Under the pieces are notes generated by a model. The model worked only from the letters and a program-made list of their open reading frames with translations. It ran no database searches and was not told where the DNA came from. From the NCBI RefSeq assembly GCF_003989825.1, contig NZ_RZHE01000015.1, positions 186,001 through 250,000 on the forward strand: a DNA stretch of 64,000 nucleotides. The letters are read 5' to 3'. The stretch comes from Vreelandella populi (GTDB taxonomy: Bacteria > Pseudomonadota > Gammaproteobacteria > Pseudomonadales > Halomonadaceae). Positions 1 through 64,000 of this stretch are shown piece after piece (the first letter of the stretch is position 1; each line of letters begins with the position of its first letter). The position numbers and the translations under genes were made by a program.

Positions 1-1
1 G

Positions 2-280
2 CGTCTTGACGATTACCCGGATGTACCGACGACAGTTGAAAACGACTGGGATCTGACCGACGGCAACGATCGCGCCATCTTTGTACACGCCGATACGCCT
101 GCGCCGATCATGAAACGTCTGGAAGAAGCCTTCAAAGAGGTGTACGACTCTGAAGATTATCAGAGCTACGCTGAGCGAGTGAACCTTGACTACCGCGAAG
201 GCTGGATGGGTAGCGACGAGTACCGTCAGCGGCTTGAGAACAACTACGAGCTTTACTCACGCTTGCTGCAAAACGACTAA
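2..280 (+). CDS. TTT transporter substrate-binding protein (TctC family), C-terminal end
   Basis: This is the last 92 codons of a gene that enters from the left edge; its start lies outside the window. The reading frame is open from base 2 to a TAA at 278-280. The peptide has the usual TctC ending: a segment about residues fit for the next position of the mature protein (PAPIMKRLEEAF), then a helical tail with DYREGWMGSDEY. TctC proteins are periplasmic binding proteins that hand a carboxylate to the TctA/TctB membrane pair, and tctB and tctA follow directly. The downstream otnK and otnC genes suggest the ligand is a tetronate-type sugar acid; that is inference from context. Confidence 0.85.
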   Translation, partial: RLDDYPDVPTTVENDWDLTDGNDRAIFVHADTPAPIMKRLEEAFKEVYDSEDYQSYAERVNLDYREGWMGSDEYRQRLENNYELYSRLLQND

Positions 281-382
281 ACCAGCAGCTGCTGGTTGGT
301 GGAGGGGCATGTCCCCTCCTGTATCCATTTGAGAGATCGGCCTTGCGGGGCCGGTCTTCCATTATCCCTTTCAGGGTTTACC

Positions 383-871
383 ATGCACGCCAGGATCACT
401 CTTTTTGCGCTGGGGGTCGTGTCACTCGCGGTGGTGAGTCTTTATCCCACACTGCAATTCCCAAGCTCTGCGCAAGTATCCACGTTTATCGGCCCTCGCG
501 TTTGGCCACTGACACTGCTGATCGTTCTGTTTACGCTGGGCATTATACTGCTCGCCATCACGTGGCGTGACCGCAAGCAGGCACTGGTCAGCGAGCCCCA
601 GACTACCCCTGACACCTCAGCTGAAACAGCACCAGCTTCGTCACGCTTCTCTCTTGGCCGAACCCGCCATTGGTGGTTTATAGCGGCGGCTGTCGCCTAC
701 ACGTTATTGATGCAAAGCGTCGGCTTTTTAATCGCCAGCCTGATATTTACGTTTATCGGCACGCTGCTGCTGGGCGCCCGTTCGTGGATGACCATTGCCA
801 TTACATTAGTTATTGCTGCCGTACTGATGCAGGGCGTTTTCGTTTCGCTGCTCGGCATCCCCATGCCGTAA
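383..871 (+). CDS. TTT transporter small membrane subunit (TctB family)
   Basis: A 162-aa inner-membrane protein with about four hydrophobic segments: residues 5-22, 35-57, 98-115 and a split pair at the C-terminus, separated by a polar linker rich in T, P and A. Size and layout fit TctB, the small subunit of tripartite tricarboxylate transporters. The ATG at 383 was chosen because it opens the first hydrophobic helix directly; an in-frame start 29 codons upstream would add an unlikely polar leader. It lies between the tctC end and tctA, with about 40 bp to tctA, so all three should be one transcript. Sequence conservation in TctB is low, so the call leans on neighbours. Confidence 0.85.
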   Translation: MHARITLFALGVVSLAVVSLYPTLQFPSSAQVSTFIGPRVWPLTLLIVLFTLGIILLAITWRDRKQALVSEPQTTPDTSAETAPASSRFSLGRTRHWWFIAAAVAYTLLMQSVGFLIASLIFTFIGTLLLGARSWMTIAITLVIAAVLMQGVFVSLLGIPMP

Positions 872-911
872 GGCTGACCCATAACAGACCCAACCTTCTA
901 GGGAGTCGACC

Positions 912-2402
912 ATGCTAGAACATTTTTTGGGCGGGTTAGCCGTGGTGATGCAGCCACTTAACCTGCTGCTCTTAACCTCTGCCGTGTTTATCGGCTTTAT
1001 CGGCGGTGCACTGCCCGGCATTAGCGGCGTCATTCTGGTGGTTATCCTGCTGCCGGTTACTTATGGCATGGAGCCGACCACGGCCTTTATGGTGTTGACC
1101 GCCATCTATGGCGCAACGGTCTTTTCAGGTCTGATTACGGCCATTCTGTACCGGGCCCCTGGCACGCCTGAAGCGGTAATGACGGCGTTTGACGGCTACC
1201 CCATGACGCAGCGTGGCGAAGCAGGCAAAGCTTTGGGCATCGGCGTTTTAAGCTCGGCTATTGGCGGCCTTGTGGGTACCGTCGCGCTGATTATATTCAC
1301 GCCCATGCTGGCCAAGATGGCTTTGAAGTTTTCATCCCCCGAATACTTTGCCTTGGCGGTACTTGGTTTAACCGTGGTTGCATCACTCGGTGGTCGTCTC
1401 ATATTCGGCTTGATTGGTGCTGCTCTAGGCCTATTCATTGCGACCATCGGTATTGATCCACTCACCGGCACCAGCCGTTTTACCTTTGGCAATCTCAACC
1501 TGGCCGAAGGCGTGGGCTTGATTCCGGTCATTGTCGGTTTGTTTGCCGTTTCAGAAGTCATGAAACGCACGCTGGACCATGAAAATCACCAGCCCTTGAA
1601 AAAGGTGAAGGTAAAGATCTTCGACCTGCCTATTCTGCGCCAGATTGGCATGACCCTGTCGCGTTCATCCATTATCGGGGTCGTCATCGGTATCCTGCCG
1701 GGTATCGGTGCCAGTACCGCGGCAATGGTGAGCTATAGCGAAACGGTCCGCTGGTCCAAGCACCCTGAGAAATTTGGCAAGGGCGCGCCGGAAGGCATCG
1801 CCGCCCCTGAGTCCGCCAATAACGCAGCGGCCATGGGTGCCCTGGTGCCGCTTTTTGCGCTGGGCATTCCGGGTAGCGGCACTACGGCCGTTATTCTAGG
1901 CGCGTTTATCATGCACGGCCTGCAGCCTGGGCCAATGTTCATGCTAACCAGCAGTGACTTGATCTACGCCGTCTTTGCCGGGCTATTTATCGTCAACTTT
2001 ATGATTCTGCTTTTCTCAAAGCCGTTCATCGTGCTGTTTACCAAATTGCTGAATGTACCTTATTCCGCACTCGGGCCCATCATTATCATGTGCTGCATCG
2101 TGGGTACCTATTCGGTGCGCAACTCCATGTTTGATGTATGGTTGATGATGGGCTTTGGCGTGCTGGGCTATCTGCTTGAGAAGATCAACTTCCCCCTGGT
2201 ATCCATTATCTTGGGATTGGTATTGGGCCCTATCGCAGAAAGCGAGCTGCGCCGTGCTTTATCCATGTCACAAGGCGATTTCAGCATCTTTCTTGAGCGT
2301 CCTATCAGCGCCACGCTGCTGAGCATTGCTTTCCTTCTGCTGGCCGTCACGCTGATTACGCCGCTGATCAAGCGCGCACGCCGCAAAACCGCTGCTACCT
2401 GA
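912..2402 (+). CDS. TTT transporter large membrane subunit (TctA family)
   Basis: A 496-aa integral membrane protein with around twelve hydrophobic segments. It carries the typical TctA signature stretches: GALPGISGV near residue 35, YRAPGTPEAV near residue 80, and the second-half repeat GILPGIGAS plus ALGIPGSGTTAV. TctA is the ion-coupled translocation subunit that accepts substrate from TctC. The gene follows tctB by about 40 bp and is followed 22 bp later by otnK, so transport and catabolism of the same compound are probably co-transcribed. The substrate is inferred to be a tetronate (threonate or erythronate) because of otnK-otnC. Confidence 0.93.
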   Translation: MLEHFLGGLAVVMQPLNLLLLTSAVFIGFIGGALPGISGVILVVILLPVTYGMEPTTAFMVLTAIYGATVFSGLITAILYRAPGTPEAVMTAFDGYPMTQRGEAGKALGIGVLSSAIGGLVGTVALIIFTPMLAKMALKFSSPEYFALAVLGLTVVASLGGRLIFGLIGAALGLFIATIGIDPLTGTSRFTFGNLNLAEGVGLIPVIVGLFAVSEVMKRTLDHENHQPLKKVKVKIFDLPILRQIGMTLSRSSIIGVVIGILPGIGASTAAMVSYSETVRWSKHPEKFGKGAPEGIAAPESANNAAAMGALVPLFALGIPGSGTTAVILGAFIMHGLQPGPMFMLTSSDLIYAVFAGLFIVNFMILLFSKPFIVLFTKLLNVPYSALGPIIIMCCIVGTYSVRNSMFDVWLMMGFGVLGYLLEKINFPLVSIILGLVLGPIAESELRRALSMSQGDFSIFLERPISATLLSIAFLLLAVTLITPLIKRARRKTAAT

Positions 2403-2424
2403 AGGCCGTATCCTGGAGAATGCT

Positions 2425-3711
2425 ATGACCATCGTACTGGGCGCTATCGCCGACGATTTCACCGGTGCCACAGACCTTGCCAATAACCTGGTACGCGGCG
2501 GCATGCGCTGCGTTCAGGTGATCGGCGTGCCGACCACCCCGCCTGATTTAAGCAACGTGGATGCCGTGATCGTGGCGCTTAAGTCACGCTCCTGCCCGGT
2601 TGATGAGGCCGTCGCCGATTCACTGGCAGCACTTGACTGGTTACGTGAACAGGGTGCCCGGCAGATATTTTTCAAATACTGCTCGACCTTTGATTCAACC
2701 GACAAGGGCAATATCGGCCCGGTTGCCGATGCGCTACTTGATCGACTCGGCATCTCGCAAACCGTGATGGTCCCGGCATTTCCGATTAATGGCCGTACGG
2801 TATATCAAGGACACCTGTTCGTTGGCGATCGCCTGCTTAACGATAGCGGCATGCAACATCACCCGCTGACGCCCATGACCGATGCGGATCTGGTACGCGT
2901 GCTTTCACGCCAGACCTCCCACGCCGTAGGCTTGGCCAGCCGCGCCACGCTAGCCAAGGGAGCCGAGGCCACTCGCCAACACCTTGATGCCCTGGCAGCT
3001 GAAAACGTACGCCATGTAATCTGCGATACCGTCGATGACAGCGACCTGGACGTACTGGCGGAGGCAACGGTAACGATGTCCCTGGTAACCGGTGGTTCGG
3101 GGCTTGGCCAGGCCCTGCCTGCCCAGTACCGCAAACAGGGTTGGCTTGCCGAGATTGCCGAGCCGGGGCGTCTTCAACCCGCCTCTGGTAACATGCTGGT
3201 ACTGTCCGGCAGCTGCTCACGGGCAACGCTTGCCCAGGTTGCTGATTTCCTCGAACGCCATCCTGGCGCTGGTTTTGCGCTTGACCCGCAGGCTCTGGCG
3301 AAAGACGACAAACAGTGGGAGCAGGCCCTGGCCTTCGCGTTCGAGCGTCTTGAACAAGATGCACCTGCCTTGATTTATGCCTCTGCCGACCCTGATAAGG
3401 TCAAGGCCGCTCAGGCGGAGCTGGGCGTCGATAAGGCCGGCCTTCTCGTCGAAGAAGCGCTAAGCCAGCTTGCCGTTACCCTAGTCAATGAAGGCGTTGG
3501 CCGACTGGTGGTTGCCGGTGGCGAAACTTCAGGTGCGGTGGTGTCTGCCCTGGGCGTTTCAGCGCTACGTATCGGCGAGCAGATCGACCCCGGCGTACCC
3601 TGGACACAGGCGGCACTTGCCAACCGCGAGGCGCCGCTTTCCCTGGCGCTCAAGTCGGGCAACTTTGGCAGCGTGGATTTCTTCACCCGAGCGTTTGAGG
3701 TATTGGCATGA
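2425..3711 (+). CDS. otnK: 3-oxo-tetronate kinase OtnK, copy 1
   Basis: A 428-aa four-carbon acid sugar kinase (DUF1537/SBD_N plus NBD_C domains). It phosphorylates 3-oxo-tetronate on O4 before decarboxylation by OtnC. The N-terminal acid-sugar domain starts with GAIADDFTGATD at residues 5-16 and contains FPINGR near residue 115. The C-terminal nucleotide domain has VVAGGETSGAV near residue 365, and the end reads LKSGNFGSVDFFTRAF, typical of the family. It overlaps otnC by 4 bp (ATGA), indicating translational coupling. A second, closely similar copy lies at 11805-13148. OtnK is distinguished from DtnK by its pairing with otnC. Confidence 0.93.
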   Translation: MTIVLGAIADDFTGATDLANNLVRGGMRCVQVIGVPTTPPDLSNVDAVIVALKSRSCPVDEAVADSLAALDWLREQGARQIFFKYCSTFDSTDKGNIGPVADALLDRLGISQTVMVPAFPINGRTVYQGHLFVGDRLLNDSGMQHHPLTPMTDADLVRVLSRQTSHAVGLASRATLAKGAEATRQHLDALAAENVRHVICDTVDDSDLDVLAEATVTMSLVTGGSGLGQALPAQYRKQGWLAEIAEPGRLQPASGNMLVLSGSCSRATLAQVADFLERHPGAGFALDPQALAKDDKQWEQALAFAFERLEQDAPALIYASADPDKVKAAQAELGVDKAGLLVEEALSQLAVTLVNEGVGRLVVAGGETSGAVVSALGVSALRIGEQIDPGVPWTQAALANREAPLSLALKSGNFGSVDFFTRAFEVLA

Positions 3712-4355
3712 GCACGCACGACCAGAACCGCCTGCGCGAACAGATCAGCACGCTGGGGAAATCGCTGTTCGATCGTGGCCTGACCATGGGCTCCAGCGGC
3801 AATATCAGCGTGCGCCTTGATGACGGCGGCTGGCTGATGACCCCTACCAACGCCTGTCTTGGGCGACTGGACCCTGCGCGTATCTCGCACCTGGATACCC
3901 AAGGCCAGCTGATCAGCGGTGATAAACCCACCAAAGAGCAGTTTCTGCATATGGCCATGTACGACGAGCGGCCGCAGTCTGGCGCTATCGTTCATCTTCA
4001 CTCCACGCATTCGGTGGCGGTTTCCTGCCTGCCGGGTATCAACCCCTGCGACTGCATTCCGCCTCTCACCGCCTATTACGCCATGCGCGTGGGCAAGCTT
4101 CCCCTGGTTCCTTACCACATCCCGGGCGACCAACAACTAGGCGAAGCGGTACGCGGCCTAGCAGGCAAGCACAGTGCCGTGCTGCTTGCCAACCACGGCC
4201 CGGTTGTTGCAGGAAAAAACCTCGAAGCGGCGGTGTATGCCACTGAAGAGCTCGAGGAAACGGCAAAGCTGTTTCTGCTGTTGCGCGGCGAAAACCCGCG
4301 CGCGCTGACGCCTGAACAGGTTGCTGAATTGGAAGCCCGGTTTCCAAGGGACTGA
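3708..4355 (+). CDS. otnC: 3-oxo-tetronate 4-phosphate decarboxylase OtnC (class II aldolase fold)
   Basis: A 215-aa class II aldolase/adducin-family protein that converts 3-oxo-tetronate 4-phosphate to dihydroxyacetone phosphate and CO2. Visible motifs are SSGNISVR near residue 29, the zinc-binding HLHSTHS near residue 95 and ANHGPVV near residue 160, the usual fuculose-phosphate-aldolase-like metal site. Length is normal. It overlaps otnK by 4 bp and is the last gene of the + strand unit, followed by a strong hairpin. This is the only otnC seen in the window, so it would have to serve both tetronate operons. Confidence 0.92.
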   Translation: MSTHDQNRLREQISTLGKSLFDRGLTMGSSGNISVRLDDGGWLMTPTNACLGRLDPARISHLDTQGQLISGDKPTKEQFLHMAMYDERPQSGAIVHLHSTHSVAVSCLPGINPCDCIPPLTAYYAMRVGKLPLVPYHIPGDQQLGEAVRGLAGKHSAVLLANHGPVVAGKNLEAAVYATEELEETAKLFLLLRGENPRALTPEQVAELEARFPRD

Positions 4356-4380
4356 AGCATTCAGTCGCCGCGCTTGAAGC

Positions 4381-4413
4381 ATAAAGGCAAAGCTTGTTGA
4401 GCTTTGCCTTTAT
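4381..4413. terminator. Perfect 14-bp hairpin between convergent tetronate operons
   Basis: A perfect inverted repeat with 14-bp arms (4381-4394 and 4400-4413) around a 5-nt TGTTG loop. The stem begins and ends in A/T-rich ATAAA/TTTAT, so it could act on both strands. It sits 26 bp past otnC and about 45 bp before the end of the opposing - strand operon, as expected for a shared bidirectional terminator. Confidence 0.8.
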
Positions 4414-4458
4414 CGATAATTCCCCATATTAACTACTATCCGTCATTCATCACCCTGG

Positions 4459-5352
4459 TCAGGATTCAGTGCGCGTCTCAAGCAGGTGAATCAACTCCGG
4501 CACCGCCATGGTCTGATCCTCTACGCCTGCATACAGCGCTGCCACCGCACCGGCCACGCCTCTTGTCGTATTAAGCTCATCGGTCATGGTGTGGTAGTAG
4601 CCCAGGTCTTTATGCGCGTTCGCCACGCTAAAGCGAAACCCCGAAGCATCGCCTGATTCAATAAAGGGACGTAACCGTTCCAGCACCACGCCGCCCCCGC
4701 CGCCCTTGGTCAACACCTCCAGAAAAGCGTGGTCATCGATACCCGCTCGCCGGGAAGCCGCGGTCGCCTCGGCCAGTACGGCTGAAAAGCCCAACGACAC
4801 GTAGTTATGCAACAGCTTAAGGGTATGCCCTGAGCCTACGGCGCCCGCATGGGTAATGACCTCAGCAAAGCTTGCGAGTAGCGGGCGCAACGCTTCAAAC
4901 AGCGTCTCATGTGCACCGACAATAAGGTTTAAGCGCCCCTCCTCGGCTTCTTTGGGAGTGCGTGTCATCGCCGCATCGACCAGGTGGCCGCCCGCTTCTT
5001 CCACCCTAGCGGCGACCTTAGCCGTGGAGCTTGGCAACGAGGTAGAGCAGTCCACTACAATGGTGCCCTGGGCGAGCCCCTCCAGCACGCCATCAGGCTC
5101 AAAGAGCACGGCCTCTACCTGGGGCGACCCCGTTACGCACAGCAATACCACGTCGGCTTTTTCGGCCACTTCCCGCGCGCTAGAACACGGCACGGCGCCC
5201 GACGCCAGCAGATCGTCCACGGGTTGGTTGCCTGGGTGATCAAGAAAGGCCAAAGAATACCCCGCGTTGAGAATGTTTTTGGCAATGCCGTGGCCCATTA
5301 GTCCTACACCGACCATGCCGATGCGATGCTCTGTACGAACGGATTGATTCAT
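4459..5352 (-). CDS. NAD(P)-dependent 3-hydroxyisobutyrate-dehydrogenase-like oxidoreductase
   Basis: A 297-aa beta-hydroxyacid dehydrogenase. The N-terminal Rossmann motif VGVGLMGHGIA spans residues 14-24; the mid-region has VDAAMTRTPKEAEEG and the family lysine in KLLHNY near residue 180. Such enzymes oxidise the beta-hydroxyl of short hydroxyacids or reduce tartronate semialdehyde. It is the last gene of the - strand tetronate operon, 36 bp after an aldehyde dehydrogenase. It is clearly different from LtnD in the same operon, so the exact substrate is unknown; a second tetronate or a C3/C4 semialdehyde is plausible. The ATG at 5352 has a good GGAG ribosome site. Confidence 0.8.
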   Translation of the reverse strand: MNQSVRTEHRIGMVGVGLMGHGIAKNILNAGYSLAFLDHPGNQPVDDLLASGAVPCSSAREVAEKADVVLLCVTGSPQVEAVLFEPDGVLEGLAQGTIVVDCSTSLPSSTAKVAARVEEAGGHLVDAAMTRTPKEAEEGRLNLIVGAHETLFEALRPLLASFAEVITHAGAVGSGHTLKLLHNYVSLGFSAVLAEATAASRRAGIDDHAFLEVLTKGGGGGVVLERLRPFIESGDASGFRFSVANAHKDLGYYHTMTDELNTTRGVAGAVAALYAGVEDQTMAVPELIHLLETRTES

Positions 5353-5388
5353 GAATAAGCTCCTAACCTGAAATAGATATGATTTTGC

Positions 5389-6849
5389 CTAGCCATGGCG
5401 AATGGCGACCGTTTTAATCCGGGTATAGCTGCGCAGCCCTTCGAAGCCTTTTTCCCGCCCATAGCCCGAGCGCCCGACACCGCCGAAAGGCAGTTCAATA
5501 CCGCCGCCCGCGCCGTAGTTATTGATAAATACTTGGCCGCTGCGGATTCCTCTTGCCAAGCGCAGCTGGCGGCCACCGTCGCGCGTCCAGACACCGGCGC
5601 AAAGCCCGAAGTCGGTTGCATTCGCCAGGCGCAGCGCTTGCGCTTCATCCTCAAATATCTGGACAGCCAGCACTGGGCCAAACAGCTCTTCGCGCAGCAC
5701 ATCATGATCATCGGGAATATCGGTGAGCAGATGCGGGACGACAAAATGCCCGGCTGGTGAGGCGTTTTTAGCTAGCTGCCCTCTCGCCGAAACTCGAATA
5801 CCGTCCGCTTCAGCCGTGGCTAGCCGCTGATCAAGCTGCGATTTTTGGCGGGCATTGATCAGCGGGCCGCAGTCAACGTCCTCCTCACCCGACGCACACT
5901 GCAGTGTCGAGAAGCGTTCTATTAGACGATCCGTAAACGCTTTCGATATATCGCGCTGTATCAACAGACGACTTCCCGCCGAGCAGGTTTGCCCCGCATT
6001 CTGGATAATCCCACGCACCACCGCTTCAAAAGCAGCATCGAGATCAGCATCTGCAAAGACAATCTGCGGCGACTTGCCACCCAGTTCTAACGTGACGGGA
6101 ACGTGGTGTTCGGCAGCAGCCTGGGTTACCTGGGTGCCGGTCACGGGCGAGCCGGTGAAAGAGAGATGGTCAATGCCTGGGTGCGCGGCCAGGGCAGCGC
6201 CAGCTTCGCGCCCAAGCCCGGGTACCACATTGAGCACTCCTGCTGGCAAGCCGTTAGATACCGCCAGCTTTGCCAAGCTCAAGACACTCAAACAGGCATC
6301 TTCGGCAGGCTTGAGGACCACGGTATTGCCGGTCGCCAAGGCGGCTGCCACGCAGCGGCCGAAAATCTGGGCCGGGTAATTCCAGGGAATAATCTGAGCA
6401 CAGACACCATATGGCTCGCGTAGCGTCATGACGGTGTAGCCCTCTTCATAGGGCAGGGTCTCGCCATGTAATTTATCGGCGCCTCCGCCATAAAAGCGAA
6501 AGTAATGAGCGCAGGCTTTAATATCCGCGCGCGCCTGGGTTAAAGGTTTACCTGTGTCCAGGCACTCCAAGGCTGATAAATTCTCATGGTTAGCCTCAAT
6601 GGCATCGGCAAAACCAAATAACCAGGCGCTGCGCTGCCGGGCACTCCACTGAGCCCACTCCCCCAGCTCACCGGCAAAGGCGCGCCGCGCCATAGTGACG
6701 GCGTCATCAACATGCTTGGATGTGCAGCGGGCAATTTGCGTGTCGACTTCTCCACGGGCAGGGGCCTCTACCGGTAACGTAGCGTCGGTATCGACCCAGG
6801 CATTACCTATCAGGGCTGCCTGGGGCGGAAATTCGGGCAAATGAATCAT
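5389..6849 (-). CDS. NAD(P)-dependent aldehyde dehydrogenase
   Basis: A 486-aa ALDH-superfamily enzyme of normal length. Catalytic Glu lies in TLELGGKSPQ near residue 255 and catalytic Cys in GQTCSAGSR near residue 287; the cofactor region has IPWNYPAQI and SFTGSPVTG, and the C-terminus has LPFGGVGRSGYGREKG. It resembles betaine-aldehyde or gamma-aminobutyraldehyde dehydrogenases, but that alone does not fix the substrate. In this operon it might oxidise a tetrose or glycolaldehyde (inference). ATG 6849 is preferred to the TTG one codon upstream because AAGGAG lies 8 nt before it. Confidence 0.9.
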   Translation of the reverse strand: MIHLPEFPPQAALIGNAWVDTDATLPVEAPARGEVDTQIARCTSKHVDDAVTMARRAFAGELGEWAQWSARQRSAWLFGFADAIEANHENLSALECLDTGKPLTQARADIKACAHYFRFYGGGADKLHGETLPYEEGYTVMTLREPYGVCAQIIPWNYPAQIFGRCVAAALATGNTVVLKPAEDACLSVLSLAKLAVSNGLPAGVLNVVPGLGREAGAALAAHPGIDHLSFTGSPVTGTQVTQAAAEHHVPVTLELGGKSPQIVFADADLDAAFEAVVRGIIQNAGQTCSAGSRLLIQRDISKAFTDRLIERFSTLQCASGEEDVDCGPLINARQKSQLDQRLATAEADGIRVSARGQLAKNASPAGHFVVPHLLTDIPDDHDVLREELFGPVLAVQIFEDEAQALRLANATDFGLCAGVWTRDGGRQLRLARGIRSGQVFINNYGAGGGIELPFGGVGRSGYGREKGFEGLRSYTRIKTVAIRHG

Positions 6850-6860
6850 CAATATACTCC

Positions 6861-8135
6861 TTAGCCATACAGCAGGTTAACCAAGCCCATGGAGATCCAG
6901 GGCATATAGGTAATCGCCATCAGACACACCAGCACTACCAGCACAAAGCGCACTAACCAAGGCAGCATCTGATCAATGGAAATTTTTGCCACCGCACATG
7001 CAGCAAACAGGTTGACGCCCAGCGGTGGAGTGATCATTCCCAGGGCCAAGTTGACCACCATGATCAGCCCGAAATGCACCGGATGAACCCCAAACTGCAT
7101 GGCAATCGGGGTGAGGATCGGGGCCAGCACCAGGATGGCGGCGCCGGTCTCTACAAACATCCCCACCACAAGAAGCAGCGCATTGACTGCCAGCAAAAAA
7201 GCCCAGGGGCTTTCAAACATGGCCGTGACCCCAGCGGCAACTTGAGCCGGAAGGCCGGAGCGGCTGATTAAGAAGCTGAACAGGGCGGCTGCTGAGATAA
7301 TCAGCATTACCGCGGCGGTAGACACAACACTTTGGCGCAGTACGGGTATCAGGTCGGCAAGCTTAAGCTCACGGTAGCAAGCGCCGACGACCAAGGCATA
7401 AAACACCGCCACCGCCGAGGCCTCCGTAGGGGTAAAAATACCGCCATAGATGCCGCCGATGACCACCACCGGCATCAGCATCGCCGCCCAGGCGCTCTGG
7501 AAGGCCGTCGTGAAGCGGGTGCGGTCATTGCGATCTTGAAGACCAAAACCGCGCAGCTTGCAGAAAATATACACAAAGACCAGCAGCGCACCGCCGACCA
7601 ACAACCCTGGACCGATGCCTGCAATGAACAGCTGACCAATCGAGGTATTGGTACTTACCCCAAATAGAATCAAGGGAATAGAGGGCGGAATTAGCACCCC
7701 CAGTTCTGCCGATGAAGCTTGGATGGAGGCGGCCAAGGGTTTGGGATAACCGTGCTTGACCATTGCGGGAATAAGAATTGCACCGATAGCAAAGGTCGTC
7801 GCCACACTGGAGCCTGAAACCGCCGCAAACATCATGCAGGTCAGTACGCAGGACATTGCCAGCCCGCCCTGAACGCCGCCCACGATTGACTTGGCCAAGT
7901 CAACCAGTCGGTTAGAGATACCACCGGCCGCCATCAGGTTGCCCGCCAAGATGAAAAAAGGAATCGCCATCAGCGGGAAGTTATCCAGCCCCACAAACAG
8001 TTGCTGGGGCACCATCATCAAGGGAAAGCGCGAGAAAAACTCAATGCCGATGATCGATGCCAGCAGAATGGAGATCGCGATCGGCACGCCAGTGGCGAAT
8101 AAAATCAACAGAGAAAGACCAATGGCTAAGTTCAT
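6861..8135 (-). CDS. TRAP transporter large permease (DctM family)
   Basis: A 424-aa, almost entirely hydrophobic protein with about twelve membrane helices. It has DctM hallmarks: GNLMAAGGISNRLVDLA near residue 65, GSSVATTFAIGAI near residue 108, PPSIPLILFG near residue 150 and ITPPLGVNLF near residue 370. It forms the sodium-coupled translocation channel of a TRAP system. It overlaps dctQ by 4 bp, and the binding-protein gene lies just upstream. The substrate is inferred to be a tetronate because denD, otnI, otnK and ltnD are in the same operon. Confidence 0.93.
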   Translation of the reverse strand: MNLAIGLSLLILFATGVPIAISILLASIIGIEFFSRFPLMMVPQQLFVGLDNFPLMAIPFFILAGNLMAAGGISNRLVDLAKSIVGGVQGGLAMSCVLTCMMFAAVSGSSVATTFAIGAILIPAMVKHGYPKPLAASIQASSAELGVLIPPSIPLILFGVSTNTSIGQLFIAGIGPGLLVGGALLVFVYIFCKLRGFGLQDRNDRTRFTTAFQSAWAAMLMPVVVIGGIYGGIFTPTEASAVAVFYALVVGACYRELKLADLIPVLRQSVVSTAAVMLIISAAALFSFLISRSGLPAQVAAGVTAMFESPWAFLLAVNALLLVVGMFVETGAAILVLAPILTPIAMQFGVHPVHFGLIMVVNLALGMITPPLGVNLFAACAVAKISIDQMLPWLVRFVLVVLVCLMAITYMPWISMGLVNLLYG

Positions 8136-8701
8136 AAGCGCGGCTCACTCTGGGTAGCAGGCGGCATGGTGGACGTTGCTGCTACCTCTTGCTCGGCTGC
8201 TTCATCATGCATTGGCCCTAAAGCTTCAAGACCGCAACTTTGGGCCAGCAGCCGCGCGATAACGGCCAGCATCGCAAAGGCGCTGCCTACCGGGATAGCC
8301 GCGTACGCCCAAGACATTGAGACTTCAAGGGCCGACAACGTCTGGTTGCTGACCCGCTGGGTCATCTGGATGCCGTAGAACACCAATACAAAGAGCACCA
8401 GAAGACAGCACAGGCCGATAAACCACTCAAGCGCCAGCAGGGTGGGCTTGGGCACAAGCTTGTAGATAACCTCTACGGCCATCATAAAGCCGCCGCGAAA
8501 CGTAGCCGCTGCTGCCATAAAAACACACCAGATCATAGACGCTCGCGACAACGTCTCCGACCAGGTTGAGGGCGCGTTGAAGAGAAATCGCGTAAGCACT
8601 TGATAGAACCCCAGCGATACCGAAACGATCAGCATCAGAATAGCAATCGCCAGCGCCAACCGAGTCAATATATGTTCGACACGCAGAAACCAGGACACCA
8701 T
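8132..8701 (-). CDS. TRAP transporter small permease (DctQ family)
   Basis: A 189-aa protein with four predicted membrane helices (roughly residues 14-36, 50-70, 88-110 and 130-152) and a polar tail. It has the DctQ-like W-E-LSRASMIW stretch (residues 42-52) and RGGFMMAVE. DctQ is the small accessory subunit of TRAP permeases. The ATG at 8701 has GAGGTGAC upstream. Its stop overlaps the dctM start by 4 bp, so the two subunits are translationally coupled. Confidence 0.88.
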   Translation of the reverse strand: MVSWFLRVEHILTRLALAIAILMLIVSVSLGFYQVLTRFLFNAPSTWSETLSRASMIWCVFMAAAATFRGGFMMAVEVIYKLVPKPTLLALEWFIGLCCLLVLFVLVFYGIQMTQRVSNQTLSALEVSMSWAYAAIPVGSAFAMLAVIARLLAQSCGLEALGPMHDEAAEQEVAATSTMPPATQSEPRL

Positions 8702-8760
8702 GAGTCACCTCATCCGCCAGGTAATAGGAAGGTGGCGCCCAAGGGCGCCACAAGATGGGC

Positions 8761-9762
8761 TCAGCAGCTGCTGTTGCGAATGCGCTCCAGCATCTCATCG
8801 CCGTACTGCTCAATGAAATCGGCATGGACCGCTTCCACGGCTTCCTGGAAGGGTGCTGGATCGACGTTATCGGTCACTGTCATACCACGCTCCTGAAGGA
8901 ATGCCACGCCCTCCTCTTCCAAGCGTGATACCTCAGCGCGGGTCGCTTCGGTAGCGGCTTGGGCGGCTTCATCAAACCAGGCGCGCTCTTCTTCACTTAG
9001 TCCATCAATCAGAACCGGCGAGCCAAGCAGAATGGCAGGCGAATAGACGTGGCCAGTCAGCGATAGCTGGTCCTGCACCTCATAGAGGTTCGCGGCCACA
9101 ATGACCGTAAGGGGATTTTCTTGGCCATCCACCGTGCCTTGTTGCAAGGCAGTAAATAGCTCCGGCATGGCCATGGGTGTCGGGCTCGCGCCTAATCCCT
9201 GAAAAGCCTGCTGATGAATGCGGTTTTCCATGGTGCGTATCTTCAGGCCACGGACATCCTCAGGCTTTGCGATGGGGCGTCGGCTATTGGTGATATGGCG
9301 AAAGCCGTTTTCCGACCAGGACAGGCCGACCAGGTCATGGTCGCCCATCTTATCGAGTAGTTCCTGGCCAATCTCGCCATCAAGCACGCAGCGAGCCTGC
9401 TCGTAGCTGGTAAACAAGAACGGCAGGTCGAGAACGTAGGTCTCTGGTACAAAGTTACCCAATGGCCCGGAGGAGGTAATCACTATATCGACGGTGCCTA
9501 TTTGCAGCCCCTCGATCATGGCCCGCTCCCCGCCGAGCGAGCCACTGGGGTGATCCGTAACGGTAAAAGCACCATCAGAGAGGCTTTCGAGGGTCTCTTT
9601 AAATGCCCGCGAACCGGCGCCATAGTGAGAGTCACTAGAAATAGCGTAGCCCACGCTTACCTCTGTGGCGGCCTGAGCCTGAAATGCCAGGCCCGCCAGG
9701 GCAAGCGTGGTAGCGGTGCCGATGGCGGTCGCAAGCGTACGTCGAGCGAAACGAGTGGTCAT
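8761..9762 (-). CDS. TRAP transporter substrate-binding protein (DctP family)
   Basis: A 333-aa periplasmic binding protein. The N-terminus MTTRFARRTLATAIG begins a clear Sec signal peptide ending near AQA-ATE (about residues 30-32). Mature features include the helix hinge QIGTVDIVITSSGPLG, GLKIRTMENRIHQ with the ligand-binding Arg, and ALQQGTVDGQENP, all typical of DctP. A longer frame would start 29 codons upstream, but ATG 9762 with an AGGAGT ribosome site opens the signal peptide and is preferred. It delivers substrate to the dctQM permease downstream. The acidic mature protein fits a halophile-like periplasm. Confidence 0.92.
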   Translation of the reverse strand: MTTRFARRTLATAIGTATTLALAGLAFQAQAATEVSVGYAISSDSHYGAGSRAFKETLESLSDGAFTVTDHPSGSLGGERAMIEGLQIGTVDIVITSSGPLGNFVPETYVLDLPFLFTSYEQARCVLDGEIGQELLDKMGDHDLVGLSWSENGFRHITNSRRPIAKPEDVRGLKIRTMENRIHQQAFQGLGASPTPMAMPELFTALQQGTVDGQENPLTVIVAANLYEVQDQLSLTGHVYSPAILLGSPVLIDGLSEEERAWFDEAAQAATEATRAEVSRLEEEGVAFLQERGMTVTDNVDPAPFQEAVEAVHADFIEQYGDEMLERIRNSSC

Positions 9763-9848
9763 GGTAATACTCCTGATTGTATTTATTAGTAAGAACGGCG
9801 GGGAGTAGTAGCCCCTTATTGCTCGCCCGCCAGGCAGGCGAAGATCCA

Positions 9849-10811
9849 TTAGCGATGCTCTGCCACATAGGCATCGATAATCTGTTTGAAATCTCGGTCC
9901 CCGACAAAACCCAGTTGGTTAGCTTTAGCGGTTTCAAACCGAGCGGGCCAGCTAGCCACCAGAGGCTCAATGTGTGGGTCAGGCTCATGACGTACACGCT
10001 CCACTGCCTCAGCGCCCGCCACCTCACGCAACGCCTCCAGCATTTCGGAAACATTGGTGGTGATGCCCGGCAGAATGAACGCGCGAAACTTGCCGAGCGC
10101 TTCTCCCTGCACTTCGGCGCCATGTATCAACGCGTCGATCACCTTATCCGGTGACATAACGAAAAGCGCCTGATCCAACGGTACGGGGCAAATGGCTTCC
10201 TCCCCGTTTAAGGGCTCGCGCAGAATACTGGACGCGAAGCTCGACGCCGCGGCATTCGGCCGCCCAGGGCGAATCACAATAGTCGGCAAACGCAGTACTC
10301 TGCCGTCAATCAGGCCGCGTCGGCTGTAGTCGTTGATTAGAAGCTCGCACATTGCTTTTTGCGTGCCATAGGACGTTTGCGGCTGCGAGGCCGTCATGTC
10401 ATCCAGCACATCGGGCAGATCCCCGCCGTAAGCCGCCACGGAGCTTGCCATGACTAAGCGCGTCTTATGCAAACCACGGGCACGGCAACCTTCCAGCAGA
10501 GCGCGAGTAGCATCAAAATTGACCGCCATCCCCAGATCAAGATCGGCCTCTGCCGCGGAGCTTACGATCGCCGCCAGATGGAAGATGACATCGGGCTTTT
10601 GATCAAGCGCACTACCCAGCGCATCAGAAGCTGTAATATCCACGGCATCATTGCGGATCGTCATATCAAACGCGTCAGGTACGCCAGCCTGGGTTTGATC
10701 GACCAGCGTTAAGTGCGAGATCGGATGACCGCACAGCTCTTTGCGGCTAATCAGTCGATGTAAAAGACGCTGTCCCAAAAATCCAGCGGCGCCCGTGATT
10801 AAGATATGCAT
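9849..10811 (-). CDS. denD: NAD-dependent D-erythronate dehydrogenase-like epimerase-fold enzyme (DenD)
   Basis: A 320-aa extended short-chain dehydrogenase. TGAAGFLGQRLL at residues 6-17 is the NAD-binding motif, FHLAAIVSS near residue 75 follows, and the catalytic pair YGTQK is near residue 146. DenD oxidises D-erythronate to 2-oxo-tetronate; the identification rests on the fold plus close linkage to otnI, otnK and TRAP genes, the known setting of denD. The same family includes UDP-sugar epimerases, but no sugar-nucleotide genes are nearby. It sits 62 bp downstream of otnI's end and upstream of dctP in one - strand operon. Confidence 0.8.
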   Translation of the reverse strand: MHILITGAAGFLGQRLLHRLISRKELCGHPISHLTLVDQTQAGVPDAFDMTIRNDAVDITASDALGSALDQKPDVIFHLAAIVSSAAEADLDLGMAVNFDATRALLEGCRARGLHKTRLVMASSVAAYGGDLPDVLDDMTASQPQTSYGTQKAMCELLINDYSRRGLIDGRVLRLPTIVIRPGRPNAAASSFASSILREPLNGEEAICPVPLDQALFVMSPDKVIDALIHGAEVQGEALGKFRAFILPGITTNVSEMLEALREVAGAEAVERVRHEPDPHIEPLVASWPARFETAKANQLGFVGDRDFKQIIDAYVAEHR

Positions 10812-10873
10812 GATTAAGGTGTCCTCGCTTTATTGTAGGTTGTTAGCGTTTGAGACCGTTTTCCACAACTCGC

Positions 10874-11668
10874 TCATGAGTGAAGCCCATAGTTTCTACC
10901 CCAGCCTAGACCTTGTCGCGTATCGCCAGCCGGCCTGTATTCGCAGCCAACCCAACCGCTATAGCCCAGCGTTTCGAGCTTGGTAAACAGCGCCGGATAG
11001 TTGACCTCGCCAACATCGGGCTCGTGCCGTTCCGGCACTCCCGCCACTTGAACATGAGCGATAACGCTAAACTGCCGCTCAAGATGGCGAATAAGGTCTC
11101 CTTCCATGATCTGACAATGGTAAAGATCAAACTGTAGTTTCAGATTGCTCGTCCCCAGTTCTTTCAATACCGCCATGGCTTGCGCCTGTCTCGACAAGAA
11201 GTAATTGGGCATATCCCGGGTATTGATAGGCTCGATCAATATGTCCTTGCCCAGCTTGGCGGCCTCAGTAGTGGCGTAGCGCAGGTTACGCAAGTAGGTA
11301 GCCTGATGATCGGCTTGGGTCGTCGCATCGGCACCTTTAGGCAGCAAGCCCGCCATGGCATGAACGCGGGGGCAGTTGAGCGTCTCGGCGTAACGTAACG
11401 CCTCGACGACCGAATCACGAAACTCAGCTTCGCGCCCAGGCAGGCTGGCAAGGCCTCTTTCACCGGCTTCCCAATCACCCGGCGGCAAGTTGAACAGCAC
11501 TTGCTCTAAGTGTGTTTCGTCAAGCGCCTGGCGCAGTTCCGCAGCGCTATAGGCATAGGGAAACAGGTACTCAACCCCTTTAAAACCCGCATCAGCCGCC
11601 GCTAAAAAACGGTCCATAAAATCGTGCTCGTTAAACAGCATACTGAGGTTGGCGGCTAATCGAATCAT
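10874..11668 (-). CDS. otnI: 2-oxo-tetronate isomerase OtnI (hydroxypyruvate-isomerase family)
   Basis: A 264-aa TIM-barrel sugar isomerase. The N-terminus ANLSMLFNE near residue 5, [15 protein letters not shown] near residue 58, the metal ligand Glu in LIEPINTRD near residue 145 and the late GCEYRPAG near residue 240 match the Hyi/OtnI family. OtnI interconverts 2-oxo- and 3-oxo-tetronate, linking the DenD/LtnD products to OtnK. The presence of denD and otnK in the operon favours OtnI over true hydroxypyruvate isomerase. About 136 bp separate it from otnK copy 2 upstream. Confidence 0.88.
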
Positions 11669-11804
11669 GACGTATCGGTACCTCTTTATGTTTTATCGCA
11701 ATGTGGACTAATCCCGAGGTAATCACGCCTCAAGCTTCGCGACTTGCCTAGGGCCCTGATCTGCTCCCGCCAGCTATTAGGATGGGGGCGGCGCAGATAA
11801 ACGC

Positions 11805-13148
11805 TCATGCCAGCACCTCAAAGGCTCGTGTGAAGAAATCGACACTCCCGAAGTTACCCGACTTCAACGCCAGGGAAAGCGGCGCTTCACGCCCCGCCAG
11901 CGGTGTCTGAGTCCAGGGCACGCCAGGATCAATCTGCTCGCCAATACGTAGGGTGGAAATTTCCAGCGCCGAGACTACTGCCCCCGAGGTTTCGCCCCCG
12001 GCGACTAGCAACTGACCAACGCCTTCGTTAACCAGCGTGACCGCCAATTGGCTCAATGCCTCTTCGACCAGCGCTCCTGCCCGCGCGACACCCAATGCTT
12101 TCTGGGCAGCGCTAACCTTCTCTGGCTCTGCCGAAGCGTAGATTAATACCGCGGTCTGTTCCGATAGTTGCTGCCGAGCAAAAGCCAGCGCCTGCTCCCA
12201 CTGTCGATCACTTTCGGCAAGCGACAAAGGGTCTAGCGCAAAACCGCCGTTAGGGTGACGCGCCAGAAAATCAGCTACTTGTGCCAGGGTTGTTTTAGAA
12301 CAACTCCCGGACAACACCAGCGCACTGCCTGATGCAGGCTGTAAACGCCCCGGTTCGGTAACGGGCTCCAGCCAGCCTTGGGCACGGTACTGAGCGGGCA
12401 AGGCCTGTCCCAGGCCAGAACCACCGGTAACCAACGGCATCAGCACGGTAGCTTCTGCCAATATATCCAGGTCCTGCTCATCAAGCGTGTCACAAATCAC
12501 ATGGCGAGTGCCCTGTTCGGCAAGTGCGAATAAGTGATCAAGAGTGGCGCCGGCGCCTTGGGCCAATACCGAGTGACTGAGCAAGCCTACCGGATGGGAT
12601 GTTTGGCGGGATAAGACCCGCACCAGATCGGCGTCCTGCATCGGGTTGAGCGGATGATGCTGCATACCACTGTCGTTAAGCAGGCGGTCACCTACGAACA
12701 GGTGGCCCTGATAAACCGAACGACCATTAATCGGAAACGCCGGCACCATTACGGTTTGAGAGGCGCCCAGGCGATCCAGCAATGCTTCGGCCACGGGGCC
12801 GATATTGCCTTGATCAGTGGAATCAAAGGTAGAGCAGTACTTAAAGTACAGCTGTCGGACGCCCTGCTCACGTAGCCACTCAAGGGCCGCGAGAGAATCC
12901 GCGATGGCCCCAGCTGCCGGGCAAGAGCGTGATTTCAAGGCTACCACTACCGCATCAATCTCTTGGAGATCTATCGACTCCTGCGGCACGCCAATTACCT
13001 GTACACAGCGCATGCCACCGCGCACCAAGTTATTGGCAAGATCCGTTGCCCCGGTAAAATCATCGGCGATGGCTCCCAGCACTATGTTTCCAAGGGCTGT
13101 TTTTCCAAGGGCTATTTTTTCAAGGGCTATGCCCTGCTCCGCGCTCAT
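11805..13148 (-). CDS. otnK: 3-oxo-tetronate kinase OtnK, copy 2, with repeat-bearing N-terminus
   Basis: A 447-aa four-carbon acid sugar kinase with the same domain order as copy 1 and long stretches identical to it, for example in the KYCSTFDSTD, FPINGR and SGNFGSVDFFTRAF regions. It differs at the N-terminus, which carries about 19 extra residues made of a five-residue repeat (KIALG, KTALG, NIVLG) encoded by three 15-bp units. The last unit merges into the conserved VLGAIADDFTG start. ATG 13148 has a GGGA site upstream; a GTG inside the last unit could be an alternative start. The gene is in the - strand operon between ltnD and otnI. Confidence 0.92.
   Translation of the reverse strand: MSAEQGIALEKIALGKTALGNIVLGAIADDFTGATDLANNLVRGGMRCVQVIGVPQESIDLQEIDAVVVALKSRSCPAAGAIADSLAALEWLREQGVRQLYFKYCSTFDSTDQGNIGPVAEALLDRLGASQTVMVPAFPINGRSVYQGHLFVGDRLLNDSGMQHHPLNPMQDADLVRVLSRQTSHPVGLLSHSVLAQGAGATLDHLFALAEQGTRHVICDTLDEQDLDILAEATVLMPLVTGGSGLGQALPAQYRAQGWLEPVTEPGRLQPASGSALVLSGSCSKTTLAQVADFLARHPNGGFALDPLSLAESDRQWEQALAFARQQLSEQTAVLIYASAEPEKVSAAQKALGVARAGALVEEALSQLAVTLVNEGVGQLLVAGGETSGAVVSALEISTLRIGEQIDPGVPWTQTPLAGREAPLSLALKSGNFGSVDFFTRAFEVLA
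13087..13131. repeat. Three tandem 15-bp units inside the otnK copy 2 leader
   Basis: Three consecutive 15-bp units at 13087-13101, 13102-13116 and 13117-13131 share the core TTCCAAGGGCT with one or two changes each. Because the unit is a multiple of three, the frame stays open and each unit adds five residues to the kinase N-terminus. Copy 1 of otnK lacks them, so they look like a slippage expansion of the start of the gene. Confidence 0.9.
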
Positions 13149-13150
13149 GC

Positions 13151-14083
13151 TTAGGTTCCCTGAGCATCGTTAGCCGCTTCAGGCAACGTAATACCTGATA
13201 GCCGCTGATAGACTTTGATAACGGCGGAATCATCCTCTCGACCGAAGCCTGCCCCACTGGCCGAGGTAAACTGCTGCAACGCACTGGCGGCAACCGGCGT
13301 TGCCATCGAAAGCTCACGCCCGGTCTGGTGCACGATATTGAGGTCTTTAATAAAGATATCCACCGCCGAAAGCGGCGTGTAGTCACCTTTGAGAATGTGG
13401 GGGACACGATTTTCGAACATCCAGGAATTGCCCGCCGAGTGGGTAATCACCTCAAAGATGACCTCGGGGTCAAGCCCCATTCGGATACCCAACGCCATGG
13501 CTTCAGCGGCAGTCGCGATATGTACGCCTGCTAGCAGTTGATTGACCAGCTTCATACTGGAACCCACACCGGGATCTTCGCCAAGGTGATAAACCTTGGC
13601 CGCCATGGCATCGAGCACGTCACTCGCGTAGCTGAATGCCTTCGCGGCGCCCGACGCCATGACCGATAACTCGCCACTTTTGGCTTTAGCAGCACCGCCG
13701 CTAATCGGTGCATCCAGCATCATCAATCCCTCTGCTGCCACACGCTCGCCAAGCTGTTTCGCCTGACTAGGCGCTACCGTGGCGCACTGTATGATCAGGC
13801 TACCTGACGCTAGATGCCCAACCACGCCCTGCTCACTAAACAGCACCTGTTCAACTTGATTACCGTTAACCACCACGACCAGCACAACATTACAGTGAGA
13901 GAGTTCTGCAGGCGTTGCGACACTGCGCCCACCGGAGGCGACAAAAGAGGCGCGGACTTCGTCAGCGATATCGCAACCAGTAACATCAAACCCCTTTTGC
14001 AAAAGAGTATTCGCTATTCCCATGCCCATAGCGCCAAGACCAATAACGCCGATATGAAGAAGTTGTTCACTCTGGCTGTTCAC
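13151..14083 (-). CDS. ltnD: L-threonate dehydrogenase LtnD
   Basis: A 310-aa beta-hydroxyacid dehydrogenase that oxidises L-threonate to 2-oxo-tetronate with NAD. The Rossmann motif GLGAMGMGIA lies near residue 15, the substrate motif DAPISGGAAKAKSGEL near residue 118, and the catalytic Lys in SSMKLVNQLL near residue 175. It is the first gene of the - strand operon and its stop nearly abuts otnK copy 2 (2 bp apart), the usual ltnD-otnK pairing. The chosen start is GTG at 14083, preceded by GAGG about 10 nt upstream. The divergent LacI-type gene probably controls it. Confidence 0.88.
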   Translation of the reverse strand: MNSQSEQLLHIGVIGLGAMGMGIANTLLQKGFDVTGCDIADEVRASFVASGGRSVATPAELSHCNVVLVVVVNGNQVEQVLFSEQGVVGHLASGSLIIQCATVAPSQAKQLGERVAAEGLMMLDAPISGGAAKAKSGELSVMASGAAKAFSYASDVLDAMAAKVYHLGEDPGVGSSMKLVNQLLAGVHIATAAEAMALGIRMGLDPEVIFEVITHSAGNSWMFENRVPHILKGDYTPLSAVDIFIKDLNIVHQTGRELSMATPVAASALQQFTSASGAGFGREDDSAVIKVYQRLSGITLPEAANDAQGT

Positions 14084-14149
14084 CTAGTGATACCTCACTG
14101 TTGTTGTTATTAGTTATCGTCGCGGTGTTTAACCATCAATCAACCGTCA

Positions 14150-14181
14150 AATGGTAGCGCTGTCATGATAGCGCTACCATT
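14150..14181. promoter_or_regulatory. Double LacI-family operator between ltnD and the regulator gene
   Basis: A perfect 12-bp inverted repeat (14150-14161 and 14170-14181) with an 8-nt spacer. Each arm contains the AGCGCT core, so it can also be read as two 16-bp pseudo-palindromes, ATGGTAGCGCTGTCAT (14151-14166) and ATGATAGCGCTACCAT (14165-14180), in mirror orientation. A central-CG palindrome of this length is the usual LacI/GntR-type operator. It lies 67 bp before the ltnD start and 56 bp before the lacI-family start, so it could control both. Confidence 0.75.
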
Positions 14182-14236
14182 ACTTCTAGATTACTCTCTG
14201 CGTATCGACAAGTTGAACATCAAGGACGTGTGACTA

Positions 14237-15271
14237 ATGTCTAAAGACTCCCCGACTAATGCCAAGTCACGTCGTCGTCCTGAGCAAGTTACACTCAGCC
14301 AAGTGGCCCAGGCAGCGGGGGTATCCCCGATTACCGCATCGCGGGCTCTGAATCACCCAGATAAGGTGAGCGACAGTACACGCCAAAGTGTTTTGGAAAG
14401 CGTGGAGCGCCTGGGTTATGTGCCCAACCTGGTAGCAGGAAGCTTGGCATCCTCCCGCTCCCGGTTAATTGCCATTATCGTACCTTCACTTATCAACAGC
14501 GTATTTGTGGAGGTCATTAAAGGCTTGCAGGAAACGCTAGAAGCACAGGGATATCAGATCCTGCTCGGCAATACCGATTACGACCTGGACCGTGAGTATC
14601 AGTTAGTGCGTACCTTTCTAGGCTGGTCGTGCTCGGCTCTGGTCACCGCCGGGCTACGCCATAACGATGCGTGCCGGACGCTATTGGCTAACTGTGGCCA
14701 CCCCATTATGGAAGTGATGGAACTAGGCAAAGGGATGGACCTAAATGTAGGCCTCGACCATACGGCTGCCGGGAGCTGTATGACGAACCACCTTATCGAC
14801 AGAGGCTATCAGCGAATTGTGTATGTTGCCGCGCGGCTCTCTCACGATTATCGCGCGGGGATGCGCTACGAAGGACATAAAGCGGTGCTGAAGGCGAAGG
14901 GGCTTGAGGCCCCCTTGTTAGAACTGGATACGTTAGGCAGCCTGCAGGCAGGCGCAGAAAGTCTGGCCCAGGTGTTACAACACTATCCCGCTACACAGGC
15001 CATCCATTTTGCCAACGACGACCTTGCCGCAGGCGCCCTGTTGGCCGCCCAGCGCCGAGGTCTTAGTGTGCCGGATGATATTGCCATTGCAGGCTTCAAT
15101 GGCCTACCGCTCGGCCAACATATCACGCCGAAACTCACCACTATTCTCTCTCCACGCGAAGACATGGGCCGCTTGGCCGCTCAGGAACTCATTCGCAGAT
15201 TAAGCGGCAAAAGCGTCTACCGCCGCCAGCACGACGTGGGTTTTACGCTTCAGGTGGGCGAGAGCACTTAG
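14237..15271 (+). CDS. LacI-family transcriptional regulator of the tetronate operon
   Basis: A 344-aa regulator. The N-terminal helix-turn-helix and hinge are clear: TLSQVAQAAGVSPITASRAL at residues 19-38, NHPDKVS and GYVPNLVAGSLAS (hinge helix). The remainder is a periplasmic-binding-like sugar-sensing domain with IAIIVPSL near residue 75 and IAGFNGLPLG near residue 290. It resembles GntR-type members that respond to sugar acids. It is divergent from ltnD, with the double operator between them, so it probably represses the tetronate operon and itself until a tetronate or phosphorylated intermediate binds. Confidence 0.9.
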   Translation: MSKDSPTNAKSRRRPEQVTLSQVAQAAGVSPITASRALNHPDKVSDSTRQSVLESVERLGYVPNLVAGSLASSRSRLIAIIVPSLINSVFVEVIKGLQETLEAQGYQILLGNTDYDLDREYQLVRTFLGWSCSALVTAGLRHNDACRTLLANCGHPIMEVMELGKGMDLNVGLDHTAAGSCMTNHLIDRGYQRIVYVAARLSHDYRAGMRYEGHKAVLKAKGLEAPLLELDTLGSLQAGAESLAQVLQHYPATQAIHFANDDLAAGALLAAQRRGLSVPDDIAIAGFNGLPLGQHITPKLTTILSPREDMGRLAAQELIRRLSGKSVYRRQHDVGFTLQVGEST

Positions 15272-15590
15272 GCCGGCCCTTATGTTCTTCTTCAACCAGG
15301 ATACAACTGAGGTTAGCTATTGGCCTTCTCTAGATGAGTCCGCACATACTCCATACTTGCCTCCGTTGGCTCTGGCGCCATTAGGGTTCACCCACGCTAC
15401 GCTGACCTAGACCGATGTCACCAATGAAATGGTAGGTAACGATGTACCACCTGTGTCCGGTCAGCAGCGCATGGCTACCGGGGTACGCGTGGCTTTCAAT
15501 CCAACCAGTCTATAAACTCAACAAAGCGAGCCGCCGAGAGTTTGCAATTTTATTGCCTTCAATACCTAGTTTCCAAAAAGGACGGACGCT
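15272..15590. other. 319-bp intergenic region before mgtE
   Basis: No gene, tRNA or convincing terminator is visible. An AAAAAGGACGG ribosome site lies just before the mgtE start at its right end. I looked for an Mg-sensing leader because of mgtE, but saw no fold that I could defend. Confidence 0.5.
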
Positions 15591-16946
15591 ATGCGCGATG
15601 ATGAAAAATATACCAATAACGAAGAGCTGCTGCTTCACCTTCAAAAGCTTTTAGACACTCCAGAAACAGCGGTTCTACACGAGTTTTTCAATGAACTCGA
15701 TATTTTAGACATTGCGCGAACACTTGAATCCTTCCCGGCCAAAACACGCGATTTTCTTTGGGAGTTTATTCCTGACGAGGTGATAGGCGAGGTTCTCGCG
15801 GAAGTTGACGAAGGTATCCGTGCCGACTATATCGAAGATTTATCGGCCAGCGACGTTGAGCAAATTGTTAAAGGCCTGGATGCTCAAGAAGTTGCAGAAG
15901 TACTGGATGTTGCTGATGAGTCAATAAAAACCAGCGTCTACGCAAGCCTCGACCAAGAGATTCGCGCCCAGGTCGAGAATCTACATGCCTATGAGGATGA
16001 CGTAGTGGGTCGTTACATGGACCCAGAAACCGTTAATGTAAAACAAGGCGTGTCGTTGGAAGCAGTGCAACGCTACATCCGAATTCATCGTTTGCTCGAC
16101 GATGAGTCGCAGCAGATCATGATCACAGATAAGGATAAGCGGTTACTGGGCACCTTAACCCTAATTGATTTAATCAAGCAGCCACAGGATGCCGTGGTTG
16201 ATGATTACATAAATGATTTTTTTACCCTCAATGACCAAATGAAAGTCAGCGATGCGGCTGCGCTGCTGCGCTCTAAAGAGCTTCACTTTGTGCCCGTATG
16301 CGATAGCGACGGCTTACTGGTCGGGCAACTAAACGCCGCTGACGTATTAGAAATTACCCAGGATGATGCCGACCTGACGCTCAAGCATATGTCAGGCGTC
16401 AGTGATGAAGAGGAAGTCTTTACCCCGATTGTGCGCAGCGCTAAAAGCCGAGGCGTTTGGTTAGGTATTAATTTATTGACCGCTTTTTTAGCAGCGTTTG
16501 TTATCGGGCAATTTGAAGCCGTGCTGGATCAAATTGTAGCACTGGCCATTTTGATGCCAGTAGTCGCAAGCATGGGGGGTATTGCCGGCAGCCAAACGCT
16601 TACCGTTGTTATACGCGGTTTAGCGCTGGGCCAACTCGCGGGTAACAATAAACGCTGGCTCTACAATAAAGAGCTATGGGTAGGCATGAGTAATGGTCTG
16701 GTTTGGGCGTTAGTGGTCGGGCTGATTGCCTATTTCTGGTTTAGCGACCCTCTGATCACGCTGGTGATAACCCTGGCAATCTTTATCAACATGAGCCTGG
16801 CTAACATCGCAGGTGTGCTGGTCCCCCTGGTTTTGAAAAGACTACAGATTGACCCCGCTTTATCGGGTGCGGTGATATTGACGACCGTTACCGATGTGGT
16901 TGGTTTTTTATCTTTTTTGGGTCTCGCCACGCTGATTATTCTGTGA
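15591..16946 (+). CDS. mgtE: Magnesium transporter MgtE
   Basis: A 451-aa Mg2+ channel. The first 130 residues are the acidic helical MgtE_N domain, followed by two CBS domains (about residues 135-255; RYMDPETV and HFVPVCDSDGLLVG are visible) and five membrane helices from about residue 285 on. The pore region PVVASMGGIAGSQTL (near residue 325) is characteristic. The N-domain and CBS pair close the pore when cytosolic Mg2+ is high. Base composition is visibly more AT-rich than the neighbouring catabolic genes. It is monocistronic, with a hairpin 80 bp downstream. Confidence 0.95.
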   Translation: MRDDEKYTNNEELLLHLQKLLDTPETAVLHEFFNELDILDIARTLESFPAKTRDFLWEFIPDEVIGEVLAEVDEGIRADYIEDLSASDVEQIVKGLDAQEVAEVLDVADESIKTSVYASLDQEIRAQVENLHAYEDDVVGRYMDPETVNVKQGVSLEAVQRYIRIHRLLDDESQQIMITDKDKRLLGTLTLIDLIKQPQDAVVDDYINDFFTLNDQMKVSDAAALLRSKELHFVPVCDSDGLLVGQLNAADVLEITQDDADLTLKHMSGVSDEEEVFTPIVRSAKSRGVWLGINLLTAFLAAFVIGQFEAVLDQIVALAILMPVVASMGGIAGSQTLTVVIRGLALGQLAGNNKRWLYNKELWVGMSNGLVWALVVGLIAYFWFSDPLITLVITLAIFINMSLANIAGVLVPLVLKRLQIDPALSGAVILTTVTDVVGFLSFLGLATLIIL

Positions 16947-17024
16947 GCTTGGCTCATCAAGAAGGCAATTGGGACACAGACCCCTTCGCCTGCTAACATT
17001 CATCTCGCATAAATCTCCATGTGA

Positions 17025-17052
17025 TTAAAACCCTGCTAAGGCAGGATTTTAA
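17025..17052 (+). terminator. Terminator after mgtE
   Basis: An inverted repeat with 12-nt arms (17025-17036 and 17041-17052; 11 of 12 pairs) and a TAAG loop. The right arm ends in TTTTAA, giving a short U-run after the GC part of the stem. It lies between mgtE and the next gene. Confidence 0.65.
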
Positions 17053-17093
17053 CATTCAATGCTTTACTTTTCCGTGACCGCCAAGGAATCGCC

Positions 17094-17840
17094 GTGCTCC
17101 CTGAATACTCCACCATCGCTTGGCTGTTAATCGTATTTTCCGTCTATCTGACAGGGGTTTCCAAAGGGGGTTTTGCCGGTGGTTTTGGTACGCTGTCGGT
17201 GCCGCTAATGGCGCTGGCGATTAGCCCTACCCAAGCGGCAGGGCTATTGCTGCCACTGCTCTTGGTGATGGATGTATTTGCGGTAAAGGCATGGTGGGGT
17301 AAGCATGATATGGCCGAAGTATGGCGCTTTTTGCCAGGGCTACTGGTCGGGGTGGCGGTGGGCACGCTGTTATTTGACCGTCTGAGCGAACAAGGGATAC
17401 GCCTGGTGCTTGGAGGGATATCTCTGGTGTTTGCCACCTACATGCTGTTCAAGCCAGTGGCCAAAAAGGCCATCTCCACCCGCTGGGCACTGCCTGCCGC
17501 CAGCGTGTGTGGCTTTACCAGTTTTATTGCTCATGCCGGTGCCCCACCGCTGAATCTTTACCTGCTGCCACGCAAGCTATCCAAAGAGACGTTTATTGCC
17601 ACCTGCGCCGTCTCGTTTGCGGTAGTTAACGCGATCAAACTAGGTCCATATCTGTGGCTGGGTGAAGTTAACGTGACCAGCGCCTGGGCCTCCCTGCTGC
17701 TGGTGCCCGTTGCCTGGATGGGCGTGCGTAACGGCTTTTGGCTGCAAAGCCGTGTTAATGAAAAACTGTTTTATCGGCTGGTGATTTTTGCCATGTTTTT
17801 GGTGGGCGTCAATTTAATCTGGCAGGCCCTCTCGCCTTGA
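17094..17840 (+). CDS. Sulfite exporter TauE/SafE family membrane protein
   Basis: A 248-aa membrane protein with seven to eight hydrophobic helices. The TauE/SafE repeats are visible: GVSKGGFAGGFGTLSVPLM near residue 22 and GFTSFIAHAGAPPLNLYLLP near residue 140. The family moves sulfite, sulfoacetate or other small organic anions, and the substrate cannot be told from sequence. The start is a GTG at 17094 with AAGGA 8 nt upstream. It stands alone between mgtE and an HDOD gene. Confidence 0.85.
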   Translation: MLPEYSTIAWLLIVFSVYLTGVSKGGFAGGFGTLSVPLMALAISPTQAAGLLLPLLLVMDVFAVKAWWGKHDMAEVWRFLPGLLVGVAVGTLLFDRLSEQGIRLVLGGISLVFATYMLFKPVAKKAISTRWALPAASVCGFTSFIAHAGAPPLNLYLLPRKLSKETFIATCAVSFAVVNAIKLGPYLWLGEVNVTSAWASLLLVPVAWMGVRNGFWLQSRVNEKLFYRLVIFAMFLVGVNLIWQALSP

Positions 17841-18174
17841 GACATGGACGGCTTAGATGATGACGATTATTTATACAAATTGTCGCGTCGTCATCCTAGA
17901 ATTTGCAAGCGGGAAAGCCCGCCAATCTAAGCATCGCGCTCTTCAATATCCACTTCCTTAGCCAACACATGATTTGGACTGATGGGGCGTAGGATAACCA
18001 GAAAAAGTTTCAAAAAGACGGCTTTTTGACCTAAAAAAACCTACTGGCGAGCTAACCATTAGTCGTAAAAATTTTTTCATTAACTACCTGAGAAGACGTT
18101 AGCAGCTAGGGAGTATATGATATTAGTACGACATCAACGCCGCCCGCTACGCTGACAGTACATGAGGAGAGCAC
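17841..18174. other. 334-bp AT-rich intergenic region
   Basis: This stretch holds no convincing gene. It contains a short CAAAAAG/CTTTTTG hairpin (18011-18028) that may be a weak terminator for the exporter gene, and a GAGGAG ribosome site just before 18175. It probably also contains the promoter of the HDOD gene, but no clear -35/-10 pair stands out. Confidence 0.45.
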
Positions 18175-19359
18175 ATGACGGGCTCTTTAGAATCAGACAA
18201 TACGCTCTACATGACACTGACTAACGAGCTACCGGCGTTTTTGAACCAATCGCTTTTACAGTGTAAGAATCTCCCTTCACTACCTTCTGTTGCGCTTCGG
18301 GTGCTTGAAATAGCTCGTTCATCAAGATCAACCTTAGGTGATTATGTCAAGGCAATTGAGCACGACCCAGCTTTAACGCTGCGTTTGATTGCGTTTGCTA
18401 ACAGCGCGTATCACTCACAAACATCCTCACCCGTTCAAACCTGTTTGGAGGCAGTACAGCGTCTTGGTTTAGATGCGACTCTTGCCGTTATATTAGGATT
18501 TAGTTTATTCCAGCATGCCACAGAGGCGCCTTACCATAACCGAACATGGCAACGTGCCATCACCGCCGCTCTGGTGGCACGTTATCTTGCTGAGCAGGAA
18601 TGTCCGGAGCAAAGTGGAAGCGCCTTTACCACAGCCTTATTGCAAGATATTGGCATACTGGCGCTTCAATCCGTCTACCCTGATGAGGCGAAGACGCTGT
18701 ATGCCGAACCTCCTCTATCCTATACAGAACAACCGCATGCAGGTTTATCTCGCACAGACCTGACTTTTACAGACGCTTTTTATGCAGAACCTCCTTATGC
18801 AGAAGGCTCACATGCAGAGCTAGCGCGCGCAGAGCAGAGCTATTTTGGTTGTGACCATACGTTAGTCGGCGCATGGTTGGCAGCTAAATGGGGAGTTCCT
18901 GATAACATAGTGCATGCGATACATCAGAGTCATGAAAGCTTTTTATTGAACGATAAACCCCTGCTCTGTATTCGTTTGTCTGGGCCTATTGCTGACGCCT
19001 GGTTATCCAAAAACCCAGCTTCTCAGCTGGCTGCTTTGTTATATCAGTTAAAGACGGTTAGCTATACCTACGCACTAAAAATAGATGAAGTACTTCATAA
19101 TGTTCAAAAGCAAACCGATATACTCATCAATGCGTTGAATATGACCGCTCCCGTCAAGGTCGATAGCGCCACTTTGTTGGCTGAAGCTCATCAGTTGCTC
19201 TTCCAGCATACGCTAACGCTGAGTTCTCAATTGGAGGACCAAAAACAAGCGCTAGTCTCTTTACGCTATCCTGATGTAAATCAAAAAGAGCACAGTCGGC
19301 GCGATGCTTCCCTTAATATCCACCGGTCAGGATTAATCAGCAAACCGAAAAACAAATAA
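18175..19359 (+). CDS. HDOD-domain signalling protein with a pentad-repeat insert
   Basis: A 394-aa protein. Residues about 15-215 match the HDOD fold (LPSLPSVALRVLEIA near residue 33, then a helical HD-like core without a catalytic HD pair), found in non-enzymatic bacterial signalling proteins. Residues 176-222 interrupt the domain with a five-residue repeat of the form [YHRF]-[AT]-[ED]-x-x. After the insert the domain resumes with a FGCDHTLVGAWLA helix and the C-terminal HDOD helices, then a helical tail. Function is unknown. DNA is more AT-rich than its neighbours. ATG 18175 has GAGGAG 6 nt upstream. Confidence 0.85.
   Translation: MTGSLESDNTLYMTLTNELPAFLNQSLLQCKNLPSLPSVALRVLEIARSSRSTLGDYVKAIEHDPALTLRLIAFANSAYHSQTSSPVQTCLEAVQRLGLDATLAVILGFSLFQHATEAPYHNRTWQRAITAALVARYLAEQECPEQSGSAFTTALLQDIGILALQSVYPDEAKTLYAEPPLSYTEQPHAGLSRTDLTFTDAFYAEPPYAEGSHAELARAEQSYFGCDHTLVGAWLAAKWGVPDNIVHAIHQSHESFLLNDKPLLCIRLSGPIADAWLSKNPASQLAALLYQLKTVSYTYALKIDEVLHNVQKQTDILINALNMTAPVKVDSATLLAEAHQLLFQHTLTLSSQLEDQKQALVSLRYPDVNQKEHSRRDASLNIHRSGLISKPKNK
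18700..18840 (+). repeat. In-frame 15-bp degenerate repeat in the HDOD gene
   Basis: About nine 15-bp units encode a run of pentads such as YAEPP, TDLTF, YAEGS and HAELA with A/T then E/D at fixed positions. The pattern resembles pentapeptide-repeat proteins (A-D/N-L-x-x). The units are diverged at the DNA level, so this is not a very recent expansion. Confidence 0.75.
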
Positions 19360-19387
19360 TCGTACCCCCATCGCGCCCGTAGTAACC

Positions 19388-19414
19388 AACAGGCCGCGCG
19401 TTTCGCGGCCTGTT
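19388..19414. terminator. Bidirectional terminator between HDOD gene and TRAP operon
   Basis: A perfect 11-bp stem (19388-19398 and 19104+300 to 19414, i.e. 19404-19414) around a CGTTT loop, flanked by TTTAG on one side and an AACC side on the other. It lies between two convergent genes, 28 bp after the HDOD stop. Confidence 0.7.
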
Positions 19415-19418
19415 TAGA

Positions 19419-20723
19419 TTAGCTATTCATTGCATAAGGCAGATAAAGCGCGATTGCCGGGAAGAAATGCATCAAGGCAATTGCCAAGAGCATCAATAAG
19501 AAGAAAGGCAGCGTCGCCTTGGTGATAGTCAAAATATCCTTGCCGGTCAGTCCCTGAATGACAAACAGGTTAAAGCCTACAGGCGGGGTGATTTGCGACA
19601 TTTCCACCACGACCACCAGATAAATACCAAACCAGATCAGATCAAACCCCGCCGCGCTCACCACTGGCATAATCACCGCGGTTACCAGCAGGATAAGCGA
19701 TATACCGTCCAAAAAGCAGCCCATGATCAGCAAGAGCGCTGTCAGGGCGATCAGCAGCATAGTGGGTGATAAGCCCATTTCACTAATCGTACGTGCCAAC
19801 TGCATGGGTACTTGAGTAAAGCCCATCGCCGAGGTAAGAAACGACGCGCCGGCGATAATAAACGCGATCATGCAGGCCGTACGAATTGCCGCAAATAACG
19901 AGCTTTTGAATATCTGAAGTGTGAAGTGGCCGTTCCAGCGCGCAATCATCATAGAGAGTACAACCCCGACCGCCGCCGCTTCAGTAGGCGATGCCAGCCC
20001 GCCGTAAATAGAGATAATAATGCCGCCGATCAGCACCAGAATGGGTGCCAGTGCCCAGGTATTACGCAGCTTCTCTGAGAAGCTCATGGATGATTCATCT
20101 GCCCCGGTCAGCCCCGCTCGATCACCCTTGATGAGCGCCCAGAGGATCAGATAAGACATAAACATCGCCAGAATCATAAGGCCCGGGCCAACGCCTGCCA
20201 TAAATAGGCGTGAAATGGACTGCTCGGTCACCACACCGTAAACAATCAGCATGATGGAGGGCGGAATCAGCAAGCCTAGCGTCGAGGCACTGGCTAACGT
20301 ACCAATGGCCATATTGCTATCGTAGCCGCGCCGCTCAAGCTCTGGCAGGGTCATTTTACCTACGGTGGCACAAGTGGCCGCCGACGAGCCGCATACGGCT
20401 GCAAACATGCCGCTACCGATAATGTTGGTATGCAGCAAGCGCCCGGGTAAGCGGTTGAGCCAGGGCGAAAGACCGCGGAACATATTGTCCGCAAGCCCTG
20501 AGCGAAAGAGTATTTCGCCCATCCAGATAAACATCGGCAGCGCCGTTAAATCCCAACCGTAACTCGCCCCCCAAAAATCAGAGGCAAGAATCGGCCCTGG
20601 GTCAAACGGGCTAAAGAATTGCAGTGCCACCCAGGCGGTACCGATCAAGGCAAAAGCGATCCAGACGCCCCCGCCCAGCAAAAGCACCAAGGTGAAAATA
20701 GTTGCCAAACTGAGTGTTAACAC
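19419..20723 (-). CDS. TRAP transporter large permease (DctM family), second system
   Basis: A 434-aa membrane protein with about twelve helices. DctM motifs are present: CGSSAATCATVGKMTLPEL near residue 112, PPSIMLIVYGVV near residue 155, ASPTEAAAVGVV near residue 250 and TPPVGFNLFVIQG near residue 385. The start was set to GTG 20723 because GGAG lies 7 nt upstream; the longer TTG-started frame adds nine polar residues with no ribosome site. It completes a TRAP operon with dctQ and dctP and is distinct in sequence from the tetronate TRAP. Substrate is discussed under the adjacent pxp genes. Confidence 0.92.
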   Translation of the reverse strand: MLTLSLATIFTLVLLLGGGVWIAFALIGTAWVALQFFSPFDPGPILASDFWGASYGWDLTALPMFIWMGEILFRSGLADNMFRGLSPWLNRLPGRLLHTNIIGSGMFAAVCGSSAATCATVGKMTLPELERRGYDSNMAIGTLASASTLGLLIPPSIMLIVYGVVTEQSISRLFMAGVGPGLMILAMFMSYLILWALIKGDRAGLTGADESSMSFSEKLRNTWALAPILVLIGGIIISIYGGLASPTEAAAVGVVLSMMIARWNGHFTLQIFKSSLFAAIRTACMIAFIIAGASFLTSAMGFTQVPMQLARTISEMGLSPTMLLIALTALLLIMGCFLDGISLILLVTAVIMPVVSAAGFDLIWFGIYLVVVVEMSQITPPVGFNLFVIQGLTGKDILTITKATLPFFLLMLLAIALMHFFPAIALYLPYAMNS

Positions 20724-20767
20724 GGTTTTTCTCCAACATAACGTGGCCAAGCAGTGTCGGCAGGGAA

Positions 20768-21331
20768 TCAGTGCATTTCGCTATCATCGGTGGATGTTGC
20801 TTCGCGAAAGCTGGACGGGTCACGTACGGCGATGCGCAGCGCAATCACCAACGCTTCTATTAAGGCAAGGCTGAGCAGGCCTACGCTGATTACCAGGACA
20901 CTTTGCGGTATCCACAGCGGTATGGATAAAAAGCCCGATGACACATCGTTGTATTGCAGGCTTTCTCTTGCCAGCTCAATCAGGCCATACCCGAGTATCA
21001 GGCTGATCGTCAAGGCAATAAGCAGAGCGGCCACTTCAAACCATACCCGGATGGCAGAAGGCAGTCGTGAAATCAAAAGCGTCACGCGAATATGGGCGTA
21101 ATGCACAAAGGTATAGGCTAGGCCAAGGAAGGTGGCGCCCACTAATAAATAGGCCGCCATCTCGGAAACACCGGTAATACTGATACCCAGGCGGCTCAGG
21201 CCCACCAGAATCAGCAGCGCATCAATAGCGCGAAAAGCCACCTGCAGTGCAATCAGTGCACAAATCGCGATCATGCAGGCCGCCGCCCCCCAAGCACCAA
21301 GGCGGTAGAGCTTGTCGAATTTAAACGTCAT
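20768..21331 (-). CDS. TRAP transporter small permease (DctQ family), second system
   Basis: A 187-aa protein with four predicted helices (about residues 12-35, 52-75, 90-115 and 132-158) and an Arg/Asp-rich tail. The DctQ-type stretch GVSEMAAYLLVGATFLGLA is at about residues 53-71, and VHYAHIRVTLL follows. It lies 69 bp after dctP and 44 bp before dctM in the same direction. DctQ associates with DctM in the inner membrane. Confidence 0.87.
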   Translation of the reverse strand: MTFKFDKLYRLGAWGAAACMIAICALIALQVAFRAIDALLILVGLSRLGISITGVSEMAAYLLVGATFLGLAYTFVHYAHIRVTLLISRLPSAIRVWFEVAALLIALTISLILGYGLIELARESLQYNDVSSGFLSIPLWIPQSVLVISVGLLSLALIEALVIALRIAVRDPSSFREATSTDDSEMH

Positions 21332-21400
21332 GTTCGTTATCTCACCGAGTGGCTGGGCGAAAAGAGGCGGCCAATACCGCCTCTGAAGAACGTTCCAGGC

Positions 21401-22390
21401 TTAGTTAGCCTGCTGTTCCCGATAAGCCTCGAGCGCAGCCTCCGCTTCATCATCGGCGCGGCTCAGCCAATCCTGGAAGAGCTGGTCGCCTGCCGCCTGG
21501 AGCGCAGCAGCGACCTCTTCATTGGGCTTGGCGACGCTGACACCGTTCTCTTCAAGGGTGGCGAGGCTTTCCTCATTATTTTCACGGCTTAACTGCCAGC
21601 CACGTTCTTCCGCACGCGCGGCGGCCTCCATTAATGATTCTTGAGTCTCTTCATCCAGACGGTCAAAACTGCGCTGGCTGATAAACACGATGTTTTTCGG
21701 AAGCCATAAGTTGGCGTCGGTGTAATAGGACACGTAGTCCCACGCCGTCATGGAATTACCCGTAGAGCTTGAGGTAATCATGGCGTCTACACGGCCAGTA
21801 CTGAACGCAGTGGGAATGTCCGACTCTTCGGTTTCCGTGGGGCTGCCGCCCAGGTTGTTCACGAACCGTTGGGTATTGATATTGGGCGCACGCACCCGCA
21901 ACCCCTCAAACTGGGCGGGATCCGTCAACTCCTGAGCGGTATAAATCCCTTGCGCCGGCCAGGCAACCGCATAAAGTGGAATCAATCCCTCCTGAGCGAA
22001 TAGCTCAGTAATCATGGGCTTGGTGGCCTGCCACAACGCAAAGGCATCCTCGTAGCTGCCGGCTACGCCGGGCAGCGTATCGATTTCGAAGATCGGGTCA
22101 TCATTGGAGAGAACCGACATGAATACTTCGCCAGCATCGATGGTGCCGCGACGTACCGATGGCTTGATCTCACCATGAGAGACAAGCGAGCCCCCGCTAT
22201 GCACGGTGATCGTTAGTTCGCCATCCGTCATTTCAGCCACATCTTCTGCAAACTGCTTGGTATTCTGGGTATGAAAGCTGGCGTCTCCATAGGGGGTGGC
22301 CATGGTCCATTGAGCTGCCTGGACGGAAGCTGTCGTTAACAGGCCGTAAGCCGTTGCCAGAAATAGTGGGGTCGCGATGCGCATACGCAT
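21401..22390 (-). CDS. TRAP transporter substrate-binding protein (DctP family), second system
   Basis: A 329-aa periplasmic protein with a signal peptide ending at VQA-AQW near residue 26. Typical DctP elements follow: VHSGGSLVSHGEI near residue 65, FEGLRVRAPNINTQRF near residue 165 with the carboxylate-binding Arg, and AFSTGRVDAMITSSS near residue 198. The mature protein is acidic. Only 16 bp separate it from the LysR gene upstream on the same strand, so regulator and transporter are probably one transcript. Confidence 0.92.
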   Translation of the reverse strand: MRMRIATPLFLATAYGLLTTASVQAAQWTMATPYGDASFHTQNTKQFAEDVAEMTDGELTITVHSGGSLVSHGEIKPSVRRGTIDAGEVFMSVLSNDDPIFEIDTLPGVAGSYEDAFALWQATKPMITELFAQEGLIPLYAVAWPAQGIYTAQELTDPAQFEGLRVRAPNINTQRFVNNLGGSPTETEESDIPTAFSTGRVDAMITSSSTGNSMTAWDYVSYYTDANLWLPKNIVFISQRSFDRLDEETQESLMEAAARAEERGWQLSRENNEESLATLEENGVSVAKPNEEVAAALQAAGDQLFQDWLSRADDEAEAALEAYREQQAN

Positions 22391-22406
22391 GAGTAAATCC
22401 TCTTGT

Positions 22407-23396
22407 TTATATTAGTGGAGTTGATGCGTCAGGGGTGGTAAGGGAGGCGCTCGGCTGTACCCAGTGCCCGTTGAATAGCGCGCTGGTCATCTCGACACGG
22501 CGCGCATGCGCGTAAGCGATGGCTGTTTGTTGGGCTAAACGGCCAACGCCTCTGCAAAAGCGGGGATGATTGGCGCGACGCCATATCACATCATAGTTCA
22601 TTGCCGGTAGCGGCACCGGTAACGCCAGACGAAGAAGCTCGCCACGCCGCCACTCATCAAGCACCGTGGCAACCGGAAGCGCGCCGATACCCAGGCCTTC
22701 CATCGTCATGCGTGCGATGGTCATCAGCGTACTAACGCTATGGATACGCGGATGGGTAACGCCCTGCTCGGCCAGGTACTGAACCAGCTCTTCATAAGGG
22801 CGGGCCAGTTTGCCAAACGAAATAAACGGCAGCTTCTTACACCAGGCTTCGGCGCTTTCATTGAGCATTTCTGCATGCTGGGGAGATACGAACATACCCA
22901 TTTCATATGGGCTTAACGCTTCGTATTCGATCTGCTTGGGTGGCAGATAGCCATTCATAGCCAGCAGGATATCCAGCTCGTTACTGATAAGCCGCTCGTT
23001 TAACGTCGGCGAGTAATCCACCGTCAGCTCAATGGTTAAACGTGGGTAGCGCTCGGTAAGTTGGCGCATGAATTCGGGGAACCAGCTATGGGCAATGGTT
23101 TCAATCGTACCTAGCCGAAGAGGGGCAGAGTACTCCTCTTCGCTGTCGAAGAGTTTCATGGCTTCATCGCGCTGGCTGAGCATGCGCTCGGCATGCAGGA
23201 AAAATTCACGCCCGCGCATCGTGGGCTGCACCGGGCGAGCCGAGCGCTCCAGCAGCAGTTCGCCTACCGTCGCTTCTAAGCGCGAAATACGTTCTGAAAC
23301 CGATGGTTGAGTCAAATGCAGACGTACGGCCGCCTTGCGAAAGGATCCCAATTTGACGGCCCAAACAAAGGCTTCAAGTTCTTTGAAATCGAGCAT
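22407..23396 (-). CDS. LysR-family transcriptional regulator
   Basis: A 329-aa LysR-type regulator. Residues 3-62 form the winged helix-turn-helix (LEAFVWAVKLGSFRKAA, HLTQPSVSERISRLE); the rest is the two-lobed effector domain starting at about residue 92. It is the first gene of the - strand TRAP operon and is divergent from pxpABC across a 452-bp gap. That position suggests it controls both the TRAP genes and pxpABC in response to the imported compound. The effector is unknown. Confidence 0.9.
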   Translation of the reverse strand: MLDFKELEAFVWAVKLGSFRKAAVRLHLTQPSVSERISRLEATVGELLLERSARPVQPTMRGREFFLHAERMLSQRDEAMKLFDSEEEYSAPLRLGTIETIAHSWFPEFMRQLTERYPRLTIELTVDYSPTLNERLISNELDILLAMNGYLPPKQIEYEALSPYEMGMFVSPQHAEMLNESAEAWCKKLPFISFGKLARPYEELVQYLAEQGVTHPRIHSVSTLMTIARMTMEGLGIGALPVATVLDEWRRGELLRLALPVPLPAMNYDVIWRRANHPRFCRGVGRLAQQTAIAYAHARRVEMTSALFNGHWVQPSASLTTPDASTPLI

Positions 23397-23848
23397 AATG
23401 TTGCCTAATCCACGCGTGCAATGACCAAAAGATATCGGCGCTGCCTATCGAAGCGCATCGATTCACAGAGCAGTTATTTGGCTCGTAGAGCGAGCTACCA
23501 CTGCAATGTAATTTCAAGTCCAACGCTGGCAGTAAACCGCCCCGTTGATGGTGCGTGGCTGGCAAGTGCATGATTCACCCCGGAAAACGCTTTTTTATCG
23601 ACCCATTTATTGTGAGTAGCTTGAGTCAAATGCGCGTTTTTCTTTATTTTTTATCGAGTGCTTTATTTAGTTGATAATCGTATTACCCCCTATCGTCAAC
23701 TATTTTTATAAGAAATAACAATACGATAGAAGTTACCGATATTAAGTATCGTGAAAAACGATTGGTAAGTGAAAGAGCCTCTCCCCTATATTAGTTTGGC
23801 TTTAATAACGCATCCCAAATAACCTCTGTAATAATAATTGGAGTCGTT
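23397..23848. promoter_or_regulatory. Divergent control region between the LysR-TRAP operon and pxpABC
   Basis: A 452-bp region without a gene, strongly AT-rich in its right half. It holds repeated ATCG/CGAT-containing motifs, including the inverted repeat CGATA-TTAAG-TATCG at 23737-23751, inside a longer ACGATA (23723) to TATCGT arrangement. Spacing of this type suits a LysR dimer site (T-N11-A). A TTGGAG ribosome site precedes pxpA. The operator assignment is tentative. Confidence 0.45.
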
Positions 23849-24601
23849 ATGGTCATTCCCCTACTCAACTGCGACATGGGCGAAAGCTTCGGTAACTGGA
23901 CACTTGGCCTTGATGCTGAGGTCATGCCTTACGTTGACTGTGCCAATATCGCCTGTGGCTATCATGCCTCCGACCCCCACGTCATGCGCCACACCGTCGC
24001 ATTGGCGGCCAAGCATGGCGTGCGCATCGGCGCTCATCCAGGCTATCCCGATTTGATGGGCTTTGGGCGTCGTTCCATGACCTGCTCGGCGGCTGAAGTC
24101 GAAGATATGATGCTTTATCAGGCAGGCGCGCTTGCGGGCATTTGCCGCGCCGAGGATGCCGAGCTTAGCTACATCAAGCCGCACGGCGCCATGTATAACG
24201 ATATGGCCGCCAACCTTGAGCTGCTGGAAGGCGCGATGCGCGCTGTGCGAGCGTTTGATGCAAGCCTCCCGTTAATGGTAATGGCTACCGCTGATACCGC
24301 GCCGCATCGCGAACTGGCTGCCAAAATGGGCATCACGCTGTGGTTTGAGACCTTTGCTGACCGCGCTTATGAAGCCAACGGCCACCTGGCGTCGCGCCGC
24401 TTAGAAGGTGCTGTGCATCACGACCAGGCAACTATCGTGGCCCAGGCTATTGCACTGGCCAAGGGTGAAGCCCTGACCGCCCGTGACGGCACCGCACTTC
24501 ACCTGCCCTGCGACACGCTCTGCGTGCATGGCGACAACCCCGAATCAATCGCGGCCGTACGTGCCATCCGTGATGCCTTTAAAGCGTTGGAGTCCGCGTG
24601 A
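23849..24601 (+). CDS. pxpA: 5-oxoprolinase subunit A PxpA (LamB/YcsF family)
   Basis: A 250-aa cytosolic protein of the LamB/YcsF family, the A subunit of the ATP-dependent prokaryotic 5-oxoprolinase PxpABC, which opens 5-oxo-L-proline to L-glutamate. Diagnostic segments are [12 protein letters not shown] at residues 5-16, [11 protein letters not shown] near residue 33, GAHPGYPDL near residue 60 and [10 protein letters not shown] near residue 108. Its stop overlaps the pxpB GTG start by 4 bp, and pxpB overlaps pxpC in the same way, so the subunits are translationally coupled. Confidence 0.95.
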
Positions 24602-25302
24602 AACTGCGTCTTGAAACCGCTGCCATGGATGCGCTGACAGTACGTCTGTTCGACGCCATCGACGAGAGCAACATGGCCTGGATCATGGCGGCCGACACCG
24701 CCTTGCGTCACGCTTTCGGCGATGCGCTGATCGACCTTGTTCCTTCTTACACGACACTGTTGATTCATTATGATTGCCGGGTCATAGCCTTTGTTGAGGC
24801 CACAGCCCTTGCCCGCGAAGCGCTGAAAGACTTGCAGCCCGCCGATACTCAAAACGGCCAGCTACATGAAATTCCGGTGTGGTACGACGAGAGCGTTGGC
24901 CCTGAGCTGCCGCAGGTGGCCAAGCGCGCAGGGTTAAGCGTTGAGCAGTTGATTGAGCGTCACTGCGGCCACGACTACTGCGTGTTCGCCCTCGGCTTTG
25001 CTCCTGGCTACGGATTCATGGGGCTAGTGGATGAAGACTTGGCCACGCCACGCTTGAAGACACCACGACGCCGCGTAGCGGCCGGAAGCGTGGGCATCGC
25101 CGATAGGCAGACGGCCATCTATCCGCTGCTCTCACCCGGTGGCTGGAATATCCTGGGTCGCACGGCGGTTCCCCTGTTTGAGTACGCCCGGCGCGGTGAA
25201 CCGCTATTCCGCCCAGGTGACAAGGTACGCTTCATGTCCATCTCCAAGGCTGAGTTTGAAGCCGCCGGCGGTGATGCCACCCCACTGGAGGAGCGCGCAT
25301 GA
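24598..25302 (+). CDS. pxpB: 5-oxoprolinase subunit B PxpB (KipI-like)
   Basis: A 234-aa KipI/PxpB-family protein (carboxyltransferase-domain subdomain C/D fold). [13 protein letters not shown] near residue 130 and [17 protein letters not shown] near residue 160 are family signatures, followed by GGWNILGRT. It starts with GTG, overlapping the end of pxpA (GTGA), and its stop overlaps the pxpC ATG. PxpB and PxpC form the ATP/biotin-independent partner that activates and hydrolyses 5-oxoproline with PxpA. In Bacillus the homologue KipI was first described as a kinase inhibitor, but the gene set here points to oxoprolinase. Confidence 0.93.
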
Positions 25303-26228
25303 GCCAAGGCAGCATAACCGTTAAACAGGCCGGGCCGCTGGCTCTCATTCAGGACGCGGGGCGCTTCGGCGTGGGTCATCTGGGCGTTACCCAGAGTGGC
25401 GCTGCCGACTGGATCTCCTATAACTGGGCGAACTGGCTGCTGGGCAACCCAACCAATAGCGCGGCGCTGGAAATCGTCATGGGCGGCAACCTGACATTAG
25501 AAGCCAGCAGCAACGTCTGCCTTGCGCTGACCGGGGCCGATCTCGATGCCCGCATTGATGGCGAGCCGCTCGCTCCTAACGCGTGCTTTACCCTAAAAGC
25601 CGGGCAATGCCTGACGTTTCGCCAGCCGCACGCCGGGCTACGCGCTTATCTGGCATTTCCCGGCGGCCTGCAGGCCCCGGAAATCCTCGGCAGCCGTGCC
25701 TGTACCGTGCGAGAGATGATCGGTGGCCTGCATGAGAACGGCAAGCCTCTACAAGCCGGCGATCAGCTGAGCTGGCAAGGCGATACACCATCACCCCGCC
25801 GATTGCCGGACAATGCCAGCTTGCCCATGCCACAAAAGCGCTGCCAGCTTCCCTTGGTGCTGGGCTCCCAGGTGGCCCACTTTGCCGGGCGTAGCCTTTA
25901 TCAAGCATTCAACCAGCCCTGGACCGTCGACCAACGCGCTGACCGGATGGGCATTCGGCTGACCGGGCACGCGCTTAACAGCAAACTGGAAGGGGTGATT
26001 TCAGAAGGCATTCCCCTGGGCGCGGTACAGATCCCCCCCGATGGCCAACCGATTGTCCTGATGAATGACCGCCAGACGATTGGCGGCTATCCGCGTATCG
26101 GCGCGCTCACCCCCAGTGCCTGCGCGCTGCTTTCTCAGTGTCTGCCCAGCACAGAAGTCTGGCTACGTCCGGTGAGTGCTACCCAGGCTCAGGTTACTCA
26201 CCGCCGCCAGTTGGCTGTGTGGGAGTGA
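25299..26228 (+). CDS. pxpC: 5-oxoprolinase subunit C PxpC (KipA-like)
   Basis: A 309-aa biotin-dependent-carboxyltransferase-fold protein. The N-terminus has ALIQDAGRFGVGHLGVTQSG (residues 12-31) with the conserved D-x-GR-G pattern, then GAADW, ALEIVMGG and ALTGADL. Late segments RMGIRLTGHAL and VQIPPDGQPIVLMNDRQT match KipA/PxpC. It is the last gene of pxpABC, followed by a strong hairpin. In other genomes pxpABC salvages the 5-oxoproline that forms spontaneously from glutamine or is imported. Confidence 0.94.
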   Translation: MSQGSITVKQAGPLALIQDAGRFGVGHLGVTQSGAADWISYNWANWLLGNPTNSAALEIVMGGNLTLEASSNVCLALTGADLDARIDGEPLAPNACFTLKAGQCLTFRQPHAGLRAYLAFPGGLQAPEILGSRACTVREMIGGLHENGKPLQAGDQLSWQGDTPSPRRLPDNASLPMPQKRCQLPLVLGSQVAHFAGRSLYQAFNQPWTVDQRADRMGIRLTGHALNSKLEGVISEGIPLGAVQIPPDGQPIVLMNDRQTIGGYPRIGALTPSACALLSQCLPSTEVWLRPVSATQAQVTHRRQLAVWE

Positions 26229-26251
26229 GCCTTTAAGAAAGCTCAAACGCC

Positions 26252-26276
26252 AAAAGGCACCCGCCGGGTGCCTTTT
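26252..26276. terminator. Terminator shared by pxpC and nicX
   Basis: An 11-bp perfect stem (26252-26262 and 26266-26276) around a GCC loop. The arms begin with AAAA and end with TTTT, so it can terminate transcription from both sides. It sits between the convergent ends of pxpC and nicX. Confidence 0.85.
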
Positions 26277-26297
26277 GTATTGAAATGCCGCTAACGG

Positions 26298-27329
26298 TCA
26301 GTTTCTAGGCATCTGTATATCCTTCACAACGATATCGCCATCAACCACGACAGGCTCGTCGTCCAAAAATAGCGAGCAATTGCGCATGGGAATATCCAGA
26401 TGACAGGCCGTATCGTTGGGACCACCCAGTTCGTTATTAGGGCCGGTGGAGAACATCACGTTGCCATAAAAGCTGCGTGGCTCCATGCCCATCCCGCCCG
26501 GAAACTCACCGGGCACCATGCGGTGCCACTTGGCATCAGGGTTCATGCCCCAGCCAACATGGCTCATGCCCAGGCCACGTTTGTCGTTGAAGCTGTCCAT
26601 ATAGGATTTAACCAGCTCGGCATCCAAGCCACCTTGAATACCGGTAATCCAGCCCTTCTTGATGGTGTAGGTGATCGGCTCGCGGACATACATGTTCTGA
26701 GGCAACAGGACATCGCCGGGCGCCACGACAATGGTGCCGTCTACGCCATCGTCATCACCGCCGGTAAACACGAAGCCAGACGGCCAATGGTCCCAGCGGC
26801 CCGGCTCATCGGTACACGCATATTCGGCAACCGTCGGGTAGGTATTAAGCTGGTAAGTAACGTCAGTGCCATGGGGAGAAGTAATACGCATCACCTTGGC
26901 CTTGGCCAATAGCTCAGCGGCAATCTCGACCTTCTCTCTGAGTTCCTGGGTTGGCAGCATACGCGCCAGCAGTTCAGGCGGCTCCACAGCGGTAAGAATT
27001 CGGGTGCCCGCCGCCTGAATGGCCATCTGTTCTGGGGAGAACAGCAAAAAGATACAGTCGATAAGCATGTCGCAGTTCTTGAGCGCTTCCACCGCCTCGG
27101 GCATCGCAGCAAGCCCGGTAGTGCCGACATTCCAACCACCCACAAGAGGCGGTGACGGCAGACGCATATGGTACATATTGGCGCCCAAACGTTGCCCGGC
27201 GGCCATGAAAGCATCGGCATAATCGAGGCGGTCGTTACCTTGGGTCAGTACGATGAGCCTTTCATCGGACTGGACGCCGGACATTTTCAACTGGTGAAGG
27301 CAGATTTCCGTAAAGCTTGCGTGATCCAT
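26298..27329 (-). CDS. nicX: 2,5-dihydroxypyridine 5,6-dioxygenase NicX
   Basis: A 343-aa Fe(II)-dependent ring-opening dioxygenase that converts 2,5-dihydroxypyridine to N-formylmaleamate in nicotinate breakdown. It has the M29-peptidase-like NicX fold: the metal-site His/Asp residues lie in the late segments HVGWGMN (near residue 255) and ACHLDIPMRN (near residue 312). Length matches known NicX (about 350 aa). ATG 27329 was chosen because AGGAG lies 5 nt upstream; the GTG two codons earlier overlaps that site. It is the last gene of the left nic arm, after the SSS symporter. Confidence 0.9.
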   Translation of the reverse strand: MDHASFTEICLHQLKMSGVQSDERLIVLTQGNDRLDYADAFMAAGQRLGANMYHMRLPSPPLVGGWNVGTTGLAAMPEAVEALKNCDMLIDCIFLLFSPEQMAIQAAGTRILTAVEPPELLARMLPTQELREKVEIAAELLAKAKVMRITSPHGTDVTYQLNTYPTVAEYACTDEPGRWDHWPSGFVFTGGDDDGVDGTIVVAPGDVLLPQNMYVREPITYTIKKGWITGIQGGLDAELVKSYMDSFNDKRGLGMSHVGWGMNPDAKWHRMVPGEFPGGMGMEPRSFYGNVMFSTGPNNELGGPNDTACHLDIPMRNCSLFLDDEPVVVDGDIVVKDIQMPRN

Positions 27330-27453
27330 AACCACTCCTGCATATCGTCAGTATGACGTTGAGGGCGGTAACCTCTGCCCCGACGCTGGCTGTATTTACC
27401 AGCCCAGCATCGAGGCAGACAGTTACCGAGAGATAGCGTCGGTAGAAATAGTC

Positions 27454-28965
27454 CTACACAGCGGCGCTCTGAGATGACGGCGCACTGACCGGAGCACGCT
27501 TTTTACGCCCGAGCTCTTCGGAAATAGCGTTCAGGAAGGCATTGGCCGAAGCCTCATGCGGCTTGGTAGCAAGGCTTATACCCACAAAGAGGAACGTGGA
27601 GACAAAGATACCCCATATACCGGCAGGTAAACCCAGCAGGGAGTTACCCGTGGCATACATCCCCAGCACGAACACGCTGGTACCCACGACGCTTGCCAGC
27701 GCACCTGCAGCAGTGCCGCGCTTCCAGTAGAAAGCTCCGATAATGGCAGGCACCATGGCGACCAGGCCTGACGAGGTCGCCACCGAAAGCACTGCAATCA
27801 GATCCAGCTGCAATTCGGCAAACCCAAGCGCCATCAGGGCAATAACCGGAATCACGATTTTACCCATCAGCAGCTGGCGCTTTTCATTCACGCCAGGCTT
27901 GACGTTGGCATACACGTCACGCGACAGCATGGAGGCCAGGGTCAGCATGATGGAATCAATGGTGGAGACGGCGGCTGCCATGATGCCGATCATGACAATG
28001 ACACCCAGCACCGGTGGGATGAAGTCAGACGCCAGCAGCGTAGGCGTTGCCAGATCCGCTCGCGCCAGATCCGGGAACGCGGCCAGCGCTGAGAAGCCCC
28101 ACAGTACTGATACCAGCGTATAGATCAGGCCGAATATCAGAAAACCAATCAGCATCTGGCGCATCGCGCGCAGCGAAGATGGCATGAACAGGCGCTGGCT
28201 CACCTGTGGATTGGAGAGGCTGAAAAAGAACCAGGGAATGCTTAGCCCAAGGAAGGTCACCAGACTGAAAATGCCGGAACCCGGAACGCTCAGTGATGCC
28301 GGATGCTCGGCTTCAAGCGTGCCGAATAATCCGCTGAAGCCGCCCAAGCCCTGGATTACCAGAAAGGCTACTAGCGTAGAGGCAACAATCATCATCAGCG
28401 CCTGTAGCGAGTCGGTCCACATGACCGAACGGATACCGGCAATATAGGAGAAGAAAATGGCAATGATTGTGGCGATCACAATACCCGTGGTAAAGGTAAT
28501 CGCACCATCTGTCATCCCTTGCAGCAGGTAGCCCACGCCAGCCAACTGAACGGCAGAGTAAGGAATTAGAAATATACAACTGGCAAGCGAGACAGCCATA
28601 GCTACATGCTTGTTGTTATAGCGATGACCCAGCATCTCACTAGGCGTTACAAACCCGAACTTCTTGCCAACGGCCCAGAAGCGGGGGCCGAAAATGGCCA
28701 CCAGCGAAACACCGGCAAAGTAGATAATTTCAAAGCCCAGTGCGCCTACACCACCGGCATAGGTAAGCCCGGCCAGGCCGACCATCATAAAGGCGCTATA
28801 GGTAGTTGCACTGTAGCTTAAGGCCGAGACAAACCCGTTCATTTGCCGGTTACCCAGAAAGTAACCCGACATGCTTTCTGCCGCGCCCTGGCGTGAGAGA
28901 ACGGCAATCCCGGTCGCGATCAGTAGATAGATGGCGATCGACCACCAGATCATTGACTCAGTCAT
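27454..28965 (-). CDS. Sodium:solute symporter (SSS family), probable pyridine-acid permease
   Basis: A 503-aa protein with about thirteen membrane helices. The SSS family region SYSATTYSAFMMVGLAG lies near residue 50, IPWFFFSLSNPQVSQRLF near residue 240, and the sodium-site helix IMAAAVSTIDSIMLTLASML near residue 322. ATG 28965 is preferred since GAGGAG lies 7 nt upstream; another ATG two codons earlier sits too close to that site. It overlaps the 62-aa membrane gene and lies between nicB-like and nicX genes. Uptake of nicotinate or 6-hydroxynicotinate is inferred from location; SSS members also carry proline, pantothenate and acetate. Confidence 0.88.
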   Translation of the reverse strand: MTESMIWWSIAIYLLIATGIAVLSRQGAAESMSGYFLGNRQMNGFVSALSYSATTYSAFMMVGLAGLTYAGGVGALGFEIIYFAGVSLVAIFGPRFWAVGKKFGFVTPSEMLGHRYNNKHVAMAVSLASCIFLIPYSAVQLAGVGYLLQGMTDGAITFTTGIVIATIIAIFFSYIAGIRSVMWTDSLQALMMIVASTLVAFLVIQGLGGFSGLFGTLEAEHPASLSVPGSGIFSLVTFLGLSIPWFFFSLSNPQVSQRLFMPSSLRAMRQMLIGFLIFGLIYTLVSVLWGFSALAAFPDLARADLATPTLLASDFIPPVLGVIVMIGIMAAAVSTIDSIMLTLASMLSRDVYANVKPGVNEKRQLLMGKIVIPVIALMALGFAELQLDLIAVLSVATSSGLVAMVPAIIGAFYWKRGTAAGALASVVGTSVFVLGMYATGNSLLGLPAGIWGIFVSTFLFVGISLATKPHEASANAFLNAISEELGRKKRAPVSAPSSQSAAV

Positions 28966-29146
28966 TGCCATGCTCCTCGAAGTCTTTGGTGATGAAGATA
29001 TTCAGTGCGATGACGGCAACCCCCGCACAGGTCCAGAACAGAAAACTGCCGTACCAGGCCGCGACATTCGTTAGTAGGGTGTAAGGCACAAGACAGCTCA
29101 AAAGAACCACTATCCAGACTGCCCATATCCACTTGCTGCGTTTCAT
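28958..29146 (-). CDS. Small two-helix membrane protein paired with the SSS symporter
   Basis: A 62-aa protein with two hydrophobic helices (about residues 7-25 and 32-52) joined by a short loop, and a charged tail. Its start has GAGGTGG 5 nt upstream, and its stop overlaps the symporter start region, so the two are translationally coupled. Small two-helix partners are found beside several SSS permeases (for example YhdT beside PanF); this one may be an equivalent accessory subunit. I do not recognise the exact family. Confidence 0.75.
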   Translation of the reverse strand: MKRSKWIWAVWIVVLLSCLVPYTLLTNVAAWYGSFLFWTCAGVAVIALNIFITKDFEEHGND

Positions 29147-29167
29147 GATCCACCTCGTTTTGTATTG

Positions 29168-32100
29168 TCAGAGAGAAGAGTGCGTATTGTTGTGATGAGG
29201 CTGGCGTATTGCGGCAACGCGTTGTTCAAGTTGTTGCCAGGGAGGCGCGTCGGGCGCGAAGCGTGCCCGTAGATAGGTTGCCAGGGTAGCGACTTGTGTA
29301 TCACTGAAGCTGTCGGCAAAACCGGGCATGTTACCTACACCAGGGACGGTGTCAGCATGCACACCGCCTAAAATCGATTGAATAACGTTATCGGGACGCT
29401 CGCTGTAAAGGTTGGTATTCAGCGCAAGCGACGTTCTGGCTCGGGTAAACGATGGCAAGCCGTTATCCAGATGGCAGGCGGCACAAGCACCTTCAAACAG
29501 GCGCTCGCCCTCCTCCATGCCACTGGGGCTCACCGCCGCTGCGGCCAAGCGTTGCTGGGCATCGACCTGCTGTGCCTCAGTGTCCCCTGACGGGGCCTCC
29601 ATCTGCTGCGCCACGTAATGGGCGATGGCGCGCACGTCATACTCTGGCAGCTCGCTCAATCCGGCAACGACAGGCGCCATTGGCCCTGAAGCCACGCCAT
29701 GCAGGGCCGATTCGCCGTGACGTAAATAGTCGTACAGCGAGCTTTCGCTCCAGCCAACGGGAGATTTTGAAAGCGTATTCAAGGCAGGCGCCTCCCAACC
29801 ATCGACGACGGCACCGGCAAAGTAGTACTTACCGTTCTTTTCCGCGCCCATCGCATTGCGCGGACTATGGCAGGCACTGCAATGCCCCAGTCCTTCGGCG
29901 AGATAAGCGCCGCGATTGTAGAGCTCACTTTGCGCAGGATCCGGCTGAAACGGTTTGGGGTCGTGATAAAGCGCATTCCAGGGCGCCATGAGCGCACGCA
30001 CACTGAAAGGGAACGATAGATCGTTTTGAGGCGCTGGCGCTGCTACGGCCGGCTGGGACATCAGGTAAGCATAGAGCGCCTGAAGGTCGGATTCGCTGGT
30101 CTTGGCAAACGCCGTATAGGGAAACGCCGGATACAGATGGCGACCATCGCGGCCAATACCGTGGCGCATCGCACGCTCGAAAGCGGCATAGGACCAGTTG
30201 CCAATGCCGGTCGCCTCGTCGGGCGTGATGTTGGTGCTGTAAAGCGTACCAAAGGGTGTCTCAAACGCGTGACCGCCGGTATTGACGGCACCGCCGCTTG
30301 CGGTGTGGCAAGCCGCGCAGTCGCCTGCCGCCGCTACGAGTCGCCCGCGCTCGATAGTTTCAGCGGAATAGAGATTGGCCGCTGGCCGCGAGACAGGCGC
30401 AATCGCCCCTTTCCAGGGCCAGGCCATGGCCGCGCTACCGGCAACCGTCATGAAGGCAGCGGCCGCCAGCCATTGGCGGCGCGGCGCTTTGCTTTTGCGA
30501 GGTAAAAACAGGCTATCACGGCCCTGGGATGCTTCCAGATCCTGCTCTTGCAGCGCCTGCCGTACACGATTGGCCGTAAAAGGCGGCTGACGAAAACGTA
30601 TGCCGGTGGCATCGAACAATGCATTGGCAATGACGGCAACACCCGGCGAAAATTCGGTATCCTCAAGGGGAACCGGCAACACGGAGGATGCTTCATTTGG
30701 CGTCACCACCTGCCTTTCAAGCGAAGACTGGCGCCTGGCCAAAGGCAACTCTTTTTTGGCTTCTAAACTGCCATCGCCCCACTCATCGAAAGCCGGCTCA
30801 CTTCCCAGTAATGGCCGCGCTTCGCCTAATACTCGCGCTTGAAGCGTGTGTTGCAAACGCGCTGTATCAACCTCGACGCCCGAATCCTGGCCCACGACCA
30901 GTCGCGTTAACTGCACGTTCCCCGTGATCCGGTTGACCTCGACATCGGCAATCCAGGCAGAGCGTACGCCACTTTCCAGACGCTGTTGACGGTCGGGTAG
31001 CTGTGCATAGGCCAAACCACGGCCCTGCAACACATCACTCGATGCTATACGAGAAGGGGTATTTACCTGCCAGTCAGCTCGCTTGGCAACCGATTCAATA
31101 ATCTCGCGACCACGTACGTCGTCAAGATAGTGCAGGCGTAACGCCAGCGGGTCCTGGCCGCGCGCATGAGCGACTTCATCAAGAAATGATTCACGGGCGA
31201 AGGTCTGTTGAATACCCAGCAGGGTATCGTTCAAAGGCTGCCCCGAGGGGCGCCCGGTATGCGCCGACAGATGCGCGTTTTGGAAGGTATACGGAGAATA
31301 CAGCGGCTTTTCAGTGTCCGTTAAAACACCCAGCACAAGGGCTCGCCCGCTCAAAAACAGCCCGACGGCTGCCACCTCGCCACTGGCATGCGCCTGCCGG
31401 TAGCGATAATGCTCGATGTGATCACCTTCCCCAAAGGCGGCACTTAACGACAGGCGTTGCGCTTGCCCGAGAGCCTTAACATCAACGCTGTACTGTGCAT
31501 CCAGCCATACAGCGACCGGATGACCCAGCGCACGTGCCATCAGGGCAGCATCCACAGCGGCATCGTCACCACAATGGCGGCCAAGGCCCGAGGCCACGCG
31601 CCGCTCTGCTCCCGTGTTGGTATAAAGCGCTATCTGATCCGCATCTAGTGCCGTCAGGGTACTCAAATCCTGGCGCAGCGCTTCCGGCGTTGTGGTTTGT
31701 GTCCAGATATCAAGACGGTCGTTTCGATACTCGGCAACCACCCAGCCTTCGGTTTCTCCCCAGCGCATGCGGCTGGGCCAGCCGTAGTCGCGCTCATATC
31801 TGTCAGCGTGGCCGCCCTCGACATCAGCTACGCCGGTTTTTTTATGTACCAGAGCCTTGTGATCTTCTTCGTTTACGCGTGCTTGCTGTGCTGGCGTCTC
31901 CGCAATTTGGTCGTGTGCCTGCCAGCTTAGAATCAAGTGCTTAGCGGCATCGCGGGCATTTTCAATACTGCTTGCCACGACCCCTACAAAATTCCCCTCA
32001 ACCACAGCTTTTGCGTCATATGGCAACGTTTTCAGCGCCGATGTATCAACGTGCGCCAGCCGGTCACACGTAAGATGTTCGCCGTTCCAGCGGTAGTGAG

Positions 32101-32191
32101 GCGGGCGTACTACAACACCGTAGCGCAGGTTCTCGAAGCCGGCGGGCAAGGCAGTTTGATAGGGCTTCACCGTGGAATGGCGCTCAGTCAT
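29168..32191 (-). CDS. nicB: NicB-like nicotinate dehydrogenase subunit: degenerate molybdenum domain plus three c-type hemes
   Basis: A 1008-aa protein. Residues 1 to about 555 align with the molybdenum-subunit domain of nicotinate dehydrogenase but begin in the middle of the a/b-hammerhead (GVVVRPPHYRW near residue 20), so about the first 200 residues of the family are absent. The GxGE catalytic-Glu motif that should precede VIANALFDATG is missing. A membrane helix follows at about residues 573-593, then three heme sites: CAACH near 622, CSACH near 770 and CAACH near 903. P. putida NicB carries an intact Mo domain and cytochromes in one chain. Start ATG 32191 has GGGAGG upstream and overlaps nicA by 8 bp. 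It probably carries electrons from NicA to the respiratory chain. Confidence 0.85.
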   Translation of the reverse strand: MTERHSTVKPYQTALPAGFENLRYGVVVRPPHYRWNGEHLTCDRLAHVDTSALKTLPYDAKAVVEGNFVGVVASSIENARDAAKHLILSWQAHDQIAETPAQQARVNEEDHKALVHKKTGVADVEGGHADRYERDYGWPSRMRWGETEGWVVAEYRNDRLDIWTQTTTPEALRQDLSTLTALDADQIALYTNTGAERRVASGLGRHCGDDAAVDAALMARALGHPVAVWLDAQYSVDVKALGQAQRLSLSAAFGEGDHIEHYRYRQAHASGEVAAVGLFLSGRALVLGVLTDTEKPLYSPYTFQNAHLSAHTGRPSGQPLNDTLLGIQQTFARESFLDEVAHARGQDPLALRLHYLDDVRGREIIESVAKRADWQVNTPSRIASSDVLQGRGLAYAQLPDRQQRLESGVRSAWIADVEVNRITGNVQLTRLVVGQDSGVEVDTARLQHTLQARVLGEARPLLGSEPAFDEWGDGSLEAKKELPLARRQSSLERQVVTPNEASSVLPVPLEDTEFSPGVAVIANALFDATGIRFRQPPFTANRVRQALQEQDLEASQGRDSLFLPRKSKAPRRQWLAAAAFMTVAGSAAMAWPWKGAIAPVSRPAANLYSAETIERGRLVAAAGDCAACHTASGGAVNTGGHAFETPFGTLYSTNITPDEATGIGNWSYAAFERAMRHGIGRDGRHLYPAFPYTAFAKTSESDLQALYAYLMSQPAVAAPAPQNDLSFPFSVRALMAPWNALYHDPKPFQPDPAQSELYNRGAYLAEGLGHCSACHSPRNAMGAEKNGKYYFAGAVVDGWEAPALNTLSKSPVGWSESSLYDYLRHGESALHGVASGPMAPVVAGLSELPEYDVRAIAHYVAQQMEAPSGDTEAQQVDAQQRLAAAAVSPSGMEEGERLFEGACAACHLDNGLPSFTRARTSLALNTNLYSERPDNVIQSILGGVHADTVPGVGNMPGFADSFSDTQVATLATYLRARFAPDAPPWQQLEQRVAAIRQPHHNNTHSSL

Positions 32192-32669
32192 CAACGCCTC
32201 CCAACGCCATCGCGTTGAGTGCGACAGCACGATGAGCGGCATCCAGGATTTCCAGGTGCGTGCCACAACGGCAAAGATGATGCTCCAGCGCCGCCCCAAT
32301 CTGTTCGGAAGAGGGAGTGGAGGTGTGGTTCAACAACGAACGGATGCTGATAATCATGCCATTCAGGCAATAGCCACACTGTGCTGCCTGCGCATCGATA
32401 AACGCTTGTTGAACAGGATCCAGGCGGCCCTTATCGGCCAGCCCGTCCAGTGTCGTGACTTCTCGTCCAACCACCGAGGCGACTGTCAGTACGCAGGCTC
32501 TGGCAGCCATGCCATCCACCAGCACACTGCACGCACCGCATTCGCCCAGCCCACAGCCATACTTCGGGCCGTTCAACGCCAGGTCGTTACGCAGTGCGTT
32601 GAGCAGAGGTGTTGTAGGCGGAATGGCCAGCTCAACATTCTGTCCATTCACTTTTAGCTTCAGCGTCAT
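32184..32669 (-). CDS. nicA: Nicotinate dehydrogenase small FeS subunit NicA
   Basis: A 161-aa two-[2Fe-2S] protein of the xanthine-dehydrogenase small-subunit type. The plant-type cluster ligands are in CGLGECGACSVLVDG near residue 40 and a further Cys near residue 60; the second cluster is in QCGYCLNGMI near residue 98 and LCRCGTH near residue 135. It passes electrons from the molybdenum site to the heme subunit during hydroxylation of nicotinate to 6-hydroxynicotinate. It is the first gene of the left nic arm. The ribosome site is weak. Confidence 0.92.
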   Translation of the reverse strand: MTLKLKVNGQNVELAIPPTTPLLNALRNDLALNGPKYGCGLGECGACSVLVDGMAARACVLTVASVVGREVTTLDGLADKGRLDPVQQAFIDAQAAQCGYCLNGMIISIRSLLNHTSTPSSEQIGAALEHHLCRCGTHLEILDAAHRAVALNAMALGGVDD

Positions 32670-32837
32670 AGGGAATTATCATCGTTATTGTTAAAGCAAG
32701 TATTTATTTAGAGAGCTCTTATTTATCGGCAGCGCTTACGTAATTGTTAATTATTTTTTTGACAATATTTTATCTATTGTGGCCATCCCCACCTTCAATG
32801 CACCTGCACGGTGCAAAGTGTTTTGACTCGCTTAAAA

Positions 32838-32853
32838 ATAGTGCACACACTAT
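32838..32853. promoter_or_regulatory. Inverted repeat, candidate MarR (NicR-like) operator on the nicA side
   Basis: Perfect 6-bp arms ATAGTG/CACTAT around CACA, 16 bp in all. The right part, CACACACTATAA, resembles the TACACATTATAA segment in front of the MarR gene itself (40458-40469). MarR proteins usually bind 16-20 bp palindromes of this kind. Confidence 0.4.
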
Positions 32854-33024
32854 AAATACGCGACTATAAAACATATACCACTCTCCTCTCCCATCTCGCA
32901 AGTTTTTTATAATGGCAACTTAAAAAAACATAAATATCCATATTAAATATATAGTTACAAGAATCTAATAGATGATGGAAATTATTTAAAGGTTTGAATT
33001 GATTTTTCCTTGACCAAAAAATAA

Positions 33025-33040
33025 ATGGCGTATACGTTGT
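33025..33040. promoter_or_regulatory. Candidate MarR (NicR-like) operator on the nicC side
   Basis: ATGGCGTATACGTTGT matches, over its first eleven bases with one change, ATGGCGTACACATT at 40452 in the divergent region of the MarR gene. It lies about 85 bp before the nicC start and contains the palindrome CGTATACG. Confidence 0.4.
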
Positions 33041-33047
33041 TTTATAG

Positions 33048-35122
<2,075 letters not shown>

Positions 35123-35135
35123 GAGGCCGATTGCC

Positions 35136-35897
35136 ATGACGCTTGAAACCAAGACCTATCGTATCGGCCAGATCGTGCCGAGCTCCAACATCACCATGGA
35201 GACGGAAATTCCCGCCATGCTCACCGCACGGCAGTTGATTCGCCCCGAACGCTTTACCTTTCACTCCAGCCGCATGCGCATGAAAACCGTGAGCAAAGAC
35301 GAGCTGGCCGCCATGGACGGGGAGTCCGACCGCTGCGCGCTGGAGCTTTCCGATGCCGCCGTGGACGTCATGGGGTACGCCTGCCTAGTGGCCATCATGT
35401 CGATGGGCCCTGGCTATCACCGTGAGTCGCAGAAGCGTCTGCGCCGCCGCACTGAAGAGAACGGCTGCGATACGCCGGTCGTCACCAGCGCCGGTGCACT
35501 CGTGGATGCTCTGCATGTCATGAAGGCCAAGCGTGTGGTCGTGGTAGCTCCCTACATGAAGCCGCTGACCGAGATGGTCGTGGACTATATCCGCCAGGAA
35601 GGGGTTGAGGTAGTCGACTATCGCGCCCTGGAAATTCCCAACAACCTTGACGTGGCGCGTCATGACCCGGCCAAGCTGCCCGAGATCGTGGCCAGTCTCG
35701 ACCTGAGCGATATCGATGCCATCGTGCTCTCGGCCTGCGTGCAGATGCCCTCACTTCCAGCCGTCGCCAAGGTCGAGGCGCTGACCGGCAAGCCGGTGGT
35801 GACCGCTGCCATCGCCACCACCTACGCCATGCTCAAGGCGCTGGACCTGGAGCCGGTGGTGCCCGGCGCGGGCGCCCTGCTCTCTGGCGCCTACTAG
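35136..35897 (+). CDS. nicE: Maleate cis-trans isomerase NicE
   Basis: A 253-aa Asp/Glu-racemase-superfamily isomerase. The two catalytic cysteines are in GYACLVAIMS near residue 84 and VLSACVQMP near residue 201. It interconverts maleate and fumarate, so the pathway enters the TCA cycle. ATG 35136 lies 13 bp after nicD with GAGAGG upstream; an earlier in-frame start would overlap nicD by 56 bp and was not chosen. In the pathway it acts after NicF. Confidence 0.93.
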   Translation: MTLETKTYRIGQIVPSSNITMETEIPAMLTARQLIRPERFTFHSSRMRMKTVSKDELAAMDGESDRCALELSDAAVDVMGYACLVAIMSMGPGYHRESQKRLRRRTEENGCDTPVVTSAGALVDALHVMKAKRVVVVAPYMKPLTEMVVDYIRQEGVEVVDYRALEIPNNLDVARHDPAKLPEIVASLDLSDIDAIVLSACVQMPSLPAVAKVEALTGKPVVTAAIATTYAMLKALDLEPVVPGAGALLSGAY

Positions 35898-35907
35898 GAG
35901 CTTACCC

Positions 35908-36591
35908 ATGGCAACCCCTGATGCGATTCAAGACAGCTCGCTTCAAAACGACTCGGGTCATGAAGAAAACTCAGCCCAGGAGAACTATCGGGGCGTCTGG
36001 GACGGGCGCATCGGTTTCGGGCGCAAGGCAGCACTTCTGGTGGTGGACTTCATGCAGGGCTACGTGCGTGAGGAGTCGCCGCTTTTCGCCCCCGGCGTCG
36101 TCGAGGCCGTGGCCAACATGCCGCCGCTTTTGGATGCCGCTCGGCAGAGTGGCACCCCGGTCATCCACACCAATATTCTCTACCATGCGCCGGATCAGGT
36201 CGATGGCGGCATCTGGGTGAAGAAGTCGCCGGTCATGCGCGCCATGGTAGCTGGCAACCCCTTCGCCGAGTTCTGCACTGAAGTGGTGCCGGATTCAACT
36301 GAGCCGGTTATCACCAAGCAGTACGCGAGCGCCTTCTTCGGCACTTCGCTTGCATCGATGCTGGTGGCCATGGGCGTCGATACGATCATCGTCACCGGCT
36401 GCTCGACCAGTGGCTGCATTCGTGCCACCGCCGTCGACGGCCTGCAGTACGGTTTCCGCGTGATGGTAGTGCGCGACTGTGTGGGCGACCGCCACCCTGA
36501 TCCGCACGAGGCGAACCTGTTCGACATCGACAGCAAGTACGGCGATGTCATCGACCGCCAGGCAGCGATCGATCATTTGCTGGGAGGCTGA
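35908..36591 (+). CDS. nicF: Maleamate amidohydrolase NicF (isochorismatase family)
   Basis: A 227-aa cysteine hydrolase. The Asp-Lys-Cys catalytic triad is visible in LLVVDFMQGY near residue 46, TKQYASAFFGT near residue 132 and VTGCSTSGCIRATA near residue 163. It deaminates maleamate to maleate and ammonia. The gene starts 10 bp after nicE and ends the nicCDEF unit, followed by a strong hairpin. The first 30 residues are polar and look like a disordered leader. Confidence 0.92.
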   Translation: MATPDAIQDSSLQNDSGHEENSAQENYRGVWDGRIGFGRKAALLVVDFMQGYVREESPLFAPGVVEAVANMPPLLDAARQSGTPVIHTNILYHAPDQVDGGIWVKKSPVMRAMVAGNPFAEFCTEVVPDSTEPVITKQYASAFFGTSLASMLVAMGVDTIIVTGCSTSGCIRATAVDGLQYGFRVMVVRDCVGDRHPDPHEANLFDIDSKYGDVIDRQAAIDHLLGG

Positions 36592-36602
36592 ACAGCACTT
36601 CT

Positions 36603-36625
36603 AAAAGGCCGCTTTGCGGCCTTTT
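36603..36625 (+). terminator. Terminator after nicF
   Basis: A 10-bp perfect stem (36603-36612 and 36616-36625) with a TTT loop; the right arm ends in TTTT. It lies 11 bp after the nicF stop and separates nicCDEF from the TTT transporter. Confidence 0.85.
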
Positions 36626-36752
36626 GGCTTCTTAACACTCACTGTTCATTAAAAGAGGAAGGAGTACTTCAACGCTCGCCAGCTCGCAAAACCAACAAAC
36701 CACAATAAAACGCTTTGCGTTGATCCCACTGACAACATAACAGGTAACTTAC

Positions 36753-37727
36753 ATGACACTTCGCCGTTTGATAATAGCGTCCGTTTTGGGCTTCACCCTG
36801 CCCCTGAGTTCCGGACTTCTAGCCGATGACTTTCCCGAGCGTGCGCTCACCCTCGTCGTTCCCTGGCCCGCTGGCGGCGCCTATGACCTGGCGGCCCGTT
36901 TAATGGCCGAGCATGCTGGCACGGCACTCTCTGTCCCCATCGTCGTTCAAAATGTGACGGGGGCGGCCGGGTCTACGGGCATTCGCCACGTAGCTGAGTC
37001 CGACCCAGATGGCTATACCCTAGGTATGATGGGTACCCATGCCATCGCCCAAAGCTACATGAACCCCAATGCCACGCCATTGGACGAACTTGAGGCGCTG
37101 GTATTCATCGGCCCCGAGCCAGCCGCGTTCGCGGTGGGCAGCGATACGGGCATCACGGATATTGCTGACTATCTGCAAACACTCCAGGAATCGCCCGGCG
37201 CAATTATCAACGGTAACGACTCGCCCGGCGGCTTCTCCTATATCGCAGCCAGCATGCTTGAGTCGCAGTTTGACGTTACACTGACGAAGATCCCCTATCA
37301 GGGTTACGCCCCCACCTTCTCGGCATTGCTTTCTGGCGAGGTCATGTCCGCCCTGCTGCCAATACCGTTATTAGCTGACCAGCACGCCTCGGGGCAGCTC
37401 CAGATACTGGGCGTGGCCTCAGATGCGCGCCACCCCTTTGCACCGGATGTTCCTACCTTCAAGGAGCAAGGTTATGACTTCACGGCGGAGGACTTCTTTA
37501 TGCTTTATCTGCCACAAGGCGTACCCAATGAGCGCCGCGACACGTTGGAGTCGGCTTTCTACACACTGCTTGAAGACGAAGCGTTTCAGTTGGCGGCAAG
37601 TGAGGTGGGCTTAGTGATAGCTCCGCAACCTAGGGAGGCAAGCTCAGATTACCTTACCCAGCGCGCCGATGAGGTCTACGAAATCCTTTCTTCCGCCAAT
37701 CTGGTGGATGACGCGCTGACGCGCTGA
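36753..37727 (+). CDS. TTT transporter substrate-binding protein (TctC family), nic-linked
   Basis: A 324-aa periplasmic protein with a signal peptide ending at about residue 25 (SSGLLA-DDF). TctC features follow: LTLVVPWPAGGAYDLAARL near residue 32, NVTGAAGSTGIRH near residue 67, IPYQGYAPTFSALLSGEV near residue 180 and LGVASDARHP. It supplies substrate to the TctB/TctA pair encoded next. Position inside the nic island suggests a pyridine carboxylate or a maleate/fumarate-type acid as ligand (inference). Confidence 0.9.
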   Translation: MTLRRLIIASVLGFTLPLSSGLLADDFPERALTLVVPWPAGGAYDLAARLMAEHAGTALSVPIVVQNVTGAAGSTGIRHVAESDPDGYTLGMMGTHAIAQSYMNPNATPLDELEALVFIGPEPAAFAVGSDTGITDIADYLQTLQESPGAIINGNDSPGGFSYIAASMLESQFDVTLTKIPYQGYAPTFSALLSGEVMSALLPIPLLADQHASGQLQILGVASDARHPFAPDVPTFKEQGYDFTAEDFFMLYLPQGVPNERRDTLESAFYTLLEDEAFQLAASEVGLVIAPQPREASSDYLTQRADEVYEILSSANLVDDALTR

Positions 37728-37758
37728 CGGCTCCTGCTCACGGCTTAGGAGAGACGCC

Positions 37759-38283
37759 ATGCGTTCGTTTAACGCTTTTCTTGATCGCGCCGTCGGGCGC
37801 GATCTTGCCTGTGGACTGCTTTTCAGTGGCATTGCCCTTGTCGGGTTCATCAACGTAAGTGGCAATACAATGCTGATGAACACGCTAGGCCGAGGCCCTG
37901 ATCCAGGTCCCGCACTGCTGCCGCTGACCGTTCTCAGCTTCATGTTGCTGGGAGGCAGCCTTCTACTTCTCAAGGGGCTGGCCGGTTGGGCACTGCACTC
38001 GCGCAGGACAGCCGAGCAGACGCCGCCCCAAAATAACGTTCCCTTTGGCCGTCACACGCACGCGGTGGCCCTGTTTGTTTCTCTTTTGGCGCTGCCGAGC
38101 GTGGTGACATCGCTTGGTTTCTTGCCAGCGACCTGGCTTTTCGCCACCCCTTGGCTCATCTGGCTGGAGTATCGTCGCTGCCATCGCCTGCGTCGTGCCT
38201 TACTGCTCGGCATCATGACCGCCGCATTGCTAAGCCTTGCGCTGTATCTGATCTTCATCACCCTACTGGGTGTCGCTCTATGA
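37759..38283 (+). CDS. TTT transporter small membrane subunit (TctB family), nic-linked
   Basis: A 174-aa protein with four hydrophobic segments (about residues 15-33, 52-75, 98-115 and 142-172) and a charged linker, as in TctB. The start has AGGAGAG 5 nt upstream. It lies 31 bp after tctC and 22 bp before tctA. Confidence 0.85.
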   Translation: MRSFNAFLDRAVGRDLACGLLFSGIALVGFINVSGNTMLMNTLGRGPDPGPALLPLTVLSFMLLGGSLLLLKGLAGWALHSRRTAEQTPPQNNVPFGRHTHAVALFVSLLALPSVVTSLGFLPATWLFATPWLIWLEYRRCHRLRRALLLGIMTAALLSLALYLIFITLLGVAL

Positions 38284-38305
38284 CGCCCGCGGTTAGGAGA
38301 CTCCC

Positions 38306-39823
38306 ATGCTGATCGACAGTTTCCTTACCTCGCTCCTGGCAACGCTCGCATCGCCCTGGGGTTTGATGCTTGCCGTGCTGGGCACTCTGCTTGGCATCGT
38401 GCTCGGCGCCCTGCCGGGCGTAAGCTCCACCATGGCGCTGGCTATTCTGCTACCGCTGAGTTTCGGTATGGACCCCGCATTTGCCATTCTTTTTCTACTC
38501 TGTGTGTTCGTTGCCAGCGTCTATGGTGGCTCAATCTCCGCTATCCTGATCAACATTCCAGGCACGCCGGGTGCAATCGTCACTCAATTGGACGGCCATC
38601 CTCTTGCCCGCGCAGGGCGGGCCAAGGAAGCGTTGGTCTATGCGCTGATCGCCTCGAGCGTGGGAGGCGTCATCGGTCTGGCACTTCTGGTTGTCACCGC
38701 TCCAATGCTGGCCTCGATCGCGATGCGCTTTAAAAGCCCCGAGTTCACGGCTATCGCAGTGTTCGGTTTGGTGCTACTTGCCTACGCTTCGCCAGGTTCA
38801 ACGGTACGCGGATTGCTGGTCGGCGCCGTCGGTCTACTCTGTGGAATGGTAGGGTTCGATGCTTTAACCGACGTCTCGCGCTTCACTTTCGATACACGTG
38901 GCCTGCAAGGAGGCATCGAACTAGTACCGCTATGTGTAGGGTTGTTTGGTCTCGCTGAGGTTCTAAGGAATCTGCACGGCTCTCACCGCGCCACGCCTGA
39001 GTTCGACATGCAATCTACCCAATTGCCTCTACCAAATCTTCGCACGATCGCTGGACGCTGGGCGTCGATGCTGCGCGGTTCCTTTATTGGCGCATTTGTC
39101 GGCGCTATACCCGCTGCCGGGTCGGCTATCGCAGTGGCTATCGCCTATGCCCAGGAGATGCGCTTTTCAAGGCATCCCGAGCGCTTCGGCCATGGCGCCG
39201 TCGAGGGTGTGGTGGGGCCCGAGGCCGCTAATAGTTCGAGCATTGGTGGCACGCTGATACCAATGATGACGCTGGGCGTACCTGGAGATGCCATCACAGC
39301 AGTATTAATGGGGTCGCTGTTGATCCATGGGCTGCGGCCTGGGCCCATGCTCTTCGCAGAAAACCCAGGTTTCGTCTCGAGCCTCTACGCCGGATTCTTC
39401 CTCGCGTTGCTGCTTACACTGGTCATCGGCCTTTTGCTGATGCGCTGGTTGCCTTGGGTACTGCGCATCCCTTCGCATACGCTGCTCATTGGCATTGCCC
39501 TGCTCTGCGTGGTGGGCGCCTATGCTATTCGCAGCAGCATGGCAGATGTCTACATCATGCTCTTCTTCGGCGCTGTAGGGTACGTCTTGTATCTCTTATC
39601 GCTACCCGCTGCCCCTTTGGCTTTCGGCTTGATTCTGGGGCCGCTGCTTGAGGAGAACCTGCGCCGCAGTCTGCTGCTGGGTCGCGGCTCCTGGGAGGTA
39701 TTCCTGCACAGCCCCATTGCCATGGGCCTGTTCGGGCTGTCGCTACTGGCCATCATACTGCCGCTTTTGGCGCCACTCTGGGTGCGGCTTGGCAATGACA
39801 TAAAGCGAGTAAGGATGCATTGA
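38306..39823 (+). CDS. TTT transporter large membrane subunit (TctA family), nic-linked
   Basis: A 505-aa membrane protein with about twelve helices. It carries GALPGVSSTMALAILLPLSF near residue 35, INIPGTPGAIVTQLDGHPLA near residue 80, IPAAGSAIAVAIAYAQEM near residue 270 and a late LGVPGDAITAVLMG. Overall similarity to the TctA at 912-2402 is clear but not close, so this is a separate system. The transporter operon is convergent with the MarR gene. Confidence 0.92.
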   Translation: MLIDSFLTSLLATLASPWGLMLAVLGTLLGIVLGALPGVSSTMALAILLPLSFGMDPAFAILFLLCVFVASVYGGSISAILINIPGTPGAIVTQLDGHPLARAGRAKEALVYALIASSVGGVIGLALLVVTAPMLASIAMRFKSPEFTAIAVFGLVLLAYASPGSTVRGLLVGAVGLLCGMVGFDALTDVSRFTFDTRGLQGGIELVPLCVGLFGLAEVLRNLHGSHRATPEFDMQSTQLPLPNLRTIAGRWASMLRGSFIGAFVGAIPAAGSAIAVAIAYAQEMRFSRHPERFGHGAVEGVVGPEAANSSSIGGTLIPMMTLGVPGDAITAVLMGSLLIHGLRPGPMLFAENPGFVSSLYAGFFLALLLTLVIGLLLMRWLPWVLRIPSHTLLIGIALLCVVGAYAIRSSMADVYIMLFFGAVGYVLYLLSLPAAPLAFGLILGPLLEENLRRSLLLGRGSWEVFLHSPIAMGLFGLSLLAIILPLLAPLWVRLGNDIKRVRMH

Positions 39824-39849
39824 CTGTCGCGCCCACAAACGGAAAAGCT

Positions 39850-39869
39850 CCCCGTGCTAGGCCACGGGG
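39850..39869. terminator. Hairpin between tctA and the MarR gene
   Basis: A 7-bp GC-rich stem (39850-39856 and 39863-39869) with a 6-nt loop that includes the MarR stop codon. On the - strand it is followed by AGCTTTTCC, a modest U-run. It may end both convergent transcripts. Confidence 0.5.
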
Positions 39870-40342
39870 TCTGCATTCATTTTTTCCAGCAGGTGCATCA
39901 GCGCGACGCGCTCGGCAGGGTTGAGGTTTTGCATGGTGGCATCGCTGATCTGTCGGGCATTGGGCACCATTGCCTCAACGATAGCGGCCCCGGCTTCGGT
40001 AATTACCACCATCACCTTGCGTTGATCGTTGGGGTCGGTGGTCAGCGTGACCCATTCACGGGCCTTGAGACGCTTGATCACCCCCCTAACAGTGGCAGGA
40101 TCTATAGCCGTGGCGTTAACGATATCGGTTAAGGAACTGGCCCCCCGCTCCATCACTGTGCACAAGGCGACAAACTGAATGGCCGTTAGCTGCTTATCAC
40201 AGACGTGACGTTGAAAAATGGCGATATGACGCTGATAGGCCTTACGCAGCAAATGACCTACCTGCTCTGAAAAATCGTACCCCTGCTCAGACGGCGTAGG
40301 GTGCGCATTTTTTTGGACGTCGTGGGAACGGTCCGATGTCAT
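39857..40342 (-). CDS. nicR: MarR-family regulator, NicR-like
   Basis: A 161-aa MarR protein. The winged helix is visible: LTDIVNATAIDPATVRGVIKR near residue 78 and the wing VTLTTDPNDQRKVMVVITEAG near residue 100. In P. putida the MarR-type NicR represses nic genes and is released by 6-hydroxynicotinate; this gene matches it in size and setting. It is divergent from the second molybdenum-subunit gene, and an element from its upstream region recurs in front of nicC. Confidence 0.85.
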   Translation of the reverse strand: MTSDRSHDVQKNAHPTPSEQGYDFSEQVGHLLRKAYQRHIAIFQRHVCDKQLTAIQFVALCTVMERGASSLTDIVNATAIDPATVRGVIKRLKAREWVTLTTDPNDQRKVMVVITEAGAAIVEAMVPNARQISDATMQNLNPAERVALMHLLEKMNADPVA

Positions 40343-40451
40343 TCAAACTCCTTGCTGATGCGCAATGATGTCTTTCAAGTATGGCAGTGGAAAAAGGTTA
40401 AGGAGACTTTACGTATAACGCGAGAATTACCGCTTTATTCACCGCCAATTT

Positions 40452-40469
40452 ATGGCGTACACATTATAA
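40452..40469. promoter_or_regulatory. Candidate NicR-like operator before the MarR and molybdenum-subunit genes
   Basis: ATGGCGTACACATTATAA shares its first half with ATGGCGTATACGTT at 33025 and its second half with CACACTATAA at 32845-32855. It lies midway in the 201-bp divergent gap, where a repressor would control both its own gene and the enzyme genes. Confidence 0.4.
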
Positions 40470-40543
40470 ATTTATATTAAACTCAAGCAACCTCTCACGA
40501 TACATGAAAGACCTGAGCATCTAAAAACAACCATGGAGGCCAC

Positions 40544-42823
40544 ATGACCGGTAAGAAAGCCTATGATCGGCAAGCCCTTCTACATGATCCAGACCTTCTT
40601 ATCGTGTATCGGGACCCGATTACGCCTCCCAAACCTGCGCCAGGACAACCGGGCACACACTCTAATTTCGTACCTACTGAGCCCGAAATATTCATTGCTA
40701 TCCTGAGCACGGGCCAAGTGCTGGCGTTCAACGGCCATGTGGATCTTGGCACAGGCATACGCACCGCGCTTGCCCAGATCGTAGCTGAAGAGCTTGAGGT
40801 AGCGCTTGAGTCCATCACCATGGTGCTGGGAGATCCGTTCGAGGTACCCAACCAGGGGCCAACGATTGCTAGCGCCACTATTCAGATTACTGCCGAGCCG
40901 CTTCGTCGTGCTGCCGCTCAGGCGCGTGAATATTTACTGTCCAGAGCCGCCCTGCATTTTGGTTTACCTCAACATAAGCTCCGTTGTCGCGTAGGTCATA
41001 TTGCACCGTTAGACGACACGTTACCCGCCATCGGCTATGGCGAACTGCTCGCCGGTGCCCGACATGCCTTGAAGCTTGCCGATGATGTTCCCCTCAAACC
41101 TGCCCACCAATATTGCCTGGTGGGCAAGGCTGCGCCTCGCGTGGATATTCCCGGTAAGGTAACGGGTGCACTGACGTTCGTGCATGACTTTCGCCTGCCG
41201 GATATGCTCTACGGCCATGTGATACGACCTCCTTACAGTGGCTATGATCGGGGCGATTTCGTCGGTCATTCACTGATATCCGTCGATGAAAGTTCAGTCG
41301 CCGGCATGGCAGGGCTGGTCAGTGTCGTGACGATTGGTGATTTTGTCGGCGTTGTGGCTGAACGCGAAGAGCAGGCAGCTGCTATTGCCCGTAAACTCAA
41401 TATCGTTTGGCGCAAGCCCGGCACACTGCCCCCCATGCATAACATTGAACAGGCGCTGGATGAATTGCCGGTTCAAAAGCGCCTGCTGCTTGAAGAAGGC
41501 CAGGTCGACGATGCCCTCAAAAGTGCTCAACATCGTGTTCGACGCGCTTATGTCTGGCCATTTCAACTGCATGGCTCAATTGGGCCTTCATGCTCGGTTG
41601 CTCACTACCGTGACGATCAACTGCACGTCTGGTCGGGCACGCAGAATCCTCATAGCCTGCGTGCCGAGCTGTCGCGTCTGATGCTGCTGGATGAAAGCGC
41701 CATTACCATCACGCGTATGGAGGCTTCCGGCTGTTACGGCCGCAACTGCGCTGATGATGTGGGGGCTGATGCGGCGTTGCTATCAAGGGCCGTTGGCCGC
41801 CCCGTGCGCGTCCAACTCACCCGCGAGCAGGAGCATCTCTGGGAACCCAAGGGGGCCGCCCAGCGGATGGATGTTGACGCCGGCATCAATGCCGACGGTA
41901 ACCTGGCAGGTTACCGGTTCGTTGCTCGCTATCCTTCCAACAATGCACCGACCCTGGCGCTTTTGCTGACAGGCACACAGCAACCCAGCGACGTGCCTTT
42001 CCAGATGGGGGACCGCACGTCCGTTCCGCCCTATGGCTATCCGCATCGGCGCATTGCCTGTGATGATGTGCCCACGCTCGTGCGCGCCTCATGGCTACGC
42101 GGCGTTTCCGCCATGCCGAACGCGTTTGCACACGAAAGTGCCATCGATGAGCTGGCTTTCTTGGCCGGGGAAGACCCTATTGCCTTCCGAATTCGGCACT
42201 TGACCGATACGCGCGCCATAGAACTCGTCAAGGCCCTGGCAACACGCGCTCATTGGCAGCCTCGCCCAGCATATTCTACCCCCCGTATCGAAGCGGGCTG
42301 GCATTACGGGCGCGGGTTTGCCTACGCGCAGTATGTGCATAGTAAATTCCCCGGCTTCGGCGCGGCGCTGGCGGCCTGGGTCGTCGAACTGAAAGTGCAT
42401 CCCGCCAGCGGCCGAATTATTATCGAACGTCTGTATGTGGGCCAGGATGCTGGACTCATGATCAACCCCGACGGCGTACGCCACCAGGTGCATGGCAACG
42501 TCATCCAGACACTTAGCCGAACCCTGAAAGAGCGGGTGACCTTCGAAAAGGGTTTACCCATGAATCGCGAATGGGGCAGCTACCCCATCCTGCGCTTTTC
42601 GGAGCTTCCGGATATTCAGCTTCTAATGTTGGATAGAACGGATCAGCCGTCACTAGGTGTCGGCGAATCCACGTCGCTCCCCGGCGCCCCGGCCATTGCC
42701 AATGCGTTGTTCGATGCAACAGGCGTGCGCTTTACACATCCTCCGTTTACCGCCGAGACCGTTCGTCGAAAGCTTGAGCAAAGCGATATCCCCATAGAAA
42801 GACGCGCCGAGGTGGCGCTGTAA
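40544..42823 (+). CDS. Molybdenum-hydroxylase large subunit, NicB-type Mo domain without cytochromes
   Basis: A 759-aa protein matching the whole molybdenum half of NicB. The N-terminal part has FNGHVDLGTGIRTALAQIVA near residue 66 and NQGPTIASATIQI near residue 104; the hammerhead domain begins at RVDIPGKVTGALTF near residue 203. Then follow the Mo-cofactor segments SGCYGRNCADDVGADAALLS near residue 396 and the catalytic GVGES, with Glu 708. No heme motif or membrane helix is present. It is divergent from nicR and overlaps xdhC by one base (TAATG). It likely provides the active molybdenum site for nicotinate hydroxylation with NicA and the heme subunit; another N-heterocycle is possible. Confidence 0.88.
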   Translation: MTGKKAYDRQALLHDPDLLIVYRDPITPPKPAPGQPGTHSNFVPTEPEIFIAILSTGQVLAFNGHVDLGTGIRTALAQIVAEELEVALESITMVLGDPFEVPNQGPTIASATIQITAEPLRRAAAQAREYLLSRAALHFGLPQHKLRCRVGHIAPLDDTLPAIGYGELLAGARHALKLADDVPLKPAHQYCLVGKAAPRVDIPGKVTGALTFVHDFRLPDMLYGHVIRPPYSGYDRGDFVGHSLISVDESSVAGMAGLVSVVTIGDFVGVVAEREEQAAAIARKLNIVWRKPGTLPPMHNIEQALDELPVQKRLLLEEGQVDDALKSAQHRVRRAYVWPFQLHGSIGPSCSVAHYRDDQLHVWSGTQNPHSLRAELSRLMLLDESAITITRMEASGCYGRNCADDVGADAALLSRAVGRPVRVQLTREQEHLWEPKGAAQRMDVDAGINADGNLAGYRFVARYPSNNAPTLALLLTGTQQPSDVPFQMGDRTSVPPYGYPHRRIACDDVPTLVRASWLRGVSAMPNAFAHESAIDELAFLAGEDPIAFRIRHLTDTRAIELVKALATRAHWQPRPAYSTPRIEAGWHYGRGFAYAQYVHSKFPGFGAALAAWVVELKVHPASGRIIIERLYVGQDAGLMINPDGVRHQVHGNVIQTLSRTLKERVTFEKGLPMNREWGSYPILRFSELPDIQLLMLDRTDQPSLGVGESTSLPGAPAIANALFDATGVRFTHPPFTAETVRRKLEQSDIPIERRAEVAL

Positions 42824-43776
42824 TGCAGCACCTTGATCTTCAGGTTATCGAGCGTGCCCTTCAGTGGGCTAACCAGGGCCGTGTGGTCTGGCTGTGTACG
42901 GTACTGACGACCTTTGGCTCGTCACCCAGGGAACCCGGGGCCGTCATGGCTGCGTGCTCAAAAGAGCAGTTCATCGGTTCACTATCAGGCGGGTGCGTTG
43001 AAGAGAACTTTCTGGAACGCCTGGAAAAGGGCGCCCTTTCATCTTCACCGGTTCAACTGATTCATTACGGTGGAGAAAGTGATGACACCGTTCGCCTGCC
43101 CTGCGGCGGGCGTCTTGATGTGCTGGTGGAACGGCTTGAACCCAGCGCCGACACATTGATCCATCTTGAAGTCGTGCATGCCACGCTGATGGGGCGCCGA
43201 CCATTGATACGTCATGTGTTACTGGACGGCTCGCGCAAGCGCTTCATCGTGCCCGAAGGGCCGGGGCCTGCCGTCACGTGCGATGAGCATGCCGCCTATC
43301 TTCGTATTGGCCCGTCGTTGCGCCTGGTTATCGCAGGCATTTCCACTATCGCCGTTCCCTGCGCCCAGTTCGCTCAGACACTGGGATTTGAAGTCATTGT
43401 CTGCGACCCACGCGAGGAGATGCGGCGCGACTTCAATGTTCCTGGTGTCGAGTTACAGGCGGTACTGCCTTCGCTGTTCATAGCCTCAGGAGCGTGCCAC
43501 GCAGCCACGGCGATTGTCGCCCTTACCCACGACCCGCGTATTGATGACTTGACGATGATCGAGGCGGTACGCACGGACGCTTTTTATATCGGCGTCATGG
43601 GATCGAAGAAAACCTCAGCCCAACGTGCCGAACGCTTACGGCGCTCAGGCGGTTTGACCGACATCGATATCGCGCGGATCGTCATGCCGATCGGTCTAGA
43701 CCTGGGGAGTAAAACACCGGCCGAGATCGCCTTGGCGACCATGGCCGATATCCTGCGTGTCTATCGGGGAAAATGA
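42823..43776 (+). CDS. XdhC/CoxI-family molybdenum-cofactor maturation factor
   Basis: A 317-aa protein with an N-terminal XdhC/CoxI domain (TTFGSSPREPGAVMA near residue 28 and GSLSGGCVEENFLE near residue 50) and a C-terminal Rossmann domain starting at LRLVIAGISTIAVPC near residue 167. XdhC proteins bind molybdenum cofactor and promote its sulfuration and insertion into xanthine-dehydrogenase-type enzymes. Its start overlaps the stop of the Mo subunit gene, so it is probably dedicated to that protein. Such a chaperone would not be needed if the Mo domain were inactive, supporting activity of the 759-aa subunit. Confidence 0.9.
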   Translation: MQHLDLQVIERALQWANQGRVVWLCTVLTTFGSSPREPGAVMAACSKEQFIGSLSGGCVEENFLERLEKGALSSSPVQLIHYGGESDDTVRLPCGGRLDVLVERLEPSADTLIHLEVVHATLMGRRPLIRHVLLDGSRKRFIVPEGPGPAVTCDEHAAYLRIGPSLRLVIAGISTIAVPCAQFAQTLGFEVIVCDPREEMRRDFNVPGVELQAVLPSLFIASGACHAATAIVALTHDPRIDDLTMIEAVRTDAFYIGVMGSKKTSAQRAERLRRSGGLTDIDIARIVMPIGLDLGSKTPAEIALATMADILRVYRGK

Positions 43777-43875
43777 CATCACAAGCGGTAACAACATCGG
43801 TGGTCAGTAACATATCCAGCGCTTTGGATGAAAACGCCCTCAACGTTTACTGAACTATAACAATGACAATTTCAC

Positions 43876-43902
43876 TTAAGTTAATCGCAAAATGGCCGTT
43901 AT
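43876..43902 (+). promoter_or_regulatory. Sigma-28 (FliA)-like promoter of the chemoreceptor gene
   Basis: TTAAGTTA at 43876-43883, an 11-nt spacer and GCCGTTAT at 43895-43902 match the flagellar consensus TAAAGTTT-N11-GCCGATAA at 12 of 16 positions with exact spacing. It lies about 105 bp before the chemoreceptor start. Confidence 0.55.
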
Positions 43903-43968
43903 TAATCTCTGCGCCAGCAATAAAAACGATCTCTGCGCCTTAAATTAAAAAATTGCGTAGATCATGAC

Positions 43969-43984
43969 TGGTCAGTAATGACCA
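43969..43984. promoter_or_regulatory. Inverted repeat TGGTCA-N4-TGACCA before the chemoreceptor gene
   Basis: Perfect 6-bp arms at 43969-43974 and 43979-43984, 24 bp before the start codon. The left half, TGGTCAGTAA, also occurs at 43801-43810. A regulator site is possible; its position downstream of the promoter suggests repression. Confidence 0.35.
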
Positions 43985-44008
43985 ACCTCTCACTTACCGA
44001 GGCCTTCA

Positions 44009-45991
44009 ATGAGCAAGTTCTCTCGTCTGTCGTTAACACAAAAATTGCTGAGCGCAGTCGCTCTCCCTTTACTGATTGTTGCCGTCGTTCTCGGCGTTAT
44101 TGTCAATCAGCAGCTCAATCGAGCCATTCCTGGCCTGATCGACAATGCTGGCACACGGCAGGTTGAGGCACGTGCTGACGAGATAGGCCGCTGGATCAAC
44201 GGCTATCGTAACTGGAATGCGGTGCTGGCGGAGGATGAGCGTCTCGCCGAAGATCTGCCTGTTGCGACCCATCTTGATTGGCTTGCAAAGCGCTATCCGC
44301 CGGGCGGCACCATCGAGTCACTGTTCTTCTCCAATGCCTCGGGTGACACGATAACCCATGCTGGCGTGCCGCTAGATATCTCGGAACGTTCCTACTTCAA
44401 GACAGTTGTTACTGAAGGTAGTCAAGATAGCCTACTTGTCGACCCGGTTACCTCCATGGTCAGCGGACTGCCGACGGCATTAGTGGTCGATACCGTTTTC
44501 GATGAACGCGGCAATCGTGCAGGGCTTCTAGGCATCACTGTTTCCATGGCGGCGGTGTCTGATATTACCTCGGCAATCAATGTCGGTGAGGGGAGTTACG
44601 GATGGCTAATTGACAGCCAGGGTCAGGTGATTGCCCACCCGGTGGAAGAGTATCGCATGTCGCTGAACTATACCAACGCCGACCGTACCCAGGGATATCA
44701 GGGGCTGGATGCGCTAAGTCAGTCTATTCTCAGCGGCACCCCCGGTTCCGGTGAAATCACCATGCCCAGTGGCGAACGTACCCGGCTTATGTGGAGTCCT
44801 GTGGAAGGTACCTCCTGGGTTGTTGGCGTGACCGTACCCATGACCGCTTTTACCGCCGTGACCAACAGCTTGCTGAAGTCTCTTTTACTGGCAGGCGGTT
44901 TGCTGCTGATATTGCTCCTGGTAGCAGTTGCTTATGCGACGCGCCGCTCGCTTGCGCCTATCAAGCATACGGCTAACGCCATGGCCGATATTGCTCAGGG
45001 CAAGGGTGACCTGACTCGTCGGCTGGAGGTCAAATCCCAGGACGAGATCGGGGATCTTGCGCGCGGTTTCAATGCGTTCGTTGAACGTATGCAGGCTACC
45101 CTTCAGGAAGTGCGCCATAACGCTCAGACGGTACTTGCCGGTGCCAGCGACATGGCGGATGGTACCCACGAACTCTCATCGCGCACCGAGCAGGCGGCAG
45201 CTAACCTTCAGGAAACTTCCGCGTCCATGGAGGAGATCCACTCAACGGTGGCGCATACGTCACAAGCGTCTGAACAGGCCAATGGCCTGGCGATTGAAGC
45301 CGCTGGTGCCTCCAAACGCGGCACTGAATCCATGACGCAAATGGAAAGCAAGATGGGCGCCATCAGTGAATCGTCCAACAAGATCAGCGATATTATCGGC
45401 CTGATTGACTCCATCGCCTTTCAAACCAATATTCTGGCACTTAACGCATCGGTCGAAGCCGCCAGAGCCGGTGAGCAAGGGCGTGGGTTTGCGGTGGTTG
45501 CCAACGAAGTTCGTACGCTGGCCAGCCGCTCGGCAACCGCTGCACAGGATATTCGTGCGCTGATTGATGTCTCGGTCAATCATGCCAAGGAAGGTAACCA
45601 TATCGTTAAATCCGCCGCCCAGCAGATGCAGGAAATTCATCGCAGCATCACCCAGGTGTCTGATGTGATTGGTGAAATCACCGCCGGCGCCCGCGAGCAA
45701 ACCGCCGGTATCGAACAGGTCAATACCGCTGTTGCCGAAATGGATACCATGACGCAGCAGAATGCCTCCATGGTGAGCCAGAATGCTTCTCTTGCCGCGA
45801 AAATGCGCGAGAATGCCCAGCAACTGGATCAATTGATGAGCGAGTTTGTGCTGGGCGATTCCCAGCCGCTGCCCCTCTCTGCAAATACTACCTCGCTAGC
45901 TCCCAGCCCACGTTTACCGGCCGCATCCTCTACGCCTTCAGCGCCCAAACCTAGAAAGGCCGTTGTCGAACACGAATGGGAAGAGTTTTAA
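44009..45991 (+). CDS. Methyl-accepting chemotaxis protein with periplasmic Cache-type sensor
   Basis: A 660-aa chemoreceptor. A membrane helix at about residues 12-34 is followed by a periplasmic Cache-like sensor (about 35-285; SERSYFKTVV and GLLGITVSMAAV are visible) and a second helix near 288-312. HAMP covers about 312-365, and the signalling domain has the conserved hairpin IDSIAFQTNILALNASVEAA near residue 466. The C-terminus ends in EWEEF, a CheR/CheB-docking pentapeptide of the xWxxF type. Location next to the nic island suggests attraction to nicotinate or related pyridines (inference). Confidence 0.93.
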   Translation: MSKFSRLSLTQKLLSAVALPLLIVAVVLGVIVNQQLNRAIPGLIDNAGTRQVEARADEIGRWINGYRNWNAVLAEDERLAEDLPVATHLDWLAKRYPPGGTIESLFFSNASGDTITHAGVPLDISERSYFKTVVTEGSQDSLLVDPVTSMVSGLPTALVVDTVFDERGNRAGLLGITVSMAAVSDITSAINVGEGSYGWLIDSQGQVIAHPVEEYRMSLNYTNADRTQGYQGLDALSQSILSGTPGSGEITMPSGERTRLMWSPVEGTSWVVGVTVPMTAFTAVTNSLLKSLLLAGGLLLILLLVAVAYATRRSLAPIKHTANAMADIAQGKGDLTRRLEVKSQDEIGDLARGFNAFVERMQATLQEVRHNAQTVLAGASDMADGTHELSSRTEQAAANLQETSASMEEIHSTVAHTSQASEQANGLAIEAAGASKRGTESMTQMESKMGAISESSNKISDIIGLIDSIAFQTNILALNASVEAARAGEQGRGFAVVANEVRTLASRSATAAQDIRALIDVSVNHAKEGNHIVKSAAQQMQEIHRSITQVSDVIGEITAGAREQTAGIEQVNTAVAEMDTMTQQNASMVSQNASLAAKMRENAQQLDQLMSEFVLGDSQPLPLSANTTSLAPSPRLPAASSTPSAPKPRKAVVEHEWEEF

Positions 45992-46014
45992 GCCGTTCCT
46001 TATGCCCTAAAAAA

Positions 46015-46036
46015 GCCCGCATCTTTCGATGCGGGC
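46015..46036 (-). terminator. Terminator after katG (distal hairpin)
   Basis: A 9-bp stem (46015-46023 and 46028-46036) with a TTTC loop. On the - strand it is followed by six T residues, so it should terminate katG. It may also stop the convergent chemoreceptor transcript. Confidence 0.75.
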
Positions 46037-46067
46037 AAGACTGGGTACATTAATAGTCGTTACTGCT

Positions 46068-46091
46068 CACGCGCCCCTTCTGGGGCGCGTG
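46068..46091 (-). terminator. Second hairpin immediately after katG
   Basis: A 10-bp GC-rich perfect stem (46068-46077 and 46082-46091) with a TTCT loop, starting 4 nt after the katG stop. It has no U-run, so it may protect the mRNA 3' end or assist the distal terminator. Confidence 0.5.
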
Positions 46092-46094
46092 ACG

Positions 46095-48546
<2,452 letters not shown>

Positions 48547-49989
48547 TTAATCCACCAGCGGCAGCAATGCATTCAGACTATCGCGGGCATCGCCGTAAAA
48601 CATCCGGCTGTTCTCTTTAAAGAACAGCGGGTTTTCGATACCCGAGTAACCGGTGCCCTGCCCTCGCTTGCAGATAAATACCTGCTTGGCCTCCCATACC
48701 TTGAGTACCGGCATACCCGCGATAGGGCTATTAGGATCTTCTTCAGCGGCCGGGTTAACGATATCGTTGGAGCCGATCACGATCACCACGTCGGTGCTGG
48801 TGAAATCGTCGTTAATTTCGTCCATCTCTAACACGATATCGTAAGGCACCTTGGCCTCGGCCAGCAGCACGTTCATGTGGCCGGGCAAGCGCCCTGCTAC
48901 GGGGTGAATGCCAAAGCGCACAGTCTTGCCTGCCGCGCGCAGCTTACGCACCAAGTCACTCACTGCGCTCTGGGCCTGGGCCACGGCCATGCCGTAACCC
49001 GGCACGATCACCACGCTGTCGGCATCGTTCAGAGCACTGGCCACGCCGCTGGCATCAATGGCTACCTGTTCGCCTTCAATCTCCGCCGCAGGCCCTTGGC
49101 TTCCACCAAAGCCGCCCAAGATCACGTTGACGAAGTTGCGGTTCATTGCCTTGCACATGATGTAGGAGAGAATCGCCCCGGACGAGCCCACCAGCGCCCC
49201 GGTCACGATCAAGAGATCGTTTCCGAGCGTGAAGCCGATGGCCGCCGCCGCCCAGCCCGAATAGCTGTTAAGCATTGAGACCACGACCGGCATATCGGCG
49301 CCGCCAATTCCCATGATCAGGTGGTAGCCGATAAAGAAGGCAAGCGCGGCGAGCACAATTAGCGTCCAGAAGCCTGCGCCGTTGAGGTACAGCACCGCCA
49401 ACAGCAGTGAAAGCACCGCGGCGCCTGCGTTGAGCAGATGGCCGCCGGGCAATTGACGCGGCTTGCCGTCGACCTTGCCAGCGAGCTTGCCGAAGGCGAC
49501 CACAGAGCCCGTGAACGTCACTGCGCCAATAAAGATGCCCAGCACCACCTCGATCTGCAGGAACGTCAGCTCATCCGGTGCCTTGGTGGCCACCAGGGCG
49601 GCAAACGCCGAAAACTCATGCATGACACCATCAGCGGCGCGCGCTGCCAGCACCCGGCGGCGTTCCAGGTCCGCACTCCAGGCAACAAACACGGCGGCCA
49701 AACCCACAAAACTATGCAGTGCGGCGACCAGCTGGGGCATTTCGGTCATCCCGACCTTGCCCGCCATATAGGTACCGATAGCCGCCCCGATAATCATCAT
49801 CGGGATCAGCCACCAGTAGCCGCCAATGCCCGGCCCGAAGGCGGTAAAAAACACCGCGACCGCCATGCCTACGATGCCGTACCACACGGCGCGCTTGGCT
49901 TTTTCCTGATTGCTCAGCCCGCCCAGCGATAAAATAAACAGTACGCTTGCCGCAATTGCCGCGGCAGATACGAATCCTTGACCCAACAT
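48547..49989 (-). CDS. pntB: NAD(P) transhydrogenase subunit beta PntB
   Basis: A 480-aa protein. Residues 1 to about 270 form eight to nine membrane helices of the proton channel, and the rest is the NADP-binding domain III with [14 protein letters not shown] near residue 325 and [14 protein letters not shown] near residue 365. It couples proton entry to reduction of NADP by NADH. It follows pntA by 16 bp on the same strand. Length is close to E. coli PntB. Confidence 0.97.
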
Positions 49990-50005
49990 ATCGTCTCTCC
50001 GCCGC

Positions 50006-51577
50006 TTATGATTTCTGGAACATGGCCAGCATCCGGCGTGTCACCAGGAAGCCACCCACGATATTAATGGTCGCGATCAGTACCGAAATCGCCGCCAGTA
50101 CACTGACCACCGCACTGCCCGAGCCGATCTGCAAAATCGCCCCCAGTATGATGATGCCGGAAATCGCGTTGGTCACCGCCATCAGCGGCGTATGCAGCGA
50201 GTGGCTGACTTTCCAGATCACCTGGAAGCCGATGAAGCAGGCCAACACGAACACAATAAAGTGCTGCATAAAGGAGGCAGGCGCGACCTGGCCGAGCAGC
50301 AGCATCAGCGCGCCGCCAATAGCCAGTATGCCGACCTGGCGCTTGGTCTGAGCTTTAAACGCTGTTGCCTCTGCGGCTTTTTTCTCTTCAGGCGTCGGCT
50401 CTTTTTCTTTCTTCTTCGGCTTGGCCGCGGCAATCGCTTTTACTTTGGGCGGCGGTGGCGGAAAGGTCACTTCGCCCTGATGGGCCACTGTCGCGCCACG
50501 AATCACGTCATCGTCCATATTGTGATTGATCACGCCGTCTTTCCCAGGCGTCAGATCGGTCAGCATATGGCGAATATTGGTGGCATAGAGTAAGGATGAC
50601 TGGGTCGCCATGCGCGAGGGGAAGTCGGTATAGCCGACCACAATCACGCCGTTATCGGAGACGATGCGCTCATCGGGCTGGGTTAAATCGCAGTTGCCGC
50701 CTTTTTCAGCCGCCAGATCGACGATCACCGAGCCGGGTTTCATGGCCGCAACCATATCCTCAAGCCACAGCTTGGGCGCCGGGCGTCCGGGAATCAGAGC
50801 GGTGGTGATGACGATGTCCACGTCGGGCGCCTGTTCGCGGAAGCACTCAAGCTGCTTTTCACGAAACTCGGGGCTTGAGGGCGACGCGTAGCCGCCGCTT
50901 TCAGAACCATCCTGGCTATCTTCGAAATCGAGAAACAGGAACTCCGCACCCATGGACTCGATCTGCTCGGAGACTTCGGGGCGTACATCAAAGGCGCGCA
51001 CCACGGCACCCAAGCTTGTGGCGGTGCCAATGGCAGCTAGCCCGGCAACGCCTGCGCCAATTACCAGCACTTTAGCAGGGGGAACTTTACCTGCGGCAGT
51101 TACCTGGCCGGTAAAGAAACGGCCAAAGTTGTTGCCCGCCTCTATCACCGCGCGGTAACCGGCGATATTGGCCATGGAGGAGAGCGCGTCCATCTTCTGG
51201 GCCCGGGAGATACGCGGCACCATGTCCATGGCGATCACGCTGGCGCCTTGTGCCCTGCACTTTTCCAGCAGCGCTTCGTTCTGCGCCGGCCAAAAAAAAG
51301 CAATTAGCGTTTGGCCTTGGCGTAATCGCGCGGCTTCTGTATCAGAGGGCTCGCGGACTTTAATGACCACCTCAGCGTCCTGCCAGAGCATGTCCGCGTC
51401 ATCCACCACGGTCACGCCAGCGTCACGGTAAGTGTCGTCATTAAAGCCCGCCGCCAGGCCAGCGCCTGTTTCAATCAGGCACTCATGACCCAGCTTCTGA
51501 ATCTGTTTGGCACTTTCAGGGGTGAGCGCCACACGCGCTTCGCCCCGGCTAGTTTCCTTAGGTGCGCCTATTCTCAC
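50006..51577 (-). CDS. pntA: NAD(P) transhydrogenase subunit alpha PntA
   Basis: A 523-aa single-chain PntA. The NAD-binding domain I covers about residues 1-375 ([20 protein letters not shown] at the start, [15 protein letters not shown] near residue 168, [11 protein letters not shown] near residue 290). A Lys/Glu/Pro-rich linker follows near residues 385-405, then four membrane helices of domain II. Some bacteria split this chain in two; here it is whole. The start is GTG 51577 with GGGAG 7 nt upstream. The operon is pntA-pntB. Confidence 0.97.
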
Positions 51578-51816
51578 ACGGGTACTCCCTACGGTTTAGA
51601 AGTGGACGATGGGCCTTAATTATCTGTTTTAATTTAAAGCACAGCCCGCTAAAAAGGCGGTTGATTCTCACCGCCCCACCTTTCTTCAAACGTTTTAGAT
51701 TCTCATGATGCTTTTAAGAAAAGCCATTCAACCTTTGATAGGTGATGGCCTGGGCTTTTCAAAAAGTCATTACACGGGAGGAGCAGTATGGGCAAAAAAT
51801 AGGCGGGGTAATTATC

Positions 51817-52089
51817 TCAATGCGACCTGATAGTTAGCTGAACAAGGCGGGCTACCAGGGGGCGTACCATCAAAATACATAGAAATGCGCAAGGCATGGC
51901 GACGCGGTAAGCCTGCCAAACCTGGCTGAAATAGTGTTCATTGATTCCCGCGTTGACGGCAGTAATCAGCAGCGTCATCAAAAACGCCATAATCGTCGAC
52001 ATATAGAAAGCAAATACGACCGGCGTAAAGCGGGGGTGCAGCTTGCGCGCCGCCAGCATGCGCTGCTCCGGGAACTGTCGTTGCGTCAT
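51817..52089 (-). CDS. DUF2798 family membrane protein
   Basis: A 90-aa protein with two hydrophobic helices (about residues 24-46 and 60-82). Conserved DUF2798 features are PRFTPVVFAFYMS-like start of helix 1 and the mid VWQAYRVAMPCAF segment. Function is unknown. It lies alone between pntA and a TetR gene, with no clear operon partner. Confidence 0.8.
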   Translation of the reverse strand: MTQRQFPEQRMLAARKLHPRFTPVVFAFYMSTIMAFLMTLLITAVNAGINEHYFSQVWQAYRVAMPCAFLCILMVRPLVARLVQLTIRSH

Positions 52090-52265
52090 ATAAAGTACCT
52101 ATCGCTTGGTCATGAATAGTTAGTTAGCGAGCTACTTTACAATGCCCCCAAACTGCAGAGAAGTTGTCGCGCAGAATATCGTCATTAAAAGCGCCGAAAT
52201 AACTAAAAATACACCCGTCGTTACAAGTTACGTAATAAAATAATCTCATGTTATTTATCAACACT

Positions 52266-52916
52266 TCAGGTCGCCATAACGCTCTGTAACATTCCCTCTG
52301 CATCGCCCTCACTTACCCCGAGCATTAAAAGAATCTGGCGCTGGGTGGCCAGCAGTACATACTGACGCTCCTCTTCACCAGGCAAACTTTTGGCAATCGC
52401 GACGGCGCCCACCAGGGAGGCTAAAATCACCCGTGATTTATCAGCAATAACACGGCGGTCGCTGGCGAAGGGCAGTTTTTTCAATCGGCTTAACGCGAGA
52501 AGTCGCGTTTCGAGCATCTTTTTCATGCTCAGGTAAGAAGCTTCAAACATGGTGCGGATTTCGGCCTTCTCGCTGCCTATCTCGTTAAACAGCACCGCTT
52601 CAGGTCCTGGCTGCTGCTTACGCTCAAGCTCCTGAAGGTTCCAGTAGTTGGACACCAGCTCGGTTAAATGCTGCAAAGAGAGCGGCCCTTTGACCAGCCT
52701 TGCCGCGCGGCTGCTATCCAGCGTCTTGCGTACTGAAGCGTCATAAAGCGCTTCTTTGGAGGCGAAGTGGGCATAAAAAGCGCCATGGGTCATCTTGGAA
52801 AGCTTCATTACCTGGCCAATGGAGACCTTGTTAAACCCGTAACGACTGAACAGTTCAGTGGCTGAGGCCAGAATACGCTCTCGGGTTTTCGCCTTGTGGC
52901 TTTTGGGATAAGGCAT
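52266..52916 (-). CDS. TetR/AcrR-family transcriptional regulator
   Basis: A 216-aa TetR-type regulator. The DNA-binding helices are at residues 11-55 (RERILASATELFSRYGFNKVSIGQV, then MTHGAFYAHFASKEALYD). The C-terminal ligand domain is not diagnostic. It is divergent from a fabF-type gene with a 103-bp gap that holds an inverted repeat, so it probably controls that gene and itself. The target pathway is unknown. Confidence 0.9.
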   Translation of the reverse strand: MPYPKSHKAKTRERILASATELFSRYGFNKVSIGQVMKLSKMTHGAFYAHFASKEALYDASVRKTLDSSRAARLVKGPLSLQHLTELVSNYWNLQELERKQQPGPEAVLFNEIGSEKAEIRTMFEASYLSMKKMLETRLLALSRLKKLPFASDRRVIADKSRVILASLVGAVAIAKSLPGEEERQYVLLATQRQILLMLGVSEGDAEGMLQSVMAT

Positions 52917-52969
52917 ATTTACCTCGTTGTGGTACGGCTAAAGGGTGCCGCTGAATATTATCTTGATCA

Positions 52970-52999
52970 TATAATACGTACTGCTAGCGTAGCCGTATT
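52970..52999. promoter_or_regulatory. fabF promoter box and possible TetR operator
   Basis: TATAAT at 52970-52975 is a perfect -10 box for the + strand gene. It overlaps the left arm of an inverted repeat AATACG/CGTATT (52973-52978 and 52994-52999, 27 bp in all), whose middle contains GCTAGC. Placing a repressor there would block the promoter. Confidence 0.5.
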
Positions 53000-53019
53000 T
53001 GAAGCATCGAGGAGCCGCT

Positions 53020-54285
53020 ATGCACTCACCTATTGTTATCACCGGCATGGGTATGGTCAGCCCACTGGGATGCAACGTCAAGGCAAGCTGGGAAGGCCTT
53101 CTGGAAGGCCGCTCGGGCATTCGTCAGATTACCCGCTTTGATACCGCGCAAACCCCTATCAAGATTGCCGGTGCGGTCCCCCACTCGACAGATGACCCGG
53201 TCGCGGGGCTGTGCCTGGATGATATAGCGGACGTTAAAGAGCGCCGCAAGATGGATCTATTCAGCCTTTACGCCATGGCGGCGGCAAAAGAAGCCCTTGA
53301 GCAGGCAGGTTGGCAGCCAACGGATGAAGCCCAACGCCGTGCCACGGCAACCATTATCGGTTCCGGCATTGGTGGGTTCCCGACGATTACCGAAGCCCAG
53401 CAAACGCTACAGCATAAGGGCTACCGCCGGTTGTCGCCGTTTACCGTGCCTGCATTTCTGGCCAATATGGCCGCAGGTAACCTGTCGATTCGCTATGGCT
53501 TTCAGGGCCCGTTGGGCTGCCCAGTCACGGCGTGTGCGGCAGGCCTTCAAGCAATTGGTGATGGCATGCGCCTGATTCGCAGCGGGGAGGCCGACGTTGC
53601 CTTAGTGGGCGGCGCCGAGGCGTGTATCGACCCGTTATCTTTGGCAAGTTTCAATGCGCTCAAAGCGCTCTCCACCGAGCATGAGCAGCCTGAAAGCGCA
53701 TCGCGCCCCTTCGACAGTACCCGCAACGGCTTTGTCATGGGCGAAGGTGCGGGGCTGCTGGTAATCGAAACCCTGGAGCATGCCAAAGCGCGCGGCGCCA
53801 CACCCCTGGCAATCATTAGCGGCTATGGCACCAGTGCTGACGCTTACCATATGACTGCCGGACCTGACGACGGCAACGGTGCCGCCGCGGCGATTCATTC
53901 AGCGCTTAAAATGGCGGGAATCTCCGCCGAAGAAATCGGTTATATCAATGCCCACGCTACCTCGACCCCGGTAGGCGACCGGGCAGAAATTGCCGCCTTG
54001 CGGCGCGTTTTCGGTAGCGCCCTGCCCAGCATCCCGATCTCTTCGACCAAGTCGGCAACGGGCCACTTGTTGGGCGCAGCAGGCGGCGTTGAGAGTATCT
54101 TTTCCGCGCTTTCGGCTACTACCGGCCACCTGCCGCCCACACTTAACCTGACCCATTGTGATGAAAGCATGCAGGATTTGGACTTTATCCCGCTAAAATC
54201 ACGTACCCAGCCCACTCAGCATGTGCTGTGCAACGGGTTTGGTTTTGGCGGCGTCAATGCAGCACTGATTGTCAGTCGCGTGTAA
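53020..54285 (+). CDS. 3-oxoacyl-ACP synthase II-type enzyme (FabF family)
   Basis: A 421-aa condensing enzyme. The catalytic Cys is in VTACAAGLQA near residue 174, the first His in INAHATSTPVGD near residue 314 and the second in KSATGHLLGAAG near residue 350, the normal Cys-His-His triad. Start ATG 53020 has GAGGAG 6 nt upstream; an earlier TTG start was rejected. There are no other fab genes next to it, and a TetR gene is divergent, so this is probably an accessory FabF paralogue used under special conditions rather than the main chain-elongation enzyme. Confidence 0.88.
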   Translation: MHSPIVITGMGMVSPLGCNVKASWEGLLEGRSGIRQITRFDTAQTPIKIAGAVPHSTDDPVAGLCLDDIADVKERRKMDLFSLYAMAAAKEALEQAGWQPTDEAQRRATATIIGSGIGGFPTITEAQQTLQHKGYRRLSPFTVPAFLANMAAGNLSIRYGFQGPLGCPVTACAAGLQAIGDGMRLIRSGEADVALVGGAEACIDPLSLASFNALKALSTEHEQPESASRPFDSTRNGFVMGEGAGLLVIETLEHAKARGATPLAIISGYGTSADAYHMTAGPDDGNGAAAAIHSALKMAGISAEEIGYINAHATSTPVGDRAEIAALRRVFGSALPSIPISSTKSATGHLLGAAGGVESIFSALSATTGHLPPTLNLTHCDESMQDLDFIPLKSRTQPTQHVLCNGFGFGGVNAALIVSRV

Positions 54286-54387
54286 CGTCAGGCTTGATGC
54301 GCTCATCGGTTGGCGGAATCGCCTGCCAATCGGTTTTTGCCTGCGGTTAGCGTATCCTCTTAGCCTGCTTTTTTGCGGCGAAGAGAC

Positions 54388-55797
54388 ATGAAGCGCTACG
54401 AACGATTTGCCGAAGAAATATCCGAACTTATTCGCAGTGGCGTCCTGACGCCGGGCGAGCGCGTGCCCTCCGTTCGTCAGGCAAGTCGCCACTATGCCAT
54501 TAGCCCTTCGACGGTGTTCCAGGCGTACTACCTGCTGGAAAAACAGGGGTTAATTGTTGCGCGCCCGCGCTCTGGCTATTTTGTCCGCGAACAGGCAAAG
54601 CTTTTTCTCAACGAACCCGAAATGACCCAGGGACACCCTGAAACGGCGGATATTGCGGTAAGCGAGCTGGTTTTCTCGGTACTCGGGTCACTTCAAGATG
54701 TGGATACAGTGCCCTTTGGCTCGGCCTTTCCCAGCCCCGAACTGTTCCCGCTACAACGCCTGGCGCGCAGCATGACCAAGGGGCTACGTGAGCTCTCCTC
54801 CAACGCCATCATCACCGATATGACCGCAGGCGATGCGGGACTGCGCCGCCAGATTGCCCTGCGCTATCGGCTGGCAGGCGTGCATTTGCCACCCCAGGAG
54901 CTGGTAATCACCAATGGCGCCATGGAAGCGCTCAATCTGGGGTTTCAGTGCGTGACCCAGCCCGGCGATCTTGTCGCGATCGAATCCCCAGCCTTTTACG
55001 CCAGCCTTCAGGTATTGGAGCGCTTAAAGCTGAGAGCGGTCGAAATTCCGGTGCACCCGCGGGAAGGGATCGATCTGGACAAGCTAGCCGATAGCCTTGC
55101 CAAGTATCCCATTAAGGCCTGCTGGTTGATGAGCCATTTGCAGAATCCGCTGGGTGCAAGCCTGAGTGATGCAAAAAAGCAGGCGCTGTATGCGCTATTA
55201 AAAAGGCATCAGGTACCGTTGATTGAAGATGATGTGTATGCGGAACTCTATTTTGGTGACAAGCCACCCACGCCGGTTAAGCACTTTGACGATGATGGCT
55301 TGGTGATTCACTGCGGTTCGTTTTCAAAGTGCCTGGCGCCCGGCTATCGAGTCGGCTGGGTAGCCGGCGGGCGCTATGCGGAAAGCATCTCCCGCCTAAA
55401 GCTGATGACGACTATTTCGCCATCGGTACCAGCCCAGGTGGCGATTGCCGACTACCTTCAGCATGGTAGTTACGACCGGCACTTGCGCAAGCTGCGCCTA
55501 GCTCTTAAAACCCAGCAAGGGCAAATACTTGCGGCGGCGGCACGCTATTTCCCAGCAGAGACCCGAGCAACCCGTCCGGCAGGCGGCTACTTTCTGTGGT
55601 TTGAATTTCCCAAACGGGTGGACTCGCTGCGCCTGTTTCAAATGGCCCAGGCGCAAGGGATCAGTATTGCCCCCGGGCCTATCTTCTCTGCCACGCAGGG
55701 GTATCGAAACTGCGCTCGCTTAAGCTATGGCCACCCCTGGACGCCGCGTAGCGAAGAGGCGATGGCTGTGTTGGGAGAACAGCTGGCATTGTTTTAG
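54388..55797 (+). CDS. MocR/PdxR-type regulator (GntR helix-turn-helix fused to aminotransferase fold)
   Basis: A 469-aa fusion protein. Residues 1-70 are a GntR winged helix (GERVPSVRQASRHYAISPST near residue 30). The rest is a class I aminotransferase-like domain with the PLP-binding Lys in HCGSFSKCLAPGYRVGW near residue 314. MocR proteins sense PLP or amino-acid derivatives. ATG 54388 was preferred to a TTG five codons upstream because it starts at KRYERFAEEI, the first helix. The regulated gene is not evident; the next gene is convergent and only 4 bp away. Confidence 0.9.
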   Translation: MKRYERFAEEISELIRSGVLTPGERVPSVRQASRHYAISPSTVFQAYYLLEKQGLIVARPRSGYFVREQAKLFLNEPEMTQGHPETADIAVSELVFSVLGSLQDVDTVPFGSAFPSPELFPLQRLARSMTKGLRELSSNAIITDMTAGDAGLRRQIALRYRLAGVHLPPQELVITNGAMEALNLGFQCVTQPGDLVAIESPAFYASLQVLERLKLRAVEIPVHPREGIDLDKLADSLAKYPIKACWLMSHLQNPLGASLSDAKKQALYALLKRHQVPLIEDDVYAELYFGDKPPTPVKHFDDDGLVIHCGSFSKCLAPGYRVGWVAGGRYAESISRLKLMTTISPSVPAQVAIADYLQHGSYDRHLRKLRLALKTQQGQILAAAARYFPAETRATRPAGGYFLWFEFPKRVDSLRLFQMAQAQGISIAPGPIFSATQGYRNCARLSYGHPWTPRSEEAMAVLGEQLALF

Positions 55798-55801
55798 GCG
55801 C

Positions 55802-56452
55802 TTAAGCGTTTTGGCTATGCAGACGATGATTGCCTGCCGGTGTCTGCCGGGAAAGTTTTCCAATTTGATACAGATCGTGCAGATACATATCCAGCCGAAA
55901 AATGCCGTGGGAGATCACGATCAATACAAAGGTTAAGAGCATCAGAATCACCGGCTCGTTCAGCCAAGCAAACGCCGCTGAGGTGAACGGATACAGCAAC
56001 GTATAGATACTCATGCCACCCAAAAACTGCGCCAGCATGCTGTTGATAATCACCAGTGAGATCATCAGCACGCGGATATCCCATTTAGGCAGGCGGGCTT
56101 TCCAGAACGGCAGGTGGCGAACGTTTATCTCTTCGTTGAAATCGAGCTGCTTCCTGCGACGCAGAAGAGGAATGGCGTAGGTGCCCGGCTTCTCTTCAGT
56201 AAAAGCCAATAGCGCCAGTTCAGGATCAAGCCCAGGGCCAAAGATACGCGTGACCGCCTGATTAAAAGCGCTAGTGTCATTGGTTTGCTTAGTGACACTG
56301 GCCTTCTGGGTTAACTCGCTCAAATGCTCTTTATTGGCGTTTGAAAGCTTCAAGTCATTGGCGAAGTTAATATTGTAATTAACCTCGTAGACTTGATACA
56401 GAGCGGCGGTCACACCCACGAAAATCATGAAATAGATAAAAACAGTTAGCAT
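55802..56452 (-). CDS. Membrane protein of unknown function
   Basis: A 216-aa protein I do not recognise. An N-terminal helix (about residues 2-20) is followed by a polar, mostly extracytoplasmic or cytoplasmic segment (20-125) with LRRRKQLDFNEEI, then three hydrophobic helices at about 128-148, 150-168 and 170-190, and a basic C-terminal tail. There is no known catalytic motif. It ends 4 bp from the stop of the convergent MocR gene. A role in the envelope is all that can be said. Confidence 0.7.
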   Translation of the reverse strand: MLTVFIYFMIFVGVTAALYQVYEVNYNINFANDLKLSNANKEHLSELTQKASVTKQTNDTSAFNQAVTRIFGPGLDPELALLAFTEEKPGTYAIPLLRRRKQLDFNEEINVRHLPFWKARLPKWDIRVLMISLVIINSMLAQFLGGMSIYTLLYPFTSAAFAWLNEPVILMLLTFVLIVISHGIFRLDMYLHDLYQIGKLSRQTPAGNHRLHSQNA

Positions 56453-56784
56453 TGTCAGCCCCTTGAACGTTCTATCATCCTACCCGCGTGGCCCAACCAG
56501 CAACTTCGGTATGCTAAGCCAGACCAGTACGACTATGCCCTGCCCCGCTTATCCAGTACAGACTCAGAAAGGCACAATAAATACATATCAGTCTAGAGGC
56601 TGACCTGGCGCAAGCAATGTAGGCTTGGCAGGCAGGTGGTGCCTTTAGCGGTTTTAGTCACTAAGGATAACCCCACGCAATAGGAAAGCGGCCCCCGACT
56701 AGGCTAACATAGCGCTCCCACGACCCTGCTCGCGCAAGAACAATAATTAGAGTTAAACAAAATCCAGCTCACAAGGAACCTGCC
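56453..56784. other. 332-bp intergenic region before the Nramp gene
   Basis: No gene or strong hairpin is visible. The right end holds an AAGGAAC ribosome site before 56785, and the preceding AT-rich stretch (56740-56765) may contain the promoter. Confidence 0.45.
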
Positions 56785-58101
56785 ATGCCCCCACAAGAAT
56801 CGAGTACGCTGACGGTCTCCCCACCGGCCAAGTCAGTATATGCCAAGTACCTAGCGGCTCTCGGGCCCGGTTTTTTATTTGCAGGTGCGGCCATTGGTAC
56901 CTCTCACGTTGTTCAGTCAACGCGTGCTGGCGCTGAGTACGGCATTGGACTTTTGGGCTTTATCCTGCTGGCAGTATTGCTTAAGTATCCGTCTTTCTTC
57001 TTTGGGCCTTTTTATGTCAGCGTGACGGGCAAGTCGCTGGTGGAAGGGTACCGTCAGACGTTTGGCAAATCGGTGGTAGCCCTGTTTGCGTTGGTTCAGA
57101 TTCCCGTCACGGCGATCATTATTGCCGCCATTGCGATTACCACTGCGGGTCTGGCGGGCAGTATTGTGCCCTTGACGCTAAGCCCGCCCACGGTGGCAGT
57201 AATATTGATTGCGCTGTGCTGCGTGCTGACCTTTGCCGGCGGTTACAAGCTGCTCGACTGGGTCAACAAGGTCTTTATCGTCATCCTGAGCGTTACCACC
57301 GTGTTTGCAGCCATGGCTGCCGTGCCCTTGGTCGATTGGACGCTTTATCCGGCAACTGCGGTCTCTCCGCTGTTCAGCACCGCCACGTTTATTACGCTGG
57401 TGGCCGTACTGGGCCTGATGCCTTCGGACATTACGCTGGCGATCATGAACTCGCTTTGGTCAGAAGCGCGCAATAAAAACCAGGGTGTGCGCAGCGATAC
57501 CGCCGCTGAAAAGATCGATTTCAACATTGGCTATATCGGTGCAGCAGTACTCGCCGCCTGTTTTGTGATCATGGGCGCGGGGGTCATGCACAGCCAGGGT
57601 ATTACGCCTGCCGATGGCGCGGTGGGGTTTGCAAGCCAGGTGATTAGTCTTTACACCAGCACCTTAGGCGAGTGGAGCGGCGTGGTCGTGGGCATATCCG
57701 CGTTTACCGTCATGCTCACCACGCTTTTGACCGTGCTAGACGGCTTTCCGCGCATGATCACCGCCTCTTACTATACGTTTACGCGCGAAGCCGATACGGA
57801 AGAGACCCGCACGCTTGAGGGCGGCCGGGCATTTTTGGTGTGCATGGTAGGCCTATCGCTGTTGGCGATTGTAATTCTGTATACCCTAATGGGCAGCTTC
57901 CGCCTGTTTATGGACTTTGTGATGGTTGTGGCATTCTTGATAAGCCCGATTCTTGCCACCCTTAACCATCTAACGGCCAACGGTTCTACCGTGCCGTTGG
58001 CGCTGCGCCCTTCACGCCTGATCAATGCGTGGAGCTGGCTGGCGATCGCCACCTTAACGCTGCTTTCGCTGGGCTATATTTACGTACGCTTTATCTACTG
58101 A
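56785..58101 (+). CDS. Nramp-family transporter with non-canonical metal-site motifs
   Basis: A 438-aa membrane protein with eleven helices and the Nramp/LeuT fold: GPGFLFAGAAIG near residue 29 in helix 1, FGPFYVSVTGKSLVEGYR near residue 74, and late VLDGFPRMIT near residue 315. Classical Nramp metal transporters have DPGN in helix 1 and MPH in helix 6; here the same places read GTSH and MPSD. The substrate may therefore not be Mn2+ or Fe2+. It is monocistronic with a strong terminator. Confidence 0.85.
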   Translation: MPPQESSTLTVSPPAKSVYAKYLAALGPGFLFAGAAIGTSHVVQSTRAGAEYGIGLLGFILLAVLLKYPSFFFGPFYVSVTGKSLVEGYRQTFGKSVVALFALVQIPVTAIIIAAIAITTAGLAGSIVPLTLSPPTVAVILIALCCVLTFAGGYKLLDWVNKVFIVILSVTTVFAAMAAVPLVDWTLYPATAVSPLFSTATFITLVAVLGLMPSDITLAIMNSLWSEARNKNQGVRSDTAAEKIDFNIGYIGAAVLAACFVIMGAGVMHSQGITPADGAVGFASQVISLYTSTLGEWSGVVVGISAFTVMLTTLLTVLDGFPRMITASYYTFTREADTEETRTLEGGRAFLVCMVGLSLLAIVILYTLMGSFRLFMDFVMVVAFLISPILATLNHLTANGSTVPLALRPSRLINAWSWLAIATLTLLSLGYIYVRFIY

Positions 58102-58106
58102 TCTTC

Positions 58107-58162
58107 AGGCGTTAGGCGTTAGGCGTTAGGCGTTAGGCGTTAGGCGTTAGGCGTTAGGCGTT
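58107..58162. repeat. Eight perfect tandem copies of a 7-bp unit
   Basis: AGGCGTT is repeated eight times without error (56 bp), beginning 5 bp after the Nramp stop and ending 8 bp before its terminator. The unit length is not a multiple of three and it lies outside any gene. Such arrays change copy number by slippage and can serve as strain markers. Confidence 0.97.
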
Positions 58163-58170
58163 CATATTAA

Positions 58171-58202
58171 TGGCGTGCTGGATAACAGCACGCCATTTTT
58201 TT
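58171..58202 (+). terminator. Terminator after the Nramp gene
   Basis: A 10-bp perfect stem (58171-58180 and 58186-58195) with a GATAA loop, followed by seven T residues. It is a textbook intrinsic terminator for the + strand and lies 31 bp from the convergent monooxygenase stop. Confidence 0.93.
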
Positions 58203-58232
58203 GTATGACTCTTTTGTTTTTAGCCTATCGTT

Positions 58233-59435
58233 TTAGCCTAAAGGGCCGCCCAGAATGGTCTTTTTGATCCCTTCGCGCACGCCCTGGCCATCTTCACGGC
58301 TTAATTCGTCATACCAGTTTTGGGTTAGCGCCGGGGTGTGGCCATGGATCATTTGTGCACGCGTTCGCGCTCTTGCCACAATCTCCCCTACCCGCTTAAC
58401 GCGCGCCGTATTGTAATTATCCAACGCCTGGCGCAGCGCCTCATTCGGCGTTGGCACATCCTCAAGGGCCTTTTGAACCACTTGAGCCAATACCCAGGCG
58501 TCTTCCATGGCCTGGCAACCGCCCTGGCCCAAATCGGGCGCCATGCCGTGGGCAGCATCGCCCAGTAAGGCCACGCGGGTATCGATCAGGGTCTCCAGCG
58601 GCTCGATGTCATGGATCTCAACCCGTGCCATGCGCGCCGAGTCAAAATGTTCGATCAGGGTCTGTACGGCGTCACTCCAGCCCGAAAAATGCTCGCGCAG
58701 CTCCTCCCGGTAGCGCGCTGGCTCGTTGGGCGTGTTGGCGGGCAGGGGAACGTCAAAGAAGCAGTAAAATTCCTGCTCAGCGTCGGCATTGCCACCGGTG
58801 CCCATGGGCATCAGTGAGACGCGCTTACTCTCGCCGACATACTGATCCCAGCTATCCAGCGGGGCAAGCTCAGCGGTGGCCTGCACGCGTACGTTCCAGT
58901 TCACATAGCCCACGTACTGGCGTTCAACGGGGCGCCCGATTATCTTGTTGCGCAGTTTGGAGTGCGTGCCATCGGCCACCACCAGCAGATCCGCCGTTAC
59001 CTGCCGGCCATCGGCGAAAAAAGCGGTTACGCCATCGGCATTACTCACATAATCCACGCAGTGCTGGCCAAGCTCGATATGCTCGGCACCCACGGCGTCA
59101 AACAGGGTTTGCTGGAGTGCTGCCCGCGCAATGGGGCAAGCGCGCTGCTCTACGTCTTCATACAGGGGCGTTAAGGAAAAATCGCTAAGCAGTTCACCGT
59201 CGTGGCGCAGATAGCGCATTCGCTGCATATCACCACTCAAACGCTCGATCGTGGTGCCCAGCCCCAACTGGTGCATCACCTTGACGCCATTGGACCAGAG
59301 CGAAATGGCCGCCCCGATGGGCCGAATATCTTCGACACGCTCCATAACGGTAACGCGATGGCCGTGCTGCTGAAACGCCAGCGCAGCGCTCAAACCTCCC
59401 ATGCCTGCCCCAATGACCAGAACATTTAGTGACAT
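58233..59435 (-). CDS. hpxO: FAD-dependent monooxygenase, HpxO-like urate hydroxylase
   Basis: A 400-aa class A flavoprotein. FAD motifs are GAGMGGLSAALAF at residues 8-20, ADGTHSKLRNKIIG near residue 155 and GDAAHGMAPDLGQGGCQAMED near residue 298. The stretch VGYVNWNVRV near residue 175 resembles HpxO, which hydroxylates urate to 5-hydroxyisourate with NADH. No other purine genes are adjacent, so a different aromatic or heterocyclic substrate cannot be excluded. The gene is on the - strand downstream of a LysR gene. Confidence 0.7.
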   Translation of the reverse strand: MSLNVLVIGAGMGGLSAALAFQQHGHRVTVMERVEDIRPIGAAISLWSNGVKVMHQLGLGTTIERLSGDMQRMRYLRHDGELLSDFSLTPLYEDVEQRACPIARAALQQTLFDAVGAEHIELGQHCVDYVSNADGVTAFFADGRQVTADLLVVADGTHSKLRNKIIGRPVERQYVGYVNWNVRVQATAELAPLDSWDQYVGESKRVSLMPMGTGGNADAEQEFYCFFDVPLPANTPNEPARYREELREHFSGWSDAVQTLIEHFDSARMARVEIHDIEPLETLIDTRVALLGDAAHGMAPDLGQGGCQAMEDAWVLAQVVQKALEDVPTPNEALRQALDNYNTARVKRVGEIVARARTRAQMIHGHTPALTQNWYDELSREDGQGVREGIKKTILGGPLG

Positions 59436-59600
59436 TGGCGAACTCCTTGCTGTTGTTATAAAAGATGATAGTAAATGCGTTCAGTGTAATCCGGTGAGTC
59501 GTGATACGAACAACGTCTCCAAGATACTCGAATTATTGAGCAAGATAGGTGCCAGCCTTATCGTACAGTTCCAACACTGCGCATGTGATACGCGTTCGCG

Positions 59601-60545
59601 CTATGCCTGCTCACTGAATGTCTGCTCGCTAAATGCCTTGGCAAACGCGGTTAGCTGCTGATGGAGCCAAACCGTGGAGGGCTCATTGGCATACAGCCCA
59701 TGCTCAATCAGTGTCATATTCAGCGCGGGTAGCTCCTTGGGCGGCTCAACCAAGCGCACCGGCAACATGGCGCTAAAGCGCTGGGCCATTTGTCGGGGCA
59801 ATGTCATGATCGCTCCGGTTAGCGCCACTACCCTCGCCGCGGCGATATAGTTAAGATTTTTGGAAATCACCCGTCGAGTTAATCCATGCCGAACCAGACA
59901 GTTATCAATATTACTCGGCCCCAGCCCGCTGATATCGGCAAGCTCGACATGCAGCGCGCCGGCAAACTGGGCAATCGTCAGGGCATCGCCGACATGGCTA
60001 TTGTTCAACGCCGCCAGACACACAAGCTCTTCCTGCATCCAGGGGGTTTTCAGCACGCCGCCAGGCAGCTCGATCTGGCTATCCAGCCCCACCACCATAT
60101 CGACTTGGCGCTGCTCCAGCCCTTCGCTCAATACCTCGGGGGTAATCAGCTCGATGGAAAAACTGATTCCCGGCGCGTAGGTCAAGAGCTGGCTGAGAAA
60201 CGTCGGGTACATGACTTCTTCAAAGTAGTCCGTGGTGGCCAGAGTAAAGCGGCGCGTGCTGCTTTCAGGCGAGAACGCTGCCGGAGGCGCCAGGCCCTCC
60301 TGCAACATGGCCAACGCCTGTTGAACCACCGGCAACAAGGCAAGCGCTCGAGGCGTGGGCTGCATGCCCTGATCGGTGCGCACCAGCAACGGGTCACCCA
60401 ATGCATCACGCAGACGCTTGAGCGCATGGCTGATGGCAGGCTGGCTTAGATGCAGCTTTTCCGCTGCCCGCGTTACGTGACGCTCATGCATCAGTGTCAC
60501 GAATACCCGCAGCAGATTTAAATCAAAGTGGCGAAAAATGTTCAT
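59601..60545 (-). CDS. LysR-family transcriptional regulator
   Basis: A 314-aa LysR protein. The winged helix covers residues 6-65 (LNLLRVFVTLMHERHVTRAA, LHLSQPAISHALKRLRDALG). The effector domain begins near residue 95 and resembles the NahR/SyrM-type subgroup with its TTDYFEEVMYP-like start. It lies between the HpxO-like gene (same strand, 165 bp away) and speB (divergent, 164 bp away), and could control either. The effector is unknown. Confidence 0.9.
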   Translation of the reverse strand: MNIFRHFDLNLLRVFVTLMHERHVTRAAEKLHLSQPAISHALKRLRDALGDPLLVRTDQGMQPTPRALALLPVVQQALAMLQEGLAPPAAFSPESSTRRFTLATTDYFEEVMYPTFLSQLLTYAPGISFSIELITPEVLSEGLEQRQVDMVVGLDSQIELPGGVLKTPWMQEELVCLAALNNSHVGDALTIAQFAGALHVELADISGLGPSNIDNCLVRHGLTRRVISKNLNYIAAARVVALTGAIMTLPRQMAQRFSAMLPVRLVEPPKELPALNMTLIEHGLYANEPSTVWLHQQLTAFAKAFSEQTFSEQA

Positions 60546-60709
60546 AAACTCCCACTACAAAGCACCATTCATATCACGAATGATTTAATTCTAAACATTC
60601 ATTTAATGTATCACTGAAAATTATTTATTGTCGGCCTCCTTTCGCCCAGTGCGATGCACTTAAGCCCTTTGTTTCTCAATGCAGGCTCAACCCCAGGAGA
60701 CGCCCCACG

Positions 60710-61630
60710 GTGAGCAACTCACAAATCATGCCCAGCCTGTTTGCTGATGTTATCTCTACCTTTATGGGCGTGGACAAAGCCACCGACCCCAAGGCAACCG
60801 ACGCCGAGGTAGTGGTCAGCGGCGTACCGTTTGACCTGGCGTGCTCTGGGCGTGCGGGTACTCGCATGGGGCCGAATGCGATTCGTCAGGCCACCGCCAA
60901 CCTGATCTGGGAAGGCAAACGCTGGCCATGGGATTTTGCCCTGGAAGAGCGCTTACGCGTGTGCGATGCGGGTAACCTTGATTATGCTTACGGCGAGCCG
61001 GAAAGCCTAGTGGATAATCTGGAAAACCATGCCAACCGCTGGCTCAGTGCGGGTAAAAAGATGCTGACGTTGGGCGGCGATCATTACATCAGCCTGCCCC
61101 TGTTACGTGCCCATGCCCGTGAGCATGGCCCGGTGGCACTGATCCACTTTGATGCCCACACCGACACCTACGAGCAAGGCACACGCTTTGATCATGGCAC
61201 CATTTTCCACCACGCTCTTAAAGAGGGGCTGGTTGTGCCCGAGCACTCGCTGCAAATCGGTATTCGCACAAGCTACGACCGCCACAATCACCCTTATGAA
61301 GTGCTGGATGCCGATTGGGTGAACGATAACGGACCCAAAGCGGTGCTCGAAAAGATCCGCGCCCGCGTGGGCCACCACCCGGCCTACGTCAGTCTGGATA
61401 TCGACGGCCTGGACCCTGCTTTTGCACCGGGCACCGGCACGCCGGTGTGTGGCGGCATGTCCACTGATCTGCTGTTGAAAGTCGTCCGCGGCCTGGTGGG
61501 TATGGACCTGGTGGGCATGGATGTTGTCGAGGTTAACCCGGCTTACGATCACGGCGATATTACCTCACTTGCCGCGGCGACGCTGGGGCTTGAGTTTTTG
61601 TATGTGCTGGCGGCGTCCAAGCGCTACTAA
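60710..61630 (+). CDS. speB: Agmatinase SpeB
   Basis: A 306-aa ureohydrolase, the same length as E. coli SpeB and similar along its whole length. Manganese ligands are visible in GGDHYISLPLL near residue 124, HFDAHTDTY near residue 145 and SLDIDGLDPAFAPGTGTP near residue 227. It hydrolyses agmatine to putrescine and urea. The start is GTG 60710 with AGGAG 11 nt upstream; an ATG six codons later is an alternative. No speA or urease gene is seen nearby, so the agmatine source is outside the window. Guanidinobutyrase or proclavaminate-type activities are less likely. Confidence 0.9.
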   Translation: MSNSQIMPSLFADVISTFMGVDKATDPKATDAEVVVSGVPFDLACSGRAGTRMGPNAIRQATANLIWEGKRWPWDFALEERLRVCDAGNLDYAYGEPESLVDNLENHANRWLSAGKKMLTLGGDHYISLPLLRAHAREHGPVALIHFDAHTDTYEQGTRFDHGTIFHHALKEGLVVPEHSLQIGIRTSYDRHNHPYEVLDADWVNDNGPKAVLEKIRARVGHHPAYVSLDIDGLDPAFAPGTGTPVCGGMSTDLLLKVVRGLVGMDLVGMDVVEVNPAYDHGDITSLAAATLGLEFLYVLAASKRY

Positions 61631-61645
61631 TTGCATCGTACGCAC

Positions 61646-62485
61646 CTAGATGTTGACTCGAACGCGACTTATGTCGCGTTCGGCACTTTTGAATAACCCC
61701 TCCCGCCGCTCGACAGGCCTGCGCAACCAAAGAGTTAACAGCACAACGGCCAGCAGCACTTCCGCCAGGTCGCCGCCGTAATACATCAACTGGGCGGCGG
61801 CCTGGACTTCCTCAAGCGAGTGGCCGGTGCCACGCGGCCAAGCGTAGCCGTACATCAGTTTGCCCAGCAGACTATGGGTGGCGATAGACGCAAACAGTAC
61901 GCCTAATCGAAAACGCAGACTAAGCCGATGGGGCGACACATCGGGCTCGGCCAGAATCGCCCAGCAGAACAGATAGCCCGCCACCAGAAAATGGACATGT
62001 ATCCAATAGTGAAGTGCTTGATTATCTAGCGATGCGCTATACAGAGGCGTGAGATACAGCACGTACATGCCGCCGATATTGAGTATAAGCGCGCTGACGG
62101 GATGGGAAACAAAGCGCACAAACCGGCTCTGCAGTAAGGCGGCTACACGCCTGCCACCTGCCTGCGGCAACGTGCTTAGTAGTAAAGTGATGGGGGCGGC
62201 CAGGACCCAGGCAAGCGGCGCCAGCATGCCGATCAATAAATGCAGGGCCATATGGCCCACCAGATCATGGTGCGCCCAGGCCATCAAAGGGGGCGCCACG
62301 GCGACGGCAAGCAGCAGACTGCCTAAGGTAAAAAAGACACTTCGCCAACCGCTCCAACCGGCCGCTTTATAACGCTGGGCATTAGCCGCCGCTAGATACG
62401 CCAGCGTGATTAAAACAATCAGCGCCAGCGGTAGCCAATTAAGCAACGTCCCTTGCGCTGCATGGGCATGATCATGAACGTGCAT
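61646..62485 (-). CDS. Cytochrome c oxidase assembly factor (Caa3-type CtaG family)
   Basis: A 279-aa protein with seven hydrophobic helices. Family features are MAWAHHDLVGHMALHLLIGM near residue 70, LLSTLPQAGGRR near residue 105 and HYWIHVHFLVAGYLFCWAI near residue 165, with conserved His residues, and GGDLAEVLLA near residue 240. Members of the Caa3_CtaG family aid assembly of cytochrome oxidase and copper centres. It lies 2 bp after a DUF2243 gene on the same strand, a frequent pairing. No oxidase genes are nearby. Confidence 0.85.
   Translation of the reverse strand: MHVHDHAHAAQGTLLNWLPLALIVLITLAYLAAANAQRYKAAGWSGWRSVFFTLGSLLLAVAVAPPLMAWAHHDLVGHMALHLLIGMLAPLAWVLAAPITLLLSTLPQAGGRRVAALLQSRFVRFVSHPVSALILNIGGMYVLYLTPLYSASLDNQALHYWIHVHFLVAGYLFCWAILAEPDVSPHRLSLRFRLGVLFASIATHSLLGKLMYGYAWPRGTGHSLEEVQAAAQLMYYGGDLAEVLLAVVLLTLWLRRPVERREGLFKSAERDISRVRVNI
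61659..61682 (+). terminator. speB terminator overlapping the end of the ctaG-like gene
   Basis: A perfect 10-bp stem (61659-61668 and 61673-61682) with a TTAT loop, followed by GCACTTTTG on the + strand. It lies 28 bp after the speB stop but inside the last codons of the convergent gene. Confidence 0.65.
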
Positions 62486-62487
62486 GT

Positions 62488-62952
62488 CTAGCGATACCCG
62501 AGACGCTTGGCACGGCGATAGAACCAGACACCGACCAGCAGCAGTACTATCGCGGCGCCGTTCCAGACCACGTCGTAAAGTAGTGGATCGACCCCGTAAC
62601 GAATCTGATGCAGGCGTAAAATCTTGTGGTTGATCAAGCCATCAAATAGCTGAAAACCGCCCATGCCTAAAAAGAAGCCCGCCTTGGCCCAGGGGATCGC
62701 CAGGCGCTTGCGCTGGGAAAGGTCGAGTAGCATAAACACGCCGATCACAATGGCGAGTAACTCGAAGGCATGCAGTAGCCCATCCGAAATAATCCCAAAC
62801 GTTGGCGTACCAAAATCAAAGAAATGGTGCCATTGAAGCAACTGGTGAAAGACTATTTCATCGACGGCCGCCATTACGCCAATACCCAGCAGTAACGCCG
62901 CCCATAACGAGCGTTTCGTATCAATATTTGAAGAGGTGGGATCGTTCGCCAT
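62488..62952 (-). CDS. DUF2243 family membrane protein
   Basis: A 154-aa protein with four hydrophobic helices (about residues 13-32, 55-78, 85-105 and 118-140). GVMAAVDEIVFHQLLQWHHF near residue 25 and FDGLINHKILRLHQIRYG near residue 102 are the conserved His-containing stretches of DUF2243. Function is unknown; constant association with CtaG-like genes suggests a role in the respiratory or copper envelope. It is the first gene of a two-gene operon, only 2 bp before ctaG. Confidence 0.85.
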   Translation of the reverse strand: MANDPTSSNIDTKRSLWAALLLGIGVMAAVDEIVFHQLLQWHHFFDFGTPTFGIISDGLLHAFELLAIVIGVFMLLDLSQRKRLAIPWAKAGFFLGMGGFQLFDGLINHKILRLHQIRYGVDPLLYDVVWNGAAIVLLLVGVWFYRRAKRLGYR

Positions 62953-63212
62953 GGCATCCTTGCTCCTGAAGACTCTTCTTCAGGTTAGGCACGCCAAGCG
63001 TTAGGCGCAACACGGCGGCTGCGGCTGTGTTGCTCTTCATACCGATTGCGCTGGCATCCCAGGCAGAGGGCTACCAAGCATGAATCAATATTGAGTAAAA
63101 AAACGCTTTGTATTAGCGAACGCTTATCAGCATGGCATCCGCGCTATGCATACGCCTTCCAACGCTCACTTACGTTAAGAGGCTGTATTGTTTACTTCCC
63201 CCGCCTAGAATA

Positions 63213-63380
63213 GCCAGGTCGGTGTTCCCTCGGGAACTTAATAGAGAATCCGCCGCGGCTTGCCCGCCAACCGGAACTGCCCCCGCAACTGTAGGCGGTG
63301 AGCGACGCTCGATGATGCCACTGGACGTAACGTCTGGGAAGGTGAGCTAGCCATGACCCGTCAGTCAGGAGACCTGCCGA
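63213..63380 (+). ncRNA. Cobalamin riboswitch
   Basis: The leader shows the cobalamin-aptamer core: TAATAGAGAATCCG (63239-63252), AACTGCCCCCGCAACTGTA (63275-63293), GCCACTG (63317-63323), GGGAAGG (63336-63342) and the B12-box end GTCAGTCAGGAGACCTGCC (63360-63378). The closing stem pairs CAGGTC (63215-63220) with GACCTG (63371-63376). It should lower expression of the downstream binding-protein gene when adenosylcobalamin is abundant. Confidence 0.96.
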
Positions 63381-63399
63381 CTCATGTAAAATCATCGAG

Positions 63400-63461
63400 C
63401 GGGCCAGCTCGGCCTACTGCCGGTTTGGGTGGCCCGTTCATCATGCACGGGAGTGTACATG
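63400..63461 (+). promoter_or_regulatory. Expression platform of the riboswitch: two hairpins, the second enclosing the ribosome site
   Basis: CGGGCCA/TGGCCCG (63400-63406 and 63430-63436) can form a long-loop hairpin after the aptamer. Next, CATGCAC (63442-63448) can pair with GTG-TA-CATG (63453-63461) around GGGA (63449-63452), placing the ribosome site and the start codon in one small hairpin. This suggests control at translation initiation. Confidence 0.5.
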
Positions 63462-64000
63462 ATGTTGAGATTGACCACGGCGATTGCCGCCAGCCTGTTA
63501 CTGGGCAAAACGGCCTGCGCCGCTACTGACTACCCCTTAACGCTTGAAAGTTGCGGCCATGGCATTACCCTGGAGCAGCCTCCAGAGCGTGTAGTGAGCA
63601 TCGGTCAGGCCCCCACCGAGATCCTTTACATGTTGGGCCTTGCCGATAAGGTGGCTGGCACCGCTCTCTGGATCAACCCGGTGCTTGAAGAGTTTGAAGC
63701 GGTGGATGCAAACATCGAGCGCCTTTCAGACAACGCCCCAAGCTATGAGAGCGTGGTAGCCAAAAAACCTGACTTGGTGGTTTCAGCGTACGAATGGATG
63801 ATTGGACCGGCAGGCGTGGTGGGCACTCCGACGATGTTTGCCGATATTGGCATCCCCAGCTGGACTCTACCTACGGAGTGCATGGGTAAAAGCAACCAGC
63901 ACAGCATGGACGGCGCTCGCACGGCGTTGTTCGATACCGAGCTTGTTTACGACAGCATTGCCACACTCGCTGAAATCTTTGATGTTACGGAGCGTGGCGA
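63459..64000 (+). CDS. Cobalamin/corrinoid ABC transporter binding protein (BtuF-like), 5' part
   Basis: An open frame of 180 codons that runs off the right edge. The N-terminus is a signal peptide (LRLTTAIAASLLLGKTACAA). The mature part shows the periplasmic-binding pattern PERVVSIGQAPTEILYMLGL near residue 47, KKPDLVVSAYEW near residue 104 and FADIGIPSWTLPTECM near residue 126, as in BtuF/FhuD-type proteins. The cobalamin riboswitch points to B12 or a precursor as ligand. ATG 63459 is followed directly by a second in-frame ATG; GGGAG lies 5 nt upstream. Confidence 0.88.
   Translation, partial: MMLRLTTAIAASLLLGKTACAATDYPLTLESCGHGITLEQPPERVVSIGQAPTEILYMLGLADKVAGTALWINPVLEEFEAVDANIERLSDNAPSYESVVAKKPDLVVSAYEWMIGPAGVVGTPTMFADIGIPSWTLPTECMGKSNQHSMDGARTALFDTELVYDSIATLAEIFDVTERG

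Follow-up and report, generated by a model that had tools for sequence, protein, structure and literature searches.

A tripartite nicotinate hydroxylase, NicA/NicB1/NicB2, is stated for Bordetella and Burkholderia gladioli in PMC10269826, and PMC6403243 describes a nicotinate dehydrogenase of three components in Alcaligenes faecalis JQ135, two of its subunits containing molybdenum. Single-chain NicB unites a Mo domain, an anchor and a triheme module, with nicA as its neighbour in most loci, and the NdhS, NdhL and NdhM subunits of Comamonas testosteroni JA1 are given as 21, 82 and 46 kDa in the review PMC10331938. The closest solved structure for both halves of the system analysed here is the membrane-bound aldehyde dehydrogenase of Gluconobacter (PDB 8gy3). 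Among the titles and abstract openings returned by full-text searches, a set that most subscription papers fall outside, none describes a dead Mo domain.

The locus lies in a window of 64,000 nucleotides from Vreelandella populi, in which one nic cluster encodes NicA, a Mo subunit that stands alone and a Mo-like subunit that bears hemes (Table 1). Because the tripartite form has been published for Bordetella, Burkholderia gladioli and Alcaligenes, the three-component layout is not new, and the window is a further member. We use HET for the heme-bearing subunit with a dead Mo domain (NicB2-like) and CAT for the catalytic Mo subunit (NicB1-like). The neighbours of both genes belong to the nic pathway, and from nicCDEFX we infer that the enzyme would produce 6-hydroxynicotinate from nicotinate. 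In Bordetella sp. 02P26C-1 (locus L135), too, a single nic cluster encodes both a heme-bearing chain that is dead and a GVGES chain that stands alone; unlike that locus, whose listing has neither, the window has an XdhC gene adjoining CAT and a TctCBA transporter, and the two HET proteins are only 39% identical. A. faecalis JQ135 agrees in the number and kind of subunits, as compared by the description in PMC6403243 only.

Table 1. Features of the nicotinate locus, in window coordinates
Feature	Position	Strand	Basis or remark
NicX-like 2,5-dihydroxypyridine dioxygenase, 345 aa	26298..27335	-	position and homology only; no Pfam match
Sodium:solute symporter	27454..28971	-	
HET, NicB2-like, 1007 aa	29168..32191	-	ORF, Pfam, CxxCH; positional counterpart of nicB
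Triheme cytochrome c module of HET, ~residues 605-997	29201..30379	-	Pfam; fold match 8gy3_A Z 34.3
CxxCH heme motif 3, HET residues 903-907	29471..29485	-	
CxxCH heme motif 2, HET residues 771-775	29867..29881	-	
CxxCH heme motif 1, HET residues 625-629	30305..30319	-	
Predicted membrane anchor of HET, ~residues 572-592, separating the Mo-like part from the hemes	30416..30478	-	hydrophobicity, K/R counts; helix 572-590 in model, low confidence
Mo-like domain of HET, ~residues 20-547	30551..32134	-	without family residues 1-220, R519 equivalent, GxGE
NicA, [2Fe-2S] subunit, 161 aa	32184..32669	-	ORF, Pfam, homology
NicC-like FAD monooxygenase (6-hydroxynicotinate 3-monooxygenase)	33126..34292	+	position, homology
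NicD-like alpha/beta hydrolase	34289..35122	+	Pfam
NicE-like maleate isomerase family protein (Amdase)	35067..35897	+	Pfam
NicF-like isochorismatase-family amidohydrolase	35908..36591	+	Pfam
TctCBA tripartite transporter genes	36753..39823	+	Pfam
MarR-family regulator, NicR/BpsR-like by position, divergent from CAT	39857..40342	-	Pfam
Palindrome-like element TATGGCGTACACATTATA, MarR/CAT gap, possible operator	40451..40468	+	
CAT, NicB1-like catalytic Mo subunit, 759 aa	40544..42823	+	ORF, Pfam, residues, tree, model
Codon of catalytic Glu708 (GVGE) in CAT	42665..42667	+	
XdhC-family Moco maturation factor	42823..43776	+	ORF, Pfam, homology

We read the system as an enzyme of three components, in which a catalytic Mo subunit works with NicA and with a heme subunit in the membrane, to whose dead Mo domain the other two probably dock; this reading draws on sequence comparison and structure models, and we put its probability at roughly 0.7. 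CAT would hold the molybdenum cofactor and hydroxylate nicotinate to 6-hydroxynicotinate, with XdhC helping; NicA would accept the electrons via its [2Fe-2S] clusters; and HET would be the subunit in the membrane, handing them on through its three c-type hemes. The dead half would sit on the cytoplasmic side and serve as a docking platform that holds CAT and NicA, both exportless, at the heme module in the membrane, replacing the covalent linkage that the living Mo domain gives in single-chain NicB. The first-pass annotation had proposed a three-component enzyme with an inactive Mo-domain copy kept for docking or electron transfer. Conserved residue loss, co-occurrence and purifying selection give good support to the inactive copy and the three components, and a docking role is plausible; electron transfer by the dead Mo domain is unlikely because nearly all tested cofactor-site positions are gone, and the hemes would carry the electrons. 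If true, the three-component reading would explain why some nicotinate degraders have two molybdenum genes, one of them a conserved pseudoenzyme, and it warns against annotating HET as an active subunit.

The first-pass annotation gave HET 1008 aa. Its interval is open as a long frame on the minus strand only; from the ATG at 32191 it has 1007 aa plus a stop, and the gene overlaps nicA by 8 nt. The protein does, as proposed, join a truncated Mo domain to three c-type hemes, with three CxxCH motifs in addition to the Mo-like N-terminal part, and its three motifs and matching fold are those of a triheme cytochrome c subunit of membrane dehydrogenases. The Mo-like part is 31% identical to CAT residues 220-751; because it matches CAT only from residue 220, the first ~220 family residues are absent from HET (~200 in the first-pass annotation), and the translation also has no GxGE ahead of VIANALFDATG, as had been said. 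Pfam finds MoCoBD_1 in HET at 32.9 bits (cut-off 27), and MoCoBD_2 was found in HET neither by Pfam nor by a PF20256 search of the whole genome. HET does not have the complete Mo domain and hemes of single-chain NicB, in which, unlike the window, one chain does both jobs.

CAT had been described as a complete domain including GVGE with Glu708, with no heme or membrane helix and coupled to an XdhC, and all of this holds. Pfam assigns MoCoBD_1 and both pieces of MoCoBD_2, the motif is present, no CxxCH was found in the protein, and the XdhC gene shares one base with the stop codon of CAT. The most hydrophobic 19 residues of CAT (1.85 at 253-271) are strands in the model, so that no membrane helix is indicated. 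Both the Moco-site positions and the GxGE glutamate of xanthine oxidase family Mo hydroxylases are present, and CAT shares 53-59% identity with fused NicB and 60-95% with five other CAT proteins; in the tree it groups with nicotinate-type Mo subunits of the stand-alone kind.

Among the positions that CAT and single-chain NicB keep, those of the Moco loop, the arginine and the catalytic Glu have been lost from the Mo-like half of HET, so that neither the catalytic glutamate nor the Moco loops of an active xanthine oxidase family enzyme are in place. All stand-alone (82/82) and all fused chains (74/74) have E708, as do 5/75 HET; the corresponding counts are 82/82, 74/74 and 1/75 for R519 and 82/82, 73/74 and 0/75 for Q78, and the aligned combination G705, G707 and E708 (GxGE) was found in 0/75 HET chains. 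Other core residues are retained in 58-72 of the 75 HET chains (D405 in 72, and R549, W612 and R729 in 69 each), these positions having been chosen after the first residue table had been viewed. The dead half is under purifying selection: over 15 related pairs, of which the three with G043 span only 174 Mo-like residues, median dN/dS is 0.21 for the Mo-like part, 0.08 for the heme part and 0.09 for CAT. The constraint is modest, since this is about twice the CAT value.

These data bear on the possibility that the Mo-like half is a mere relic, with catalysis by CAT and heme electron transfer sufficing, and that it persists since it precedes the anchor and is hard to lose. Its dN/dS is above that of CAT and the heme part in 15/15 pairs, its branches are several times longer, and the Alloalcanivorax copy (L064, whose contig is as long as that of L076) has lost a further stretch. 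We nevertheless consider a relic unlikely: its dN/dS (0.14-0.24) is far under 1, the chosen core residues persist in most chains, a Mo-like length of 467-684 residues is kept in 23/25 gamma- and beta-proteobacterial rows, i.e. all but two short ones, and an unfused triheme subunit does occur in related enzymes (the simple forms discussed below). HET as a pseudogene was rejected on the same dN/dS range and on a frame that is open in most relatives.

Structure models place CAT on 8gy3_C (Z 34.3, rmsd 2.8, 664 residues) and HET on 8gy3_A (Z 34.3, rmsd 4.1, 403 residues), a cytochrome chain of 444 residues in its entry that, unlike HET, lacks a Mo-like domain. The HET model, of fair quality (pLDDT 71, pTM 0.49), also matches Mo hydroxylases (Z up to 23.0, rmsd 5.5, ~430 residues), so its N-terminal part appears to share the xanthine oxidase fold at the moderate confidence of that model. 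Mo hydroxylase domains commonly dimerise, and the kept fold would also suit a true pseudoenzyme partner in a mixed dimer, one that contributes residues to the active site of CAT or regulates CAT instead of only docking it. We regard this as quite improbable, as CAT by itself has every cofactor and catalytic position that was checked.

The predicted anchor has its basic side facing the Mo-like part (mean K/R 4.5 before vs 1.4 after) and is weakly hydrophobic, with a median KD19 of 1.33 and values of at least 1.6 in 20/75; the non-anchor stretch of CAT noted above (1.85) is more hydrophobic. A short, weakly hydrophobic segment that is basic on one side and has small residues at its end, ahead of a WPW/PW motif (read by eye), could be a cleaved internal signal peptide, in which case one gene would yield two products, a dead-Mo protein in the cytosol and a triheme cytochrome in the periplasm; an 80-kDa single-band enzyme purified from Pseudomonas TN5, as cited in the review PMC10331938, would fit. 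The entry sequence of the 8gy3 cytochrome subunit includes the corresponding segment; this does not settle cutting in the cell, and cleavage seems to us very improbable. Counting against the three-component enzyme itself, a cytosolic Mo centre set against periplasmic hemes leaves the electron path unexplained.

The export signal separates the layouts. A Tat motif is present on the Mo subunit in 7/7 simple forms, which have an unfused cytochrome (L213-L216, L219, L222 and L232), and in 0/75 other stand-alone CAT (71 + 4); no Tat export signal was found in the fused and dead-half forms. The Tat signal on the Mo subunit as a mark of simple forms is newly added here. These loci resemble JA1 Ndh in having separate Mo and cytochrome subunits, JA1 being placed by its subunit sizes in PMC10331938 only, and unlike the window they have no dead Mo domain; the window system does not have the NdhSLM-like combination of Tat on the Mo subunit with an unfused cytochrome. 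Four twin-Arg matches among the 74 fused NicB have no hydrophobic stretch after them and were not counted as Tat.

We tentatively raise the doubtful but possible idea that, in nicotinate dehydrogenases that gave up Tat export, a triheme cytochrome with a single span carries, fused on its cytoplasmic side, a Mo-type domain as the device by which a cytosolic Mo hydroxylase feeds periplasmic hemes. The device would work even though its domain is dead in HET, so that the domain would have been recruited from enzyme to membrane receptor, and electrons would cross the membrane by an undescribed route. The three natural layouts (fused, dead-half split and Tat-signalled split) make electron transfer from an exportless hydroxylase to c-type hemes testable.

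The palindrome-like element between the MarR and CAT genes has a core that recurs upstream of CAT in 22/30 loci and upstream of nicA in 4/30 (3/30 upstream stretches being shorter than 100 bases). Across the window the core has 2 matches vs 0.67 expected, and two matches arose in 13/100 shuffles. A single operator co-regulating CAT and nicA is not supported by these counts; the element before CAT counts for the three-component enzyme, the weak co-regulation of the two genes against it.

Among 80 named loci, 74 have fused NicB, in Pseudomonas (loci other than KT2440), Serratia, Bradyrhizobium and others, and 6 have HET with CAT, in Vreelandella/Halomonas, Alloalcanivorax and one Bordetella. No stand-alone Mo partner of the CAT class was found in the locus DNA beside the 74 fused genes (12 loci shorter than 20 kb). 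At E 1e-85, the matches in a 369-genome sample of the class were limited to the window itself, a genome of the same genus and two separate cytochromes. The CAT genes of gamma- and beta-proteobacteria form one clade (support 89 in one tree, 95* in another), which does not favour convergent splits in the two classes. The HET heme modules form one group in each class, the tree leaving the backbone that joins them, and so this question, unsettled; the row L083_OUT in that tree is the fused NicB of its locus and no true outgroup. In the Mo tree, in which rows L157 and L005 are short, HET is a single group on long branches.

Whether both genes always co-occur, a check named in the first-pass annotation, was answered in 146 relatives, with matches classed by eye and the sets then compared: HET occurs in 36, CAT in 36 and both in 36, neither alone. 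In the family of a Bordetella (250 genomes), with pairing judged by eye, every genome among the best 30 HET matches also has CAT, and every genome among the best 30 CAT matches also has HET. Use of the heme protein without the 759-aa gene, which the first-pass annotation had named as refuting its reading, was looked for and not found in the genomes compared. That CAT-XdhC serves another substrate while HET and NicA form a separate or broken system, as the position of CAT ~8 kb off on the opposite strand and the overlap of NicA by HET and not by CAT might suggest, deserves hardly any credence against the 36/36 pairing, the grouping of CAT with nicotinate-type Mo domains, the place of HET and CAT inside one nic cluster and the lack in HET of residues for catalysis.

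In G045, breaks in many genes look like an assembly error. Among the odd cases of the 250-genome set, HET and CAT are both broken in G605, and G637 has both genes, with HET cut by the contig end. HET is split by a frameshift in G651 and G701; in G651 it falls inside the anchor region, and natural fission of HET was rejected there, while G701 is similar with further breaks. G723 and G743 have the fused form.

The hydroxylase encoded here probably has two molybdenum-type chains: a heme-bearing subunit with a dead Mo-like domain (NicB2-like, HET) and a stand-alone catalytic Mo subunit (NicB1-like, CAT, whose residue numbering is used for alignment positions). The HET open reading frame proposed in the first-pass annotation is real (the plus strand in the same frame is riddled with stops), but it encodes 1007 residues rather than 1008 amino acids. 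CAT shares one base with an XdhC gene and lies divergently to a MarR gene. The maleamate route is a familiar pathway for nicotinate breakdown; its gene set is present as judged by sequence, since homologues of nicC, nicD, nicE, nicF and nicX, named from homology and the gene order of Pseudomonas-type loci, lie between or beside HET and CAT, accompanied by genes for the TctCBA transporter and for a sodium symporter.

Features of the nic cluster, in window coordinates
Feature	Position	Strand	Remark
NicX	26298-27335		nicX homologue
HET	29168-32191	minus	1007 residues from ATG at 32191
nicA	32184-32669	minus	8-base overlap with HET
Palindrome-like element	40451-40468		MarR/CAT gap
CAT	40544-42823	plus	759 aa
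Chemoreceptor	44009-45991		dCache domain; adjoins cluster

The claim that a degenerate HET and an intact CAT occupy separate genes is borne out by both residue losses and Pfam. CAT matches MoCoBD_1 and two MoCoBD_2 pieces, all well over cut-off; HET, which aligns to CAT residues 220-751 at 31% identity, matches MoCoBD_1 alone (32.9 bits, cut-off 27) and is not among the matches of a whole-genome PF20256 search. We aligned 82 stand-alone subunits (71 of the main type, 4 of a second type and 7 simple), 74 fused chains and 75 HET, all mutually distinct. Constants of the active chains are almost entirely lost from the 75 HET (D67, Q78, C397 and N652 in 0, R519 and G707 in 1, R514 in 2, R491 in 3, H343 in 4, E708 in 5), and fold positions are retained (D405 in 72, R228 in 71, and F528, R549, G589, W612, N720 and R729 in 69 each), both lists having been picked after a first table of ~80 positions. 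G705, G707 and E708 are jointly aligned in 0/75; one HET (L023) carries a chance GAGE upstream of the aligned GxGE site. The lost positions probably contact the cofactor, an assignment based on what is known of xanthine oxidase family enzymes and on alignments to 8gy3_C and PaoC, not on a cofactor-bound structure.

Predicted structures are available for both chains. The CAT model (pLDDT 82) is best matched by 8gy3_C (Z 34.3, rmsd 2.8, 664 residues), and its hydrophobicity peak at 253-271 (KD19 1.85) is a strand. In the HET model (pLDDT 71, pTM 0.49) the heme part fits 8gy3_A (Z 34.3, rmsd 4.1, 403 residues) and the N-terminal part fits Mo hydroxylases (Z up to 23.0, rmsd 5.5, ~430 residues); residues 457-512, directly ahead of VIANALFDATG, have pLDDT <50.

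There is good support for the three-component enzyme proposed at first pass, which has in part been published before. In the available portions of the literature, a 2023 paper that also covers the maleamate route of nicotinate breakdown describes the hydroxylase of B. gladioli and Bordetella as tripartite (NicA, NicB1, NicB2; PMC10269826); the Delftia Cs1-4 genome paper has nicB1 of the nic operon down as an aldehyde dehydrogenase, with nicB2 adjoining nicA (PMC4572682); a 2019 paper, citing Zhang 2018, reports that the A. faecalis JQ135 enzyme has three components and that two of its subunits contain molybdenum (PMC6403243); a review puts the JA1 subunits at 21, 82 and 46 kDa (PMC10331938); and the BpsR paper names Bordetella nicA and nicB without subunit detail (PMC6837509). 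Because tripartite and three-component enzymes are in print, the window enzyme is a further example of a described type; in those same portions we found neither the dead state of one Mo subunit nor a link to Tat export stated.

The two subunits travel together. In the 146 window relatives, where the first-pass annotation had suggested checking co-occurrence, HET and CAT occur together in 36 and only one of the two in 0 (hits classed by eye, sets compared); in 3 of the 36, HET is in pieces through frameshifts or contig ends (G045, G080, G087). A named-genome scan, limited to the best 80 loci among the matches listed and therefore biased as to layout frequencies, returned HET plus CAT in 6 (Vreelandella/Halomonas 4, Alloalcanivorax 1, Bordetella sp. 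02P26C-1 1) and a fused heme chain with a complete Mo domain and GxGES (single-chain NicB) in 74, from Pseudomonas, Serratia, Pantoea, Bradyrhizobium, Azospirillum, Paraburkholderia, Acidovorax and others. The flanks covered for the 74 fused loci, up to ~10 kb per side (12/74 loci span <20 kb), showed no separate partner of this class; the Serratia loci carry a 25-26% identical relative. Serratia L083 and L088 have a second Tat-signalled Mo/2Fe-2S/triheme set near the nic cluster (~18900-22940; Mo subunit ~26% identical).

Across 250 genomes of the Bordetella's family, at E 1e-95, a HET query matches 91 and a CAT query 108, fused and simple forms included; the partner gene is present in all genomes of the 30 best HET hits and the 30 best CAT hits, the remaining lists being compared by eye only. 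Among the six odd cases, CAT is present with HET cut by a contig end (G637) or frameshifted in the anchor region (G651 and G701; L233 7582-10540, and L236), CAT and other nic genes also being broken in G701; G605 (L235, L240), with both genes broken, is a decaying split cluster, and G723 and G743 have the fused form. A second HET-CAT type in this family (L217, L218, L220, L221) has the genes side by side and a CAT nearer the simple forms.

The active Mo domain tree unites gamma- and beta-proteobacterial CAT in one clade (support 89) that adjoins the simple forms and the second CAT type, with fused chains outside (long outgroup rows, poor rooting). The Mo-like parts of all 25 HET form a single group (100, branch 1.29), which long branches may have helped; in the heme tree gamma-proteobacterial HET form one group (100) and beta-proteobacterial HET another (98), and their link to fused NicB is undecided by the tree. 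Over 15 close, non-independent pairs, dN/dS was 0.135-0.243 (median 0.21) for the Mo-like part, 0.042-0.144 (median 0.08) for the heme part and 0.066-0.115 (median 0.09) for CAT, the Mo-like part being highest in 15/15; by this measure it is relaxed yet clearly under selection.

What the dead half does is best hinted at by loci with a simple layout (L213-L216, L219, L222, L232), in which a separate Mo subunit accompanies a separate triheme cytochrome without the dead domain (437-463 aa in 6/7; a longer open frame in L222). A Tat motif, e.g. SRRQFLAATG, marks their Mo subunit in 7/7 loci; the motif occurs in 0/71 main-type and 0/4 second-type CAT, and a bare twin-Arg pattern in 4/74 fused chains, there without a hydrophobic stretch. 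The segment between Mo part and hemes is weakly to moderately hydrophobic (median KD19 1.33 in HET, 1.86 in fused NicB; at least 1.6 in 20/75 and 63/74), with mean K/R of 4.5 and 3.9, respectively, before it and 1.4 and 1.1 after. Attachment of c-type hemes takes place in the periplasm, which together with the K/R bias across this segment predicts a cytosolic Mo part for both. As read from these motifs, a Mo-type domain on the cytochrome, live or dead, accompanies absence of a Tat signal, and this association is the basis of a bolder reading, in which such a domain, even if dead, would let a cytosolic Mo hydroxylase feed periplasmic hemes. Docking is the best-supported of the options for the dead half, if unproven.

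The palindrome-like element in the MarR/CAT gap (TATGGCGTACACATTATA / TATRGCGTAYACGCYATA; perfect in G030 locus L070) is a possible operator of the MarR regulator. GCGTAYAC, on either strand, lies upstream of CAT in 22/30 loci and of nicA in 4/30. The best full-motif match was equalled in 0/200 mononucleotide shuffles for the CAT gap and in 6/200 for the window's nicA/nicC gap; a 12-base form has 2 exact window matches vs 0.67 expected, and 13/100 shuffles reach as many. Control of both CAT and nicA-HET by one regulator is possible; copies near nicA are weaker than that in the MarR/CAT gap. The chemoreceptor, which some relatives also have (L069, L070, L073 and L074), may respond to nicotinate or a related compound. 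NicX falls into two lineages, one ~90% identical and at the far end of some clusters (L069-L071), the other 44-46% identical and sited between nicA and nicC (L063, L068, L072).
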